Made by a program: the position numbers and the translations under genes
Notes under the pieces: model-generated
The model's database searches: none
Told to the model about the DNA's origin: nothing
What the model saw: only the letters and a program-made list of their open reading frames with translations
Origin: a virus
DNA length: 41,522 nucleotides
Virus record (IMG/VR): IMGVR_UViG_3300036806_000093
Span: 1-41,522 of that record
Direction: 5' to 3' (one strand)
Part shown: piece after piece, positions 1 to 41,522 of the stretch
Numbering within the stretch: the stretch's first letter is position 1
How the letters are laid out: each line of letters begins with the position of its first letter

Positions 1-99
1 CATTTGGGATTGATCCCACTAAGGTCAGATATGCGAACCGATGTGCTTGCATCGTCTTCCCATGAAATTGCATCGTGCCATAGCCGCGCTTTTGTTTGG
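1..99. repeat. 99-bp direct repeat, left copy (circle junction)
   Basis: These 99 bases are identical to 39306-39404. The sequences diverge at base 100, where this copy runs into the 5' part of an HNH gene and the right copy runs into a transposon end. The last two matching bases (GG) are shared by chance between the HNH gene and the transposon terminus, so the true shared HNH sequence may be 97 bp. The simplest reading is a contig-end overlap that closes a 39,305-bp circle; a genuine short terminal repeat is also possible. Confidence 0.9.
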
Positions 100-220
100 A
101 GCGCTGCCATATCCAACAGCCTGTCTCTGAGAGAACAATACTGCGCTTGATATACTCTTGCGGAGTTATTAGCGGAGCGTACTTACTTCTGAAGCGCAGC
201 AACTTGTCGTCTGAGTTCAT
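1..220 (-). CDS. HNH endonuclease, N-terminal part (runs off the left edge)
   Basis: Reading leftward from ATG at 220, this encodes the first 73 residues of an HNH_3-type nuclease. It includes the CWIWQ motif at residues 35-39 and the RGYG...HGK...AHRFAY block (residues 45-64) typical of phage HNH homing-type nucleases. The catalytic HNH segment is missing here but is present at 39118-39305. Joining through the 99-bp repeat gives 408 nt, a 135-residue protein with no break. The start overlaps the upstream gene's last 38 bases; a GGAG lies about 10 nt before the ATG. Such genes are often free-standing homing endonucleases in phages. Family assignment is strong; the target is unknown. Confidence 0.85.
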   Translation of the reverse strand, partial: MNSDDKLLRFRSKYAPLITPQEYIKRSIVLSETGCWIWQRSKQKRGYGTMQFHGKTMQAHRFAYLTLVGSIPN

Positions 221-830
221 TGTTCTCTCGCTCCAGTTTGCGGGCGAATTCTGCGGTAACAATGCCCTCCATCCACGTAACCTCTGGAGGAATTAGATTG
301 GCATCCGTCCTCGGCGTCTTTCCCATCGGCTCGGCGGGGGCGGCGAGGGCGGCTCGGGACATTTCGCGTCGCTGTTTGTCGAGCGGAAGCGCGTATAGTT
401 TCAGGGCTGTGCGTGCGATTTGCCCTTTAGCTCCATCTACAATCGCGTATTGCTCAAGCGCTTCTTTCAAGTAAGCTACCTGCTCATGGAGCGCGTTCAC
501 AGTAGATTCCAGCGCTTCCTCGTTCGTGCAATAACTCGATGCTGGCGCCTCCAGCACCTCGCTGCGGCTCTCCTGGGGGCCTTCTAGCGCTTTCCCCGCG
601 ACGAGGCATGCTTGATGTCCCGCACGGTATCCAGCAATCCAAGCTTCATCCTGATTAGGCCATTCCCCACCAGAGCTATCTTGGCGGAGGGCGTCTAGGG
701 CATAGTTGGCGAGCTTCCTTCTGAACACGGAATTAGACATTCCCTCAAGATATGGAATGTCGCCATCGTGCTCACGGAAGTATTCAATCTGCTCCCGCGT
801 CAGCCTATCGTCCATCTTGGGTGAGGTCAT
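183..830 (-). CDS. Hypothetical early protein with C-terminal TDA/FARKLE coiled-coil module
   Basis: This is a 215-residue protein of unknown function. Its last ~45 residues contain a TPRTDA segment followed by EFARKLERENNELRRQ, a predicted coiled coil. The same module, TP-x-TDA followed by (F/L)xRKLE and a leucine heptad tail, occurs in the proteins at 4361-4684 and 9697-9972, so the three genes look paralogous at their C-termini. The start overlaps the preceding gene's stop in an ATGA arrangement, implying translational coupling in a leftward operon. TDA...FARxLE proteins are common uncharacterised phage early proteins. No catalytic motif was seen. Confidence 0.75.
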   Translation of the reverse strand: MTSPKMDDRLTREQIEYFREHDGDIPYLEGMSNSVFRRKLANYALDALRQDSSGGEWPNQDEAWIAGYRAGHQACLVAGKALEGPQESRSEVLEAPASSYCTNEEALESTVNALHEQVAYLKEALEQYAIVDGAKGQIARTALKLYALPLDKQRREMSRAALAAPAEPMGKTPRTDANLIPPEVTWMEGIVTAEFARKLERENNELRRQVAALQK

Positions 831-967
831 GGCTCAATCCAAATCTTGGTTTGTAGGAACAGGAGGATTGCGCGCAGCTTCCCGTGTGTGCCGTATTTCC
901 AGTGCGCTAGCCAATCTTCAAGAGAATAGTTTTCAAGACCACAGCCGCAACAATTTCGTAGTCTCAT
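827..967 (-). CDS. Small zinc-finger-like protein (46 aa)
   Basis: This short ORF has ATGA overlaps with both neighbours (stop within 827-830, start within 964-967), which supports it as real. The protein has a Cys cluster at residues 6, 7 and 9 and histidines at 22 and 28, a C2H2-like spacing that could bind one zinc ion. No specific family was recognised. A small DNA-binding or host-takeover protein is a guess from size and context only. Confidence 0.6.
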   Translation of the reverse strand: MRLRNCCGCGLENYSLEDWLAHWKYGTHGKLRAILLFLQTKIWIEP

Positions 968-1275
968 TTTTCCATCCCTTCGTGAACCTTGCAAACCGCG
1001 CGCATGATTGCGAGGCGGAGTTCGGTGGGGGTAGAGCACTGTAATTCGCATCTGAAGTCAAGTCCGGTCGTGAATACGAAGCCGCCCTCGCCCCCAGTTT
1101 CCTTGAGATAGTTGAAATCAATCATTGTCTCGCCCCTCTCCGCGAGCCAGCAGAGCAGCTCGAAGGCTTGGGCGGGATCGGAGGAGGGGTCGTACTTGAC
1201 CGGGCAGCCAACTCCTATTGCAAGTCCAAGCGCCTCCGCGCACTTCCTCGTCAACTCCAGAACGTCATCGTCCAT
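964..1275 (-). CDS. Phage ABA-sandwich-like hypothetical protein
   Basis: The 103-residue protein begins with a helix (ELTRKCAEALG), followed by a YDPSSDPAQAFELL segment and a C-terminal TPTELRLAIMRA segment. This order resembles the phage ABA-sandwich family of unknown function, where a YxPSxDxAQAxEL-like segment precedes a C-terminal LAICxAxL helix. The assignment is by remembered pattern, not a search. It sits in the leftward early operon, overlapping its upstream neighbour by 11 nt and its downstream neighbour by 4 nt. Confidence 0.6.
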   Translation of the reverse strand: MDDDVLELTRKCAEALGLAIGVGCPVKYDPSSDPAQAFELLCWLAERGETMIDFNYLKETGGEGGFVFTTGLDFRCELQCSTPTELRLAIMRAVCKVHEGMEK

Positions 1276-1537
1276 CGGGGCGGGCTTTCAGTTGACGCCA
1301 TTCGCCGCCATAACAAGAATACCCGCATGCGTCGATCATTTCGTCTAGATTAGCCAATGCCCTTTGTTGCTCCGATGAAAAGTGATAGTCGCGCTCTACT
1401 TCTCCGTTGGAGGAGACCAGGATTGTTGGAAGCGTCATCGAGTAGATGCGCATTTTCATCTTGAGGATTGGCTGGATCGCATCAAGGAACGCACGTCTCT
1501 TGCGCTCGTAGACGAGTATTTCGTGTGGTTCGATCAC
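1265..1537 (-). CDS. Hypothetical early protein (90 aa, GTG start)
   Basis: The start was set at GTG 1537 because it overlaps the previous stop (GTGA) and has GGAGG about 5 nt upstream. A longer in-frame reading back to 1621 would lie inside the upstream gene. The protein is mostly helical with mixed charge (EILVYERKRRAFLDAI; SSEQQRALANLDEMIDACG). No family recognised. Confidence 0.6.
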   Translation of the reverse strand: MIEPHEILVYERKRRAFLDAIQPILKMKMRIYSMTLPTILVSSNGEVERDYHFSSEQQRALANLDEMIDACGYSCYGGEWRQLKARPDGR

Positions 1538-1716
1538 TTCGCCCTCCTTCTCTTGTGCTTCGCGTGCGCAGCGGCGTGGCGAGAGAATGCGCGTACAAGT
1601 TCGCATTTCGGGCAGCGACACGTCTTCACCGGCTTATATGTGGGATTTCCAAGAATTCGCGCAATAGCCCTCTCCAGCCTTCGCAGCGAGTCACGGCGCT
1701 TGGGTGGGAGAGTCAC
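1534..1716 (-). CDS. Small basic CxxC protein (60 aa, GTG start)
   Basis: The GTG start at 1716 overlaps the upstream stop as GTGA. The protein is strongly basic and carries CRCPKCEL near residues 34-41 followed by histidines in the tail (RHAAAHAKHKRRR), so zinc and nucleic-acid binding are possible. A longer in-frame ORF reaches 1794 but overlaps the neighbour. Function unknown. Confidence 0.55.
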   Translation of the reverse strand: MTLPPKRRDSLRRLERAIARILGNPTYKPVKTCRCPKCELVRAFSRHAAAHAKHKRRRAK

Positions 1717-1883
1717 GACTTCACCCGCAGCTCGCAGCGCACGACGCGCTGGCCTTCGTCTTTGCAATCTTCTGCATCCTCGCGACCCTTCCATAAGAAA
1801 GGCTCGCGGAACCCATCAGTCACAATCCTTCCGCGCTCATCTACGAGTGTCCAGCCGCGCCAGCGCGCAAGGGGCTTGGTCAT
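1713..1883 (-). CDS. Hypothetical early protein (56 aa)
   Basis: ATG at 1883 was chosen because it overlaps the ATPase gene's stop (TAATG) and has GGGAG about 8 nt upstream. The ORF stays open further upstream inside the ATPase gene. The protein has a short beta-rich core (GWTLVDERGRIVTDGF). Its position directly after the recombination-type ATPase suggests co-expression with DNA metabolism genes. No family recognised. Confidence 0.6.
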   Translation of the reverse strand: MTKPLARWRGWTLVDERGRIVTDGFREPFLWKGREDAEDCKDEGQRVVRCELRVKS

Positions 1884-2779
1884 TAGACTTCGCTCCCTTG
1901 TGCCGTGAGTTTGTCCCACGCCGATTCCAGATCCTGCTTGGTCGCTTGCTCGATCGGTTTGCCGAGCGCGACATGAACTTGCTCCTCGGTGAATCCCGCG
2001 AATCGCTCCATGATCCGTTGCGTCTTAGTCGGTGGCATCGGCGCTTTCCCGCCAGCCGCCCACGCCGCGAGTTGCTTGCCGGATTCTTCAGTGATGGGCT
2101 TATCGAGAGGGAATAGCACCTTGTGCTGCTCCTGCAGTTTGATCGGGAGTGGCACGCCTGGCTTCGCAGCCATGAGTAGGAACGATGCTGTGAGTTCGTA
2201 GGGAAGATTCTTCTCGCAGATTGGAATCCAGCCGTCCAGACCGGTCGCGGTCTGCTTCTTCCGCACTTCCATCTTCCCTTCGGCATTGCGGGCCATCTCG
2301 ATCTTCTCCTCGGCGCGAAAGCACAGGATAAGGTGCGCGCGTACCTGCAGGAGCTTCGACACCATCTTCCGATGTTCGCCCTTGGGCTTGATCCAACTCG
2401 TCATTTTCACGGCATCGCGTGCGCCCATGCGCTGGAATTCCGCCTCCTGCATGTCGAGGATGCCGCCCTCGCCAGCGTGCTCGTGCGAGCAGGAATCCAC
2501 AACGATGACTGAATAGCCTGCAGCATCTGCTACTGCGATGGCTTCCGAGTATGCGGCTGGCGAGAACGGGGGCCGCAGATCGCCATGATCGAACTTGAAG
2601 GCGTCGGCATAGTGCTTCGCGCGACCGGCTTCTGTATCCAGGACAGCAAACGGCTTGCCGCCAGCTATCCCCGCTGCGAGGCGCATTGCCGTGTAGGTTT
2701 TCCCTGAACCTGACGCTCCCGCTAGACCGATGAGCAGGCCTACATTCTCGCGTACTGCCGGTCTAAGCGTAAACACCAT
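1883..2779 (-). CDS. AAA/RecA-like ATP-binding protein (Sak4/AAA_24-like)
   Basis: A 298-residue P-loop ATPase. Walker A is GASGSGKT (residues 21-28, K27) and Walker B is VIVVDS (D95). The arrangement, with DTE after the second strand and an HRKMVSKLLQ helix, resembles phage nucleotide-binding proteins of the AAA_24 group, which includes Sak4-type single-strand annealing ATPases. The C-terminal ~40 residues form a separate helical segment (FTEEQVHVAL...). It overlaps by 17 nt the PD-(D/E)XK exonuclease gene upstream, a pairing typical of phage recombination or end-processing modules. GGAGG lies 6 nt before the ATG. The ATPase call is firm; the annealing/recombinase role is inferred. Confidence 0.8.
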   Translation of the reverse strand: MVFTLRPAVRENVGLLIGLAGASGSGKTYTAMRLAAGIAGGKPFAVLDTEAGRAKHYADAFKFDHGDLRPPFSPAAYSEAIAVADAAGYSVIVVDSCSHEHAGEGGILDMQEAEFQRMGARDAVKMTSWIKPKGEHRKMVSKLLQVRAHLILCFRAEEKIEMARNAEGKMEVRKKQTATGLDGWIPICEKNLPYELTASFLLMAAKPGVPLPIKLQEQHKVLFPLDKPITEESGKQLAAWAAGGKAPMPPTKTQRIMERFAGFTEEQVHVALGKPIEQATKQDLESAWDKLTAQGSEV

Positions 2780-3629
2780 TGGCTTCCTCCTCGCGTTTCA
2801 ATGCCCATTCTGGCGGATCGGCCCACAACACGCGTGAGCTGTATCCAGGCCACTTTCCGCTTGCCATGCACTCGCGCCAGATGTTGATCGAGCGGGCGAC
2901 CTTGCGCATGCCGAGTTCGATCAAGGCGGGGGCCATGCCGACGAACGAGACGGCATAGGGCGGCTCGATCTCCTGGACGATCCAGACGTACTTTGTATCC
3001 GGTCGCTGGTTGCCGAGGAGATAGAACGCGCCCTGCAAGTCGTACCCCATGGAAAGCGCGTGTCGTAGAAAGTCCTCCGGTTCGGCATTGCTGACAGTTT
3101 TATAGTCATAGATCACCTTGCGATCCTGTGAAATGTGATCCAACCTCGCGCGGAAGTGCGTCTCGCCTTCGTGCCAGTGAAGCACGTGCTCTGACTGTCC
3201 GTTGTCCAGCCCATAGCCGCGCAGGTCGTCGTTCTGTGCCATGGCCTCGCGGACGGCATCGACCATCGCATACACGGCAGGCATCTCGTCCTTGAGCACT
3301 GGCAGCTTGCCAAATCCCATGGCGTCGTCTCGCGCCTGCCTGATCGCATCGTTCGTCCAGCCCTTCGGGATCGCGCCCTGCTTGCTGAGGTAGTCGGCCG
3401 GATCAACGATGGCGATCCCAGAGTCCGCTTGTCCGAGTAGGACATGGTGCGCGTAGGAACCGAGATTCATGCGGCGGTCGAACGGTTCCGGACGCCAGTT
3501 CGGATTCAACCTTGGATGCGCCATCCAAGCATGCAGCGGACTTCTTGAGATCAGCAGTCGCGCGATTGACGAGGAAAGCGACGGTACGGCAGACGTAACG
3601 TCTGCGTGATAATCGGGGGCTGAGATCAT
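2763..3629 (-). CDS. PD-(D/E)XK exonuclease (RecE/exoVIII-like, DUF3799-like)
   Basis: This 288-residue protein has the nuclease signature: RARLDHI (D164), then IYDYKT (D175, K177), then LQGAFY (Q199 and Y203, a QxxxY motif as in RecB-like nucleases). Its early region (SLSSSIARLLISRSPLHAWM) matches the conserved N-terminus of phage PDDEXK-like exonucleases. It probably resects dsDNA ends to feed the ATPase encoded next. The start is supported by AGGAGG and an ATGA overlap with the previous gene. Confidence 0.85.
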   Translation of the reverse strand: MISAPDYHADVTSAVPSLSSSIARLLISRSPLHAWMAHPRLNPNWRPEPFDRRMNLGSYAHHVLLGQADSGIAIVDPADYLSKQGAIPKGWTNDAIRQARDDAMGFGKLPVLKDEMPAVYAMVDAVREAMAQNDDLRGYGLDNGQSEHVLHWHEGETHFRARLDHISQDRKVIYDYKTVSNAEPEDFLRHALSMGYDLQGAFYLLGNQRPDTKYVWIVQEIEPPYAVSFVGMAPALIELGMRKVARSINIWRECMASGKWPGYSSRVLWADPPEWALKREEEANGVYA

Positions 3630-3865
3630 ATCGCCTCCTGCACGCTATACCTCGCGGAGCCATCGCTAGGCTCGCCTTGGCTGTGAGCGGGCTTCGGCTT
3701 GAGTTTGTAGCGCGTTTTGCGGCCGCAACGTGGGCAGGCTATCGTCCGCATGTTGATATAGTCGCCGTCGCTGGTGAACTCCGGGCCGACGCCAAGCAGC
3801 TTGCCACGCCTATGGCCGCCGCCTAGTAACTTCGGTAGCGCGCAGATGACTCTGCCTAGGATCAC
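3626..3865 (-). CDS. Small CxxC protein (79 aa, GTG start)
   Basis: GTG at 3865 overlaps the upstream stop as GTGA and has GGAGG 4 nt away. The middle carries CPRCGRKTRYK, half of a zinc ribbon; no second Cys pair is evident apart from a Cys near residue 8. Function unknown; part of the leftward early operon before the exonuclease. Confidence 0.6.
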   Translation of the reverse strand: MILGRVICALPKLLGGGHRRGKLLGVGPEFTSDGDYINMRTIACPRCGRKTRYKLKPKPAHSQGEPSDGSARYSVQEAI

Positions 3866-4077
3866 GATGCCTCCTCTATCTTGCCAAGATACTTCATGTC
3901 GTTCTCAATCGAGTTCAATTGAAGTCTGAAGATCCCGATTACTTCCTCATTGCGCGGCAGATGCTTTTCCAGGGCTCTAAGGACTTTTATCGCGCCGTTG
4001 ACGCGCTCACTCGTGAAATGCAACGTCCGAGTGCAACCCTCCAAACGACTCACTAACGATTCATCAGCTTTTGCCAT
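3862..4077 (-). CDS. Hypothetical helical protein (71 aa)
   Basis: AGGAGG lies 3 nt before ATG 4077. The protein is almost entirely helical with heptad-like leucines (VSRLEGCTRTL, IKVLRALEKHLP, LQLNSIENDMKYLGKI), so it may be a small coiled-coil oligomer. It overlaps both neighbours. No family recognised. Confidence 0.6.
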   Translation of the reverse strand: MAKADESLVSRLEGCTRTLHFTSERVNGAIKVLRALEKHLPRNEEVIGIFRLQLNSIENDMKYLGKIEEAS

Positions 4078-4237
4078 GTGCCTCCTTCACAATCTTCGCC
4101 ACGTCGCGCGCAGCTTGTCGTACACGTTCGATGAAAGGTGCAAGTTCCTCGTGCGTGAAGCGGCGTCGGATGGGAATGTTCATTTCCACGCACCTCGCCT
4201 CGGACAGCAGCAGCAGCTCGCGCTCGAAGATTGTCAT
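4064..4237 (-). CDS. Small hypothetical protein (57 aa)
   Basis: This short ORF runs from ATG 4237 to TGA 4064 and overlaps the next gene by 14 nt. The sequence starts MTIFERELLLLSEARC and is helical and charged. It is real on context: it fills the gap between two coupled genes in the same direction and its own 3' end contains the next gene's Shine-Dalgarno. Function unknown. Confidence 0.5.
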   Translation of the reverse strand: MTIFERELLLLSEARCVEMNIPIRRRFTHEELAPFIERVRQAARDVAKIVKEAHGKS

Positions 4238-4241
4238 GGGC

Positions 4242-4364
4242 TCACCAGAACTTTAAGATGAAGTGGACAAGGGCATATACGGCGGCTACAGCCACAACGA
4301 GCATTACGGCGACGTATAGAGCCACGATAAGCTCAGTTAGCGTCCAACCCTTTTGCGTTCTCAT
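4242..4364 (-). CDS. 40-aa membrane protein with prepilin-like N-terminus
   Basis: This 40-residue ORF starts at ATG 4364 (ATGA overlap with the upstream stop). It reads MRTQKGWTLTELIVALYV and continues as one long hydrophobic helix ending HFILKFW. A short basic leader, Gly, then a hydrophobic stretch with Glu at mature position 5 is the class III (type IV prepilin) signal arrangement. This could be chance in a tiny TM protein, or the phage may make a pilin mimic that interferes with pili. The gene is supported by tight coupling; the pilin interpretation is speculative. Confidence 0.5.
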   Translation of the reverse strand: MRTQKGWTLTELIVALYVAVMLVVAVAAVYALVHFILKFW

Positions 4365-4684
4365 TTCGGCTCCAGTTCGCGCAGCAGCGCGCGGGCTTTG
4401 GGAATATATGGCGGCTCGCCCCGGTGTCCGCGTCCAAATCCCTCCTTCTTCAAAATCACCGTCAGCGCCTCGATCAACCTGGCGCGGTCGGCTTCGAGCT
4501 TGCGGCCGAGCCTAGCGAGATCCAACTCACGGTCTGTATTGGCGGGTTGAAGTTCGCGCAACAGCGCATCCGTCATCGGCGTTGCGGCCTTGTCGGTCAT
4601 GAGGTGGCCTTGGTGGTTGCAATGATGGAAAATCCTCTTGAGCCATTCGGGCGTGGCGCTCCATGTTCCTTCCTTCGTGCTCAT
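4361..4684 (-). CDS. TDA/RKLE paralogue, hypothetical early protein
   Basis: With ATG 4684 (strong GGGAGGA 4 nt upstream) the protein is 107 aa. An internal ATG at 4600 gives 79 aa starting MTDKAATPMTDA, which aligns with the start of the protein at 9697-9972 (MTDKIATPLTDA). Both then share a RKLEADRARL(I/V) coiled-coil segment and end ARALLRE(L/M)E. The DNA around both internal starts is also alike (AAGGCCACCTCATGACCGACAAG-like), so this is a duplicated gene. The first 28 residues may be a gained extension. Function unknown. Confidence 0.65.
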   Translation of the reverse strand: MSTKEGTWSATPEWLKRIFHHCNHQGHLMTDKAATPMTDALLRELQPANTDRELDLARLGRKLEADRARLIEALTVILKKEGFGRGHRGEPPYIPKARALLRELEPK

Positions 4685-4689
4685 GATTC

Positions 4690-4709
4690 CTCCCAATGTG
4701 TTGGAGTGG
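4690..4709 (-). promoter_or_regulatory. Repeated 20-bp leader, copy 1 (includes Shine-Dalgarno)
   Basis: On the minus strand this reads CCACTCCAACACATTGGGAG, ending in the Shine-Dalgarno of the gene starting at 4684. The identical 20 bases precede the gene at 10186-10359 (copy at 10366-10385). Conservation beyond the ribosome site suggests a shared translational or transcriptional control element, or recent duplication. Confidence 0.65.
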
Positions 4710-4710
4710 G

Positions 4711-5157
4711 TTAGGCTGGTTTGGGTGGGGTTTGACTGCGAAATTGCATGGCATCCCGCACAAGGTTGTCATAAATATCCCTTGGAACAGGCGGAAGACC
4801 TTCGATGCTTTGCGCCATTGCGGCTCGCTCCTTGTCAGCTTGCTCATGCGCTGGATATTGCTCGTCAATTTCCCAGATGACTTGATGAGCTTGAGCAAGC
4901 GCCGAATAGGCAAATCCTCGTAGTCGCTCACACTTCACAGACAAGTTATAGAACTCCACAAGAATGGACTCAAATATGAATTTCTCATCTACCCCAGTTC
5001 TGTAGGCATTACAAAGATCACGCCAGTTTTCTGCTGAGAGTTTTTCATAGGGGATTCTCCCTGAACTGTCCATAATAATGGAAATGAACGGCTTGACCGC
5101 CAGCAACAGATCGCTATAACCAGCACTTAATTGAGCGCCCCCTTTATCATTGCTCAT
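4711..5157 (-). CDS. Hypothetical early protein (148 aa)
   Basis: An acidic helical protein with no recognised domain. It starts at ATG 5157 inside an ATGA overlap with the upstream gene; GAGG lies 7 nt upstream. A PPVPRDIYDNLVRDAMQF segment closes the protein. The following 26-nt gap to the next gene carries the repeated 20-bp leader. Confidence 0.65.
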   Translation of the reverse strand: MSNDKGGAQLSAGYSDLLLAVKPFISIIMDSSGRIPYEKLSAENWRDLCNAYRTGVDEKFIFESILVEFYNLSVKCERLRGFAYSALAQAHQVIWEIDEQYPAHEQADKERAAMAQSIEGLPPVPRDIYDNLVRDAMQFRSQTPPKPA

Positions 5158-5459
5158 CTCCCGGCCTCATCAAGAACCTCGCGCATATCAGCGAGCGCCG
5201 CCATGAATTCCTCATCATCCCTGAACATCTTTTCGCATTGCATCATCTGCTCATAGGCGTAGCCTAAGGCGTTCAGCGACTTTGTGAGGAATGCCCGAAG
5301 TTCGCGCATATCCTTGCGAAGCGCATTCCGCTGGACCACGGCTTGCTCTACATCTGGCGGAAGAGCATGGGGTTGCGGATTCACTTCGCGCAACATTCCA
5401 GCGACTTCTTCCGTAACGGCGTGTTGCTCCATCTGCTGTGCCAATGACTGCTTCTCCAT
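5154..5459 (-). CDS. Hypothetical coiled-coil early protein (101 aa)
   Basis: First gene of the leftward operon. The protein is highly charged and helical (VEQAVVQRNALRKDMRELRAFL), suggesting a coiled coil. ATG 5459 follows a GGAGGGAATC Shine-Dalgarno. A 13-bp element just upstream of that site is repeated in front of the gene at 10391-10609, and a sigma70-like promoter lies at 5501-5529. Confidence 0.65.
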   Translation of the reverse strand: MEKQSLAQQMEQHAVTEEVAGMLREVNPQPHALPPDVEQAVVQRNALRKDMRELRAFLTKSLNALGYAYEQMMQCEKMFRDDEEFMAALADMREVLDEAGR

Positions 5460-5474
5460 GATTCCCTCCTAAGT

Positions 5475-5487
5475 CCGCCAGAATAGC
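5475..5487 (-). promoter_or_regulatory. Repeated 13-bp leader element, copy 1
   Basis: Minus-strand GCTATTCTGGCGG is found 5 nt upstream of a GGAGGGAA Shine-Dalgarno. The same 13 bases occur at 10626-10638, again just upstream of GGAGGGAA. Here it sits in a possible CCAG/CTGG hairpin. It could be an RNA leader or a protein-binding site controlling early genes. Confidence 0.5.
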
Positions 5488-5500
5488 TGGTACGGAAGAG

Positions 5501-5529
5501 ATTCTGCGCTTGCCTAGCGGTACGGTCAA
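5501..5529 (-). promoter_or_regulatory. Candidate sigma70 promoter, leftward early operon
   Basis: On the minus strand TTGACC (5529-5524) is followed after exactly 17 nt by CAGAAT (5506-5501). The -35 box matches 5/6 and the -10 box 4/6 of consensus. It points at the first gene of the leftward operon, 42 nt before its ATG. Confidence 0.55.
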
Positions 5530-5571
5530 GCGATATTTTGCGTCCAATGGAATCAGTACCTTGCGCTAGGC

Positions 5572-5600
5572 TTGACGCGCGCTGCGTTCCATGCCAGGAT
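5572..5600 (+). promoter_or_regulatory. Candidate sigma70 promoter, rightward replication operon
   Basis: TTGACG (5572-5577), a 17-nt spacer and CAGGAT (5595-5600) point toward the gene at 5609. The -10 box is weak (3/6). Predicted initiation would fall at or just before the ATG. Together with 5501-5529 it makes this gap a divergent early control region. Confidence 0.35.
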
Positions 5601-5608
5601 TGCAGCCC

Positions 5609-5764
5609 ATGAATACACCTTTGACGAAGGCCGAGCGAGAACTCATGGCGAAGATCGGCAGTAGGGGAGGGAAAGCGCGCAAACGCAATCTCTCCAAGGC
5701 CGAACTAACCAAGATAGGCAAGCTCGGCGCTAAGGCCAGACATGCGAAACGCAACGGTCAATAG
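5609..5764 (+). CDS. Small basic protein with KIGxxGxKAR repeats (51 aa)
   Basis: A lysine/arginine-rich protein with two copies of a (A/T)KIG-x-x-G-x-KAR motif (AKIGSRGGKAR and TKIGKLGAKAR). Small phage proteins with GG(K/R)AR...KAAxxR repeats are common and probably bind nucleic acid. The ATG at 5609 has an AGGA about 9 nt upstream; an in-frame ATG at 5645 is an alternative. First rightward gene after the divergent promoters. The 170 bp after it (5765-5935) has no clear gene; I see no terminator there. Confidence 0.55.
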   Translation: MNTPLTKAERELMAKIGSRGGKARKRNLSKAELTKIGKLGAKARHAKRNGQ

Positions 5765-5935
5765 CTCGCGAGGTTCATTTACAGAATGACTCGTCACCGC
5801 AGTCACCGCAGGATAACTACGTGTCATCGCTGGGCAGTTCCGTTCGCGGGCAACGCTCTTTGCGGACCTGTCATCTCTCAAAACATGCGACGCCGAGCGC
5901 ATGACTAATCCTGCTGACTCGGCATGGGAGGAGAA

Positions 5936-6160
5936 ATGATTCGTTGGAAATTGAAGCGTTCGGAATACTTGAAGCTCAATGGATTGCTGCACCTCGCGCA
6001 CAAGTATTCCGCCATCTTGCGCGACATTGAAGAAGAAATGTGCAGGATAACTGGCGAAGACCCGCAAGAAGGAGGCCACACAGGGGACGCCATTTATTCA
6101 GATTACACGGTAGATCAGCTTCTCAGAAAACTCAAGGCGCAAGCCGCGAGAACAAAATGA
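5936..6160 (+). CDS. Hypothetical protein (74 aa)
   Basis: ATG 5936 was chosen over the in-frame ATG at 5924 because GGGAGGAGAA precedes it directly. The N-terminal part is a basic helix (WKLKRSEYLKLNGLLHLAHKY) and the C-terminus is helical and charged. It overlaps the next gene by 4 nt (ATGA), so it belongs to the replication operon. No family recognised. Confidence 0.65.
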   Translation: MIRWKLKRSEYLKLNGLLHLAHKYSAILRDIEEEMCRITGEDPQEGGHTGDAIYSDYTVDQLLRKLKAQAARTK

Positions 6161-6627
6161 AGCTCCCGTACGAAACTTCTACCGCTGGTTCACGCGCCTT
6201 AGATCAATTACAAAAGACGCTCGATAAGTTCGGGTGCCAATCCTTCGGGGTGATGACAGACAATGAGCGCGGCCTTACTATCGTGCAATTCAAATGGCGC
6301 GACAGGGCTGTGTCCTTGGAGGCGTCCTGGAAAGGCTACGCTCAAGCGTGGGTCAAGGAGCATCCTGGGAATTTCGGTTCCTGGCAGCAAGAGGCCCGCA
6401 AGAAGCACGAGGCCAAGGCTACCGCGATTGCGCAGGTCGCGGTCTGCTCCGTGCTACGAGACTGGGTCAAAGGACAAGTCACCGCCATAGAATGCGGCGT
6501 TCTGAGCTTCGAGGCTGCATTCATGCCGCATCTACTCTTGAAGAATGGCATGCGCGTGATCGACAAAATACGCTCGGATAATCTCCTTCCAGCGCCAGCA
6601 GACGAAAAGGTCGTGGCGCTCAAATGA
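6157..6627 (+). CDS. Conserved phage protein of unknown function (156 aa)
   Basis: The start at ATG 6157 overlaps the previous stop. The pattern MKLPYETST near the start, WKGYAQAWVKEHP in the middle and LRDWVKGQVTAIECGVLSFEAAF toward the end (residues ~100-125) matches a widespread conserved hypothetical protein of phage replication regions that I recognise by pattern only. It is coupled directly to the VRR-NUC nuclease gene. Activity unknown. Confidence 0.75.
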   Translation: MKLPYETSTAGSRALDQLQKTLDKFGCQSFGVMTDNERGLTIVQFKWRDRAVSLEASWKGYAQAWVKEHPGNFGSWQQEARKKHEAKATAIAQVAVCSVLRDWVKGQVTAIECGVLSFEAAFMPHLLLKNGMRVIDKIRSDNLLPAPADEKVVALK

Positions 6628-7118
6628 AACGCCTGCGCTTCGCCCCGAAGCTAAGGGATCGCCTCCTCGCAAATAACCGCGCTGACGCTGGCTACGCTCG
6701 CCTCTACGGCAAGGAACCGATTGCGCAGGCCGAGATTGCGCCCAAGCGGGAGTACAAGCGCAACGAGGGGCGTGTATCTGAGAGCGATGTGAATGACGTG
6801 GTACGCCAGTTCTCGGCGGATCATAGCGGACGGCTCAAGCTTTGGCGAAATAACCGCGGTGCTGTAGCTATGGCGGGCGGCGCGCTTGTCACTTACGGCG
6901 TGGGGCCGAATGGCGCGAGCGACTTCATCGGCTACCGTGAGGTCACCATCACGCAAGCGATGGTCGGCAGCGTCATCGCACAATTCATCGCTGCCGAATC
7001 AAAAGCCCCCGACGCTGGTCCGCCCGGTGATGCTCAGATACGCTTCATCGAGCGCATCAATGACGCTGGCGGCGTCGCTATCGTGGTACGCGAACGCAAA
7101 GACTTGGATCAGCTATGA
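6624..7118 (+). CDS. VRR-NUC domain endonuclease
   Basis: The 164-residue protein carries the VRR-NUC (PD-(D/E)XK superfamily) pattern: WRNNRGAV, GPNGASDFIG (D100), IAAESKAP (E125, K127) and an IRFIERINDAGGVAIVV segment with Q138. These are structure-selective nucleases; in phages they may process replication or recombination intermediates before packaging. ATGA overlaps on both sides place it in the replication operon with the helicase-primase. Confidence 0.85.
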   Translation: MKRLRFAPKLRDRLLANNRADAGYARLYGKEPIAQAEIAPKREYKRNEGRVSESDVNDVVRQFSADHSGRLKLWRNNRGAVAMAGGALVTYGVGPNGASDFIGYREVTITQAMVGSVIAQFIAAESKAPDAGPPGDAQIRFIERINDAGGVAIVVRERKDLDQL

Positions 7119-7282
7119 CCCGCCCCACCGGAACGCTAATCTCCGCAACGAACCAGCTCCAAGTCATCCGCGTTCTCGGCGCAGGCAAGCTCGAAGCCGA
7201 GGAGCGGCAACTCAAGGCGATCCGCAATCGACGCAATTACCTGTCCAGGACTCGGACTGCGGGCGGACGGTGGGCGAAGTAG
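7115..7282 (+). CDS. Small basic hypothetical protein (55 aa)
   Basis: A short ORF starting at ATG 7115 (ATGA overlap) and ending in TAG immediately before the next ATG at 7283. The protein is arginine-rich toward its end (AIRNRRNYLSRTRTAGGRW). It is supported mainly by perfect spacing between two genes. Function unknown. Confidence 0.5.
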   Translation: MTRPTGTLISATNQLQVIRVLGAGKLEAEERQLKAIRNRRNYLSRTRTAGGRWAK

Positions 7283-7543
7283 ATGCTCGACGCCGCCGAG
7301 CTGGAGAACCCGATCCCGAGAGTGAGGGCATGCTTACGGCGCGGCAACGAGCGCGCGATGTGGCGCATCGCAGATCGCATGGCGCGCGTGCTGTGGTGCA
7401 GTATGGCGCACGAGGATTACGAGGTGTACCCTGAGCAGCCCTGGGAGAAGTTGCCCGAAGGCGTGCGCATGAAGCTGCATCATTCCATGTGGATGTGCAT
7501 CACGCTCGTTAATCGAATCGTAGAGCTGGCGCCGACGAGGTAA
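7283..7543 (+). CDS. Hypothetical protein (86 aa)
   Basis: The ORF begins directly after the preceding stop codon (TAG-ATG). It contains RVRACLRRGNERAMWRIADRMARVLW and a methionine-rich segment. No domain recognised. Its position just ahead of the helicase-primase suggests a replication-linked role. Confidence 0.55.
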   Translation: MLDAAELENPIPRVRACLRRGNERAMWRIADRMARVLWCSMAHEDYEVYPEQPWEKLPEGVRMKLHHSMWMCITLVNRIVELAPTR

Positions 7544-7549
7544 CTGCAC

Positions 7550-9700
7550 TTGGAGCAGGAGGAGGGGCTCGTTGCGTTCGTATCCAGGTTCCTTCCTGGA
7601 CTAAAAAAAAACGGGGGAGAATGCCATCATGCTTGCCCGTTCCATTCGGATGAGGGCGAGTCCTTCCGCATAGACGACAGCGCATGGCGCTGTCTGGTTT
7701 GCGCGGAACAGGAACGCTTCTCGAATGACGCATCCGGTTTCTTGCAAGCGTTCCTCGGTTGCGATGCCGCGCATGCCCAATACGAGCTTGACCATCTGGA
7801 CGGACTTCCACAGGCGATGCCGATCGAGCAGGCGAAGCTGCGCCGTCCGTGCTTCTTCGGACTCGGCCTAGCCCTCAAGCGCCCGGGGGTCAAGCTGTGG
7901 ATACACGATGACTACGATGCGACCTTCGCAGCGCGCGAGCTGATCCCGGAGCGAGCGCACTTAGGCTACATCGAGGGGCGCTCCCTCGGAGAGCTTGGCC
8001 TCCCGGAGCGGCAATATTGCGTGCTGGTGCCTTCCGGTGCGCGCGGCTCCTGGGAACGCATGGTCAAGGTGGCGAACGTGTTGCATCAGGCCGGGCACGA
8101 TGTGCGCTTGATCGATGCCCGCGACCGGCCCTGGGACTGGCGCATCGGCTCGATACCAGAGACGCATGACGAGATTTTTGACTGGGCGACCAAGCAGATG
8201 CGTAAGTGGCCGCTCAAAGACAATGACGCGGCGCAGCAGAGCCCCGTAAGCGCGAGCCTCGGGACGAACGCCGGACTCACGACAGCGGCCTACTCTGTCC
8301 CCGGCGAAGCTCCAACCTCTGCTGCTGCCGCGTCTCCCTTTGCCGTCCCGCAGGGTACGCCGGAACTCCCTGCCTCAGCCCCCCCGCCTACGCCTGCCAA
8401 CTCCCTTCGGTCGGACCTCCCCGGCCAAATCACGGCAGCGGGCGAGGGGCTTGAGGTACAGCAACCGGCGAGCGGGACGGCTCCTATAACGCCACGGGCC
8501 GCGCCAGGTGAGCCCCCAGCACGCTCAAACGGCTCCGCTGGCCCTCCGCTATCACCCGAGGACCGCGTGCGTGCCTACGAGGCCCAAGCCCGCGCCGAAG
8601 TCCTCTCCGGCATGGTCTACACCTGCATCGCGGATGTGCGCCCCGAGGCGGTCAAGTGGCTCTGGCCCGGGCGCATTCCCTTGGGCGAGTTGTCCATGAT
8701 CGTGGGCGATCCGGGCTTGGGAAAGTCGCAGATATGCGCTTCGCTTACGTCAGTGGTCACTAACGGAGGTCAGTGGCCGGTAACGCGCGAACGCTGCGAT
8801 GTAGGCTCGGTGCTGATCCTATCGGCCGAGGACAACATCAAGCATACGATCCGCCCGCGCCTGGACGCGGCTGGCGCAGATGTGCAGCGCTGCCACACGC
8901 TCCAAGCCATCAAGCGCGTCGCCGAGGACGGCAGCACCTTCGAGGGTGGTTTTAACCTCGCTGAGGACTTGGCCAAGCTCTCCGTGCTCATGGATCACCT
9001 ACAGGATGTGCGCCTAGTCATCATCGATCCGGTAAGCGCCTACCTCGGCGAGACCGACTCGCACAAGAACGCCGAGGTGCGCGGCATGCTCGCCCCGCTC
9101 ACGACGCTGGCCGGTCGGCACAGGGCCGCGATCATCCTGGTGTCGCACCTCACCAAGTCGCAATCGACGAACGCGCTGATGCGCGTGCAGGGCTCCATCG
9201 CCTTTGCCGCCCTGTGCCGCGCCGTGTGGGGCGTCGCAGCGGACAAGGACAACCACGACCGGCGCTTGTTCATGCCGCTCAAGAACAACCTCGGCCAGGA
9301 CAAGACCGGATTGGCCTACTCGATCGAGGGGATGCAACTGGAGGCCCAGGACGAAGGCGAGCCGATACCCACATCGCGCATCCTATGGGAGTCTCAGCTT
9401 GTCGAGATGGGCGCGGACGAAGCCTTCAGCGGCTCCATGGGCTATGAGGAGCGCGGCGAGATGGACGCGGCGAAGGATTTCTTGCGCGAGCTGCTGGCCG
9501 ATGGGCGCGTCAAGGCAACCGAAGCTCAGAGCGCGGCCAAGCAGGCCGGGCACTCGCTTACGACCATCGGTCGCGCCAAGCGTGCGATGAAGGTCTTATC
9601 TGAACGCGACGGCTTCGGCCCGAAGGCCACCTTCTACTGGAAGCTGCAGCCTGAGCGGCAAGAGCAGGAATCACCGCCCAGGTCGTGGATGCCGGATTAG
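7550..9700 (+). CDS. Helicase-primase: zinc-finger N-domain plus RepA-like ATPase and C-terminal winged helix
   Basis: A 716-residue protein. Residues C29, H32, C48 and C51 form a CHC2-like zinc site as in primases. Residues ~228-340 are a Pro/Ala-rich linker. The ATPase core has Walker A GDPGLGKS (386-393) and Walker B VIIDPVSAY (D493), typical of RepA-like AAA_25 hexameric helicases. The last ~70 residues form a winged-helix-like module that is also encoded alone at 10687-11007. It likely unwinds DNA and helps priming; I cannot show primase catalysis. The start is TTG 7550 with GAGG upstream; no in-frame ATG precedes the zinc site. Nine consecutive A's (7603-7611) fall within codons 18-21. 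Confidence 0.85.
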   Translation: MEQEEGLVAFVSRFLPGLKKNGGECHHACPFHSDEGESFRIDDSAWRCLVCAEQERFSNDASGFLQAFLGCDAAHAQYELDHLDGLPQAMPIEQAKLRRPCFFGLGLALKRPGVKLWIHDDYDATFAARELIPERAHLGYIEGRSLGELGLPERQYCVLVPSGARGSWERMVKVANVLHQAGHDVRLIDARDRPWDWRIGSIPETHDEIFDWATKQMRKWPLKDNDAAQQSPVSASLGTNAGLTTAAYSVPGEAPTSAAAASPFAVPQGTPELPASAPPPTPANSLRSDLPGQITAAGEGLEVQQPASGTAPITPRAAPGEPPARSNGSAGPPLSPEDRVRAYEAQARAEVLSGMVYTCIADVRPEAVKWLWPGRIPLGELSMIVGDPGLGKSQICASLTSVVTNGGQWPVTRERCDVGSVLILSAEDNIKHTIRPRLDAAGADVQRCHTLQAIKRVAEDGSTFEGGFNLAEDLAKLSVLMDHLQDVRLVIIDPVSAYLGETDSHKNAEVRGMLAPLTTLAGRHRAAIILVSHLTKSQSTNALMRVQGSIAFAALCRAVWGVAADKDNHDRRLFMPLKNNLGQDKTGLAYSIEGMQLEAQDEGEPIPTSRILWESQLVEMGADEAFSGSMGYEERGEMDAAKDFLRELLADGRVKATEAQSAAKQAGHSLTTIGRAKRAMKVLSERDGFGPKATFYWKLQPERQEQESPPRSWMPD

Positions 9701-9972
9701 CCTGGCGCTGATTGCTCCATCTCGCGCAGCAGCGCGCGGGCATCCCTAGCGCCTTGATTGCTTTCTGGGATACGACCGAGTTTCGCCATCTGATCCAGCG
9801 AAGCGAGTGCGGACTGAAGCGCCGCGACCAGCCGCGCTCGATCGGCTTCGAGTTTGCGGGCGAAATTAGCCGGAACTACTTTGTCCATGAGAATAATCTC
9901 CTCGGCCTCAAATGGAATATTGCCCATTGTTTCAGCAGCATCGGTCAGAGGCGTTGCGATCTTGTCGGTCAT
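9697..9972 (-). CDS. TDA/FARKLE paralogue, hypothetical early protein (91 aa)
   Basis: Starts MTDKIATPLTDA and contains FARKLEADRARLVAALQ, closely resembling the proteins at 4361-4684 and 183-830. ATG 9972 overlaps the upstream stop (ATGA), which fixes the start. It converges with the helicase gene, their stops overlapping by 4 nt, so no room is left for a terminator. Function unknown; the repeated module may mediate oligomerisation. Confidence 0.7.
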   Translation of the reverse strand: MTDKIATPLTDAAETMGNIPFEAEEIILMDKVVPANFARKLEADRARLVAALQSALASLDQMAKLGRIPESNQGARDARALLREMEQSAPG

Positions 9973-10169
9973 GAGGTGGCCTTTCCGGGGATCACGGTAA
10001 AATAGCTTGGGACTACTTCTAGGATAAGCAGGAGTTCCCGAGCATCCTGTGGCGTGAGTTCGCAACGGTTGCAGTTAGCGTATGAAATCAATTTGCGCCT
10101 TAGGTCGTTGTGAAGCTTTGGCGCATTCACAGCGTCCGTGCCGATGCGGGAGATAATAGGCTTGCTCAT
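9969..10169 (-). CDS. Hypothetical protein (66 aa)
   Basis: A small protein with ELTPQDARELLLILE in its C-terminal half and a short GKATS end. The region encoding that end is also the ribosome-binding region of the next gene and is echoed at 4600-4620, supporting a duplicated gene pair. No family recognised; no clear Shine-Dalgarno precedes it. Confidence 0.55.
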   Translation of the reverse strand: MSKPIISRIGTDAVNAPKLHNDLRRKLISYANCNRCELTPQDARELLLILEVVPSYFTVIPGKATS

Positions 10170-10185
10170 GCGGCTGCCCGACCCG

Positions 10186-10359
10186 TTAGATTAGGTCGAG
10201 CTTGACAGCGAGCATTTCGCTGAAATCGTCGAGCGAGCCGAGCTTACGCTTGCGCTCGATGTTCGCGACCTCGGCGAGCGCTTCCTCGTGCGTGACTGGC
10301 CGATTCAGCCCGTAGTGTCTGCGGATGATCCTGCAAGTTTCCGTTTCGCGTTGTTTCAT
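10186..10359 (-). CDS. Small hypothetical protein (57-58 aa)
   Basis: Two adjacent ATGs (10362 and 10359) are possible starts; the second has the better 6-nt spacing to GGGAG. The protein begins MKQRETETCRIIRRHYG and has THEEALAEVANIERKRKLGS, a helical charged region. It is preceded by the 20-bp repeated leader at 10366-10385 and ends 16 nt before the next gene. Function unknown. Confidence 0.6.
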   Translation of the reverse strand: MKQRETETCRIIRRHYGLNRPVTHEEALAEVANIERKRKLGSLDDFSEMLAVKLDLI

Positions 10360-10365
10360 CATCTT

Positions 10366-10385
10366 CTCCCAATGTGTTGGAGTGG
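10366..10385 (-). promoter_or_regulatory. Repeated 20-bp leader, copy 2
   Basis: Identical to 4690-4709: minus-strand CCACTCCAACACATTGGGAG. Both copies lie between a stop codon and the next start and end in the Shine-Dalgarno sequence. Confidence 0.65.
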
Positions 10386-10390
10386 TGGGG

Positions 10391-10609
10391 TTAGTGGAAT
10401 ACCCGATTCAATGCTCTGACGGTTGCGCGCGCGCTTTGCCTCAGTCCGGACGTGCAGTCCACGCCTTCCGAATAAAACTCGGCATCTGAAAGCAGTACCA
10501 TCAATTGAGGCACTGTCGCATGTGTATCTGTAGCTGGCTTGAAAATCCCGCGCTCGATGCTGTCCTGAGCGAACTTGGGCGGAAGCTTGGTCCAGTCAAC
10601 CTTTGACAT
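10391..10609 (-). CDS. Hypothetical early protein (72 aa)
   Basis: Starts MSKVDWTKLPPKFAQDSIERG after a GGAGGGAAAG Shine-Dalgarno. The C-terminal half is helical (GLRQSARATVRALNRVF). The 13-bp leader element also found before the gene at 5459 lies just upstream. No family recognised. Confidence 0.6.
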   Translation of the reverse strand: MSKVDWTKLPPKFAQDSIERGIFKPATDTHATVPQLMVLLSDAEFYSEGVDCTSGLRQSARATVRALNRVFH

Positions 10610-10625
10610 CTTTCCCTCCTATCCC

Positions 10626-10638
10626 CCGCCAGAATAGC
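10626..10638 (-). promoter_or_regulatory. Repeated 13-bp leader element, copy 2
   Basis: Minus-strand GCTATTCTGGCGG, the same as 5475-5487. In this copy the flanks extend it into a CCCCGC/GCGGGG hairpin with a 7-nt loop. It lies about 6 nt upstream of GGAGGGAA in both places. Confidence 0.5.
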
Positions 10639-10686
10639 GGGGAGTCAGTCTGACGGGATGCGCCCGGCGCGCTGGTGCATGATGCT

Positions 10687-11007
10687 TTACGGTGTGTTGC
10701 CCTGCTCCTGCGCGGGCAAGTGCCACCAGAACCTACCTCCAGGCCCGAATCCGCGCCGTTCCGAGCGAATGCCCAGCGCGGCCTTTGCGCGCTTCAAGGT
10801 GGTCTCCTCCAGTGCGAGCGCCATGCCTTCGTTCAGCAACTCCTGCGCCGGGCGTGGACCTGCCGATAGTTGCTCGACCAGCCAAGCGATCGCACGCTCC
10901 CTCGGCCACGGCCCAGCTCGCTCCAATTCAGCTCGCAACCACGCCTCGCCGCCGAGTTTCAGGTAACTGCGCTCCTCGTCCAAGTTCAGTTCTATTTGAA
11001 GGATCAT
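10687..11007 (-). CDS. Stand-alone winged-helix module resembling the helicase C-terminus (106 aa)
   Basis: Residues ~38-100 (AIAWLVEQLSAGPRPAQEL...TLKRAKAALGI...RRGFGPGGRFWWHLP) parallel the end of the 716-residue helicase (AKDFLRELLADGRVKATEA...TIGRAKRAMKV...RDGFGPKATFYWKL). This is the winged-helix-like tail often fused to RepA-type helicases, here as a separate protein. It could bind the same DNA or partner and modulate replication. ATG 11007 lies at the predicted start point of the promoter at 11014-11043. Confidence 0.65.
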   Translation of the reverse strand: MILQIELNLDEERSYLKLGGEAWLRAELERAGPWPRERAIAWLVEQLSAGPRPAQELLNEGMALALEETTLKRAKAALGIRSERRGFGPGGRFWWHLPAQEQGNTP

Positions 11008-11013
11008 GCTGTC

Positions 11014-11043
11014 ACTCTAGCATCGGAATGCCGCGCTTGTCAA
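11014..11043 (-). promoter_or_regulatory. Candidate strong sigma70 promoter, leftward
   Basis: On the minus strand a perfect TTGACA (11043-11038) is followed after 18 nt by TAGAGT (11019-11014). Six bases separate the -10 box from ATG 11007, so transcription would start at the ATG and the message would be leaderless. Confidence 0.55.
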
Positions 11044-11368
11044 GTGGCGCGAATCATCTGCCTTCACGAGTACCCTCTGCAAATCTATGTCCACACGCCA
11101 TCTAGTGCCATGTCGCAAAGACCATTGCAAATCTATACGTAACCCCTTGTTCCCACGCAACTACTACTACTACTACTTACCATAGATTGTCGTATGGCGC
11201 ACGCGAGGACCATAGAATTTCATAAAAGCAGAGTGCCACTAACGCAACCCATGACGCTCTATGCAATCCTGACAACTAGCTGACGGAACCTGACACACAG
11301 CGTTTGCGCAGTGCAGAATGATTTGACAATGCGATATACTCTAATTCTTTAACAAGCATGGAGGATAA
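11044..11368. promoter_or_regulatory. Intergenic control region with short repeats and a rightward promoter
   Basis: This ~325-bp gene-free stretch separates leftward early genes from the rightward late block. It holds two copies of TGCAAATCTAT (11078-11088 and 11126-11136), an inverted ATAGATT core (11182-11188), a second CCATAGA (11214-11220), and a CTA/ACT triplet tract (11161-11176). Near its right end are TTGACA (11323-11328), TATACT (11335-11340) and GAGGA before an ATG at 11369. TTGACA and TATACT are only 6 nt apart, so they do not form one normal promoter; TATACT is a good -10 box with a weak -35. The repeats could be repressor operators or origin iterons. Confidence 0.45.
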
Positions 11369-11374
11369 ATGATA
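11369..11374 (+). pseudogene. Severed start of the endonuclease VII gene
   Basis: A strong GGAGGATAA Shine-Dalgarno and ATG-ATA are immediately followed by the transposon terminus at 11375. In the present sequence the reading frame continues only 15 codons into the transposon before a stop. I infer these are the original first codons of the gene whose remainder is at 12233-12563; the missing middle is not in the window. Confidence 0.5.
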
Positions 11375-11398
11375 GGCGATATTAGACTTCGCGTACCC
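11375..11398. repeat. Terminal inverted repeat (right end) of the transposon
   Basis: It reads GGCGATATTAGACTTCGCGT then ACCC. It matches the other end (39403-39426) at 22 of 24 bases, differing only at the 3rd and 17th bases. The two ends face each other once the two transposon pieces are joined. GG-starting inverted repeats are usual for the IS1595 family. The flanking phage octamer is AAATGATA. Confidence 0.8.
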
Positions 11399-11418
11399 AA
11401 CGCGGGGAGTGGGTCGGG

Positions 11419-11682
11419 ATGACCACGCGTAAGCTGGTTCTGATTGAGTGGCTCGATTCGCATTCCGGGAGCGGATGGAAGACCGTTGAACAACTTGAGC
11501 GCGTCGCTATGCCCCTCTATTGCCGCTCTGTCGGCTGGCTAGTTGCAGAGCGCAAAGAGTGCAAAGTCATCGTCCCGCATATTGGCGGCGAGAAAAACGG
11601 TGATGCGATGTTGATAGGCTGTGGGGACCTTACGATCCCCACAGACGCCATCATTAAAACGACCGTGCTGCGGCAGAAATGA
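11419..11682 (+). CDS. Transposon passenger protein (87 aa), unknown function
   Basis: The protein (MTTRKLVLIEWLDSHSG...) has a beta-rich middle and no motif I recognise. It lies next to the inverted repeat and faces the 50-aa gene tail to tail, with 3 nt between stops. No good Shine-Dalgarno precedes ATG 11419, though it overlaps the stop of the short frame from 11369. Residence inside the element marks it as cargo, not a phage gene. Confidence 0.6.
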   Translation: MTTRKLVLIEWLDSHSGSGWKTVEQLERVAMPLYCRSVGWLVAERKECKVIVPHIGGEKNGDAMLIGCGDLTIPTDAIIKTTVLRQK

Positions 11683-11685
11683 ACT

Positions 11686-11838
11686 TTACTTCCGCCCCTT
11701 GCCCGGCAACGGCACGCGTTCTACGACCGTCGTGTTCGGTCGCGCACGCGCTTCAGCGACCGGGATGAAATGCCCGGTTTTTGCGTCCCGCCCTTTGAGA
11801 CTTGTTTCCGGCGGTTTCGGCGGTTTCTTTGTGCTCAT
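11686..11838 (-). CDS. Small basic transposon passenger protein (50 aa)
   Basis: A Pro/Lys-rich protein with RDAKTGHFIPVAEA followed by NTTVVERVP. The RDAxTG(x)FI/V...EA...P..TVVE pattern occurs in many short uncharacterised bacterial proteins, some beside mobile elements; this is from memory. Its Shine-Dalgarno is excellent (GGAGGTGA, 6 nt before ATG 11838). A palindrome overlapping a plausible -10 box lies 20 nt upstream. Confidence 0.65.
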   Translation of the reverse strand: MSTKKPPKPPETSLKGRDAKTGHFIPVAEARARPNTTVVERVPLPGKGRK

Positions 11839-11857
11839 TTGAATCACCTCCTTTCTA

Positions 11858-11881
11858 CTGTATAACGGTATGGTTAAACAG
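11858..11881. promoter_or_regulatory. Operator-like 24-bp palindrome over a leftward promoter
   Basis: CTGTATAACGGTATGGTTAAACAG has 9 of 12 base pairs symmetric, with arms CTGT-x-TAAC and GTTA-x-ACAG. On the minus strand it contains TATACA, a plausible -10 box, with CTGAAA 17 nt upstream. A dimeric repressor bound here would block transcription of the 50-aa gene at 11686-11838. Confidence 0.5.
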
Positions 11882-11909
11882 TTTCAGTTCGTAATGGCGG
11901 TAACGTGGC

Positions 11910-11953
11910 GTGGAGAGCTGGCCGGTGATCAGCCGATACAACCAGCCCTCCAC
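11910..11953. other. Stable hairpin between passenger genes
   Basis: GTGGAGAGCTGG (11910-11921) and CCAGCCCTCCAC (11942-11953) pair over 12 positions with one mismatch around a 20-nt loop. It lies just past the stop of the large passenger gene at 11976 in its direction of transcription. No U-run follows, so it is not a classical intrinsic terminator; it may be a transcript-end structure or an attenuator. Confidence 0.4.
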
Positions 11954-11975
11954 GTTCTCCACGACTGCACAGTTC

Positions 11976-12232
11976 TTAAGCGCCAGTTTTCGCGTCTTTC
12001 AGTTCGATTCCCAGTTCTACGGGGCTTGCATCGTCGTACACTTGGCTAACGTTCATCGCGAACGTGCGGAACCAGCGGAGCCGGTTATCGGCTGGCCATC
12101 CTGCGTCTGCTTGTGGAATCTTCCGTAGGAGTGCCATCAGCAGTGGATCAAGATGAAGATCGCCGCCGTCGCCGCCGCCGTTCCTGCGCTTCTCAATCTC
12201 TGGCGGTTTTTCCCTCACCACCACAGCGGGCA
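11976..12232 (-). pseudogene. C-terminal part of the large transposon passenger gene
   Basis: This encodes VVVREKPPEIEKRRNGGG...LHLDPLLMALLRKIP...WPADNRLRWF..., ending DAKTGA. The segment overlapping 12141-12232 is identical to the last 92 bases of the gene visible at 40899-41522, and continuing from there (12140 to 11976, 55 codons) gives an unbroken 262-residue protein. Here the gene has no start and abuts endonuclease VII sequence. Confidence 0.8.
12141..12232. repeat. 92-bp inverted repeat, internal copy
   Basis: Exact reverse complement of 41431-41522, the right edge of the window. It is the overlap through which the two transposon pieces can be joined. Divergence beyond 12232 marks the junction with the phage endonuclease VII gene. 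Confidence 0.9.
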
Positions 12233-12563
12233 GCAGGACCCTACACAGTTTTCGCTTACTTCTAGATGGTGCCGTGTTTGCGTCAGGGAGGCTGTACGGA
12301 ATTGGCGCTATCGCAAGCTTGGAACGTCACGAGAGGAATACTTAGCGATACTGTCAGGCCAACTCGGCTCTTGTGCTATTTGCTCCAAGCAGGAAGGCGC
12401 GGTGATGGGCGGGCACAGAGGATTGCACCTCGACCATGACCACCTTACCGGCAAACGTCGTGGCATCCTGTGCTCGAACTGCAATCAGATTCTAGGGCGC
12501 GTCAAGGACAGCATAGCGCACCTTGAGCGCATGATCGCTTATCTACGCAACCACGGCGCTTGA
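12233..12563 (+). pseudogene. Recombination endonuclease VII, 5'-truncated
   Basis: The frame encodes RWCRVCVREAVRNW, then LGSCAICSK...LHLDHDHLTGKRRGILCSNCN and ends AYLRNHGA. The CxxC ... LDHDH ... RGILCxxCN pattern is the zinc-stabilised HNH core of phage endonuclease VII, which resolves branched DNA during packaging. The N-terminus is lost: upstream of 12233 the frame runs into transposon sequence. An ATG at 12153 in that sequence could give a 136-residue chimera with the catalytic core intact, so residual activity cannot be excluded. Original start codons probably lie at 11369. Confidence 0.8.
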
Positions 12564-12597
12564 CACGCATTCGCATTGCGCGTAGAAGCCTGTCAGC

Positions 12598-12711
12598 ATG
12601 ATGTACATGGCGAAGTCCAACAGTCAGCTTTGGTCCGAGTTCTGGGCAATCCTGCTGGGCATGATAGCCTTCGCTGCATGGTTCTCGATCGCTGTGCTCT
12701 CGCCGGCATGA
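12598..12711 (+). CDS. 37-aa single-pass membrane protein
   Basis: A small ORF (ATG 12598, or in-frame ATG 12607) encoding MAKSNSQLWSEFWAILLG followed by a hydrophobic helix (MIAFAAWFSIAVL). It has one TM segment and no enzyme motif. It overlaps the next ORF by ATGA. The ribosome site is weak. Position between endonuclease VII and packaging genes. Confidence 0.45.
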   Translation: MMYMAKSNSQLWSEFWAILLGMIAFAAWFSIAVLSPA

Positions 12712-12818
12712 CGCGAGCGCGCCAGGATCGACGCAGGCCCCGGGTGGTCAAGACCGGGGGCGGGGGTGCTTTGCCAGCGCGAAGTCGCGGCCCGCTCATC
12801 CCCTCAGATGGGGAGTGA
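12708..12818 (+). CDS. Possible small basic protein (36 aa)
   Basis: ATG 12708 overlaps the previous stop (ATGA) and the ORF ends 3 nt before the next ATG. The product is Arg/Gly-rich (MTRARQDRRRPRVVKTGGGG) and low in complexity, so it could be spacer sequence. The region also supplies the next gene's GGGGAG Shine-Dalgarno. Confidence 0.3.
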   Translation: MTRARQDRRRPRVVKTGGGGALPARSRGPLIPSDGE

Positions 12819-12821
12819 AAA

Positions 12822-13106
12822 ATGAGGGGAGGGTCAGTTCCGTTCTCGGCAATCACATCGACGATAGAGGCTTGCATCCGTAGTGGTGCGCATCGCGCAT
12901 TCCGCGTACTAAGCGAGAAGCAGGTTGTTCGCGCGACTCGTCCGCACTATCGAGGTCGTCCGAGTAATCGCTCACTTGAGTTCGTGGTGAGCGTATGCCG
13001 GCCGAACTACGCCGAGCGGGAATTCATCCGGATGTGCAAGAAGGCTGGCGAGCCGATTCCTGTGCGCAAGGTCCAGTTGCGCTACCCACCGAAGAGGAAA
13101 TCCTGA
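12822..13106 (+). CDS. Hypothetical basic protein (94 aa)
   Basis: ATG 12822 follows GGGGAGTGAAAA. The protein is basic, with a SEKQVVRATRPHYRGRPS stretch and a C-terminal EREFIRMCKKAG...RKVQLRYPPKRK. No family recognised. It overlaps the next gene as TGATG, opening the rightward packaging/structural block. Confidence 0.6.
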   Translation: MRGGSVPFSAITSTIEACIRSGAHRAFRVLSEKQVVRATRPHYRGRPSNRSLEFVVSVCRPNYAEREFIRMCKKAGEPIPVRKVQLRYPPKRKS

Positions 13107-13327
13107 TGGCGACGCAGTCGTTCCGCGAGTGGTTGGTTGAGCACGAGGTTGAGATCGCCGATGGTGAGAACGGCCTCGGCGCGTTGCGCGAGGAGTTCGC
13201 TGCGGTGATCGGGCGTGCGGCGCGAGCCGCTGAGAGCGATGTTTCTGTTGTGGCGCCAGCGCCGGAGGCTCCACGTGAATCCACAGACTTACCCACAGGC
13301 GGGTTTGAACCTGCCATAGGAGAATGA
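13106..13327 (+). CDS. Hypothetical protein (73 aa)
   Basis: ATG 13106 overlaps the previous stop and is preceded by GAGGA. An in-frame start further left (12995) would overlap the previous gene heavily. The protein has an acidic helical N-terminus (FREWLVEHEVEIADGENGLGAL) and an Ala/Pro-rich tail. Function unknown. Confidence 0.55.
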   Translation: MATQSFREWLVEHEVEIADGENGLGALREEFAAVIGRAARAAESDVSVVAPAPEAPRESTDLPTGGFEPAIGE

Positions 13328-13551
13328 GTATGGCGAAGGCATCTGGTAGGGGCATGAGTTCGACAGTGGGCGCGTTCAATCAAGTGAACAGGTCGGATGT
13401 GCAGCGTAGCGATCAGCAGTCCGGAGCGCAGGAGGGGAATTCTCCGACTGGTGAGAGTGTTCTATACAAGGCGAACCCGGAGTCGAGCATCACGCCGCTC
13501 ACGATGGGCTACACCACGAGCAAGAACCAGTTGACGGTAAGCGGGAAGTAG
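13324..13551 (+). CDS. Hypothetical polar protein (75 aa)
   Basis: Starts at ATG 13324 (ATGA overlap), with a second ATG at 13330 that has better spacing to AGGAG. It is Ser/Gln/Gly-rich and looks disordered (RSDVQRSDQQSGAQEGNSP), ending LTMGYTTSKNQLTVSGK. Possibly a minor structural protein. No family recognised. Confidence 0.55.
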   Translation: MSMAKASGRGMSSTVGAFNQVNRSDVQRSDQQSGAQEGNSPTGESVLYKANPESSITPLTMGYTTSKNQLTVSGK

Positions 13552-13612
13552 TCGGGGAGCGCGAGAAGCCCATGAGCGCGCAAGTCATCCCGCTGCCGAA
13601 GAGCGCCGGCTG

Positions 13613-14230
13613 TTGGCGCTATCGGATGATCCTTGGGACGCTGACGAGGTACTGGAGCGCACACAACCGGGCACCGCAGGTGTGGCAGCGCGGTTCATGG
13701 CAGGAACTGGAGCCGCAGCGGGTGGCGCATCCGGCTCCGGCGCTCGTGCAGTGATGGGCGCCATCGCCGCGGACCGGATAGGGCGATTCGCCGAACGCAC
13801 CTGTGCGCAGAACGAAGCGGCGACGATGGATGAGCTGCTCCAGCGCGTGAGCGAGGAGGAGACGCTCGCCCAAGTCTGCGCTGCCTGGGACATCCCGCAT
13901 GGCAGGGTGCGCGCATGGCTCTCATCGAACCCCGATCGAGAAGCGGCCTACGAGGCGGCGCTACGGATCAAGGCGGACGGCTTCGTCGCTGAGACCATCA
14001 GGATTGCGGATGATGGCGCTTTGGATGCCTCCGACAAGAAGGTCAGGATCGATACACGTTTTCGTGCGGCTTCGGTCTACGACCGAGCGCGGTTCGGTGA
14101 CGGGGTATCGGGCGCGGCGATACGAGAAATCAAGATCGTGATCGAGACTACGAACGGTCGGGCAGAGCCGACCGTCATTCCAGGGGAGGTGATCCATGGC
14201 GGGGAACATACGTCTATCGAGTCCGTTTAA
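13613..14230 (+). CDS. Terminase small subunit-like protein
   Basis: The frame encodes DPWDADEVLERTQPGTAGVAARF, then ERTCAQNEAATMDELLQRV and LAQVCAAWDIPHGRVRAWLSSNPDREAAYEAALR, a helix-turn-helix followed by a helical region as in terminase small subunits that select phage DNA. TerL follows after three small genes. No ATG fits: TTG 13613 gives 205 aa, while ATG 13572 begins MSAQVIPLPK in a frame one base off. The open frame upstream of 13613 (AAEERRLLALSDDP) looks like genuine protein, suggesting a one-base loss near 13594-13600. It overlaps the next gene by 35 nt. Confidence 0.7.
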   Translation: MALSDDPWDADEVLERTQPGTAGVAARFMAGTGAAAGGASGSGARAVMGAIAADRIGRFAERTCAQNEAATMDELLQRVSEEETLAQVCAAWDIPHGRVRAWLSSNPDREAAYEAALRIKADGFVAETIRIADDGALDASDKKVRIDTRFRAASVYDRARFGDGVSGAAIREIKIVIETTNGRAEPTVIPGEVIHGGEHTSIESV

Positions 14231-14486
14231 CAGCCTGACGGCAGCAGTGGCGACTGGCGCCGGGAAGGTGTTCACGCCGCAGACATCCTCTGTTACGTTG
14301 CTCGTGCAGGGCATCACCACGGCGACCGTGGCGCTCCAGGCGTCGATGGACAACACGAGTTTCACCACGGTTGGGACGCCAGTGACCGCTGATGGCGTCG
14401 TCATCGTGGACACTCCCTACAAATATCTGCGCGCGAACGTCACCGCCTACACGAGCGGGACGATCAACGCATTCTTCCTGGAATGA
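14196..14486 (+). CDS. Probable virion protein (96 aa)
   Basis: GGGGAGG sits 6 nt before ATG 14196. The protein is beta-rich with many Thr/Val/Ser residues (SSVTLLVQGITTATVALQAS, VTADGVVIVDTPYKYLRANV). Such small beta-sandwich proteins next to terminase genes are often head decoration or adaptor components in phages; that role is inferred. Starts inside the terminase small-subunit gene. Confidence 0.6.
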   Translation: MAGNIRLSSPFNSLTAAVATGAGKVFTPQTSSVTLLVQGITTATVALQASMDNTSFTTVGTPVTADGVVIVDTPYKYLRANVTAYTSGTINAFFLE

Positions 14487-14683
14487 CCTACTCCACCCTA
14501 TACTCCCCAAGACATTGGAGCGCTGTGGTGGTGCCGACGATCTACGTCACTTCTGGCACCGACTATGACGGCGATGTGAGACGCTTCGGCTCCGGGCTAT
14601 CGCCGAACATCAGGACGCTGCGTGTGACATTTATGTTTGGCATCTGGCAGTTGTCGCACACATTCTCGTGGAGACTCGAATGA
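14483..14683 (+). CDS. Hypothetical protein (66 aa)
   Basis: The ORF has ATGA overlaps at both ends, which supports it. It encodes YSTLYSPRHWSAVVVPTIYVTSG at the start and a Trp-containing end (TFMFGIWQLSHTFSWRL). No family recognised. It lies between a virion protein and a small gene preceding TerL. Confidence 0.5.
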   Translation: MTYSTLYSPRHWSAVVVPTIYVTSGTDYDGDVRRFGSGLSPNIRTLRVTFMFGIWQLSHTFSWRLE

Positions 14684-14859
14684 ATAAATGGATTCAGGCG
14701 GCGATTCCATCCTCGCACAAGGGCGATCTGCATCGCGCCCTAGGAATCCCGCTGGGAAAGAAAATACCTGATGACATGCTGGAGCGCACCTCCCACGAAT
14801 CAGGACACATCGGACAGATGGCACGGCTAGCTCGCACGCTGAAATCCTTGGGGAAATGA
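14680..14859 (+). CDS. Small hypothetical protein before TerL (59 aa)
   Basis: ATG 14680 has GGAGA upstream and an ATGA overlap. It encodes MNKWIQAAIPSSHKGDLHRA, LGIPLGKKIP and QMARLARTLKSLGK, a helical basic protein. Short phage proteins of this type (HKGxLHRxLGIPxGxxIP) recur in several phage groups, from memory. Its stop overlaps an ATG at 14856 that is out of frame with TerL. Confidence 0.6.
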   Translation: MNKWIQAAIPSSHKGDLHRALGIPLGKKIPDDMLERTSHESGHIGQMARLARTLKSLGK

Positions 14860-14860
14860 C

Positions 14861-16123
14861 CTGCACACCCCGGAATTCAAGGTCTCCCTTCATCCTGACC
14901 AACTTCGCGTCTGGAATGACCCGGCACGCTTCAAAATCTGCGTAGCCGGCCGGCGCTGGGGCAAGACGCGGCTCGCCATCTACGCCATGGTCGTCGCCGC
15001 GCTCCAGTCGAAGGACGCGGATGTGTACTACGTCGCACCCACCTTCGAGCAGGGGAAGCGCATCGTCTGGGAGGATTTGCGCCGCATCGCAGGGAACCTC
15101 ATCATCTGGCACCACGAGAATACGGCGACCTGCCGGATGGTGAACGGGGTGAAGATTTTCATCTGCGGAAGCGACCGCCCGGACACGCTGCGCGGCGTCC
15201 CGATGGCAAAAGCGATTCTGGACGAGTACGCCGACATGAAACCCATGGTGTGGAAGGAGATCATCCGGCCTGCGCTCATCGATACAGGAGGGGGCGCGCT
15301 CTTCATCGGAACACCGAAGGGCAAGAATCATTTCTACGAACTCTACAAGAAGGCCCAGAGTGCGACCGGCTGGGCATGCTATCAGTTCAAATCACGCGAC
15401 AACCCGTTCCTGAACAAGCTGGAACTCGAAGCCATCGTGGAGGACTATCACGGATCGTCTGACATCATGCGTCGCGAACTGGAGGCGTCTTTTGAGTCGT
15501 ATGAAGGCGCTCTTTTCAAAGAAGAGTGGCTGAAATACGGAGAGGAACCGGAGCAGGGCGACTGGCACGTCACCGTAGACCTCGCAGGATTCGAGGCGAC
15601 GAGTTCCGATCGCGGAAAATCAGGCTCACGCCTGGATGAAACGGTCATCTGCGCGACGAAAACTAGCGAGGATGGGTGGTATGTAGGTGATTTTCAGCAC
15701 GGACGCTGGGATACGCGCGAGACGGCGACGAGGATTTTGAAAACTTGCCGCGATTTCAAGCCGCGCGCCCTCGGAATCGAGGAAGGAGCGCTGAAAAACG
15801 CCGTGATGCCATATCTGAACGAGCAAATGAGAACTTTCGGCATCTATCCTCGCGTCGAAGGGCTGAAACACGGCGGACGGAACAAGACCGAGCGCATCCA
15901 GTGGGCGCTTCAGGGTCGTTTCGAGAAGGGGCGCATCCTCTTGAAGCAGGATGCCGAGTGGAAGTCTGTTTTCCTTGAGCAATACATGGATTTCCCGAAT
16001 ACGCAGGCGCACGACGACATGATGGACGCGCTTGCGTATGTCGATCAGCTCGCAGTGCCGGTGTTCATCGACGAGATCGAGCAGGAAGAATATCAGCCTT
16101 TTGATTTGCATGCAGGCTACTAG
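14861..16123 (+). CDS. Terminase large subunit
   Basis: Counting from codon 14861, the ATPase has Walker A AGRRWGKT (29-36) and Walker B AILDEYADM (D121, E122). The nuclease domain starts at VTVDLAGF (D240) and ends with AHDDMMDALAY. It pumps DNA into the capsid and cuts it. No conventional start exists in frame: the first in-frame ATG (14987) lies after Walker A. The frame is open from 14843, and ATG 14856, which overlaps the previous stop, is one base out of frame. CTG 14861 may serve as the start, or a base was lost just after ATG 14856 (one added base would give MTLHTPEFKV). Confidence 0.9.
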   Translation: MHTPEFKVSLHPDQLRVWNDPARFKICVAGRRWGKTRLAIYAMVVAALQSKDADVYYVAPTFEQGKRIVWEDLRRIAGNLIIWHHENTATCRMVNGVKIFICGSDRPDTLRGVPMAKAILDEYADMKPMVWKEIIRPALIDTGGGALFIGTPKGKNHFYELYKKAQSATGWACYQFKSRDNPFLNKLELEAIVEDYHGSSDIMRRELEASFESYEGALFKEEWLKYGEEPEQGDWHVTVDLAGFEATSSDRGKSGSRLDETVICATKTSEDGWYVGDFQHGRWDTRETATRILKTCRDFKPRALGIEEGALKNAVMPYLNEQMRTFGIYPRVEGLKHGGRNKTERIQWALQGRFEKGRILLKQDAEWKSVFLEQYMDFPNTQAHDDMMDALAYVDQLAVPVFIDEIEQEEYQPFDLHAGY

Positions 16124-16300
16124 ATGAACTGGACCGCCGAAAAATGGTGCGACCGATGTGGGCTGGAACCGACGCTCGTCGGGCCTTTGCCCAACGCACC
16201 GACCATCGAACTGCACCGTTGCTTCTCGTGCGGGACGATGTACGAGTTCGATACGTGGACGAAGTCAGCGAAGGAATGCAGTGGCGCAACAACTCACTGA
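16124..16300 (+). CDS. Small zinc-ribbon protein (58 aa)
   Basis: ATG 16124 directly follows the TerL stop. Cysteines at 9, 12, 33 and 36 (CDRC ... CFSC) form a four-Cys zinc ribbon. The 3' end overlaps the portal start by 20 nt and contains its Shine-Dalgarno. Function unknown; a packaging accessory role is suggested only by position between TerL and portal. Confidence 0.65.
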   Translation: MNWTAEKWCDRCGLEPTLVGPLPNAPTIELHRCFSCGTMYEFDTWTKSAKECSGATTH

Positions 16301-18428
16301 CGGCGTATCCACCGCGAGCGCTAACGAGGAGTCTACGGAACTCTTTGGCTGGCTCATGCCGAAGATCAAGGAATGGCGCCAGTACCGCGACGACAACCAC
16401 AAGGCGATGTGGGACAAGTATTACCGCATCTGGCGCGGCATCTGGGCAGCGGAGGACAAGATCAGAAATTCCGAGCGTAGTCGCCTCATTTCCCCAGCCA
16501 CGCAGCAAGCCGTAGAAGGCGCGGTCGCCGAGATGGAAGAAGCGACCTTCGGACGCGACATCTGGTTCGACTTGGTTGAGGATGTAGACGATCCGAACCC
16601 GCATGACATCGAGGCGTATCGAACGCTACTGAAAGAGGACCTGGAAAAGGAAAAGGTCAAGCGCAATATCTGCGAGGCGATGCTGAACGGCGCCCTCTAC
16701 GGGAACGGCATCGGCGAGATCATCACCGAAGAAAAAGAAGAACTCGTACCGGAGGATCAGCCTATCGGTAACACAGGACTTCGCTCGCGAGGAGTGAAGC
16801 GCAGGAAATATCTTTGCGTGCGCTTGAATCCGGTGTCTCCGTATAACTTCTCCTCTGATCCTGCGGTTCAGGACATCAATGACGGCTTGGGCTGCGAGGT
16901 GACGGAGATAGTCCCGGAGCATCAAGTCACCGCCAGCATCAAGGCCGGTGAGTACGAGGACGTTGACTACGGGCAATATACGCAGTCGTCCACGTTCCAA
17001 CTTCCCGGCGAGAACAAGACCATTCCCGCGACGGGCAAACTGAAACTCACGCGCTACTACGGTCTTGCACCACGCGCCTACCTGCTGGATTGGGAGAACG
17101 AAAAGCGCAAGAAGGAAAGCGACGAGGAGGAGGAAGGCTACGAACCTGAGAGCGATCTCATTGAGGCTATCATCGTCGTCGTGAACGATTCCTGCATCGT
17201 CAAGGCGAAGCAGAATCCTTACATGATGCAGGATCGCTCGATAGTCGCCTACCAGCACGATACGGTCCCAGAGCGTTTCCACGGTCGCGGAATCTGCGAG
17301 AAGGGCTACAACCCGCAGGTCGCGCTAGACACCGAACTCCGCGCGAGAGCCGACGCACTTGCTCTCACAACTCATCCTATGATGGGCATCGACGCATCGC
17401 GTCTCCCGCGCGGCTCCAAACCCACTGTCCAGCCTGGACAGTCTATCCTCACCAACGGCAATCCGAAGGACATCCTCATGCCCATGAATTTCGGGCAACT
17501 GAATCCGGTGTCCTACAAGGAGTCGGCAGAGCTGGAGCGCATGGTGACGATGGGCACAGGGACGATGGACTCGGCGGCGCCGCTCGGGATCAATCCGCGC
17601 AACACGACGTTGGGCGGTATGTCGATGATGCAAGCGGCCTCCATCAAGCGCCAGAAGCGCACGCTGATGAACTTCAACGAGGGGTTCCTGGAGCCGTTCA
17701 TCACCAAGGCTCTGTGGCGCTTCATGCAATTCGACCCGAAGCGCTATCCGGTGAAGGACTTCAAGTTCAAGGCGGCTTCAACCATGGGAATCATGGCGCG
17801 GGAGCTTGAAATCCAGAACCTGACGACCCTCATGGGGTACATCGGACCGAATTCACCCTACACGAAGCCGCTCCTGACGGCCGTGGTCGAGCACTCCTCC
17901 TTCTCGCGCCGAGAGGACATCATCAAACAGATCGAGCAGGCGAAGCCACCGCAAGGACCTACGCCCGAGCAGCAAACCGCCCAAGGACAGCTCAAGGTGC
18001 AGTTGGACAACAATACCTTGCAAGCGCAGCGCCTTCAGTTCGACCAGCAGAAGCAGGCGAAGGCCGATCAGCAACGCGACCGCGAGATTTCCCAGAAAGA
18101 TGAGGAATTGCGCATCCGCAAGGCTGAACTCCTGAAGGAAGCGATGCTGAAGGAAAAGGAACTAAACCAGAATCACGACAATGCCGCAGCACAGACGCTC
18201 ATCAGAGCGCATGACGCCCATCATTCTGCGTTGGGAGATGCCGCAAAAGCCGCAGAGAGCGTGCATGCAGTGAACGCAGCAGACAATGGCGTGAAAGCTC
18301 TGGCGCAGAGCCAGCAGCAGACCGCAAAGGCCGTCGAGTCGCTTGCGAAGGAGTTGAAGCCGCGCGCCAAGGTCATCAAGATCAAGAGTCCCGTAACTGG
18401 AAAGATCTACGAGGGGACGGTGAACTGA
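16281..18428 (+). CDS. Portal protein (715 aa)
   Basis: GTG 16281 was chosen (AGGA 6 nt upstream); the ORF is open further left but reads as zinc-ribbon gene shadow. The protein has the large podovirus-type portal layout: an N-terminal helical region (WLMPKIKEWRQYRDDNH), NPVSPYNFSSDP, the wing/crown region with PERFHGRGICEKGYNPQ, a long stem/clip region and a C-terminal coiled coil rich in Gln/Lys/Glu (~residues 560-680). Twelve copies would form the DNA gateway and the docking site for TerL and the tail. Length and position right after TerL fit. Confidence 0.85.
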   Translation: MAQQLTDGVSTASANEESTELFGWLMPKIKEWRQYRDDNHKAMWDKYYRIWRGIWAAEDKIRNSERSRLISPATQQAVEGAVAEMEEATFGRDIWFDLVEDVDDPNPHDIEAYRTLLKEDLEKEKVKRNICEAMLNGALYGNGIGEIITEEKEELVPEDQPIGNTGLRSRGVKRRKYLCVRLNPVSPYNFSSDPAVQDINDGLGCEVTEIVPEHQVTASIKAGEYEDVDYGQYTQSSTFQLPGENKTIPATGKLKLTRYYGLAPRAYLLDWENEKRKKESDEEEEGYEPESDLIEAIIVVVNDSCIVKAKQNPYMMQDRSIVAYQHDTVPERFHGRGICEKGYNPQVALDTELRARADALALTTHPMMGIDASRLPRGSKPTVQPGQSILTNGNPKDILMPMNFGQLNPVSYKESAELERMVTMGTGTMDSAAPLGINPRNTTLGGMSMMQAASIKRQKRTLMNFNEGFLEPFITKALWRFMQFDPKRYPVKDFKFKAASTMGIMARELEIQNLTTLMGYIGPNSPYTKPLLTAVVEHSSFSRREDIIKQIEQAKPPQGPTPEQQTAQGQLKVQLDNNTLQAQRLQFDQQKQAKADQQRDREISQKDEELRIRKAELLKEAMLKEKELNQNHDNAAAQTLIRAHDAHHSALGDAAKAAESVHAVNAADNGVKALAQSQQQTAKAVESLAKELKPRAKVIKIKSPVTGKIYEGTVN

Positions 18429-18429
18429 C

Positions 18430-19095
18430 GTGGGAATTTCCGCCAACAGCGGCATACGAACGTTCGGGAGCGCGCCACTCACCTCGTTCTCCACGACTTT
18501 CCCCGCGACCGAGAATCCTCTCTCGCTTTTCTTGAACGGATTGACCGACGGCCTGGACTGGAACGATCTTCAAAGTTCGCCTGGGAAGGTATTCGCGGCG
18601 GCGTTCGATTCGGCCCCTGGTGGAGTCGGCGATCCAACGGCGCAGCTCAATCGCTCCTTCCTTGCCTGCACGTCGAATCAGTTTGCGGAGGGCACCGTAT
18701 TCAGCACCTATGGAGGTTCTGACCCGGGCAGCGCGCACGAGTTGGAAGTTCGCGTCAACACTACGATCACTGCGCATTCGATTACCGGATACGAGTACTA
18801 CATCAATTGCTCCGGTGCTGCGACGGGTCTTATCCGATGGAACGGGGCGCTCGGGGATTTCACTGCATTCGGATCGTTCATAAGCACAGCCACGGTTCCT
18901 GTTGAAGGCGACGTGCTTCGTATCGAGAATGACAACGGAACGCTGAATTGCTACCAGAACGGCATTCTGCGGATCACCGGGGCAGAGTCGACTTTCACAG
19001 GCGGGAATCCGGGCCTCGGAAATAACCCAGTCGCTGGCGGGAGCGTGGCGCTGAACGGCGCGGGTTTCAAACTCTGGCGCTGCGGTAACCTCTGA
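18430..19095 (+). CDS. Probable virion protein with lectin-like fold (221 aa)
   Basis: GTG 18430 starts one base after the portal stop. The sequence is beta-rich with GLDWNDLQSSPGKVFA early and DVLRIENDNGTLNCYQNGILRI near residues ~160-185. The last segment resembles concanavalin/LamG-type jelly-roll modules that bind glycans. It may be a head or neck appendage. Assignment is by pattern only. Confidence 0.5.
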   Translation: MGISANSGIRTFGSAPLTSFSTTFPATENPLSLFLNGLTDGLDWNDLQSSPGKVFAAAFDSAPGGVGDPTAQLNRSFLACTSNQFAEGTVFSTYGGSDPGSAHELEVRVNTTITAHSITGYEYYINCSGAATGLIRWNGALGDFTAFGSFISTATVPVEGDVLRIENDNGTLNCYQNGILRITGAESTFTGGNPGLGNNPVAGGSVALNGAGFKLWRCGNL

Positions 19096-19787
19096 TGCTC
19101 GACCAATATATCCAAACTGCGGAAGCCTCAGGTTCGGGGAGTGCCGTAGCATCCCTGACCGTCTCGGCGGGGAGCGCCATCGTCGCGTTTTTGTGGGATG
19201 GAAGCAATTCGAGCGGGCCGACGACGCACACGGTGTCCGACGCGCAGGGGAGCTACACGCCGATAGGCCCGTCAGCGCTGGATGCATCGAACGCAGTCTG
19301 GGTGCAGGTTTTTGTGCTGGAGAATGCGAACGCAGGCAGTCATACCATAACCGGAACGGTTGACACCGGGAACGCCTGCTATTTGCGCGTTGCCGAGAGT
19401 GGATCGTCAGGGGTTGGAGCCGCTTCTGGCGCGAATTCGCTATTCCAGAGTGGCCCCGGAGGCGCGACGGACGCGATCACCTCCGGAAGCGTCACGGTTA
19501 CGGCTGCTGCGACGCTCATCGCCATGTCTACGGATTCAGGACAGGTCTCGATCGTCGATGATCCAGCAACCGGCACAGGCTTCACTTCACGAGACAACAA
19601 CGCCAACAGCACCATCGGTTCGTGGCGCCTGGAATCGAAGGCCGTGGCCGCGAATGCCGCAGGGACTTTCACGGCGGTTCTCGGGCTGGACAATTACGTC
19701 ACCGCAGCGGTTGCGATTTTGAATAGTGGAGGCGGCGGCGGCGGGGGAGGCGGAACCGTAACTCTAATGGGGCAGATTTGCTTATGA
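19095..19787 (+). CDS. Probable virion surface protein with polyglycine tail (230 aa)
   Basis: Starts by TGATG overlap. The sequence is Ser/Thr/Ala/Gly-rich and beta-rich throughout (VSAGSAIVAFLWDGSNSSG, SHTITGTVDTGNACYLRV), with a run of nine glycines near residues 214-223 before TVTLMGQICL. It resembles adhesin-like or decoration proteins in composition. Coupled to lectin-like and zinc genes in the head region. Confidence 0.5.
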   Translation: MLDQYIQTAEASGSGSAVASLTVSAGSAIVAFLWDGSNSSGPTTHTVSDAQGSYTPIGPSALDASNAVWVQVFVLENANAGSHTITGTVDTGNACYLRVAESGSSGVGAASGANSLFQSGPGGATDAITSGSVTVTAAATLIAMSTDSGQVSIVDDPATGTGFTSRDNNANSTIGSWRLESKAVAANAAGTFTAVLGLDNYVTAAVAILNSGGGGGGGGGTVTLMGQICL

Positions 19788-20143
19788 GTTCACTCAAACG
19801 ATTTGAAGGCTACATCTGCGTCGATCACAGAGCCTCCCCCGGGTTACCGGAGGACATCGCGCGCGCTGCAGGTTACGATCCGTCGCAATGTGGGGAGGGC
19901 AAACTGTTTGAGGGCGCTACGCTCACCTGTTCGCATTGCAAGAATGCCTGGGTGAAAAATAGCCTCCGCACGCGCGAACGTGCCTATTGCATGAAATGCG
20001 ACCACTACATCTGCGATTGGTGTGATGCAGCGCGCTCAGAGCCGCTCTATACCCATCTTCCGTTCGACAAGAAAGAGGAGCTAATCCTCGAAGCCGCTGT
20101 TACGGGCAACCCGCTCAATCTGCTCCTCAACTTAAAGGAATAG
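19784..20143 (+). CDS. Conserved phage zinc-binding protein (119 aa)
   Basis: The sequence (FEGYICVDHRASPGLPEDIARAAG, then CSHC at 49-52, CMKC at 69-72 and CDWC at 77-80) matches a common conserved hypothetical protein of phage head operons, recognised from memory. Six cysteines in three pairs plus histidines suggest two zinc sites. ATG 19784 is favoured by its ATGA overlap; a TTG at 19778 is less likely. Role unknown. Confidence 0.75.
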   Translation: MSSLKRFEGYICVDHRASPGLPEDIARAAGYDPSQCGEGKLFEGATLTCSHCKNAWVKNSLRTRERAYCMKCDHYICDWCDAARSEPLYTHLPFDKKEELILEAAVTGNPLNLLLNLKE

Positions 20144-20147
20144 CATC

Positions 20148-20660
20148 ATGGCGAAAAGATCGTTCCAAGCTGCAACATTCACACCGACCGCGACGGCGGA
20201 TAATTCCGCGCTGGCGAATGCGACCTACATGGCACTTGAGGCCGGGTCAACCACGCAGATTCTAGAAGTTCTGGAAATCTATGTGGGAGGACAAGCGCCT
20301 TCCACGTCCAGCCCCTGTATCTTGCAATTCGCTCGAAGCCTTGCGTTTGGGGTGACCCCTACGGCACTTGCGGCCCCGAATGGCGACGGCCAGATGGACG
20401 GAGTGAGTGCAGCGCCCGCCACCACGCCGCTCGCATATACCGCTGCCGGCACAGGCCCGACCCGAACCAATACCGCCACGACCGCCCGCTTGAATCTCTC
20501 CATGAACGCCTTTGGCGGCGCGGTAAAATATCAGGCGAACCGAGGCGAGGGCATGCGCATTGTAGGAACGGCTGTTTCGGTGAGCGGCTGCACGCTATCC
20601 GCATTCACTGGCGGCACGCCTGGGCTCGTCGGAGCGCATATTCAGTATGAGCCGTACTGA
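20148..20660 (+). CDS. Probable structural (decoration) protein (170 aa)
   Basis: AAAGGA precedes ATG 20148. The protein opens KRSFQAATFTPTATADNSA and is rich in Thr/Ala with few charges. The ...QANRGEGMRIVGTAVSVSG...GAHIQYEPY ending is typical of phage decoration-like virion proteins I have seen near portal and capsid genes. No search was possible. Confidence 0.6.
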   Translation: MAKRSFQAATFTPTATADNSALANATYMALEAGSTTQILEVLEIYVGGQAPSTSSPCILQFARSLAFGVTPTALAAPNGDGQMDGVSAAPATTPLAYTAAGTGPTRTNTATTARLNLSMNAFGGAVKYQANRGEGMRIVGTAVSVSGCTLSAFTGGTPGLVGAHIQYEPY

Positions 20661-20671
20661 CAGGACGACAC

Positions 20672-21346
20672 GTGGCTAGCACGACCATAGGTACCCTCAC
20701 CGCCGCAGCCGCTATTGCGGCAACGGACCTCTTTCCAGATGTCCAGTCGGTTGGCTCTGGAGGGGTGAAGGCGACCGCTGCACAACTCGCGACCTTTATG
20801 TCATCGAACGCGAATTGGCAGTTCCTCGGGAATGCCACGGCTTCAGCAGCGGTTCGGACTGGAACGATTACTTGGACAGGCACTTTCGCAGAGTTGATGT
20901 TTGAGTATTACATCTCGGGGTATAGCGGCGCGGCTATCGGGAGGCTGATCGTCGGCCCGACAGCCGGATTAAGCGAAACAGGAACGACGTTCGCAACGGC
21001 ATTCTTATCAATGACTCCCACAACGACCGTCGCGGGCATCACTTCAGTATCCATTCCCGGATGGCCTACGGGGGTTACCGCTGCGGCGGTTACTCGCTAT
21101 GGCTGGATGTTCGTTCACAACATCGCGGCGGATGTGAAGCGTATGACGGGGCACGGGCAGTACGCCGGGACTGCTGCCACTGTGGCCCCCACCTTGATCG
21201 AGCATGCGGGCAATTTCACCGATGCGACGAACCTCATAAACAAGGCAGAACTTGCGGTCTACGACGCTCTGACTGGCACGACGATCAGTACAACCACTTT
21301 CAACTCTGGAACCTTCCTCAATGTTTGGGGCAGGAATAAGGGATAG
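20672..21346 (+). CDS. Head/tail-fibre-like virion protein (224 aa, GTG start)
   Basis: The N-terminus (TTIGTLTAAAAIAATDLFPDVQ...GGVKATAAQLATFM) is the short attachment-type motif seen at the start of many phage fibre-like proteins. The rest is a beta-rich domain (RTGTITWTGTFAELMFEYYISG) that may bind a ligand. GGA lies 6 nt before GTG 20672. Possibly a head fibre because of its place among head genes. Confidence 0.6.
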   Translation: MASTTIGTLTAAAAIAATDLFPDVQSVGSGGVKATAAQLATFMSSNANWQFLGNATASAAVRTGTITWTGTFAELMFEYYISGYSGAAIGRLIVGPTAGLSETGTTFATAFLSMTPTTTVAGITSVSIPGWPTGVTAAAVTRYGWMFVHNIAADVKRMTGHGQYAGTAATVAPTLIEHAGNFTDATNLINKAELAVYDALTGTTISTTTFNSGTFLNVWGRNKG

Positions 21347-21355
21347 GAGAACAAG

Positions 21356-21550
21356 ATGCCATCATGGGAACAACCGCCTAAATCAATGCGAGAGTTGCTC
21401 ATGGAGTATGTCGAGGCGAACTGCCCTGGGACATCGCTCGCCTTCGATCCGAAGGGGAGGCTGATTCACATTCAGAACGATGACCTCACCCAACTCCAGT
21501 TCGATTCGATGGTTGCGGTATTGAAAGCTTCGTTTCCAGGGGCATTCTAG
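21356..21550 (+). CDS. Hypothetical protein (64 aa)
   Basis: AGGAGAACAAG precedes ATG 21356. The protein is compact and mixed alpha/beta (MRELLMEYVEANCPG, RLIHIQNDDLTQLQFDSMVAVLKASFP). It ends immediately before the GTG of the next gene. No family recognised. Confidence 0.55.
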   Translation: MPSWEQPPKSMRELLMEYVEANCPGTSLAFDPKGRLIHIQNDDLTQLQFDSMVAVLKASFPGAF

Positions 21551-22846
21551 GTGATCTATATTGGTAACTATCTTCTTGAGGGTAGCAATACAGACAGCTA
21601 TCTTCTTGAGAATGGTACTGACTCGTATCTGCTAGAGGCGAATCAAACTTCGCCTGTAGATTTCCCGCCGCTGCCGAAGGTCCGCCAAGCCGGAGGCATC
21701 GAAGTAACGGCGAATCTCCTGCTGACAGTTCTTGCAGTCACCTCGACGGTCGTGATTCGGGAACCGCTGTATCACTCGCTTCCAAAACAGCCTGCGCCGT
21801 TCGAGTATCGCGTTCTGAACCTGCTCACGAGCACCCTTGCGCCGCCTGCACCCTCGGCGCAGATGCCCTCAACCCCGCTCGATCTCGATGCGATCCCGGC
21901 GAATACTTGGCGGGCGGTAGAGCCATTCCGGAATCTTCTGGAGACAACGCTCCGGCCTACGGCAGCAGTCCCTTTCCTCGGTCAAGATTTGGGCGCTCCG
22001 CTTCGGGTCCGCCCGACATTGCCTTGGGAACCTCAGCGAAATGAACTCCTCACGGCTGTACCCTTCCGTCCAGACGTATTCTTCCCGTCGCTAGCGGGCC
22101 CGACCACGCTTCGATGGGAGCCAATAGTAAGTCTGTCGCTTTACCCGCCTCCAGGAGTTGCGGCGGCTCCGTTCAGTCCGTTTGACTATCCTCCGCTCTC
22201 AAGGGTAGTTCTAACGCCGGATTATCCGGCCGCTAACGTTCTCACAAGTCTATACGCTCAAACGACGCCGTTTCGGTTGAGTGATTGGCCGATTTCACCT
22301 TCTGCTGAGACACTGCGCCAGGAGGGGCCTGCTGGATCGAATCTACAACTCCTGCAACTGCCGCCGCCAGCAGCGCCATTCGCGCCATTTGACTATCCGC
22401 CGCTAGAGGTGCTGCGCTATTCGGTAGACGTGCCAGTCACTGCATCTGGAATAGTGATGCAGGATGCGCTTCCTCCAGAGACCCCTCCAACGCAACCCGG
22501 TGGCGGAGAATACATCCGCTACACGATGCGGCCACGAAATGTTTTCGTAGAAAGGTACATCCATGAGCTTGAGCCAATTGATGAAATCGTCGAACCCGAG
22601 ACAATATTCCTTGGGGCTGTCGAAAAAACGCTCGCGCAAGCCGAAGCCGCGTCCAGCCCCGTACATCAGGAAATCGGACTTCTCTCCGCGCTCGCTACTT
22701 TGTCTGAGGCGTATGGGCAGCGTTTCGAGTCTGCCAAGGCCGCAAAGACAGCAATAGAGCAGCGCAAGGACGAGATCATCGCGCTAGATGAGGAAGAAAT
22801 CATCGCCATGATTATGGTCATCGCAGCGACGGACGACCCTGTATGA
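21551..22846 (+). CDS. Proline-rich structural protein with YLLE repeats (431 aa)
   Basis: GTG 21551 follows the previous TAG directly. The first 35 residues hold three YLLE units (NYLLEGSNTD / SYLLENGTD / SYLLEANQ). A long Pro-rich region follows, with a recurring block AAPF(S/A)PFDYPPL at residues ~204-216 and ~273-285. The C-terminal ~90 residues form a helical acidic domain. Proteins with YLLE starts and repeated Pro/aromatic blocks occur in phage head regions; the function is not known to me. Confidence 0.55.
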   Translation: MIYIGNYLLEGSNTDSYLLENGTDSYLLEANQTSPVDFPPLPKVRQAGGIEVTANLLLTVLAVTSTVVIREPLYHSLPKQPAPFEYRVLNLLTSTLAPPAPSAQMPSTPLDLDAIPANTWRAVEPFRNLLETTLRPTAAVPFLGQDLGAPLRVRPTLPWEPQRNELLTAVPFRPDVFFPSLAGPTTLRWEPIVSLSLYPPPGVAAAPFSPFDYPPLSRVVLTPDYPAANVLTSLYAQTTPFRLSDWPISPSAETLRQEGPAGSNLQLLQLPPPAAPFAPFDYPPLEVLRYSVDVPVTASGIVMQDALPPETPPTQPGGGEYIRYTMRPRNVFVERYIHELEPIDEIVEPETIFLGAVEKTLAQAEAASSPVHQEIGLLSALATLSEAYGQRFESAKAAKTAIEQRKDEIIALDEEEIIAMIMVIAATDDPV

Positions 22847-22926
22847 CGCCAAGGGAAAAAGAACTGATCTCGGCGACCATAGCGGCCATCGTTGCTACGC
22901 TCGTCACTATTTGGATATTCGGATGA
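22843..22926 (+). CDS. 27-aa single-pass membrane peptide
   Basis: ATGA overlaps at both ends (22843-22846 and 22923-22926) support this tiny ORF. It encodes MTPREKELISATIAAIVATL plus VTIWIFG, a charged start and one TM helix. Function unknown. Confidence 0.45.
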   Translation: MTPREKELISATIAAIVATLVTIWIFG

Positions 22927-23183
22927 TCGAGGACGACCGTAAATATTTCGAGTCACAGATCGACATGTTCGCGAGTGAAGGCTGGAAGCATTTCGCGGAA
23001 CAGGTCGAGAAGATGCACGTTTCGACGGACAGTATCTCAGGAGTCGCGCCAGATGACGTGCGTTTCAAGCAGGGGGAGTTATCGATCATCCGCTGGGTGC
23101 TCGCTTGGCCGAAACTGATCCAGGCAGAATATGACAACCAACTAGCCGAGGACGTAGCACCGCCTCCAGATGCCAATCTTTGA
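22923..23183 (+). CDS. Conserved small phage head-region protein (86 aa)
   Basis: ATG 22923 (ATGA overlap) was chosen over an upstream TTG. The start MIEDDRKYFESQIDMFASEGWKHF and the later RFKQGELSIIRWVLAWP segment match a small conserved protein regularly found between portal and scaffold genes of podoviruses, by memory of pattern. Role unknown. Confidence 0.65.
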   Translation: MIEDDRKYFESQIDMFASEGWKHFAEQVEKMHVSTDSISGVAPDDVRFKQGELSIIRWVLAWPKLIQAEYDNQLAEDVAPPPDANL

Positions 23184-23412
23184 ATACAAGTGCCCGGACT
23201 GCGGCGGAACTCAGGACGTAATTGTCCTGAAACCTCCACGTCCGGCGCTCGTCCCTTGCGCCTGCGGGAAGCAGGCGGTGTTTCAAATATCAGCGCCACA
23301 CTTGAGCATGAGGATGGGCATGGATTCGATCGGATCGCCGACGCAGGCGAGGCGGTGGGAAAAAGCCCACACCGAGAAACTCAAAGCGGAGCAAAGGAAG
23401 GCCAATGGCTGA
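23170..23412 (+). CDS. Zinc-ribbon protein, FmdB/CxxC-CxxC-like (80 aa)
   Basis: Starts MPIFEYKCPDCG (C8, C11) with a second pair CAC at residues 30-32, the arrangement of FmdB-type putative regulatory zinc ribbons, which phages often carry next to scaffold genes. The second half is basic and helical (RRWEKAHTEKLKAEQRKANG). It overlaps its upstream neighbour by 14 nt and its downstream neighbour by 8 nt. Confidence 0.75.
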   Translation: MPIFEYKCPDCGGTQDVIVLKPPRPALVPCACGKQAVFQISAPHLSMRMGMDSIGSPTQARRWEKAHTEKLKAEQRKANG

Positions 23413-24127
23413 AGATCAGACAGCAGACACCACTGCCAAAACGGCATCGGGCGAGGAGCAGCAACAAGTAGTAGCGCCGTCCGTGGAGGAATTGCAGGCG
23501 AAGCTCGCCTCAGAGTCCTCGCAGCGCCTGAAACTGGAACAGGCGCTTACCCGCCAAGGCCAAGAACTGGGCGGCTACCGGAAGCTCGCGCAGGACGTGA
23601 TGCAGCGCGACATCCAGAACGGCGGGAAGAAGGACGATAAGGTTGACATTTTCGCCGACCCTGACAAAGCCATGGCGCAGGCTATCTCTGCCAGTCCCGA
23701 GGTAAGGGGGCTGACGCAGGCAGCGCAGCAAATGGCGCGCCAGACCATGGCGGCGAACTTGAAATCCGCTCATCCAGACTTCGAGAAAACGGTGAAGGAT
23801 GACGAATTCATCAAGTGGGTCGGAGCATCCAAGGTCAGAAGCGAACTGTACGTTCGCGGCGATCAGAACTTCGATTTCGACGCAGCAAACGAATTGCTTA
23901 CGACGTGGAATGAGCGCAAGGCGTTGACCACCACGGCGCAGCAGACAACGCAGGACCGGGCCGCATCCGATCTCAAGGCCGCGAAAGTGACCACTGGGAC
24001 CGCGACAGCCGGCAGCAAAAAGATGTACAAGAGCATCGACCTGATGCGCTTGCGGACGAATGACCCTGAGAAGTACAACGCACTCAACGTCGCTCAACTG
24101 TATGCGAACGGACAGGTGCAGAAGTAG
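23405..24127 (+). CDS. Scaffolding protein
   Basis: A 240-residue hydrophilic, Gln/Ala/Lys-rich helical protein located directly before the major capsid gene, as is usual for scaffolds. It has a coiled-coil segment (VEELQAKLASESSQRLKLEQ, residues ~27-47), a middle domain (HPDFEKTVKDDEFIKWVGAS) and a basic C-terminal helix. It would guide procapsid assembly and then leave. Sequence similarity to a specific family was not established. Confidence 0.75.
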   Translation: MAEDQTADTTAKTASGEEQQQVVAPSVEELQAKLASESSQRLKLEQALTRQGQELGGYRKLAQDVMQRDIQNGGKKDDKVDIFADPDKAMAQAISASPEVRGLTQAAQQMARQTMAANLKSAHPDFEKTVKDDEFIKWVGASKVRSELYVRGDQNFDFDAANELLTTWNERKALTTTAQQTTQDRAASDLKAAKVTTGTATAGSKKMYKSIDLMRLRTNDPEKYNALNVAQLYANGQVQK

Positions 24128-24136
24128 GAGAATGCA

Positions 24137-25051
24137 ATGCCTCTAGGCACAAATAACACAACAACGACAACGGCGGCAGTTTATATTCCGCAGCTGTGGT
24201 CAGATGAGATCATCGCAACGTTCAAGTCGAATCTGACTTTGGCGAATCTTGTCACTCGCTTCAACCAAGCGGGGAAGAAGGGTTCGGTCATCAACGTTCC
24301 CAACTTCGCTCGCGGTTCGGCTTCGGCCAAGACGCAAGGCTCGCAGGTGACGCTGATCGCCCCGACCGACACGAATACCACGATCACCATCAACAAATGG
24401 TTCGAGTATTCGAGATTGATCGAGGACATCGTCGCCATCCAGGCCCTGGACAGTCTGCGCCAGGCGTACACCGATGACGGCGGTTATGCCCTTGCGAAGC
24501 AGGTCGATACGGACCTCGTACAGCTCGGGCGTTCGGCCAATGGCGGCGCTGGCACGGCCGCTTATGGCGGAGCGTTCATCGGCGGTGACGGCACGACCGC
24601 CTACACCTCCGGCACCCCGAATCAGACAGCGCTTACCGATCCAGCGATTCGTCGCACGATCCAGCGCTTTGACGATGCGGACTTCCCTATGATGGACCGC
24701 TTCTTCCTCGTACCGCCCTCGGCGCGGAATACCCTGATGGGTATCAGCCGCTTCACCGAGCAGGCGTTCGTTGGCGAGGCGGCAGGCGGGAATACCATTC
24801 GCAACGGCAAATTGGGAGACATCTACGGCATCCCCGTATATGTGTCATCCAACGCCGACACTGCGACGGGTGCCGCCCGCATTGCGATCATGGGACACAA
24901 GTCCTGGGTCGCGCTCGCCATCCAAGAAGAGGTGCGTAGCCAGACTCAGTACAAACAGGAATATCTGTCTGACCTTTTCACGGCGGACTGTCTCTACGGT
25001 GTCGCAGAACTGCGCGACAACGGGGCGATCCCGCTGGCAGTACCGGCGTAA
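24137..25051 (+). CDS. Major capsid protein
   Basis: A 304-residue protein with IPQLWSDEIIATFKSNLTLANLV near the start, VINVPNFARG, and DRFFLVPPSARNTLMG with GDIYGIPVYVSSNAD in the C-terminal half. These are typical of HK97-fold coat proteins of short-tailed phages. GGAGA lies before ATG 24137, and a hairpin terminator-like structure follows the stop, consistent with high expression. Position after the scaffold supports the call. Confidence 0.9.
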   Translation: MPLGTNNTTTTTAAVYIPQLWSDEIIATFKSNLTLANLVTRFNQAGKKGSVINVPNFARGSASAKTQGSQVTLIAPTDTNTTITINKWFEYSRLIEDIVAIQALDSLRQAYTDDGGYALAKQVDTDLVQLGRSANGGAGTAAYGGAFIGGDGTTAYTSGTPNQTALTDPAIRRTIQRFDDADFPMMDRFFLVPPSARNTLMGISRFTEQAFVGEAAGGNTIRNGKLGDIYGIPVYVSSNADTATGAARIAIMGHKSWVALAIQEEVRSQTQYKQEYLSDLFTADCLYGVAELRDNGAIPLAVPA

Positions 25052-25058
25052 TAACCAC

Positions 25059-25080
25059 GGGGCGGCGGAAACGTCGCCCC
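25059..25080 (+). terminator. GC-rich hairpin after the capsid gene
   Basis: GGGGCGGC and GTCGCCCC pair over 8 positions with one mismatch around a 6-nt loop, beginning 7 nt past the stop codon. Only TATTTC follows instead of a long U-run, so termination may be partial. It likely tunes capsid versus downstream expression or stabilises the capsid mRNA. Confidence 0.6.
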
Positions 25081-25099
25081 TATTTCAAGGAGAATTTGC

Positions 25100-25501
25100 A
25101 TGTCCAGACAAAGTCCAGGCCTTCCGATCACAGCGCTGCTCGTGGATCACGTTACGGCGGCGATCAACGCAACAGCAACGGCAACGGCTTCTCAGGTGGC
25201 AAGCGGTTATATCACATCGACCTCCGCCGCGGCGACCACAATCACCCTACCAACGGGAACGCTGCTTGGTGCGCAACTCGGAGCGACTCAGGGTCTAATC
25301 CATGATCTGTACATCGACAATACTGCTGGCGCAAGCACTGTAACGATGGCAGTAGCGGTCAACGGCATCAAGAGCGATGCCGCGAACACGACCGCCGCAT
25401 CGTTCGGTCAACTGACCGTGGCCTCTGGCGTCACTGGCATTGGTAGATTTACTCTGATGTTCTCTAGCCCTACCGCCTACGTTTTCACCAGGACCGCATA
25501 A
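25100..25501 (+). CDS. Probable minor capsid/decoration protein (133 aa)
   Basis: AAGGAGA precedes ATG 25100. The protein is beta-rich and low in charge (ITSTSAAATTITLPTGTLLG, DNTAGASTVTMAV, GRFTLMFSSPTAYVFTRT). A small beta-protein directly after the capsid gene is usually a decoration or head-completion component; this is inferred. Confidence 0.6.
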   Translation: MSRQSPGLPITALLVDHVTAAINATATATASQVASGYITSTSAAATTITLPTGTLLGAQLGATQGLIHDLYIDNTAGASTVTMAVAVNGIKSDAANTTAASFGQLTVASGVTGIGRFTLMFSSPTAYVFTRTA

Positions 25502-25510
25502 GGAGGCGCC

Positions 25511-25726
25511 ATGGATTTCAAGTTCCAGTATATCGGCCCTCCGTTCGAGGCTGGCGGAGGAGCCGTAATAACGGTGCAGGAACATGATGTGCCTGACCTA
25601 CGCCGCTCCGCTCACGACTGGAAGGAGGTCTCGGAGACGACGGCGACGGTTGTAGAGCCGAAGTACATCAAGATCAAGGGCAAGCCGAAGGCTGTTCTGA
25701 GTCACGCTGACGACGGCGAGGTCTGA
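25511..25726 (+). CDS. Hypothetical protein (71 aa)
   Basis: AGGAGG precedes ATG 25511. It encodes a beta-rich start (DFKFQYIGPPFEAGGGAVIT) and a lysine-rich segment (PKYIKIKGKPKAV). It overlaps the next start by one base. No family recognised. Confidence 0.55.
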   Translation: MDFKFQYIGPPFEAGGGAVITVQEHDVPDLRRSAHDWKEVSETTATVVEPKYIKIKGKPKAVLSHADDGEV

Positions 25727-26400
25727 TGAGCACTACGGCACTCGTTGCGGTCAATGCGGTGCTCGCAAGGCTGCGAGAGAACGCGCTCACGTCAACGACG
25801 TTCACGTCGAACGCGTATGGCGCTCTCATGCTGCGATTCATCAACGAAACGAAGCGCGAAGTTGAGGACGCATGGGACTGGACGCAACTGCGCCAGACGA
25901 TCGCAATCTCGACCGTAGCGAGCACGGCGACCTACACCGTCACCGGGGCCGGGCAACGCTTCCGCTTCTACGACCGCCGAAAGGTGATCTGGAATTCGAC
26001 GACGCATGAGTGGATTTACCAGTATCCGCAAGGTCAGTTTGAGGAGGCGAAATGGAACTTCTCGATCAACCAGCAGCATCCGGCGTGGTATCGCATCATC
26101 GGACTTGACGCAACCGGAACTGATCCAATCGTCGAGCTTTATCCGACGCCAGACGCCACCTATGCGCTCAAGTTTCCGTTCGTTGTCCCGCAGGCGGACT
26201 TGGCGCTTTTCAGCGATACGTTCAACCTGCCGCTACTCCCAATCGAACTCGGATCGTGGGCGAGGGCGATTTCTGAGCGCGGCGAGGACGGGGGAACATC
26301 GAGCGATCTCGCATGGAGCCTCTACAGGACGGCCCTCTCTGACTATATCGCTATGAACCAGGGATTGACCGAGGATGAGACCGTCTGGATGACCGCATGA
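25726..26400 (+). CDS. Head-tail adaptor / tail tubular protein A-like (224 aa)
   Basis: The protein starts with a helix set (VNAVLARLRENALTS...LMLRFINETKREVEDAWDWTQLR), has beta strands in the middle, and LPLLPIELGSWARAISERGEDGG toward the end. This layout matches phage adaptor proteins (P22 gp4 / T7 gp11-type) that extend the portal. It overlaps the next gene by 4 nt. Assignment by pattern and order. Confidence 0.75.
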   Translation: MSTTALVAVNAVLARLRENALTSTTFTSNAYGALMLRFINETKREVEDAWDWTQLRQTIAISTVASTATYTVTGAGQRFRFYDRRKVIWNSTTHEWIYQYPQGQFEEAKWNFSINQQHPAWYRIIGLDATGTDPIVELYPTPDATYALKFPFVVPQADLALFSDTFNLPLLPIELGSWARAISERGEDGGTSSDLAWSLYRTALSDYIAMNQGLTEDETVWMTA

Positions 26401-27905
26401 CCGCGCAAATCGATCAATCAGTCTCGATCATCGCCCCTGGCATCTGGGGCCTGAATCGTCAGGACGCCATCGACCAGATGGACCTGCGGTTCGCTCTGGA
26501 CGCGCAGAACTCCGTTCAGGATACGACCGGAAGACTCACGGTGCGCAAGGGCTACACTGCCGTCACGACAGCAACTATAGGCGGCGGAGCGAATATCCAG
26601 CAGATATTCGAGTACGTTGACAAGACGGGAGCGACGAGTTTCCTGTCGGCAGCGAATCTGAACATCTACTCTGGCTCAACCACGCTGACGAGCGTGTATT
26701 CGACCGCCATCACCGCGAACAACTGGCAGGCGGTCAACTTCAACAATTTTATGTGGTTCTTCCAACGGAGCCATGTCCCGCTGCGCTGGAATGGCGCAAC
26801 AATGGTAACGATTGCATCCCTTGGCGGCACTGGCACGCCGCCCTCCGCAAACGCTGTCCTGGGCGCATTCGGACGCCTCTACGCGATAGATACCGTAACC
26901 GACAAGACAACGCTCTACTTCTCCGACACGCTTATCGGTCAGAACTGGACAGGAGGCACCGCTGGAACGCTCGATCTCAGCACCGTTTGGCAGAACGGTA
27001 TGGATACGGGCGTCGCGCTCGCTTCGTTCAACAACTATCTCGTCATCTTCGGGCGCAAGTCGATCCTGCTCTACTCCGGGGCTGCGACGCCTGCGAACTT
27101 GTCGCTCGTGGAGGTCATCAAGGGCATCGGTTGCATCGCCAGAGACAGTGTGCAGAATATAGGAACCGACATCTACTTCCTGTCGGACACCGGGGTTCGC
27201 AGCCTCGCGCGTACCATCCAGACGACAACCGTTCCGATCACCGACATCTCAAAGAACGTCCGGGATTTCATGCTGACCTATGTGGTGTCCGAGGCGAATC
27301 TGGAACTGGTGCGCTCAGTGTACAGCGAGCAGGAAGGGTTCTACCTACTCAGCTTTCCTGGAAACGGGATCACGTTCTGCTTCAACATCCGTCAGAACTT
27401 GCAGGACGGGACAAATCCAGCGACCTATTGGCTGACGATAAATCCGAAGGCGATGCTCGCGTCTCGTGATCGCTCGCTCTATTTCGGCCATGCCGGGATT
27501 ATCACGAAGTACAATGGCTATGCTGACCTCGGATCGTCTATCGACTGGTCTCATCTTTCGCCATGGACGGACTTCCAATCTCCGCAGCAGCAGAAAATAC
27601 TGAAGAAACTCCTCACGGTGCTTGCGGGTGCGAACAACCAGACTGTGACTACGAAATGGTTCTGGGACTACAGCACTACAGGATTCAGCTCGCAGCAGAT
27701 TATCGGCCTCATGGGGCAGGCCGAGTACGGAACAGCGCAATACGGAATTGATGAGTATTCGAGCGGCATAGGTCTTTCCCAGGTCTCGGCGTCAGGACAA
27801 GGAACCGGGAAGGTTCTGCAAGTCGGCACGAGCGCCTCGGTCAACGGGACGCAGCTTGGATTGCATAAGTATGATGCGTATGCAAAGCAAGGGAAGATGA
27901 TCTGA
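26397..27905 (+). CDS. Phage stabilisation / tail tubular B-like protein (502 aa)
   Basis: The sequence is organised in short beta repeats with conserved turns (LDAQNSVQDTTGRLTVRKGY near the start, GAFGRLYAID, FNNYLVIFGRKSILLYSG, IYFLSDTGVRSL), as in the propeller-like P22 gp10 and T7 gp12 tail proteins. It follows the adaptor gene, the usual order in short-tailed phages, and would close the portal channel and carry fibres. Confidence 0.8.
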   Translation: MTAQIDQSVSIIAPGIWGLNRQDAIDQMDLRFALDAQNSVQDTTGRLTVRKGYTAVTTATIGGGANIQQIFEYVDKTGATSFLSAANLNIYSGSTTLTSVYSTAITANNWQAVNFNNFMWFFQRSHVPLRWNGATMVTIASLGGTGTPPSANAVLGAFGRLYAIDTVTDKTTLYFSDTLIGQNWTGGTAGTLDLSTVWQNGMDTGVALASFNNYLVIFGRKSILLYSGAATPANLSLVEVIKGIGCIARDSVQNIGTDIYFLSDTGVRSLARTIQTTTVPITDISKNVRDFMLTYVVSEANLELVRSVYSEQEGFYLLSFPGNGITFCFNIRQNLQDGTNPATYWLTINPKAMLASRDRSLYFGHAGIITKYNGYADLGSSIDWSHLSPWTDFQSPQQQKILKKLLTVLAGANNQTVTTKWFWDYSTTGFSSQQIIGLMGQAEYGTAQYGIDEYSSGIGLSQVSASGQGTGKVLQVGTSASVNGTQLGLHKYDAYAKQGKMI

Positions 27906-29419
27906 TGGACAGCTATTTGGCAGGAGGAGGGTTAAATTGGTTGCCATCTGGCGGCGATGTTGGCGCTGGGGGCGGTGGCTTCGCCAATCCGGTGCAGTCG
28001 TTTGGATCGACTCCAGCGACTTTGTCTGCTTTTGGCGGACCGCTCGATTACAACCTTGGATCTTCTAGGAGCGACCCATACGACCCTCGTTTGCTCGATC
28101 CGAATTTCGATCCCAATTCTGTTTGGTCTATGCCACAGGGCGCTCCGCAAGGATCAGTATGGAACTGGACAGGCCCTACCAATGGTGACGAGAACAACGA
28201 AGGAAGCCGTGGATTCTGGAACGTCGATACGACGCCGCAGGGCGGCGTCAACCCTGGTGGAGGTTTTCTATCAGGCCTGAATCTTGGAAATATCGCAAAG
28301 GCCATAGCGCTCCCTTCCGCATTCCAAGTTGGCGGCGCTTCTGGCACGAACATAGCGAATAACGCTATCAGCGGCAATCCGCTTGGGCAAAACGCAGGGG
28401 TGGCCGCTGGAGCAGACCTGACTGGCCTTGGGCTTGGGGTTGGCGGTATCGGTGGCGCTGGTCTAGGACTGGCAGGCAGAAGCGCTGCGGCGCTTGGAGG
28501 AGGAAATATGGCGACGAGCGGAACAGGGGCTGGTGGTGCGTTCGGCAACCTCCTCGGGGGTGCTGCTAATCTCGCTGGCACTAATCAGATGCAACAATAC
28601 CTCCAGCAGGCTCAGGACAACGCGAACCGCGCCGGGCAGTTCACGCCGTACAACGTTTATTCCGGCCTGGGCAGCACGACCTTTGGGCCGAATGGCGTCA
28701 CGAGCACCCTTTCTCCTCAATATCAGGGAATCCAAGGGAGTCTGCTCTCGAATGCGTCAGGCGCACTGGCGGCAGGCGCCCAAGATCCGCAAACGCTCGC
28801 CAACAACTACTATTCCATGCTCAACCAGCAAGCGGCCCCGCAGGAAGCGACTGACCGTGCGAACGCCTTGGCGCAACTCCAAGCGACTGGCACAACCGGC
28901 CTTGGAGTCGGCCCGAATGTGAACGGCGCTGGACCTGCGAATCCGCTCTACTCCAGTCTGCTTCTCGCGCAGAACAACAATGCTCTCAACCGCCAGATTC
29001 AGGCTCAGACCATGGCGCAGCAGGTTGCCAATTCTACGCAACAGCGAGGCCTAGGCTATCTCAGCGCCGGGACTGGACTGGATCAGTTCGGGCTTCAGAA
29101 CGCTCAACTTGGCGGTCAACTCGGCGCTGCGCAGACGCAAGGGGCATTGGGCGGTGCGAGGATAGCAACCCCGCTCATTCAGCAGCAGGGAGCGCTTCGC
29201 GGAGGGGTTTTGGGCGGTTTGGGAAGCGCACTGCAGAGCGGCGGGATCGGGAGTCTCCTGGGCGGTCTGGGGAGCCTTGGGGGGTTGTTCTCTGGATCAG
29301 GGCAAGGAGGGTCCTTCGGGCTTGATTCGCTGCCACTCCCCAGCGATAGCGATCTCCAGGGGTTATTCAGCGGCGGTGGGGCCAGCAGCGTTCTTGATCT
29401 CGGGGGAGGGTTCATATAA
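27905..29419 (+). CDS. Glycine-rich internal virion / DNA ejection protein (504 aa)
   Basis: TGATG overlap with the previous gene. Gly, Gln, Asn and Leu dominate, with repeated GLG/GGAG stretches (residues ~170-210 and ~430-480) and a helical Gln/Ala-rich middle (LANNYYSMLNQQAAPQEATD). It is the first of three consecutive large genes between tail-tube and fibre genes, where podoviruses encode ejected internal proteins. No catalytic motif seen. Confidence 0.65.
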   Translation: MDSYLAGGGLNWLPSGGDVGAGGGGFANPVQSFGSTPATLSAFGGPLDYNLGSSRSDPYDPRLLDPNFDPNSVWSMPQGAPQGSVWNWTGPTNGDENNEGSRGFWNVDTTPQGGVNPGGGFLSGLNLGNIAKAIALPSAFQVGGASGTNIANNAISGNPLGQNAGVAAGADLTGLGLGVGGIGGAGLGLAGRSAAALGGGNMATSGTGAGGAFGNLLGGAANLAGTNQMQQYLQQAQDNANRAGQFTPYNVYSGLGSTTFGPNGVTSTLSPQYQGIQGSLLSNASGALAAGAQDPQTLANNYYSMLNQQAAPQEATDRANALAQLQATGTTGLGVGPNVNGAGPANPLYSSLLLAQNNNALNRQIQAQTMAQQVANSTQQRGLGYLSAGTGLDQFGLQNAQLGGQLGAAQTQGALGGARIATPLIQQQGALRGGVLGGLGSALQSGGIGSLLGGLGSLGGLFSGSGQGGSFGLDSLPLPSDSDLQGLFSGGGASSVLDLGGGFI

Positions 29420-30993
29420 TGGGCCTCTTTTCCACTCCCGAAGAAGTCGCGCTAGAGCAGCAGCAGGGGCAGAATAGCGACGCGCTGAGATATGCCAGTC
29501 TCGGCGCTGACAATGCTGGCGCGTATCTAGGCTTTCGTGGTGGTCAGATGCTCGGAGGGGCGCTCTCCGGGCCGAGTCCAGCAGTCACGCGCTCCATGGT
29601 GATGAATCAGGTGATTCAGGACGCATCCGATCTTGAGCCAGGTTCCGACGCCCAATTCCTGAAGATCGCCAAGAATCTCCAAAAGGCCGGGATGTTCGGC
29701 GACTCGCTCGGAGTCCTGTCCTATGCCGCGCAGCAGGGCAGCGTAAAGGCCAAGACGGAACTGGAAAAGGCGCAGGCTGCGGAGATGCAGAAAAGGCTCA
29801 GTATCTTCAGCGGTGCGGGAGGGACTCAACAGACAACCGAACCGCAACAACTATCCGGTCCTGGCGCAGACCAGCAGGCTCCTGTGCAGACTGATCCGTA
29901 TAGGAATCCTGCACTTCTGAGGGCCGCGAGCACGTTCCCCGGAATGGCGCACCTCGGCGCGGAGGCTGATCGACTTGAGAAGCAGGCGCAACTCGATAAG
30001 GATTTGAAGCAGGCGCAGAATCCAGATACGGGTATTTTCACGACCCTATACGAGGCCGATCCGACAGTCGCCTCCTCCGCAAGACGGGCGCAGCAAGCGC
30101 TGATGGACGGCAATCTAAGCCTCGCCAACGCTCAGACGCTCTACAAGACGCTGGATGCGAAAGATACCGCGATACGGGCTGCGCAGGCAGCGCGCTCCGG
30201 TTCTGATGTGAATGTTATTCCACCTTCCGTGGCGCATCTCCACGGTGACGACTATCTGGCGACCTTGAATCCTGGCATGGCGAACGTTGTGAAAGCCATC
30301 GGAGATTACGCGGCTAATGCACAACAGATTGCAAGCCTTCGCTCCGGGAATCGTGAGGCAATGATGCAACGGGTGCTTCAATATAAACCTGACTTCCAGA
30401 GTACAGAGTATTCCGCACGCCAGAAACTGGTAAGCGACTTCAAAGCTGGAGAGGAATCGAAGAAGATCGTCAACCAGAATCAAGTGATTGCTCACATGGG
30501 CACCCTGAATAAACTTGCCGAGGATGTGAAAAACGGAGACTCGAAGGATTTGAACTCTCTAATAAACAACATCGCTAATCGCACTGGCAATCCAGCGATC
30601 AATAACTATGATCTTGCAGCGCAGGCGGTCTCAGAGGAGTTGATGAGAACATTCAGGCAGGTCTCTTCATCGGAGCGAGAGGCGCAGGATTTCGAGAGAA
30701 AGCTGAAGTCGAATCTATCACCTCAGCAGATCGGAGGGGCGCTCAGAACTGGAGCCGAATTGGTGCTCGGTCGGGTCGAAGCGACGAACAATAAGTGGAA
30801 TATAGGAATGGGCACGACCACTGGATTCCCAGGAATTTTATCTCCTGATTCTCGCGCTGTCCTTGACAGTCTTGGAGTGAAAAAAGGTGCCATTCCGAGC
30901 GCATCCGGCGGATCGCCTGGCGCTCTTGTCTACAAGGGATACGCATTCCCGACGCAACGCGCGCTTGACGCTTTCAGGGCCGCTGGCGGATGA
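29419..30993 (+). CDS. Internal virion protein (524 aa)
   Basis: Starts MGLFSTPEEVALEQQQGQNS and is long and helical, with a conserved-looking core VAHLHGDDYLATLNPGMANVVKAI (residues ~273-296). It overlaps the neighbours by 1 and 4 nt. Similar helical proteins in this position form part of the ejection apparatus. I recognise the pattern from podovirus genomes but cannot assign a specific activity. Confidence 0.65.
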   Translation: MGLFSTPEEVALEQQQGQNSDALRYASLGADNAGAYLGFRGGQMLGGALSGPSPAVTRSMVMNQVIQDASDLEPGSDAQFLKIAKNLQKAGMFGDSLGVLSYAAQQGSVKAKTELEKAQAAEMQKRLSIFSGAGGTQQTTEPQQLSGPGADQQAPVQTDPYRNPALLRAASTFPGMAHLGAEADRLEKQAQLDKDLKQAQNPDTGIFTTLYEADPTVASSARRAQQALMDGNLSLANAQTLYKTLDAKDTAIRAAQAARSGSDVNVIPPSVAHLHGDDYLATLNPGMANVVKAIGDYAANAQQIASLRSGNREAMMQRVLQYKPDFQSTEYSARQKLVSDFKAGEESKKIVNQNQVIAHMGTLNKLAEDVKNGDSKDLNSLINNIANRTGNPAINNYDLAAQAVSEELMRTFRQVSSSEREAQDFERKLKSNLSPQQIGGALRTGAELVLGRVEATNNKWNIGMGTTTGFPGILSPDSRAVLDSLGVKKGAIPSASGGSPGALVYKGYAFPTQRALDAFRAAGG

Positions 30994-33200
30994 GCACTGC
31001 GGAAGAGCGCGAAGCAGCTTGGGAAAGCATTCACCAGAATGCCCAAGCGGCCAACCGTCTCGTTTTCCCGAACATCTTCGGTTCTGAGAACGATTACCCC
31101 GAAAGCAGTACCTCCGCACCAGCACCAGCACCAACGCCTACAGCCCCCAAGCCGGAGGATTTCGGAGCGGTTCCAGTCCAAGGATCTTCAGCGCCAAATC
31201 CTTCAGACTTTGGAGCGGTTCCGTTGCAAAGCGCGGAACGACGCGGAGGACTTCCGACAGAAGCCGCTACCGGAATGAATCATGGGATAGCCGCGACGCT
31301 GGATCAGTTCCTGAACGCGCCTGTCCGCGTGGCTAACCTCGGCATAGCAGCCATGGGAGGGGAGCCACTCTCTGACCCGAATTATCTGCAACGCGCCCAT
31401 GCCGCATACACGCAAGCCATGGGCGGCGACCTGAGTGAGTCTCCTGACGCTATAGAGCGCTTCACGCGCAAGGTAGGTCAATTCGCTGGCGCTGGTGCGG
31501 TCCCGCTTGGTCCCGTAGGTTCCATCACGCAAGCGGTCAAGAACGTGTTATTCGGTGCTGGTGCGGGTGTCGGGGCGCAAGCTGGTGGAAAGGTCGCAGA
31601 ACTGGCTGGCGCTGGACCGGCAGGTAAGACCCTCGGAGAGATGGCTGGAAGCCTCGCAGTTCCCGCTGCTGGACTGGGCGCCGAAGCTGCGGCAAAGTCA
31701 GTTCTGCGTGGAGGAGCTACACCAGCGGAGATCGCTGCGAACGCTGCAACGATGCGCCAAGCTGGCATAGAGCCGACGGTCGGGCAGGCCACTGGCGCGA
31801 TCGCTTCCAAGGAGATCGAGAACGTCCTCGGGCGCGTGCCGCTGGTAGGGACGCCGATCCTGAAGCGCGCTCAGGAGCAAATTGACACCATCGGAGGCGA
31901 CATCGCCGATGCATCCAGAGCATTGTCCAGCATCAGGGAGAAACCAGCGGTAGGTGCTCGCATCCAGCGCGGATTGACTGATTTCGTCGATACGACCGGC
32001 GGCAAATTCGTTTCCCTCGACAACCAGCTAAAGGCACTCGTACCAGACATCAAGGGCGGCATGGACAATACGCTCGGGACGCTTGAAAAGCTGTCAAAGG
32101 TGTCGCCTGAGCTGCCGGAGTTCTCCGCAAGCCTCAAGGACACGAACATGCGGAACTGGGCGCAGAAGTTGTCCTCCGACACCGCTGGACAGGCGGCAAG
32201 CGAAGCGCCCACTGGAATCCTAGGTCCAGGCGGAGAACCAATAACGCGATCTATCCCTGCCAAGCCGTTTGAGGGCGTCTCCGTCCCCACCATGATGGAC
32301 GTGCGCACCGACATCGGTTCGCAGATGAACAAGCAGTCTCTGCTAGGTCAGAAGCCGGACGCCCAATACTCGGCGCTATACGCCGCGATCTCCAAGGACA
32401 TCGATGCGGCTGTGCGGGGAACGCCCGCAGAGGCGGCTCTCGCTCGCCGCGACAACTACTGGCGCTCGTTCCGGGGGCGCGTTGACAATTTCCTAGATCA
32501 TATCGCAGAGAATCCAGACAAGACGCGAGCCTACATGGACACGATAGGACAGGCGAATGTCGGCAGGGAGCAGATTCTCTCCGTTCGTCGCAGCGTTGGT
32601 CCCGAGGTGTGGAAGTCGGTAGCGTCAGCGAAGCTCGCTCAGATGGGCGGCGCGGACATTGAGGGACAGCAATTCAACCTTCAGAAGTTCGTCAAGGAAT
32701 ATCAACGCATGAGCGAGCGCCCGACAGGCTCGAATGCGCTATCGGCCGCTGATGCTCTATTCGGCGGTGCTGGCATGGGGAATTTGAAGCAGAACCTGGA
32801 CAAGATCGCAGCCGCTTCGCAGAAAATAATCGCCGGAGGTCCGATATATCGCAACCCGGCCCTCGGGCAGAGCGGCATTTCCGCTGGCGTAGGCGCTGGC
32901 ATCGGTGCTGGATTAGGCATCAGCGTATTCGAGCGTTTGATGCAGGGACAGGTAGGGACGGCGGCGGCTGAAGCCGGAGCAGGAGCGACCATGGCTGCTG
33001 GCTCTAGGCTGCTTGCGAACGCCATGGTAAGCCCGAAAGTCGTTGACTGGCTGGCGAAGGCGACGACGATTCCGGCAGAACGCGCGCCTGAATACATGAA
33101 GCGCCTGGCGCCAATCATCAACGATGTGACGAACGCTCAGGACAGAAACAAACTGAAAGCCTTCGAGCGCGATGCTCGGAAGCAACTCGGAGGTGCGTGA
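30990..33200 (+). CDS. Large internal virion protein (736 aa)
   Basis: The N-terminus has a duplicated Pro-rich unit (PKPEDFGAVPVQ and PNPSDFGAVPLQ, residues ~54-79). Two Gly/Ala-rich hydrophobic segments (~185-235 and ~645-690) could insert into membranes during DNA ejection. The rest is helical. No lytic transglycosylase motif was seen, unlike T7 gp16. It follows two other internal proteins and precedes the tail fibre. Confidence 0.65.
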   Translation: MSTAEEREAAWESIHQNAQAANRLVFPNIFGSENDYPESSTSAPAPAPTPTAPKPEDFGAVPVQGSSAPNPSDFGAVPLQSAERRGGLPTEAATGMNHGIAATLDQFLNAPVRVANLGIAAMGGEPLSDPNYLQRAHAAYTQAMGGDLSESPDAIERFTRKVGQFAGAGAVPLGPVGSITQAVKNVLFGAGAGVGAQAGGKVAELAGAGPAGKTLGEMAGSLAVPAAGLGAEAAAKSVLRGGATPAEIAANAATMRQAGIEPTVGQATGAIASKEIENVLGRVPLVGTPILKRAQEQIDTIGGDIADASRALSSIREKPAVGARIQRGLTDFVDTTGGKFVSLDNQLKALVPDIKGGMDNTLGTLEKLSKVSPELPEFSASLKDTNMRNWAQKLSSDTAGQAASEAPTGILGPGGEPITRSIPAKPFEGVSVPTMMDVRTDIGSQMNKQSLLGQKPDAQYSALYAAISKDIDAAVRGTPAEAALARRDNYWRSFRGRVDNFLDHIAENPDKTRAYMDTIGQANVGREQILSVRRSVGPEVWKSVASAKLAQMGGADIEGQQFNLQKFVKEYQRMSERPTGSNALSAADALFGGAGMGNLKQNLDKIAAASQKIIAGGPIYRNPALGQSGISAGVGAGIGAGLGISVFERLMQGQVGTAAAEAGAGATMAAGSRLLANAMVSPKVVDWLAKATTIPAERAPEYMKRLAPIINDVTNAQDRNKLKAFERDARKQLGGA

Positions 33201-34267
33201 TGAGTTCATATGCCAAGACGGTGAATTTCGCAGTCAAGGATGGTCTCGCGTCAGGCGATCCGAACAAGGTCGTCAAAGGTACGGAGATCGATACTGAGTT
33301 CAACAATATCGCAACGATGAGCGGCACGAAGCAGGATTCGTTGCCTGTCTCAGACGGAACTGCGATTGTATTTAACGCGAGCGATGCGACGAAAACACTG
33401 AAGTTCCTGCTCTCAGGTATCACGACCGGCACAGCGCGCACGCTTACCGTTCAGGACGCAGACGGAACCATCGCAATCCTAGTCGGCGGGGCTCTGACCG
33501 CCCCGACGAGCGTGACGACACCGCTGGTGTCGAGTGGAAATTCCGGTGCCATTCAAATTGGCAACACAAACGGTACGTGGGTTATTACCGCTGGCGGAGG
33601 TGGATCGATACTAAGCCCGAACGACAATGTAGAGACTCTTGGCAATGCTACACACCGTCTTGCCTCTGTATTCACCCCCATCATCGACTCCGGCACAACC
33701 GGATCGCTGTCGCTCAAGACAAATAATGGCACGACTGGATTGCAGATTGTCGATGCGGTTGGTGGACGCAATGTGACTATTACCCCTTCCGCTACAAACC
33801 CGACGATCTCGACGACGGCGGGGAGTCTGGCGATTACGCCGGCGATCGCGTCGCTAGGAGGAACTACAGCATCAGGAGCACTTGGAGTTTCTGTGATCGT
33901 AGCTACCGGAAGAGCAACCGCACAAACAGCAGCGAATGCATCTATTTCTACATTTACTGTAGGGGCGGCAGATGCGTCTTTTGAGATCAGCGCGAATGTT
34001 AGGGTAACTACTGCAACATCACACAACTTTCAGGCAGTCGTAAACTTTACAGATGAGGGTTCTGCGGTGAATGCTCTAACATTGAATTTTATTACTAACA
34101 ACGGGGCTGTCGTGACGAATGTGGTGAATGCGACAGGTACTGTCCAATATTCTGGTATTCCTGCCCAGATAAGAGCCAAAGCGGGTACTGCTATAACCGT
34201 AACTACTTCAGGAACATTTACAACGGTAACTTATAATGTTGAGGGAATGATTAAGCGGATAGCTTAA
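33200..34267 (+). CDS. Tail fibre-like protein (355 aa)
   Basis: Begins SSYAKTVNFAVKDGLASGDPNK with KGTEIDTEFNNIATM, the standard N-terminal attachment motif of phage tail fibres. The middle has TNGTWVITAGGGG...LSPNDNVETLGNATHRLASVF, repeats of a beta-helix or trimeric shaft. From about 33,890 to the end the DNA becomes visibly richer in A/T, suggesting an exchanged receptor-binding tip. TGATG overlap fixes the start at 33200. It probably binds the host surface. Confidence 0.75.
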   Translation: MSSYAKTVNFAVKDGLASGDPNKVVKGTEIDTEFNNIATMSGTKQDSLPVSDGTAIVFNASDATKTLKFLLSGITTGTARTLTVQDADGTIAILVGGALTAPTSVTTPLVSSGNSGAIQIGNTNGTWVITAGGGGSILSPNDNVETLGNATHRLASVFTPIIDSGTTGSLSLKTNNGTTGLQIVDAVGGRNVTITPSATNPTISTTAGSLAITPAIASLGGTTASGALGVSVIVATGRATAQTAANASISTFTVGAADASFEISANVRVTTATSHNFQAVVNFTDEGSAVNALTLNFITNNGAVVTNVVNATGTVQYSGIPAQIRAKAGTAITVTTSGTFTTVTYNVEGMIKRIA

Positions 34268-34275
34268 TCTAGTTT

Positions 34276-34668
34276 ATGCCAGACCTCGACCTATCTCCTC
34301 CCTCCTCAATCTTCAAATCCGACCTCGGTCGGCCTGGATGGAGCGATGCGGACACATACAGAGAATTAGCCTCTCTCGGTCTCCTTGGCGCGGACTGGGC
34401 GCAGACGCGGACCATCTCAAAACATCCATTGGATATGAATCCTGACGGCACGTATGCCTGGAAAGCAGAGACGAATCCTCTGCTAGGGTCGCATCCGTCC
34501 ATAGGAGAAGTGAACAACTATTTCGCAGCATCGATGCTTGCGCATGCGCTGATAGCAAGCCAGCTTCCTCCAGAAATACGCAAGTGGTTTCAGTACGGAA
34601 CCATCGGTTTGGAGGCGCCAGTCGTTGGCAGGAACAAGTTCAACTTCGGCATAGGAATGACATTCTAA
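34276..34668 (+). CDS. Conserved hypothetical protein (130 aa)
   Basis: The sequence has WSDADTYRELASLGLLGADW, ETNPLLGSHPSIGEVNNYFAASMLAHALIA and VGRNKFNFGIGMTF. The second block (NP(L)LG.HPS...YF) resembles a small family seen near phage lysis genes and in bacteria, of unknown role. A hydrophobic helix in the second half might associate with membrane. No clear Shine-Dalgarno precedes ATG 34276. Confidence 0.6.
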   Translation: MPDLDLSPPSSIFKSDLGRPGWSDADTYRELASLGLLGADWAQTRTISKHPLDMNPDGTYAWKAETNPLLGSHPSIGEVNNYFAASMLAHALIASQLPPEIRKWFQYGTIGLEAPVVGRNKFNFGIGMTF

Positions 34669-34817
34669 TGAACATCACGATTCAAGACCTGAAGCTCCTG
34701 ATCGCGGAGAAGGAACTGGAACTATTCGCGCTGCGTCGCGCCAGCGACGAGCAAGCTGCTGAACTCGCAGAACTAAAGAAGCCGAAGGACGCTCCTGTGC
34801 TGGAAGCGGTAAAGTGA
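34668..34817 (+). CDS. Small coiled-coil protein (49 aa)
   Basis: ATG 34668 overlaps the previous TAA, and the stop overlaps the next start (GTGA). The protein is a single amphipathic helix (LKLLIAEKELELFALRRASD, EQAAELAELKK). Function unknown; co-translated with the endolysin. Confidence 0.6.
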   Translation: MNITIQDLKLLIAEKELELFALRRASDEQAAELAELKKPKDAPVLEAVK

Positions 34818-35248
34818 ACATTTCTGAGCTCGGCACGGCTCTCATCAAGGACTCCGAAGTTTTACGTCTTGAGGCATACCCTGATCCTGCAACCGGCGCG
34901 GAGCCGTGGACAATCGGCTGGGGATCGACGCGCGGAGTCGTCAAGGGAATTACCATCACTGAACAGGAAGCAGAGGAGCGTTTCCGTACAGACCTTGAGA
35001 CGGTCGAGAAGTGCATCGCTAATTCTGTTGCCGTGATGCTAACGCAGGGTCAGTACGATGCGCTGTGCTCGTTCGTATTCAACCTGGGCTGCACTGCGCT
35101 TCGCAATTCTACGTTGCTGCGCAAGCTGAACGCAGGAGACGACATAGGCGCTTCGGAGGAGTTCTCGCGCTGGAATCATGCTAACGGTATTGTGCTTGCT
35201 GGACTCACCAAGAGGCGCGCTTCTGAAGCCGCGATGTTCCTTGCGTGA
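34814..35248 (+). CDS. Endolysin: GH24 lysozyme
   Basis: A 144-residue T4/P22-type lysozyme. The catalytic triad is E15 (KDSEVLRLEAY), D24 (PDPATG) and T33 (WTIGWGSTRG); the C-terminal SFVFNLG and LAGLTKRRASEAAMFL are the family's later motifs. It hydrolyses peptidoglycan between MurNAc and GlcNAc. There is no signal peptide or SAR anchor, so release needs a holin. GTG 34814 overlaps the previous stop. Confidence 0.9.
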   Translation: MNISELGTALIKDSEVLRLEAYPDPATGAEPWTIGWGSTRGVVKGITITEQEAEERFRTDLETVEKCIANSVAVMLTQGQYDALCSFVFNLGCTALRNSTLLRKLNAGDDIGASEEFSRWNHANGIVLAGLTKRRASEAAMFLA

Positions 35249-35478
35249 ACTGGGACTTAATCATCCAGTCGCTGGTCGTTGCTGTCATCACAGCGATTGC
35301 TACGGGCTTCGTGAACGGTAAGGTGATGGAAGCGCGTCTGGATAGCCTCAAGGAGAAGATCATAGACCTAGAGGGAGAAGTGAAGACCATGCGACAGCGG
35401 TTGCACGACCTTGGAAATCGCGTTTCTGAGGTCATAACGCTTGGGCGCTGGATCGAAGAAGATAGGCGAAAGTTGTAG
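35245..35478 (+). CDS. Small TM plus coiled-coil lysis-region protein (77 aa)
   Basis: GTG 35245 overlaps the endolysin stop. One N-terminal TM helix (IIQSLVVAVITAIATGFVNG) is followed by a charged coiled coil (LDSLKEKIIDLEGEVKTMRQRL). This could be a holin-type or antiholin-like protein. The 111 bp after it holds no clear gene; I see nothing else there. Confidence 0.55.
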   Translation: MNWDLIIQSLVVAVITAIATGFVNGKVMEARLDSLKEKIIDLEGEVKTMRQRLHDLGNRVSEVITLGRWIEEDRRKL

Positions 35479-35589
35479 CGGTACGATGAAAATGATTCCC
35501 GACAGCGGAGCCGGATTCCTCCAATGTCAGGGATGATGCGTAGTCCGAAATGACTTCGCCCTATGATAAGAAGTTAAGCATAAAGGGGC

Positions 35590-35934
35590 ATGATGAGTGA
35601 GCTTACGTTCTGGCATTTGGTGGCGACAGGAGCGTTATTCCTTCTAATGAGCATCATGGGCGTTATGGGGAAAGGGGTCTTGGATGACATGAAAGCAAAG
35701 CTATCCCGCGAGGAATTCAAGTCCTACCTAGATGACGCTAAAGGCGCTCGTGAGGAACTTCGCACGTCCATCATCAAGCTCTTTGAGCGGTCTGAGAATC
35801 ATGAGAAACTCGATGCTTCGAGATTCGAGCTATTGACCAAAGACTTCAATGGAGGAATACAATCCATGAGAGACTTGCTCTATACGTCGAAATTGGAAAT
35901 CCTGAAGGAACTTAACGACAAGGTGGACAAATGA
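35590..35934 (+). CDS. TM plus coiled-coil lysis-region protein (114 aa)
   Basis: AAAGGGG lies before two ATGs (35590 and 35593). The layout repeats that of the previous gene: an N-terminal TM helix (LVATGALFLLMSIMGVMG) and a long soluble helical tail. It overlaps the probable holin by 4 nt. An antiholin or inner-membrane accessory role is plausible but not shown. Confidence 0.5.
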   Translation: MMSELTFWHLVATGALFLLMSIMGVMGKGVLDDMKAKLSREEFKSYLDDAKGAREELRTSIIKLFERSENHEKLDASRFELLTKDFNGGIQSMRDLLYTSKLEILKELNDKVDK

Positions 35935-36170
35935 AGGCATGGTGGCAGAGTTTCACGCATTGGTTCAACGCAATCGGCGCAACACTTCTTCTCGCAGTAG
36001 ACCCGATCTCACAAGCACTACCATCCTTGCAACCGTACCTGGGAGCGAGTTTCTACAAGTACGCGTTCATCGGCTTAGCCGTCGGCAATATCCTGATACG
36101 CCAGTTCAAGACGAGCATGCCCCTGACGCCTATCCTGGGAACCACAGATGCTAAGCCTACTGCTGGCTAA
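35931..36170 (+). CDS. Probable holin (79 aa)
   Basis: The sequence MKAWWQSFTHWFNAIGATLLLAVDPIS...QPYLGASFYKYAFIGLAVGNILIRQF has two TM segments separated by a short loop, fitting small phage holins; the WxxSxTxWFN...LPxLQPYL pattern is familiar from annotated holins in podoviruses. Holin lesions release the endolysin. ATGA overlap with the upstream gene. Confidence 0.65.
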   Translation: MKAWWQSFTHWFNAIGATLLLAVDPISQALPSLQPYLGASFYKYAFIGLAVGNILIRQFKTSMPLTPILGTTDAKPTAG

Positions 36171-36384
36171 GCTCGCTCCGTACTTCGCAGGCTTCGTAGC
36201 CCTGCTGGCCGCGTTAGGGGGTATCATCCTCTCGGCCAAGCGCTCGGGCGTGAAGCAGGAACAGTCGGCCGAGGCGACGAAGGCACTACAACAGGCGAAG
36301 GATGCCAATGAGAACGTTCAGGCTGTGCGCAATCTTAGCGACGATGACCTGGCTAAACGGTTGCGCGTGGACCAGCGTGACTAG
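36148..36384 (+). CDS. Rz-like inner-membrane spanin subunit (78 aa)
   Basis: An N-terminal TM helix (LAPYFAGFVALLAALGGIIL) is followed by a helical periplasmic domain (QEQSAEATKALQQAKDANEN...VRNLSDDDLAKRLRVDQRD). Its 3' half overlaps an outer-membrane lipoprotein gene in another frame, as in Rz/Rz1 pairs. It overlaps the holin by 23 nt. Confidence 0.65.
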   Translation: MLSLLLAKLAPYFAGFVALLAALGGIILSAKRSGVKQEQSAEATKALQQAKDANENVQAVRNLSDDDLAKRLRVDQRD

Positions 36385-36502
36385 AACCTCGGAATGCGCC
36401 TGGGTGCGGATCATCACCGTATCCAAGGATGACAGGCTCACGCGGATCACTGAAGAAGAAATAGTTGCGCACAACGCAAATGTGCGTAAGTTCTGTAAAT
36501 AA
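36302..36502 (+). CDS. Rz1-like outer-membrane spanin lipoprotein (66 aa)
   Basis: The start MPMRTFRLCAILATMTWLNGC is a lipoprotein signal peptide with a LNGC lipobox (Cys 21). The mature part is CAWTSVTRTSECAWVRIITVS and on to NVRKFCK, with two further cysteines that could form disulfides. It starts inside the Rz-like gene in the +1 frame and extends 118 nt past its stop. The pair would fuse inner and outer membranes, so the host is Gram-negative. Confidence 0.7.
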   Translation: MPMRTFRLCAILATMTWLNGCAWTSVTRTSECAWVRIITVSKDDRLTRITEEEIVAHNANVRKFCK

Positions 36503-36505
36503 TCC

Positions 36506-36817
36506 TTGGCTGGACATCTTCCACGCCGCGAGGCGCAACGACTCAAGTCTCAGGAGCAACGACGAAAAGTTAGCGAAAGGGCGCGGGAACTCAATATAAG
36601 CGGTAGGCGCGGCAGCAGTGGAGTCGGCTATTCCGGCTTCTCTATCCTAGCCAACGCTGAGACGGTTTACACTATAGGTGCGGCGCTGAATTGCGTGATC
36701 TGTTCCAAATGCGGAATGGTTTTCTCGCGAGGCGCTAGGGTGAAAGTTGATTCCAAGCGCACCAAGCCGAACGGCATCATGCACGAAGTCTGTCCCAATA
36801 GAGGGTTCTATGCGTAA
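36506..36817 (+). CDS. Cys-rich small protein (103 aa, TTG start uncertain)
   Basis: The N-terminal third is very basic and helical (RREAQRLKSQEQRRKVSERA). Later CVICSKCGMVF and HEVC provide four cysteines that could bind zinc. Only TTG 36506 is available as a start and no good Shine-Dalgarno is visible, so the true start may differ. Its stop overlaps the next gene. Confidence 0.45.
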   Translation: MAGHLPRREAQRLKSQEQRRKVSERARELNISGRRGSSGVGYSGFSILANAETVYTIGAALNCVICSKCGMVFSRGARVKVDSKRTKPNGIMHEVCPNRGFYA

Positions 36818-37493
36818 GTTACTTCTCGTTCTGTTCCTCGTCCCTTCCATCGCCTTCGGCCAAGCGGTCACCGTCAAGGTCGATACGATCTTCACGGCGA
36901 TGACCGTCGCTATACCTCAGACGATCACGCTCCAACTCGTCAACAGCGGGGTGTCGATCCCCGGGCAATCTGCGACCATCACGCCCTCGGCTCCGGGCTG
37001 GCTGTTCCTCAACGCGACGTTTCAGAGCCAGCCGACGCAACAGACCGTGACCGGGGTCAGGGTGGTATTCACGCTCCCGCCTGGGAACGGCTGGACGCAG
37101 GACTCACCCTGGCCGCTGACTGCGCCTATCGCTATCACGGTCCCGGCGAATAACGCGCTCACAGTGGCCTACAACCCGCTCCTGGGCACGCTGACGGCGA
37201 CGCCGAACCCTCCGGCAGTCGTCGCGCCTCCAGTGAACTCAGCGACCTCAGCCGTACCGCCCTCTGGTACGCTGACGAGCTCTCAGGGCACTTGGAGCTT
37301 CGGAACCGCGACCGGACCAGGAGGGAATGCGCTCCTCTTGAACGGGGCCAATACCGGAGGCGGATTCGGGACGAAGCTCTACCTGACTTCGGGGAACGTA
37401 TTCACCGCGACCGCGCAGCATCTTTGCTATCAGTGGACGCCTAATGGTACTGGGGGGAACTGGGGATCAGTCGCGTTGAGCAATTGCCCTTAG
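36810..37493 (+). CDS. Secreted protein with Sec signal peptide (227 aa)
   Basis: The start RKLLLVLFLVPSIAFGQA is a Sec signal peptide with an AFG-Q type cleavage site. A beta-rich domain follows, then a Pro/Ala linker (NPPAVVAPPVNSATSAVPPS, ~residues 154-175), then a Trp/Gly-rich C-terminal domain like small phage and bacterial surface modules. Export by a phage at the end of its late genes suggests action in the periplasm or on the cell surface, such as receptor masking. GAGG precedes ATG 36810; an in-frame ATG 36747 would hide the signal peptide. Confidence 0.6.
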   Translation: MRKLLLVLFLVPSIAFGQAVTVKVDTIFTAMTVAIPQTITLQLVNSGVSIPGQSATITPSAPGWLFLNATFQSQPTQQTVTGVRVVFTLPPGNGWTQDSPWPLTAPIAITVPANNALTVAYNPLLGTLTATPNPPAVVAPPVNSATSAVPPSGTLTSSQGTWSFGTATGPGGNALLLNGANTGGGFGTKLYLTSGNVFTATAQHLCYQWTPNGTGGNWGSVALSNCP

Positions 37494-37744
37494 TAGCACC
37501 GCGCGATCCACGTCCGCTTCGTAATCCAGCCTAGATCATCGCGGTCATCGTAACGCTGCGCTACCGTAGCCTTCCAATCTGGCGGGCACATGACGGCACG
37601 GAAAGCCAACGGCACTCCGAACGCTTCCGTCGCCAGCAGCAGCACGCAGACGAACGCGAAGAAGCACAGCGCGAGCTTGGAATCCCACGACCTAGACGGC
37701 TTGAGGAACGCTTGGCGGTCGGAATGCGCGTAGTCATTGGTCAT
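37490..37744 (-). CDS. Small membrane protein (84 aa)
   Basis: ATG 37744 has GGAGA upstream and an ATGA overlap. It has one TM segment (LALCFFAFVCVLLLATEAFG, ~residues 25-44) and a soluble C-terminus with CPPDW and IARCY. It converges with the secreted-protein gene, sharing 4 nt. Last gene of the leftward operon that runs across the circle junction. Confidence 0.6.
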   Translation of the reverse strand: MTNDYAHSDRQAFLKPSRSWDSKLALCFFAFVCVLLLATEAFGVPLAFRAVMCPPDWKATVAQRYDDRDDLGWITKRTWIARCY

Positions 37745-37941
37745 GATTTCTCCTCGAATCGTTTGCAGATAGCTTTTGAGAGACGGTAAAGTTTCGCTCC
37801 ACTGAGCGTTCCGATGCAGCGCCCATCCAGTCCTAGCCAAAGATAAGTAGAGCGTCCTCCATCCCAATCAAGCCAACCGCCGATTTCCACCTTATCCTCT
37901 ATGCGGTCTGGCTTCGTGCGAATCTTCTGCGCCATGCTCAT
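37741..37941 (-). CDS. Hypothetical protein (66 aa)
   Basis: GAGGAAG precedes ATG 37941; an in-frame ATG at 37935 is also possible. It encodes IGGWLDWDGGRSTYLWLGLDG, a beta-rich Trp-containing core, then a basic helix. No family recognised. Confidence 0.55.
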   Translation of the reverse strand: MSMAQKIRTKPDRIEDKVEIGGWLDWDGGRSTYLWLGLDGRCIGTLSGAKLYRLSKAICKRFEEKS

Positions 37942-37943
37942 CT

Positions 37944-38150
37944 TTACTTCCTCCCCTTCGTCGCCGCGAGTCGGGCGCGTGCTTCATGAAGTTTCGAGTG
38001 AGCTATAGCAATGGGACGCTCCAGCGGAGTCCCAAGCCAATCCTGGTGATACCAGCGCTCCACCTCTAGGAGCACCAGACGCTCTCTCGCGCGCACTGTT
38101 GTCTCCATCCGCACTACCGCTTGCGCCTTCCGCTTGGAGGGAGGGGTCAT
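37944..38150 (-). CDS. Hypothetical basic helical protein (68 aa)
   Basis: ATG 38150 overlaps the preceding stop. The protein is Arg-rich and helical (RMETTVRARERLVLLEVERWYHQDW) and may bind nucleic acid, but no motif confirms this. It ends just 2 nt before the next gene. Confidence 0.5.
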   Translation of the reverse strand: MTPPSKRKAQAVVRMETTVRARERLVLLEVERWYHQDWLGTPLERPIAIAHSKLHEARARLAATKGRK

Positions 38151-38383
38151 GGCTGTCGATGCGGCAGATAGTGGATCAGGCCGTCAGGGGAATCGTGTGG
38201 CTTGTCCGGTTCAGCGTCGATCATCTCTTGCAGGGCCAGCCTGTTCCGCGCGTCCCACACTGATACGGCGTAGCCACAATCGAACACGCCCCCAGAGATC
38301 ATTTCCCCGAGACTGTTCCGCTCGTCGGTCGTCTTGCGAATGAATGGCATCGCTGCAAGCTCCTTCAACGTCAATTTGCTCAT
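38147..38383 (-). CDS. Hypothetical protein (78 aa)
   Basis: AGAGG lies 6 nt before ATG 38383. It encodes KLTLKELAAMPFIRKTTDE and YAVSVWDARNRLALQEMID, followed by a polar tail. The 73-bp gap before it holds no obvious promoter. No family recognised. Confidence 0.55.
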   Translation of the reverse strand: MSKLTLKELAAMPFIRKTTDERNSLGEMISGGVFDCGYAVSVWDARNRLALQEMIDAEPDKPHDSPDGLIHYLPHRQP

Positions 38384-38456
38384 ATGCGACCTCTACTTGC
38401 TCGAAAGAAAGATAACCTTTGCCGGAACCTCTTAGACACCAAACACCAACTCGCAT

Positions 38457-38942
38457 TCACCCCTCCTCGCGCCCGCTCTCGGAAGCGGCTATCCACGCGT
38501 CACGCATTTCACAGTACCCAATAGAATTGGGTGGCACTATCCTTGACCTAGCATTTAGATATTTCATAAGTTCTTCGTCGCTCATTTTTTCGGTACACGT
38601 TCTTTTGCGATACCAAGCAATGAACTCTGGTGGGGAGAATGGCGAATCTGGTACTGGCTCTAATGTCGCTCCATGTAACCGCTCAACTTGAGTTTGGATT
38701 GCTTGAGCTTCGCTATCGTAAGCTACGAATTCTTTAGCAAGTTCTGATGTTGTTGCATATGAAAAATCATCTGATTTCACCCTCCCCTGCGCAGGAACGG
38801 AGCGGAGGGCAGCGATGACTCTTTCGAGCACGCTAACATGGATTGCAGTTACGTCCCCGCCGCTCATCATCTTGATGTGTATGTCTTTGTCGGCGACAAG
38901 CTGCTCAATCTCCTCCGCGAGACGCTCGTTGGCGGAGGTCAT
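38457..38942 (-). CDS. Hypothetical early protein (161 aa)
   Basis: A helical acidic protein starting MTSANERLAEEIEQLVADKD. The middle has FSPPEFIAWYRKRTC and the C-terminus IGYCEMRDAWIAASESG, an ending found in many phage early proteins (xAWxAAx). Base composition is visibly more A/T-rich in 38,520-38,780 than nearby genes. Coupled by ATGA to the upstream gene. Function unknown. Confidence 0.6.
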   Translation of the reverse strand: MTSANERLAEEIEQLVADKDIHIKMMSGGDVTAIHVSVLERVIAALRSVPAQGRVKSDDFSYATTSELAKEFVAYDSEAQAIQTQVERLHGATLEPVPDSPFSPPEFIAWYRKRTCTEKMSDEELMKYLNARSRIVPPNSIGYCEMRDAWIAASESGREEG

Positions 38943-39121
38943 GAGTCTGATCCAAAGACGCGCTTGAATAGAGATTCAGTCGGGCGCTTCTCCACTCGCT
39001 TGATCGTCCCGTTCGGGAAGTATTCAATCGCCTTAACCTCCGGGCATTGCCCAAGATGCTCGTGTGGCCAGCAACCACAGTAGGGGCAAGTCGGCGTCTG
39101 ACTACCTGTCACGTTGTTCAC
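38939..39121 (-). CDS. Small zinc-binding protein (60 aa)
   Basis: CPYCGCWPHEHLGQC (residues 12-26) offers four Cys and two His for zinc. The rest is a beta/basic tail (VKAIEYFPNGTIKRVEKRP). The C...PYCxxxxHEHxxxCP pattern is common in small phage proteins. ATGA overlaps with HNH upstream and the 161-aa gene downstream. Confidence 0.65.
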   Translation of the reverse strand: MNNVTGSQTPTCPYCGCWPHEHLGQCPEVKAIEYFPNGTIKRVEKRPTESLFKRVFGSDS

Positions 39122-39402
39122 AGTCTCCTCTCCTTGAGTTCGTTCTTGTGCTCGCGGGCCTTTCTCGGTTTTGTATAAGGCTTGTATTTATGCGGGCGCC
39201 TTCCTTTCCTGATCGAATCGATCAGATTGTCCGCATCGGTGCCAAGGAATAAATGCGCAGGATTGACACACAACGGAACATCGCACCGATGGCATACAAG
39301 CATCGCATTTGGGATTGATCCCACTAAGGTCAGATATGCGAACCGATGTGCTTGCATCGTCTTCCCATGAAATTGCATCGTGCCATAGCCGCGCTTTTGT
39401 TT
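39118..39402 (-). pseudogene. HNH endonuclease, C-terminal part, interrupted by transposon
   Basis: This part encodes AHRFAYLTLVG, the catalytic CHRCDVPLCVNPAHLFLGTDADN core and a basic tail ending ELKERRL. The gene is cut at 39402 by the transposon end, so the CWIWQ N-terminus is replaced by transposon-derived codons. An open frame continues to 39585 but is not the native N-terminus. Through the 99-bp repeat the 3' part joins 1-220 to give an intact 135-residue enzyme, so both interrupted and intact versions are represented. Confidence 0.8.
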
Positions 39403-39404
39403 GG
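39306..39404. repeat. 99-bp direct repeat, right copy
   Basis: Identical to 1-99 and lying within the HNH gene. After 39404 the sequence switches to the transposon. Closing the circle here gives 39,305 bp. Confidence 0.9.
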
Positions 39405-39426
39405 TGATATTAGACTTCACGTACCC
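39403..39426. repeat. Terminal inverted repeat (left end) of the transposon
   Basis: It reads GGTGATATTAGACTTCACGT then ACCC; 22 of 24 bases match 11375-11398. It contains the stop codon of the adjacent passenger gene (39417-39419). Confidence 0.8.
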
Positions 39427-39611
39427 GTCGCCTTGACGATCCATACCACGGCCAAACCTACAACGTACACAGCCACCGGGATAAGCACTCCGACGACGGC
39501 GCCCCCGAAGAACCCGAATAGACCACCAACCATCATTCCAATTAACACGCACGCGATAGCCCATAGCGCGGAGAGTACGAACCAAGCTTTTTGCCAGCCG
39601 TTTAGCTCCAT
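39417..39611 (-). CDS. Transposon passenger: small membrane protein (64 aa)
   Basis: GGGGAGGG precedes ATG 39611. The sequence MELNGWQKAWFVLSALWAIA continues with two hydrophobic helices separated by Gly-rich turns (VGGLFGFFGGAVVG), ending VKATGT inside the inverted repeat. It lies 28 nt after the 57-aa gene, in one operon with the transposase. Role unknown; small MELNGWQR-type membrane proteins occur widely in proteobacteria. Confidence 0.7.
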   Translation of the reverse strand: MELNGWQKAWFVLSALWAIACVLIGMMVGGLFGFFGGAVVGVLIPVAVYVVGLAVVWIVKATGT

Positions 39612-39639
39612 AGTGCCCTCCCCGGTCACTTGAATAGGT

Positions 39640-39813
39640 CTAGCTGCTCCCACGCTTGGGTTTCAGCACCTTGCCCATCGCATCCTCGAAGGCCTTCCCG
39701 CTCTTGTCCGCTTCCAAGTCCTTCGCGGCTTTGATGAAGCGCGCCGACTGAGCCGGATTGTCCGGCTTGGCCTTCGGCCTTCGCTTTTTTGGTTTTCCTT
39801 TTACGCCAGCCAT
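39640..39813 (-). CDS. Transposon passenger: small basic protein (57 aa)
   Basis: Begins MAGVKGKPKKRRPKAKPDNP and continues with SARFIKAAKDLEADKSGKAF. The ORF starts 2 nt after the transposase stop, so it is translationally coupled. Basic ~55-residue proteins with a RFIxAAxxL motif often sit directly after IS1595-type transposases, by memory. It may bind transposon DNA or assist the transposase. Confidence 0.65.
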   Translation of the reverse strand: MAGVKGKPKKRRPKAKPDNPAQSARFIKAAKDLEADKSGKAFEDAMGKVLKPKRGSS

Positions 39814-39815
39814 AT

Positions 39816-40763
39816 TCAGACAATAGTCGTTTCGTAGGTGAGCCGCTTGCCCTTGAAGCCTTTGAGCAGCTTGTCGGCTCTCTGCGCATCTTCCACACCG
39901 AGCGCCTTGCGGTTGTTATACCGGAAGTCAAACTCGGCAAGGTAGCGATGCAGATGGTTGTGCGCGCAGTGCTGGTAGACGCCTTTCATACCCCGCTTGA
40001 ACACCGAGAAGAATCCTTCGATGGTGTTGGTATGCATTTCGGGGTTCGCCTTGCTCACGTATTCCTTGTGCATATGGCGAACGATGCCATGGCTGGCAAA
40101 CCAGCGGCCAATGGTCAGGTAGGTAGCCGCTTCATCGGTCATTAGCTTTGCTTCGCGGGCTAGATTCTCGCGCACGATAGGTCCGATAGTTGTCGCCTTC
40201 ACGTCGTCCACGACGAAGCTACGTGCTTGGCCACTGTTGCGGTCAACGAGAGACAGCACTTTGTTCTTGTGGTGGAAGCCACGCCCGCGTTTCTCGCCTC
40301 TCGGCTTAATGGTCTTGTCGTGGCCAATGTAGGTTTCGTCCACTTCCACCACTCCGCCGTTCGCGCCGAAGGGGGCGAGGTCGCCTTCCCGCATCGCTTC
40401 CCTGATCCTGTGGGACATGAACCATGCGGACTTGAGGGTAATGCCGAGCATCCGGTGAAGCTGGTTCGAGGAAACGCCCTTCTTGCTGCTGGCAACGAGG
40501 AAAATCGCCTGTAGCCAGACGTTCATAGGGATGTGGCTGTCTTCGAAGATGCTCCCGATCTTGACGGTGAACGGCTTGCGGCAGTCGTAACACTTATAAA
40601 CGCCAATCCGGGTGCTCTTACCCCGCATCTTCCTGTTCTTCTCAACCCCGCCACAGTGCGGGCATACGGGGCCACGGGGCCAGATACGGGCTTCAACGAA
40701 CTCGTAGGCCGCTTCCTCGTTATGAAAGTAAGAGGCTGAAAGTATTGAGGGTTTTTCTGACAT
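39816..40763 (-). CDS. IS1595-family (ISXO2-like) transposase
   Basis: A 315-residue protein with an N-terminal zinc ribbon (CPHC at 34-37, CYDC at 58-61), a helical DNA-binding segment and the ISXO2-like catalytic domain: EVDETYIGH (first Asp), LMTDEAATY (second Asp) and HTNTIEGFFSVFKRGM, as in IS1595 enzymes with a DDN/E-type centre. ATG 40763 has GGGAG 7 nt upstream; in-frame ATGs at 40808 and 40778 lack this. It is driven by the promoter at 40790-40818. The ORF looks intact. Confidence 0.92.
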   Translation of the reverse strand: MSEKPSILSASYFHNEEAAYEFVEARIWPRGPVCPHCGGVEKNRKMRGKSTRIGVYKCYDCRKPFTVKIGSIFEDSHIPMNVWLQAIFLVASSKKGVSSNQLHRMLGITLKSAWFMSHRIREAMREGDLAPFGANGGVVEVDETYIGHDKTIKPRGEKRGRGFHHKNKVLSLVDRNSGQARSFVVDDVKATTIGPIVRENLAREAKLMTDEAATYLTIGRWFASHGIVRHMHKEYVSKANPEMHTNTIEGFFSVFKRGMKGVYQHCAHNHLHRYLAEFDFRYNNRKALGVEDAQRADKLLKGFKGKRLTYETTIV

Positions 40764-40789
40764 TTGGTGCTCCCTATCCATTTGTCTGC

Positions 40790-40818
40790 ATTCTATCCTA
40801 GATTTCATGGATAGTCAA
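40790..40818 (-). promoter_or_regulatory. Transposase promoter (sigma70-like)
   Basis: Minus-strand TTGACT (40818-40813), exactly 17 nt, TAGAAT (40795-40790). Both boxes are 5/6 to consensus. It directs transcription into the transposase operon. Confidence 0.7.
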
Positions 40819-40828
40819 CAGACATTGC

Positions 40829-40857
40829 TTGACGTTATCCAAATTCGGCATTATTAT
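40829..40857 (+). promoter_or_regulatory. Passenger-gene promoter (sigma70-like)
   Basis: TTGACG (40829-40834), exactly 17 nt, TATTAT (40852-40857), each 5/6 to consensus. Its -35 box lies only 10 bp from the -35 box of the transposase promoter, back to back, with GTCAA (40814-40818) and TTGAC (40829-40833) forming an inverted repeat. One regulator bound here could control both directions. Confidence 0.7.
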
Positions 40858-40898
40858 GTGTCTGCCGCCTAACCAAACGGGCGAAATGGAGTAGCCAA

Positions 40899-41522
40899 AT
40901 GAGCGAAAACGTCGAACCACTAGAAACTGAGGACGAGGACTCGGGAGAGGACGGAAAGCGGCAGCGATCCGCCATCGCTTTCCCGTACACCGACTATGAC
41001 AACGTCGCAGCCATCGCGAACTCGATCCACGAAAACGTGGGGCATGGCGATTGTTCGCCGGGGCAGCTAGCCGCATGGACGAACCAAAGCGCCAAAAGCA
41101 GCGGTTTTCGGACCCAGCTTTCCGCTGCGCGGCTCTTTGGTGTCATGGAGAGCGGCGACGTGGATGGCCTGCGTCTCACCGACTTGGGCCGTCGCATAGT
41201 TGACCCTGCCCAAGCTCGCGCGGCTAAAGCAGAGGCATTCCTTCGAGTGCCGCTGTTCAAAGCCCTTTACGAGAAATACAAGGATGGCGTTACTCCTCCG
41301 AGTGCTGCTTTGGAGAGAGAGATCGCGGGCCTCGGCGTGGCAGAGAAGCAGAAAGCTCGGGCGAGGCAAGTCTTTGAGAGTTCGGCGCAGCAAACCGGAT
41401 TCCGCCAAGCCGCTCCGAATCGGCTTGTCATGCCCGCTGTGGTGGTGAGGGAAAAACCGCCAGAGATTGAGAAGCGCAGGAACGGCGGCGGCGACGGCGG
41501 CGATCTTCATCTTGATCCACTG
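40899..41522 (+). CDS. Large transposon passenger protein, 5' part (runs off the right edge)
   Basis: From ATG 40899 (GGAG 8 nt upstream) 208 codons are visible. The sequence has RSAIAFPYTDYDNVAAIANSIHENVG, LAAWTNQSAKSSGFRTQLSAARLFGV, LRLTDLGRRIVDP, LFKALYEKYKDG and an RQVFESSAQQTGF helix, then an acidic/Gly linker. This matches a conserved proteobacterial hypothetical family (winged-helix-like by eye) that I know only by pattern. Joined to 12140-11976 it would be 262 aa. It faces away from the transposase and has its own promoter. It may be a regulator or a defence/fitness cargo; no enzymatic motif is visible. Confidence 0.7.
   Translation, partial: MSENVEPLETEDEDSGEDGKRQRSAIAFPYTDYDNVAAIANSIHENVGHGDCSPGQLAAWTNQSAKSSGFRTQLSAARLFGVMESGDVDGLRLTDLGRRIVDPAQARAAKAEAFLRVPLFKALYEKYKDGVTPPSAALEREIAGLGVAEKQKARARQVFESSAQQTGFRQAAPNRLVMPAVVVREKPPEIEKRRNGGGDGGDLHLDPL
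41431..41522. repeat. 92-bp inverted repeat, right-edge copy
   Basis: The last 92 bases of the window are the exact reverse complement of 12141-12232, inside the large passenger gene. The window probably ends here because the assembly could not resolve this repeat. Confidence 0.9.

Follow-up and report, generated by a model that had tools for sequence, protein, structure and literature searches.

A cargo-bearing IS1595-family insertion sequence at an empty and occupied site, and as a remnant at a second site, in a phage contig

The window analysed here, an IMG/VR virus record of 41,522 nucleotides, contains two pieces of a transposon at widely separated positions, one of them running to the end of the contig. 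Are these the halves of a single transposon that has been split between two places, as was originally predicted, or the traces of separate insertions? That both pieces derive from one element type is clear from their overlap, their ends and the continuity of a gene between them. The last 92 bp of the window (41431-41522) are the exact reverse complement of 12141-12232, with no longer overlap, and this is the sole inverted pair of at least 20 bp reported in the window, far beyond what chance would give. Joining 39403-41522 to the reverse complement of 11375-12140 yields an element of 2,886 bp, with 24-bp inverted ends that are identical at 22 of 24 positions (GGTGATATTAGACTTCACGTACCC on the left, GGCGATATTAGACTTCGCGTACCC on the right), an IS1595-type transposase and five small passenger ORFs; the overlap, the joined length, the ends and the reading frame were all reproduced by script, and every coordinate originally given proved correct. 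The central gene, p262, continues in frame across the join to encode 262 aa, and over its whole length the joined protein can be aligned with eight independent homologues (46-65% identity), including the residues past the join. Because full-length homologues match p262 on both sides, the join is genuine and does not merely reflect a chance overlap. The ends of the related elements L005-L009 agree with the window consensus at 18-22 of 24 positions. The 2.9-kb element is thus a transporter IS, that is, a cargo-bearing member of the IS1595 family (coordinates in Table 1).

Table 1. Features of the element, of its two sites and of the circle junction
Feature	Position	Strand	Remark
99-bp repeat, first copy, continuing into phage sequence (empty site A)	1..99	+	
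Presumed target octamer, site B, AAATGATA	11367..11374	+	7/8 A+T
Right-end remnant, site B, 858 bp	11375..12232	-	element positions 2029-2886
Right terminal inverted repeat GGCGATATTAGACTTCGCGTACCC	11375..11398	+	
ORF p87, passenger	11419..11682	+	phrog_25889, E 2.1e-6, family without assigned function
ORF p53, passenger	11686..11847	-	
p262, 3' part, in site B remnant	11976..12232	-	12141-12232 repeats 41431-41522
Endonuclease VII gene lacking its N-terminal start region, fused to remnant	12233..12563	+	PF02945, 5.1e-22
HNH_3 endonuclease gene, C-terminal part, IS-interrupted at site A	39118..39402	-	PF13392, 2.4e-9
99-bp repeat, second copy (circle closes, IS branch leaves)	39306..39404	+	
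Presumed target octamer, site A, TTTTGTTT	39395..39402	+	7/8 A+T
Left part of IS1595-type element, site A, 2,120 bp, to contig end	39403..41522	+	left end, transposase
Left terminal inverted repeat GGTGATATTAGACTTCACGTACCC	39403..39426	+	related ends in L005-L009
ORF p78, small membrane-like protein	39417..39653	-	distant relative (30%) in same place in L006 element
ORF p57, small basic protein	39640..39813	-	in many relatives, among them L005, L006, L008, L185, L206, L222
IS1595-family transposase	39816..40763	-	315 aa, start chosen by alignment to relatives; frame open to 40808
Back-to-back sigma70-like promoters (predicted)	40790..40857		between transposase and p262
p262, first 208 codons	40899..41522	+	

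The transposase matches the ISXO2-like DDE domain (PF12762, E 4.5e-36), a zinc ribbon (PF12760, 3.9e-12) and the NCBIfam model of IS1595 transposases (NF033547, 7.4e-57). Residues D157, D225 and N261/E264 are invariant in seven relatives and are candidate catalytic positions. Among the passengers, p57 recurs in many relatives and so counts as an accessory gene belonging to this type of element, whilst domain and family profile searches gave no family match for p53. The gap between the transposase and p262 genes holds two near-consensus promoters, against 0.3 expected, which are predicted to fire divergently: TTGACT-17-TAGAAT for the transposase on the minus strand (40818-40790) and TTGACG-17-TATTAT for p262 on the plus strand (40829-40857). 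An imperfect inverted repeat (40783-40824) lies over the predicted transposase promoter.

The course of the contig itself provides the state of the first site. Positions 1-99 are identical to 39306-39404, and the contig therefore makes one lap of a 39,305-bp circle (1-39305). It exits this circle two bases into the end of the IS, the GG at 39403-39404 being common to phage and element. Since the circle junction both runs on uninterrupted and runs into the IS, site A is recorded within one contig as empty (at 1-100) and as filled (from 39403). In the empty form, the HNH_3 gene reads intact past the point where the circle closes, up to position 220 or so. The contig ends at 41522, inside copy A and before any right flank, so that one flank per site is present; copy A itself is presumably full length.

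Both ends of one insertion would carry equal octamers. The octamers flanking the two pieces, TTTTGTTT and AAATGATA, differ, and two insertion events therefore need to be assumed. Both octamers are A+T at seven of their eight positions, a richness found in only 0.9% of the octamers of the phage, and the target site duplications (TSDs) of relatives average 70-78% A+T (70% in 35 viral copies). The proposal of one transposon split between two places is not supported, given these different octamers, the additional presence of an empty site A and the appearance of site B, which looks like the remnant left by a deletion.

At site B, the sequence reads GGAGG-ATAA-ATG-ATA, so that the probable start codon of the interrupted gene, an ATG behind GGAGG, lies in the octamer. 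On the other side of the remnant, the endonuclease VII frame extends back into IS sequence to 12153, and several endonuclease VII homologues have a short N-terminal CxxC segment before the point at which the window gene begins. From such alignments, it is estimated that some 30-50 bp of this gene may have been lost when the element lost its left 2,028 bp. An 858-bp remnant next to a truncated gene is the expected outcome of a deletion that spans part of the element and part of the neighbouring gene, and the remnant would accordingly have arisen by deletion after insertion. A search for the ancestral form of site B found no near phage relative (portal at most 61%, endonuclease VII best match about 49%).

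Two other histories of the pieces can be weighed against this arrangement. One copy might have moved within its own genome by inversion or deletion, leaving its left end at site A and its right end still at site B, with 39402 and 11374 as its flanks. Such an intramolecular move is expected to produce two known ends with different octamers, as found, and the relative L006 also has paired ends without a duplication; the third junction, from IS position 2029 to 12233, would be left unexplained, as would an endonuclease VII gene that apparently starts at 11369 and resumes at 12233, and the move is considered improbable. The 858-bp piece might alternatively have become fixed and domesticated, with p87 and p53 kept as phage genes and endonuclease VII translated from an IS-derived start; in favour of this are the open frame from IS sequence into endonuclease VII (12153-12563) and the resemblance of p87 to a phage family. 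However, some 27 residues antisense to p262 are added by the fusion, the endonuclease VII seems to have lost the first of the family's zinc-binding CxxC pairs, and the two copies are identical over the 92 bp in which they overlap, which suits a recent origin. Domestication is therefore very improbable.

A more general doubt is whether the IS junctions, or some of them, are artefacts of assembly, an element of the host or of another phage having been stitched on by the assembler or gap closer. The contig does break in a repeat, this type of IS is abundant elsewhere, and the end repeats are of two lengths, the 92 bp of the IS overlap and the 99 bp of the circle overlap, which a single k-mer length cannot account for at both contig ends. 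Against a chimera, the outer junctions coincide precisely with the ends of the IS and lie beside A+T-rich octamers typical of the targets of the family, as those of a random misjoin would not, and besides the GG at 39403-39404 there was no sequence found in common at the junctions that could mislead an assembler. As no repeat capable of causing a misjoin was found at 39402/39403, 11374/11375 or 12232/12233, each junction probably existed in the reads, and a chimeric origin is unlikely. The related phage contigs G003 and G007 likewise end inside the element, as expected of a multi-copy repeat.

The reading preferred here, and probably the correct one, is that a transporter IS of the IS1595 family is polymorphic at site A in the phage population and that a separate, deleted copy lies at site B. 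The IS would move within a population of 39.3-kb circularly assembled phages, its transposase recognising the 24-bp ends and inserting the element into A+T-rich octamers to give 8-bp duplications. Copy A, at 39402/39403 in the HNH endonuclease gene, would be present in some phage molecules and not in others. Copy B would have entered at the endonuclease VII ATG and then lost its left end, the duplicated octamer and the adjoining start of the gene; A and B would coexist in one population. The contig would stop in copy A near the stretch in common with remnant B because such a repeat stops the assembler. Both target genes encode endonucleases that are probably dispensable to the phage. The phage itself has genes for terminase, portal, head-tail adaptor, major head, DNA primase/helicase and exonuclease VIII-type proteins, and its tail is probably short. 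Several short direct repeats (20-46 nt, 89-100%) in 4369-4709 return some 5.3-5.7 kb further on, in 9714-10385, perhaps from a duplicated gene.

How unusual such an element is in a phage depends on which phages are considered. For cultured phages, the original view of it as unusual is borne out: relatives of the transposase were found in 4 of 50,697 records, at no more than 33% identity, and the left piece (39403-41522) gave no DNA match in cultured phages. For uncultured phages, that view finds no support. IMG/VR holds seven close relatives of the transposase (51-83% identity), and a profile search found relatives in at least 214 viral contigs; among the best 80 of these (L200-L273 and L005-L010), at least 35 have paired ends with a perfect 8-bp duplication, whilst the same scan for ends and TSDs on reversed sequences gave 1. 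The 35 intact viral copies are 2,010-5,055 bp in length, each longer than the transposase gene needs. Examples are the L007 element (2,644 bp, perfect TSD AAAAAAAT), in a phage that encodes a tape measure protein and an integrase; the L008 element (5,055 bp, perfect TSD GTTCGTTT), in a contig with portal and terminase genes; and the L009 element, at the end of a contig with genes for integrase, terminase and internal virion protein. The cargo of the L008 element (element at 4933-9987) encodes a GmrSD_N/HNH nuclease, a protein of 281 aa with weak resemblance to HslV-type peptidases and another of 232 aa, and is possibly defensive. The IS1595 element in L006 (2833-6367) carries a P63C-domain gene and lacks a target duplication, its flanks being CTTACGAG and ATTTGTAA; it may have been rearranged.

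Bacterial genomes also contain many relatives, in elements that are mostly 1.9-2.4 kb with 8-bp duplications, and a phage-specific clade of transposases was rejected, as viral and bacterial sequences interleave in the tree. In plasmids, the matches listed were all partial DNA matches of 65-74%. The joined cargo set was not found as a whole in the collections searched, and literature searches for phage-borne IS1595 elements gave nothing specific.

Of the cargo, p262 invites the most comment. Its homologues occur in Duganella, Sulfuriferula, Xanthobacteraceae, other genomes and two viral contigs, and searches of plasmids and phages gave no matches. The family has a sparse, scattered distribution (2 of 369 and 5 of 385 genomes), as a mobile gene should have, and it is carried by transposons of both the IS1595 and the IS1 type. 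In L014, the homologue lies inside a non-autonomous IS1595 element with the TSD AACTTAAA. L003, L015, L016 and L017 are IS1-type elements of about 3.3-4.0 kb with ends GGTACTG.CC, 8-9-bp duplications and a p262 homologue divergent from the transposase; in L015 the termini read GGTACTGGCC on the left and GGTCATGGCC on the right, which makes its right boundary less certain. L004 has the same pair of p262 and IS1-type transposase genes, and no convincing pair of ends was identified there. Around L012 and L013, where p262 is without a nearby transposase, a search for TSDs found nothing. Similarity between p262 and the 275-aa cargo protein of L007 is weak only (hhalign probability 36%).

The AlphaFold model of the L012 homologue has a core at residues 30-175 with a pLDDT of about 90. 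This core resembles the tandem winged-helix recognition domains of FokI and Nt.BspD6I (Z 8.6, rmsd 4.0 over 157 residues for FokI), a level of likeness that may still reflect a common arrangement, and no Foldseek match had an E value under 0.001. On the strength of this model, p262 is predicted to be a winged-helix DNA-recognition protein. Its most likely role would be that of a regulator or accessory DNA-binding factor, an assignment in which confidence is moderate; alternatively, it may be cargo that serves the host or the phage. Participation in transposase repression or in target choice is a guess. A simple repressor model is weakened by L014 and L018, where p262 and the transposase converge instead of diverging. 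The larger proposal, that p262-family proteins are transposon-encoded DNA-recognition factors with which IS1- and IS1595-type elements control or direct their transposition, through divergent promoters or target choice, and that the contig catches such an element invading a phage population, is doubtful. A role in defence was considered for p262 and set aside, the homologue having no PADLOC match.

That one site stands both empty and filled in a single contig is direct, if assembly-based, evidence that a phage population has been entered by transposition. Contigs of uncultured phages often contain IS1595 elements with cargo, cultured phage records almost never do, and phages may thus be an overlooked vehicle for these elements. 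The p262 family, common to two related transposon families, is a subject that can be tested.

The element is of a kind already known, and is one more member of it: as predicted, passenger-bearing IS1595 elements have been described, the transporter ISs being the cargo-bearing members of that family in the account of Siguier, Gagnevin and Chandler (2009), as cited in PMC3129680 and PMC12888890. It has in common with them an IS1595 transposase, short inverted ends and cargo between these, 8-bp TSDs having been measured in relatives, and differs from them in that it lies on a phage contig that shows one site both empty and filled. The elements L007 and L008 are alike in their transposases (70% and 69%, respectively), their end sequences and a p57-like ORF; they have perfect 8-bp TSDs, whereas the window element shows one flank per site, and their cargo is different, with the 275-aa protein in L007 and the GmrSD_N/HNH nuclease and others in L008. 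L014, from a Sulfuriferula MAG, also has IS1595-type ends, together with a p262 homologue (63%) and an 8-bp TSD, but is a non-autonomous element of 1,785 bp in a bacterial MAG, with transposase remnants only. The IS1-type elements L003, L015, L016 and L017 resemble the window element in carrying p262-family cargo divergent from the transposase, and are set apart by their IS1-family transposase and the ends that go with it.
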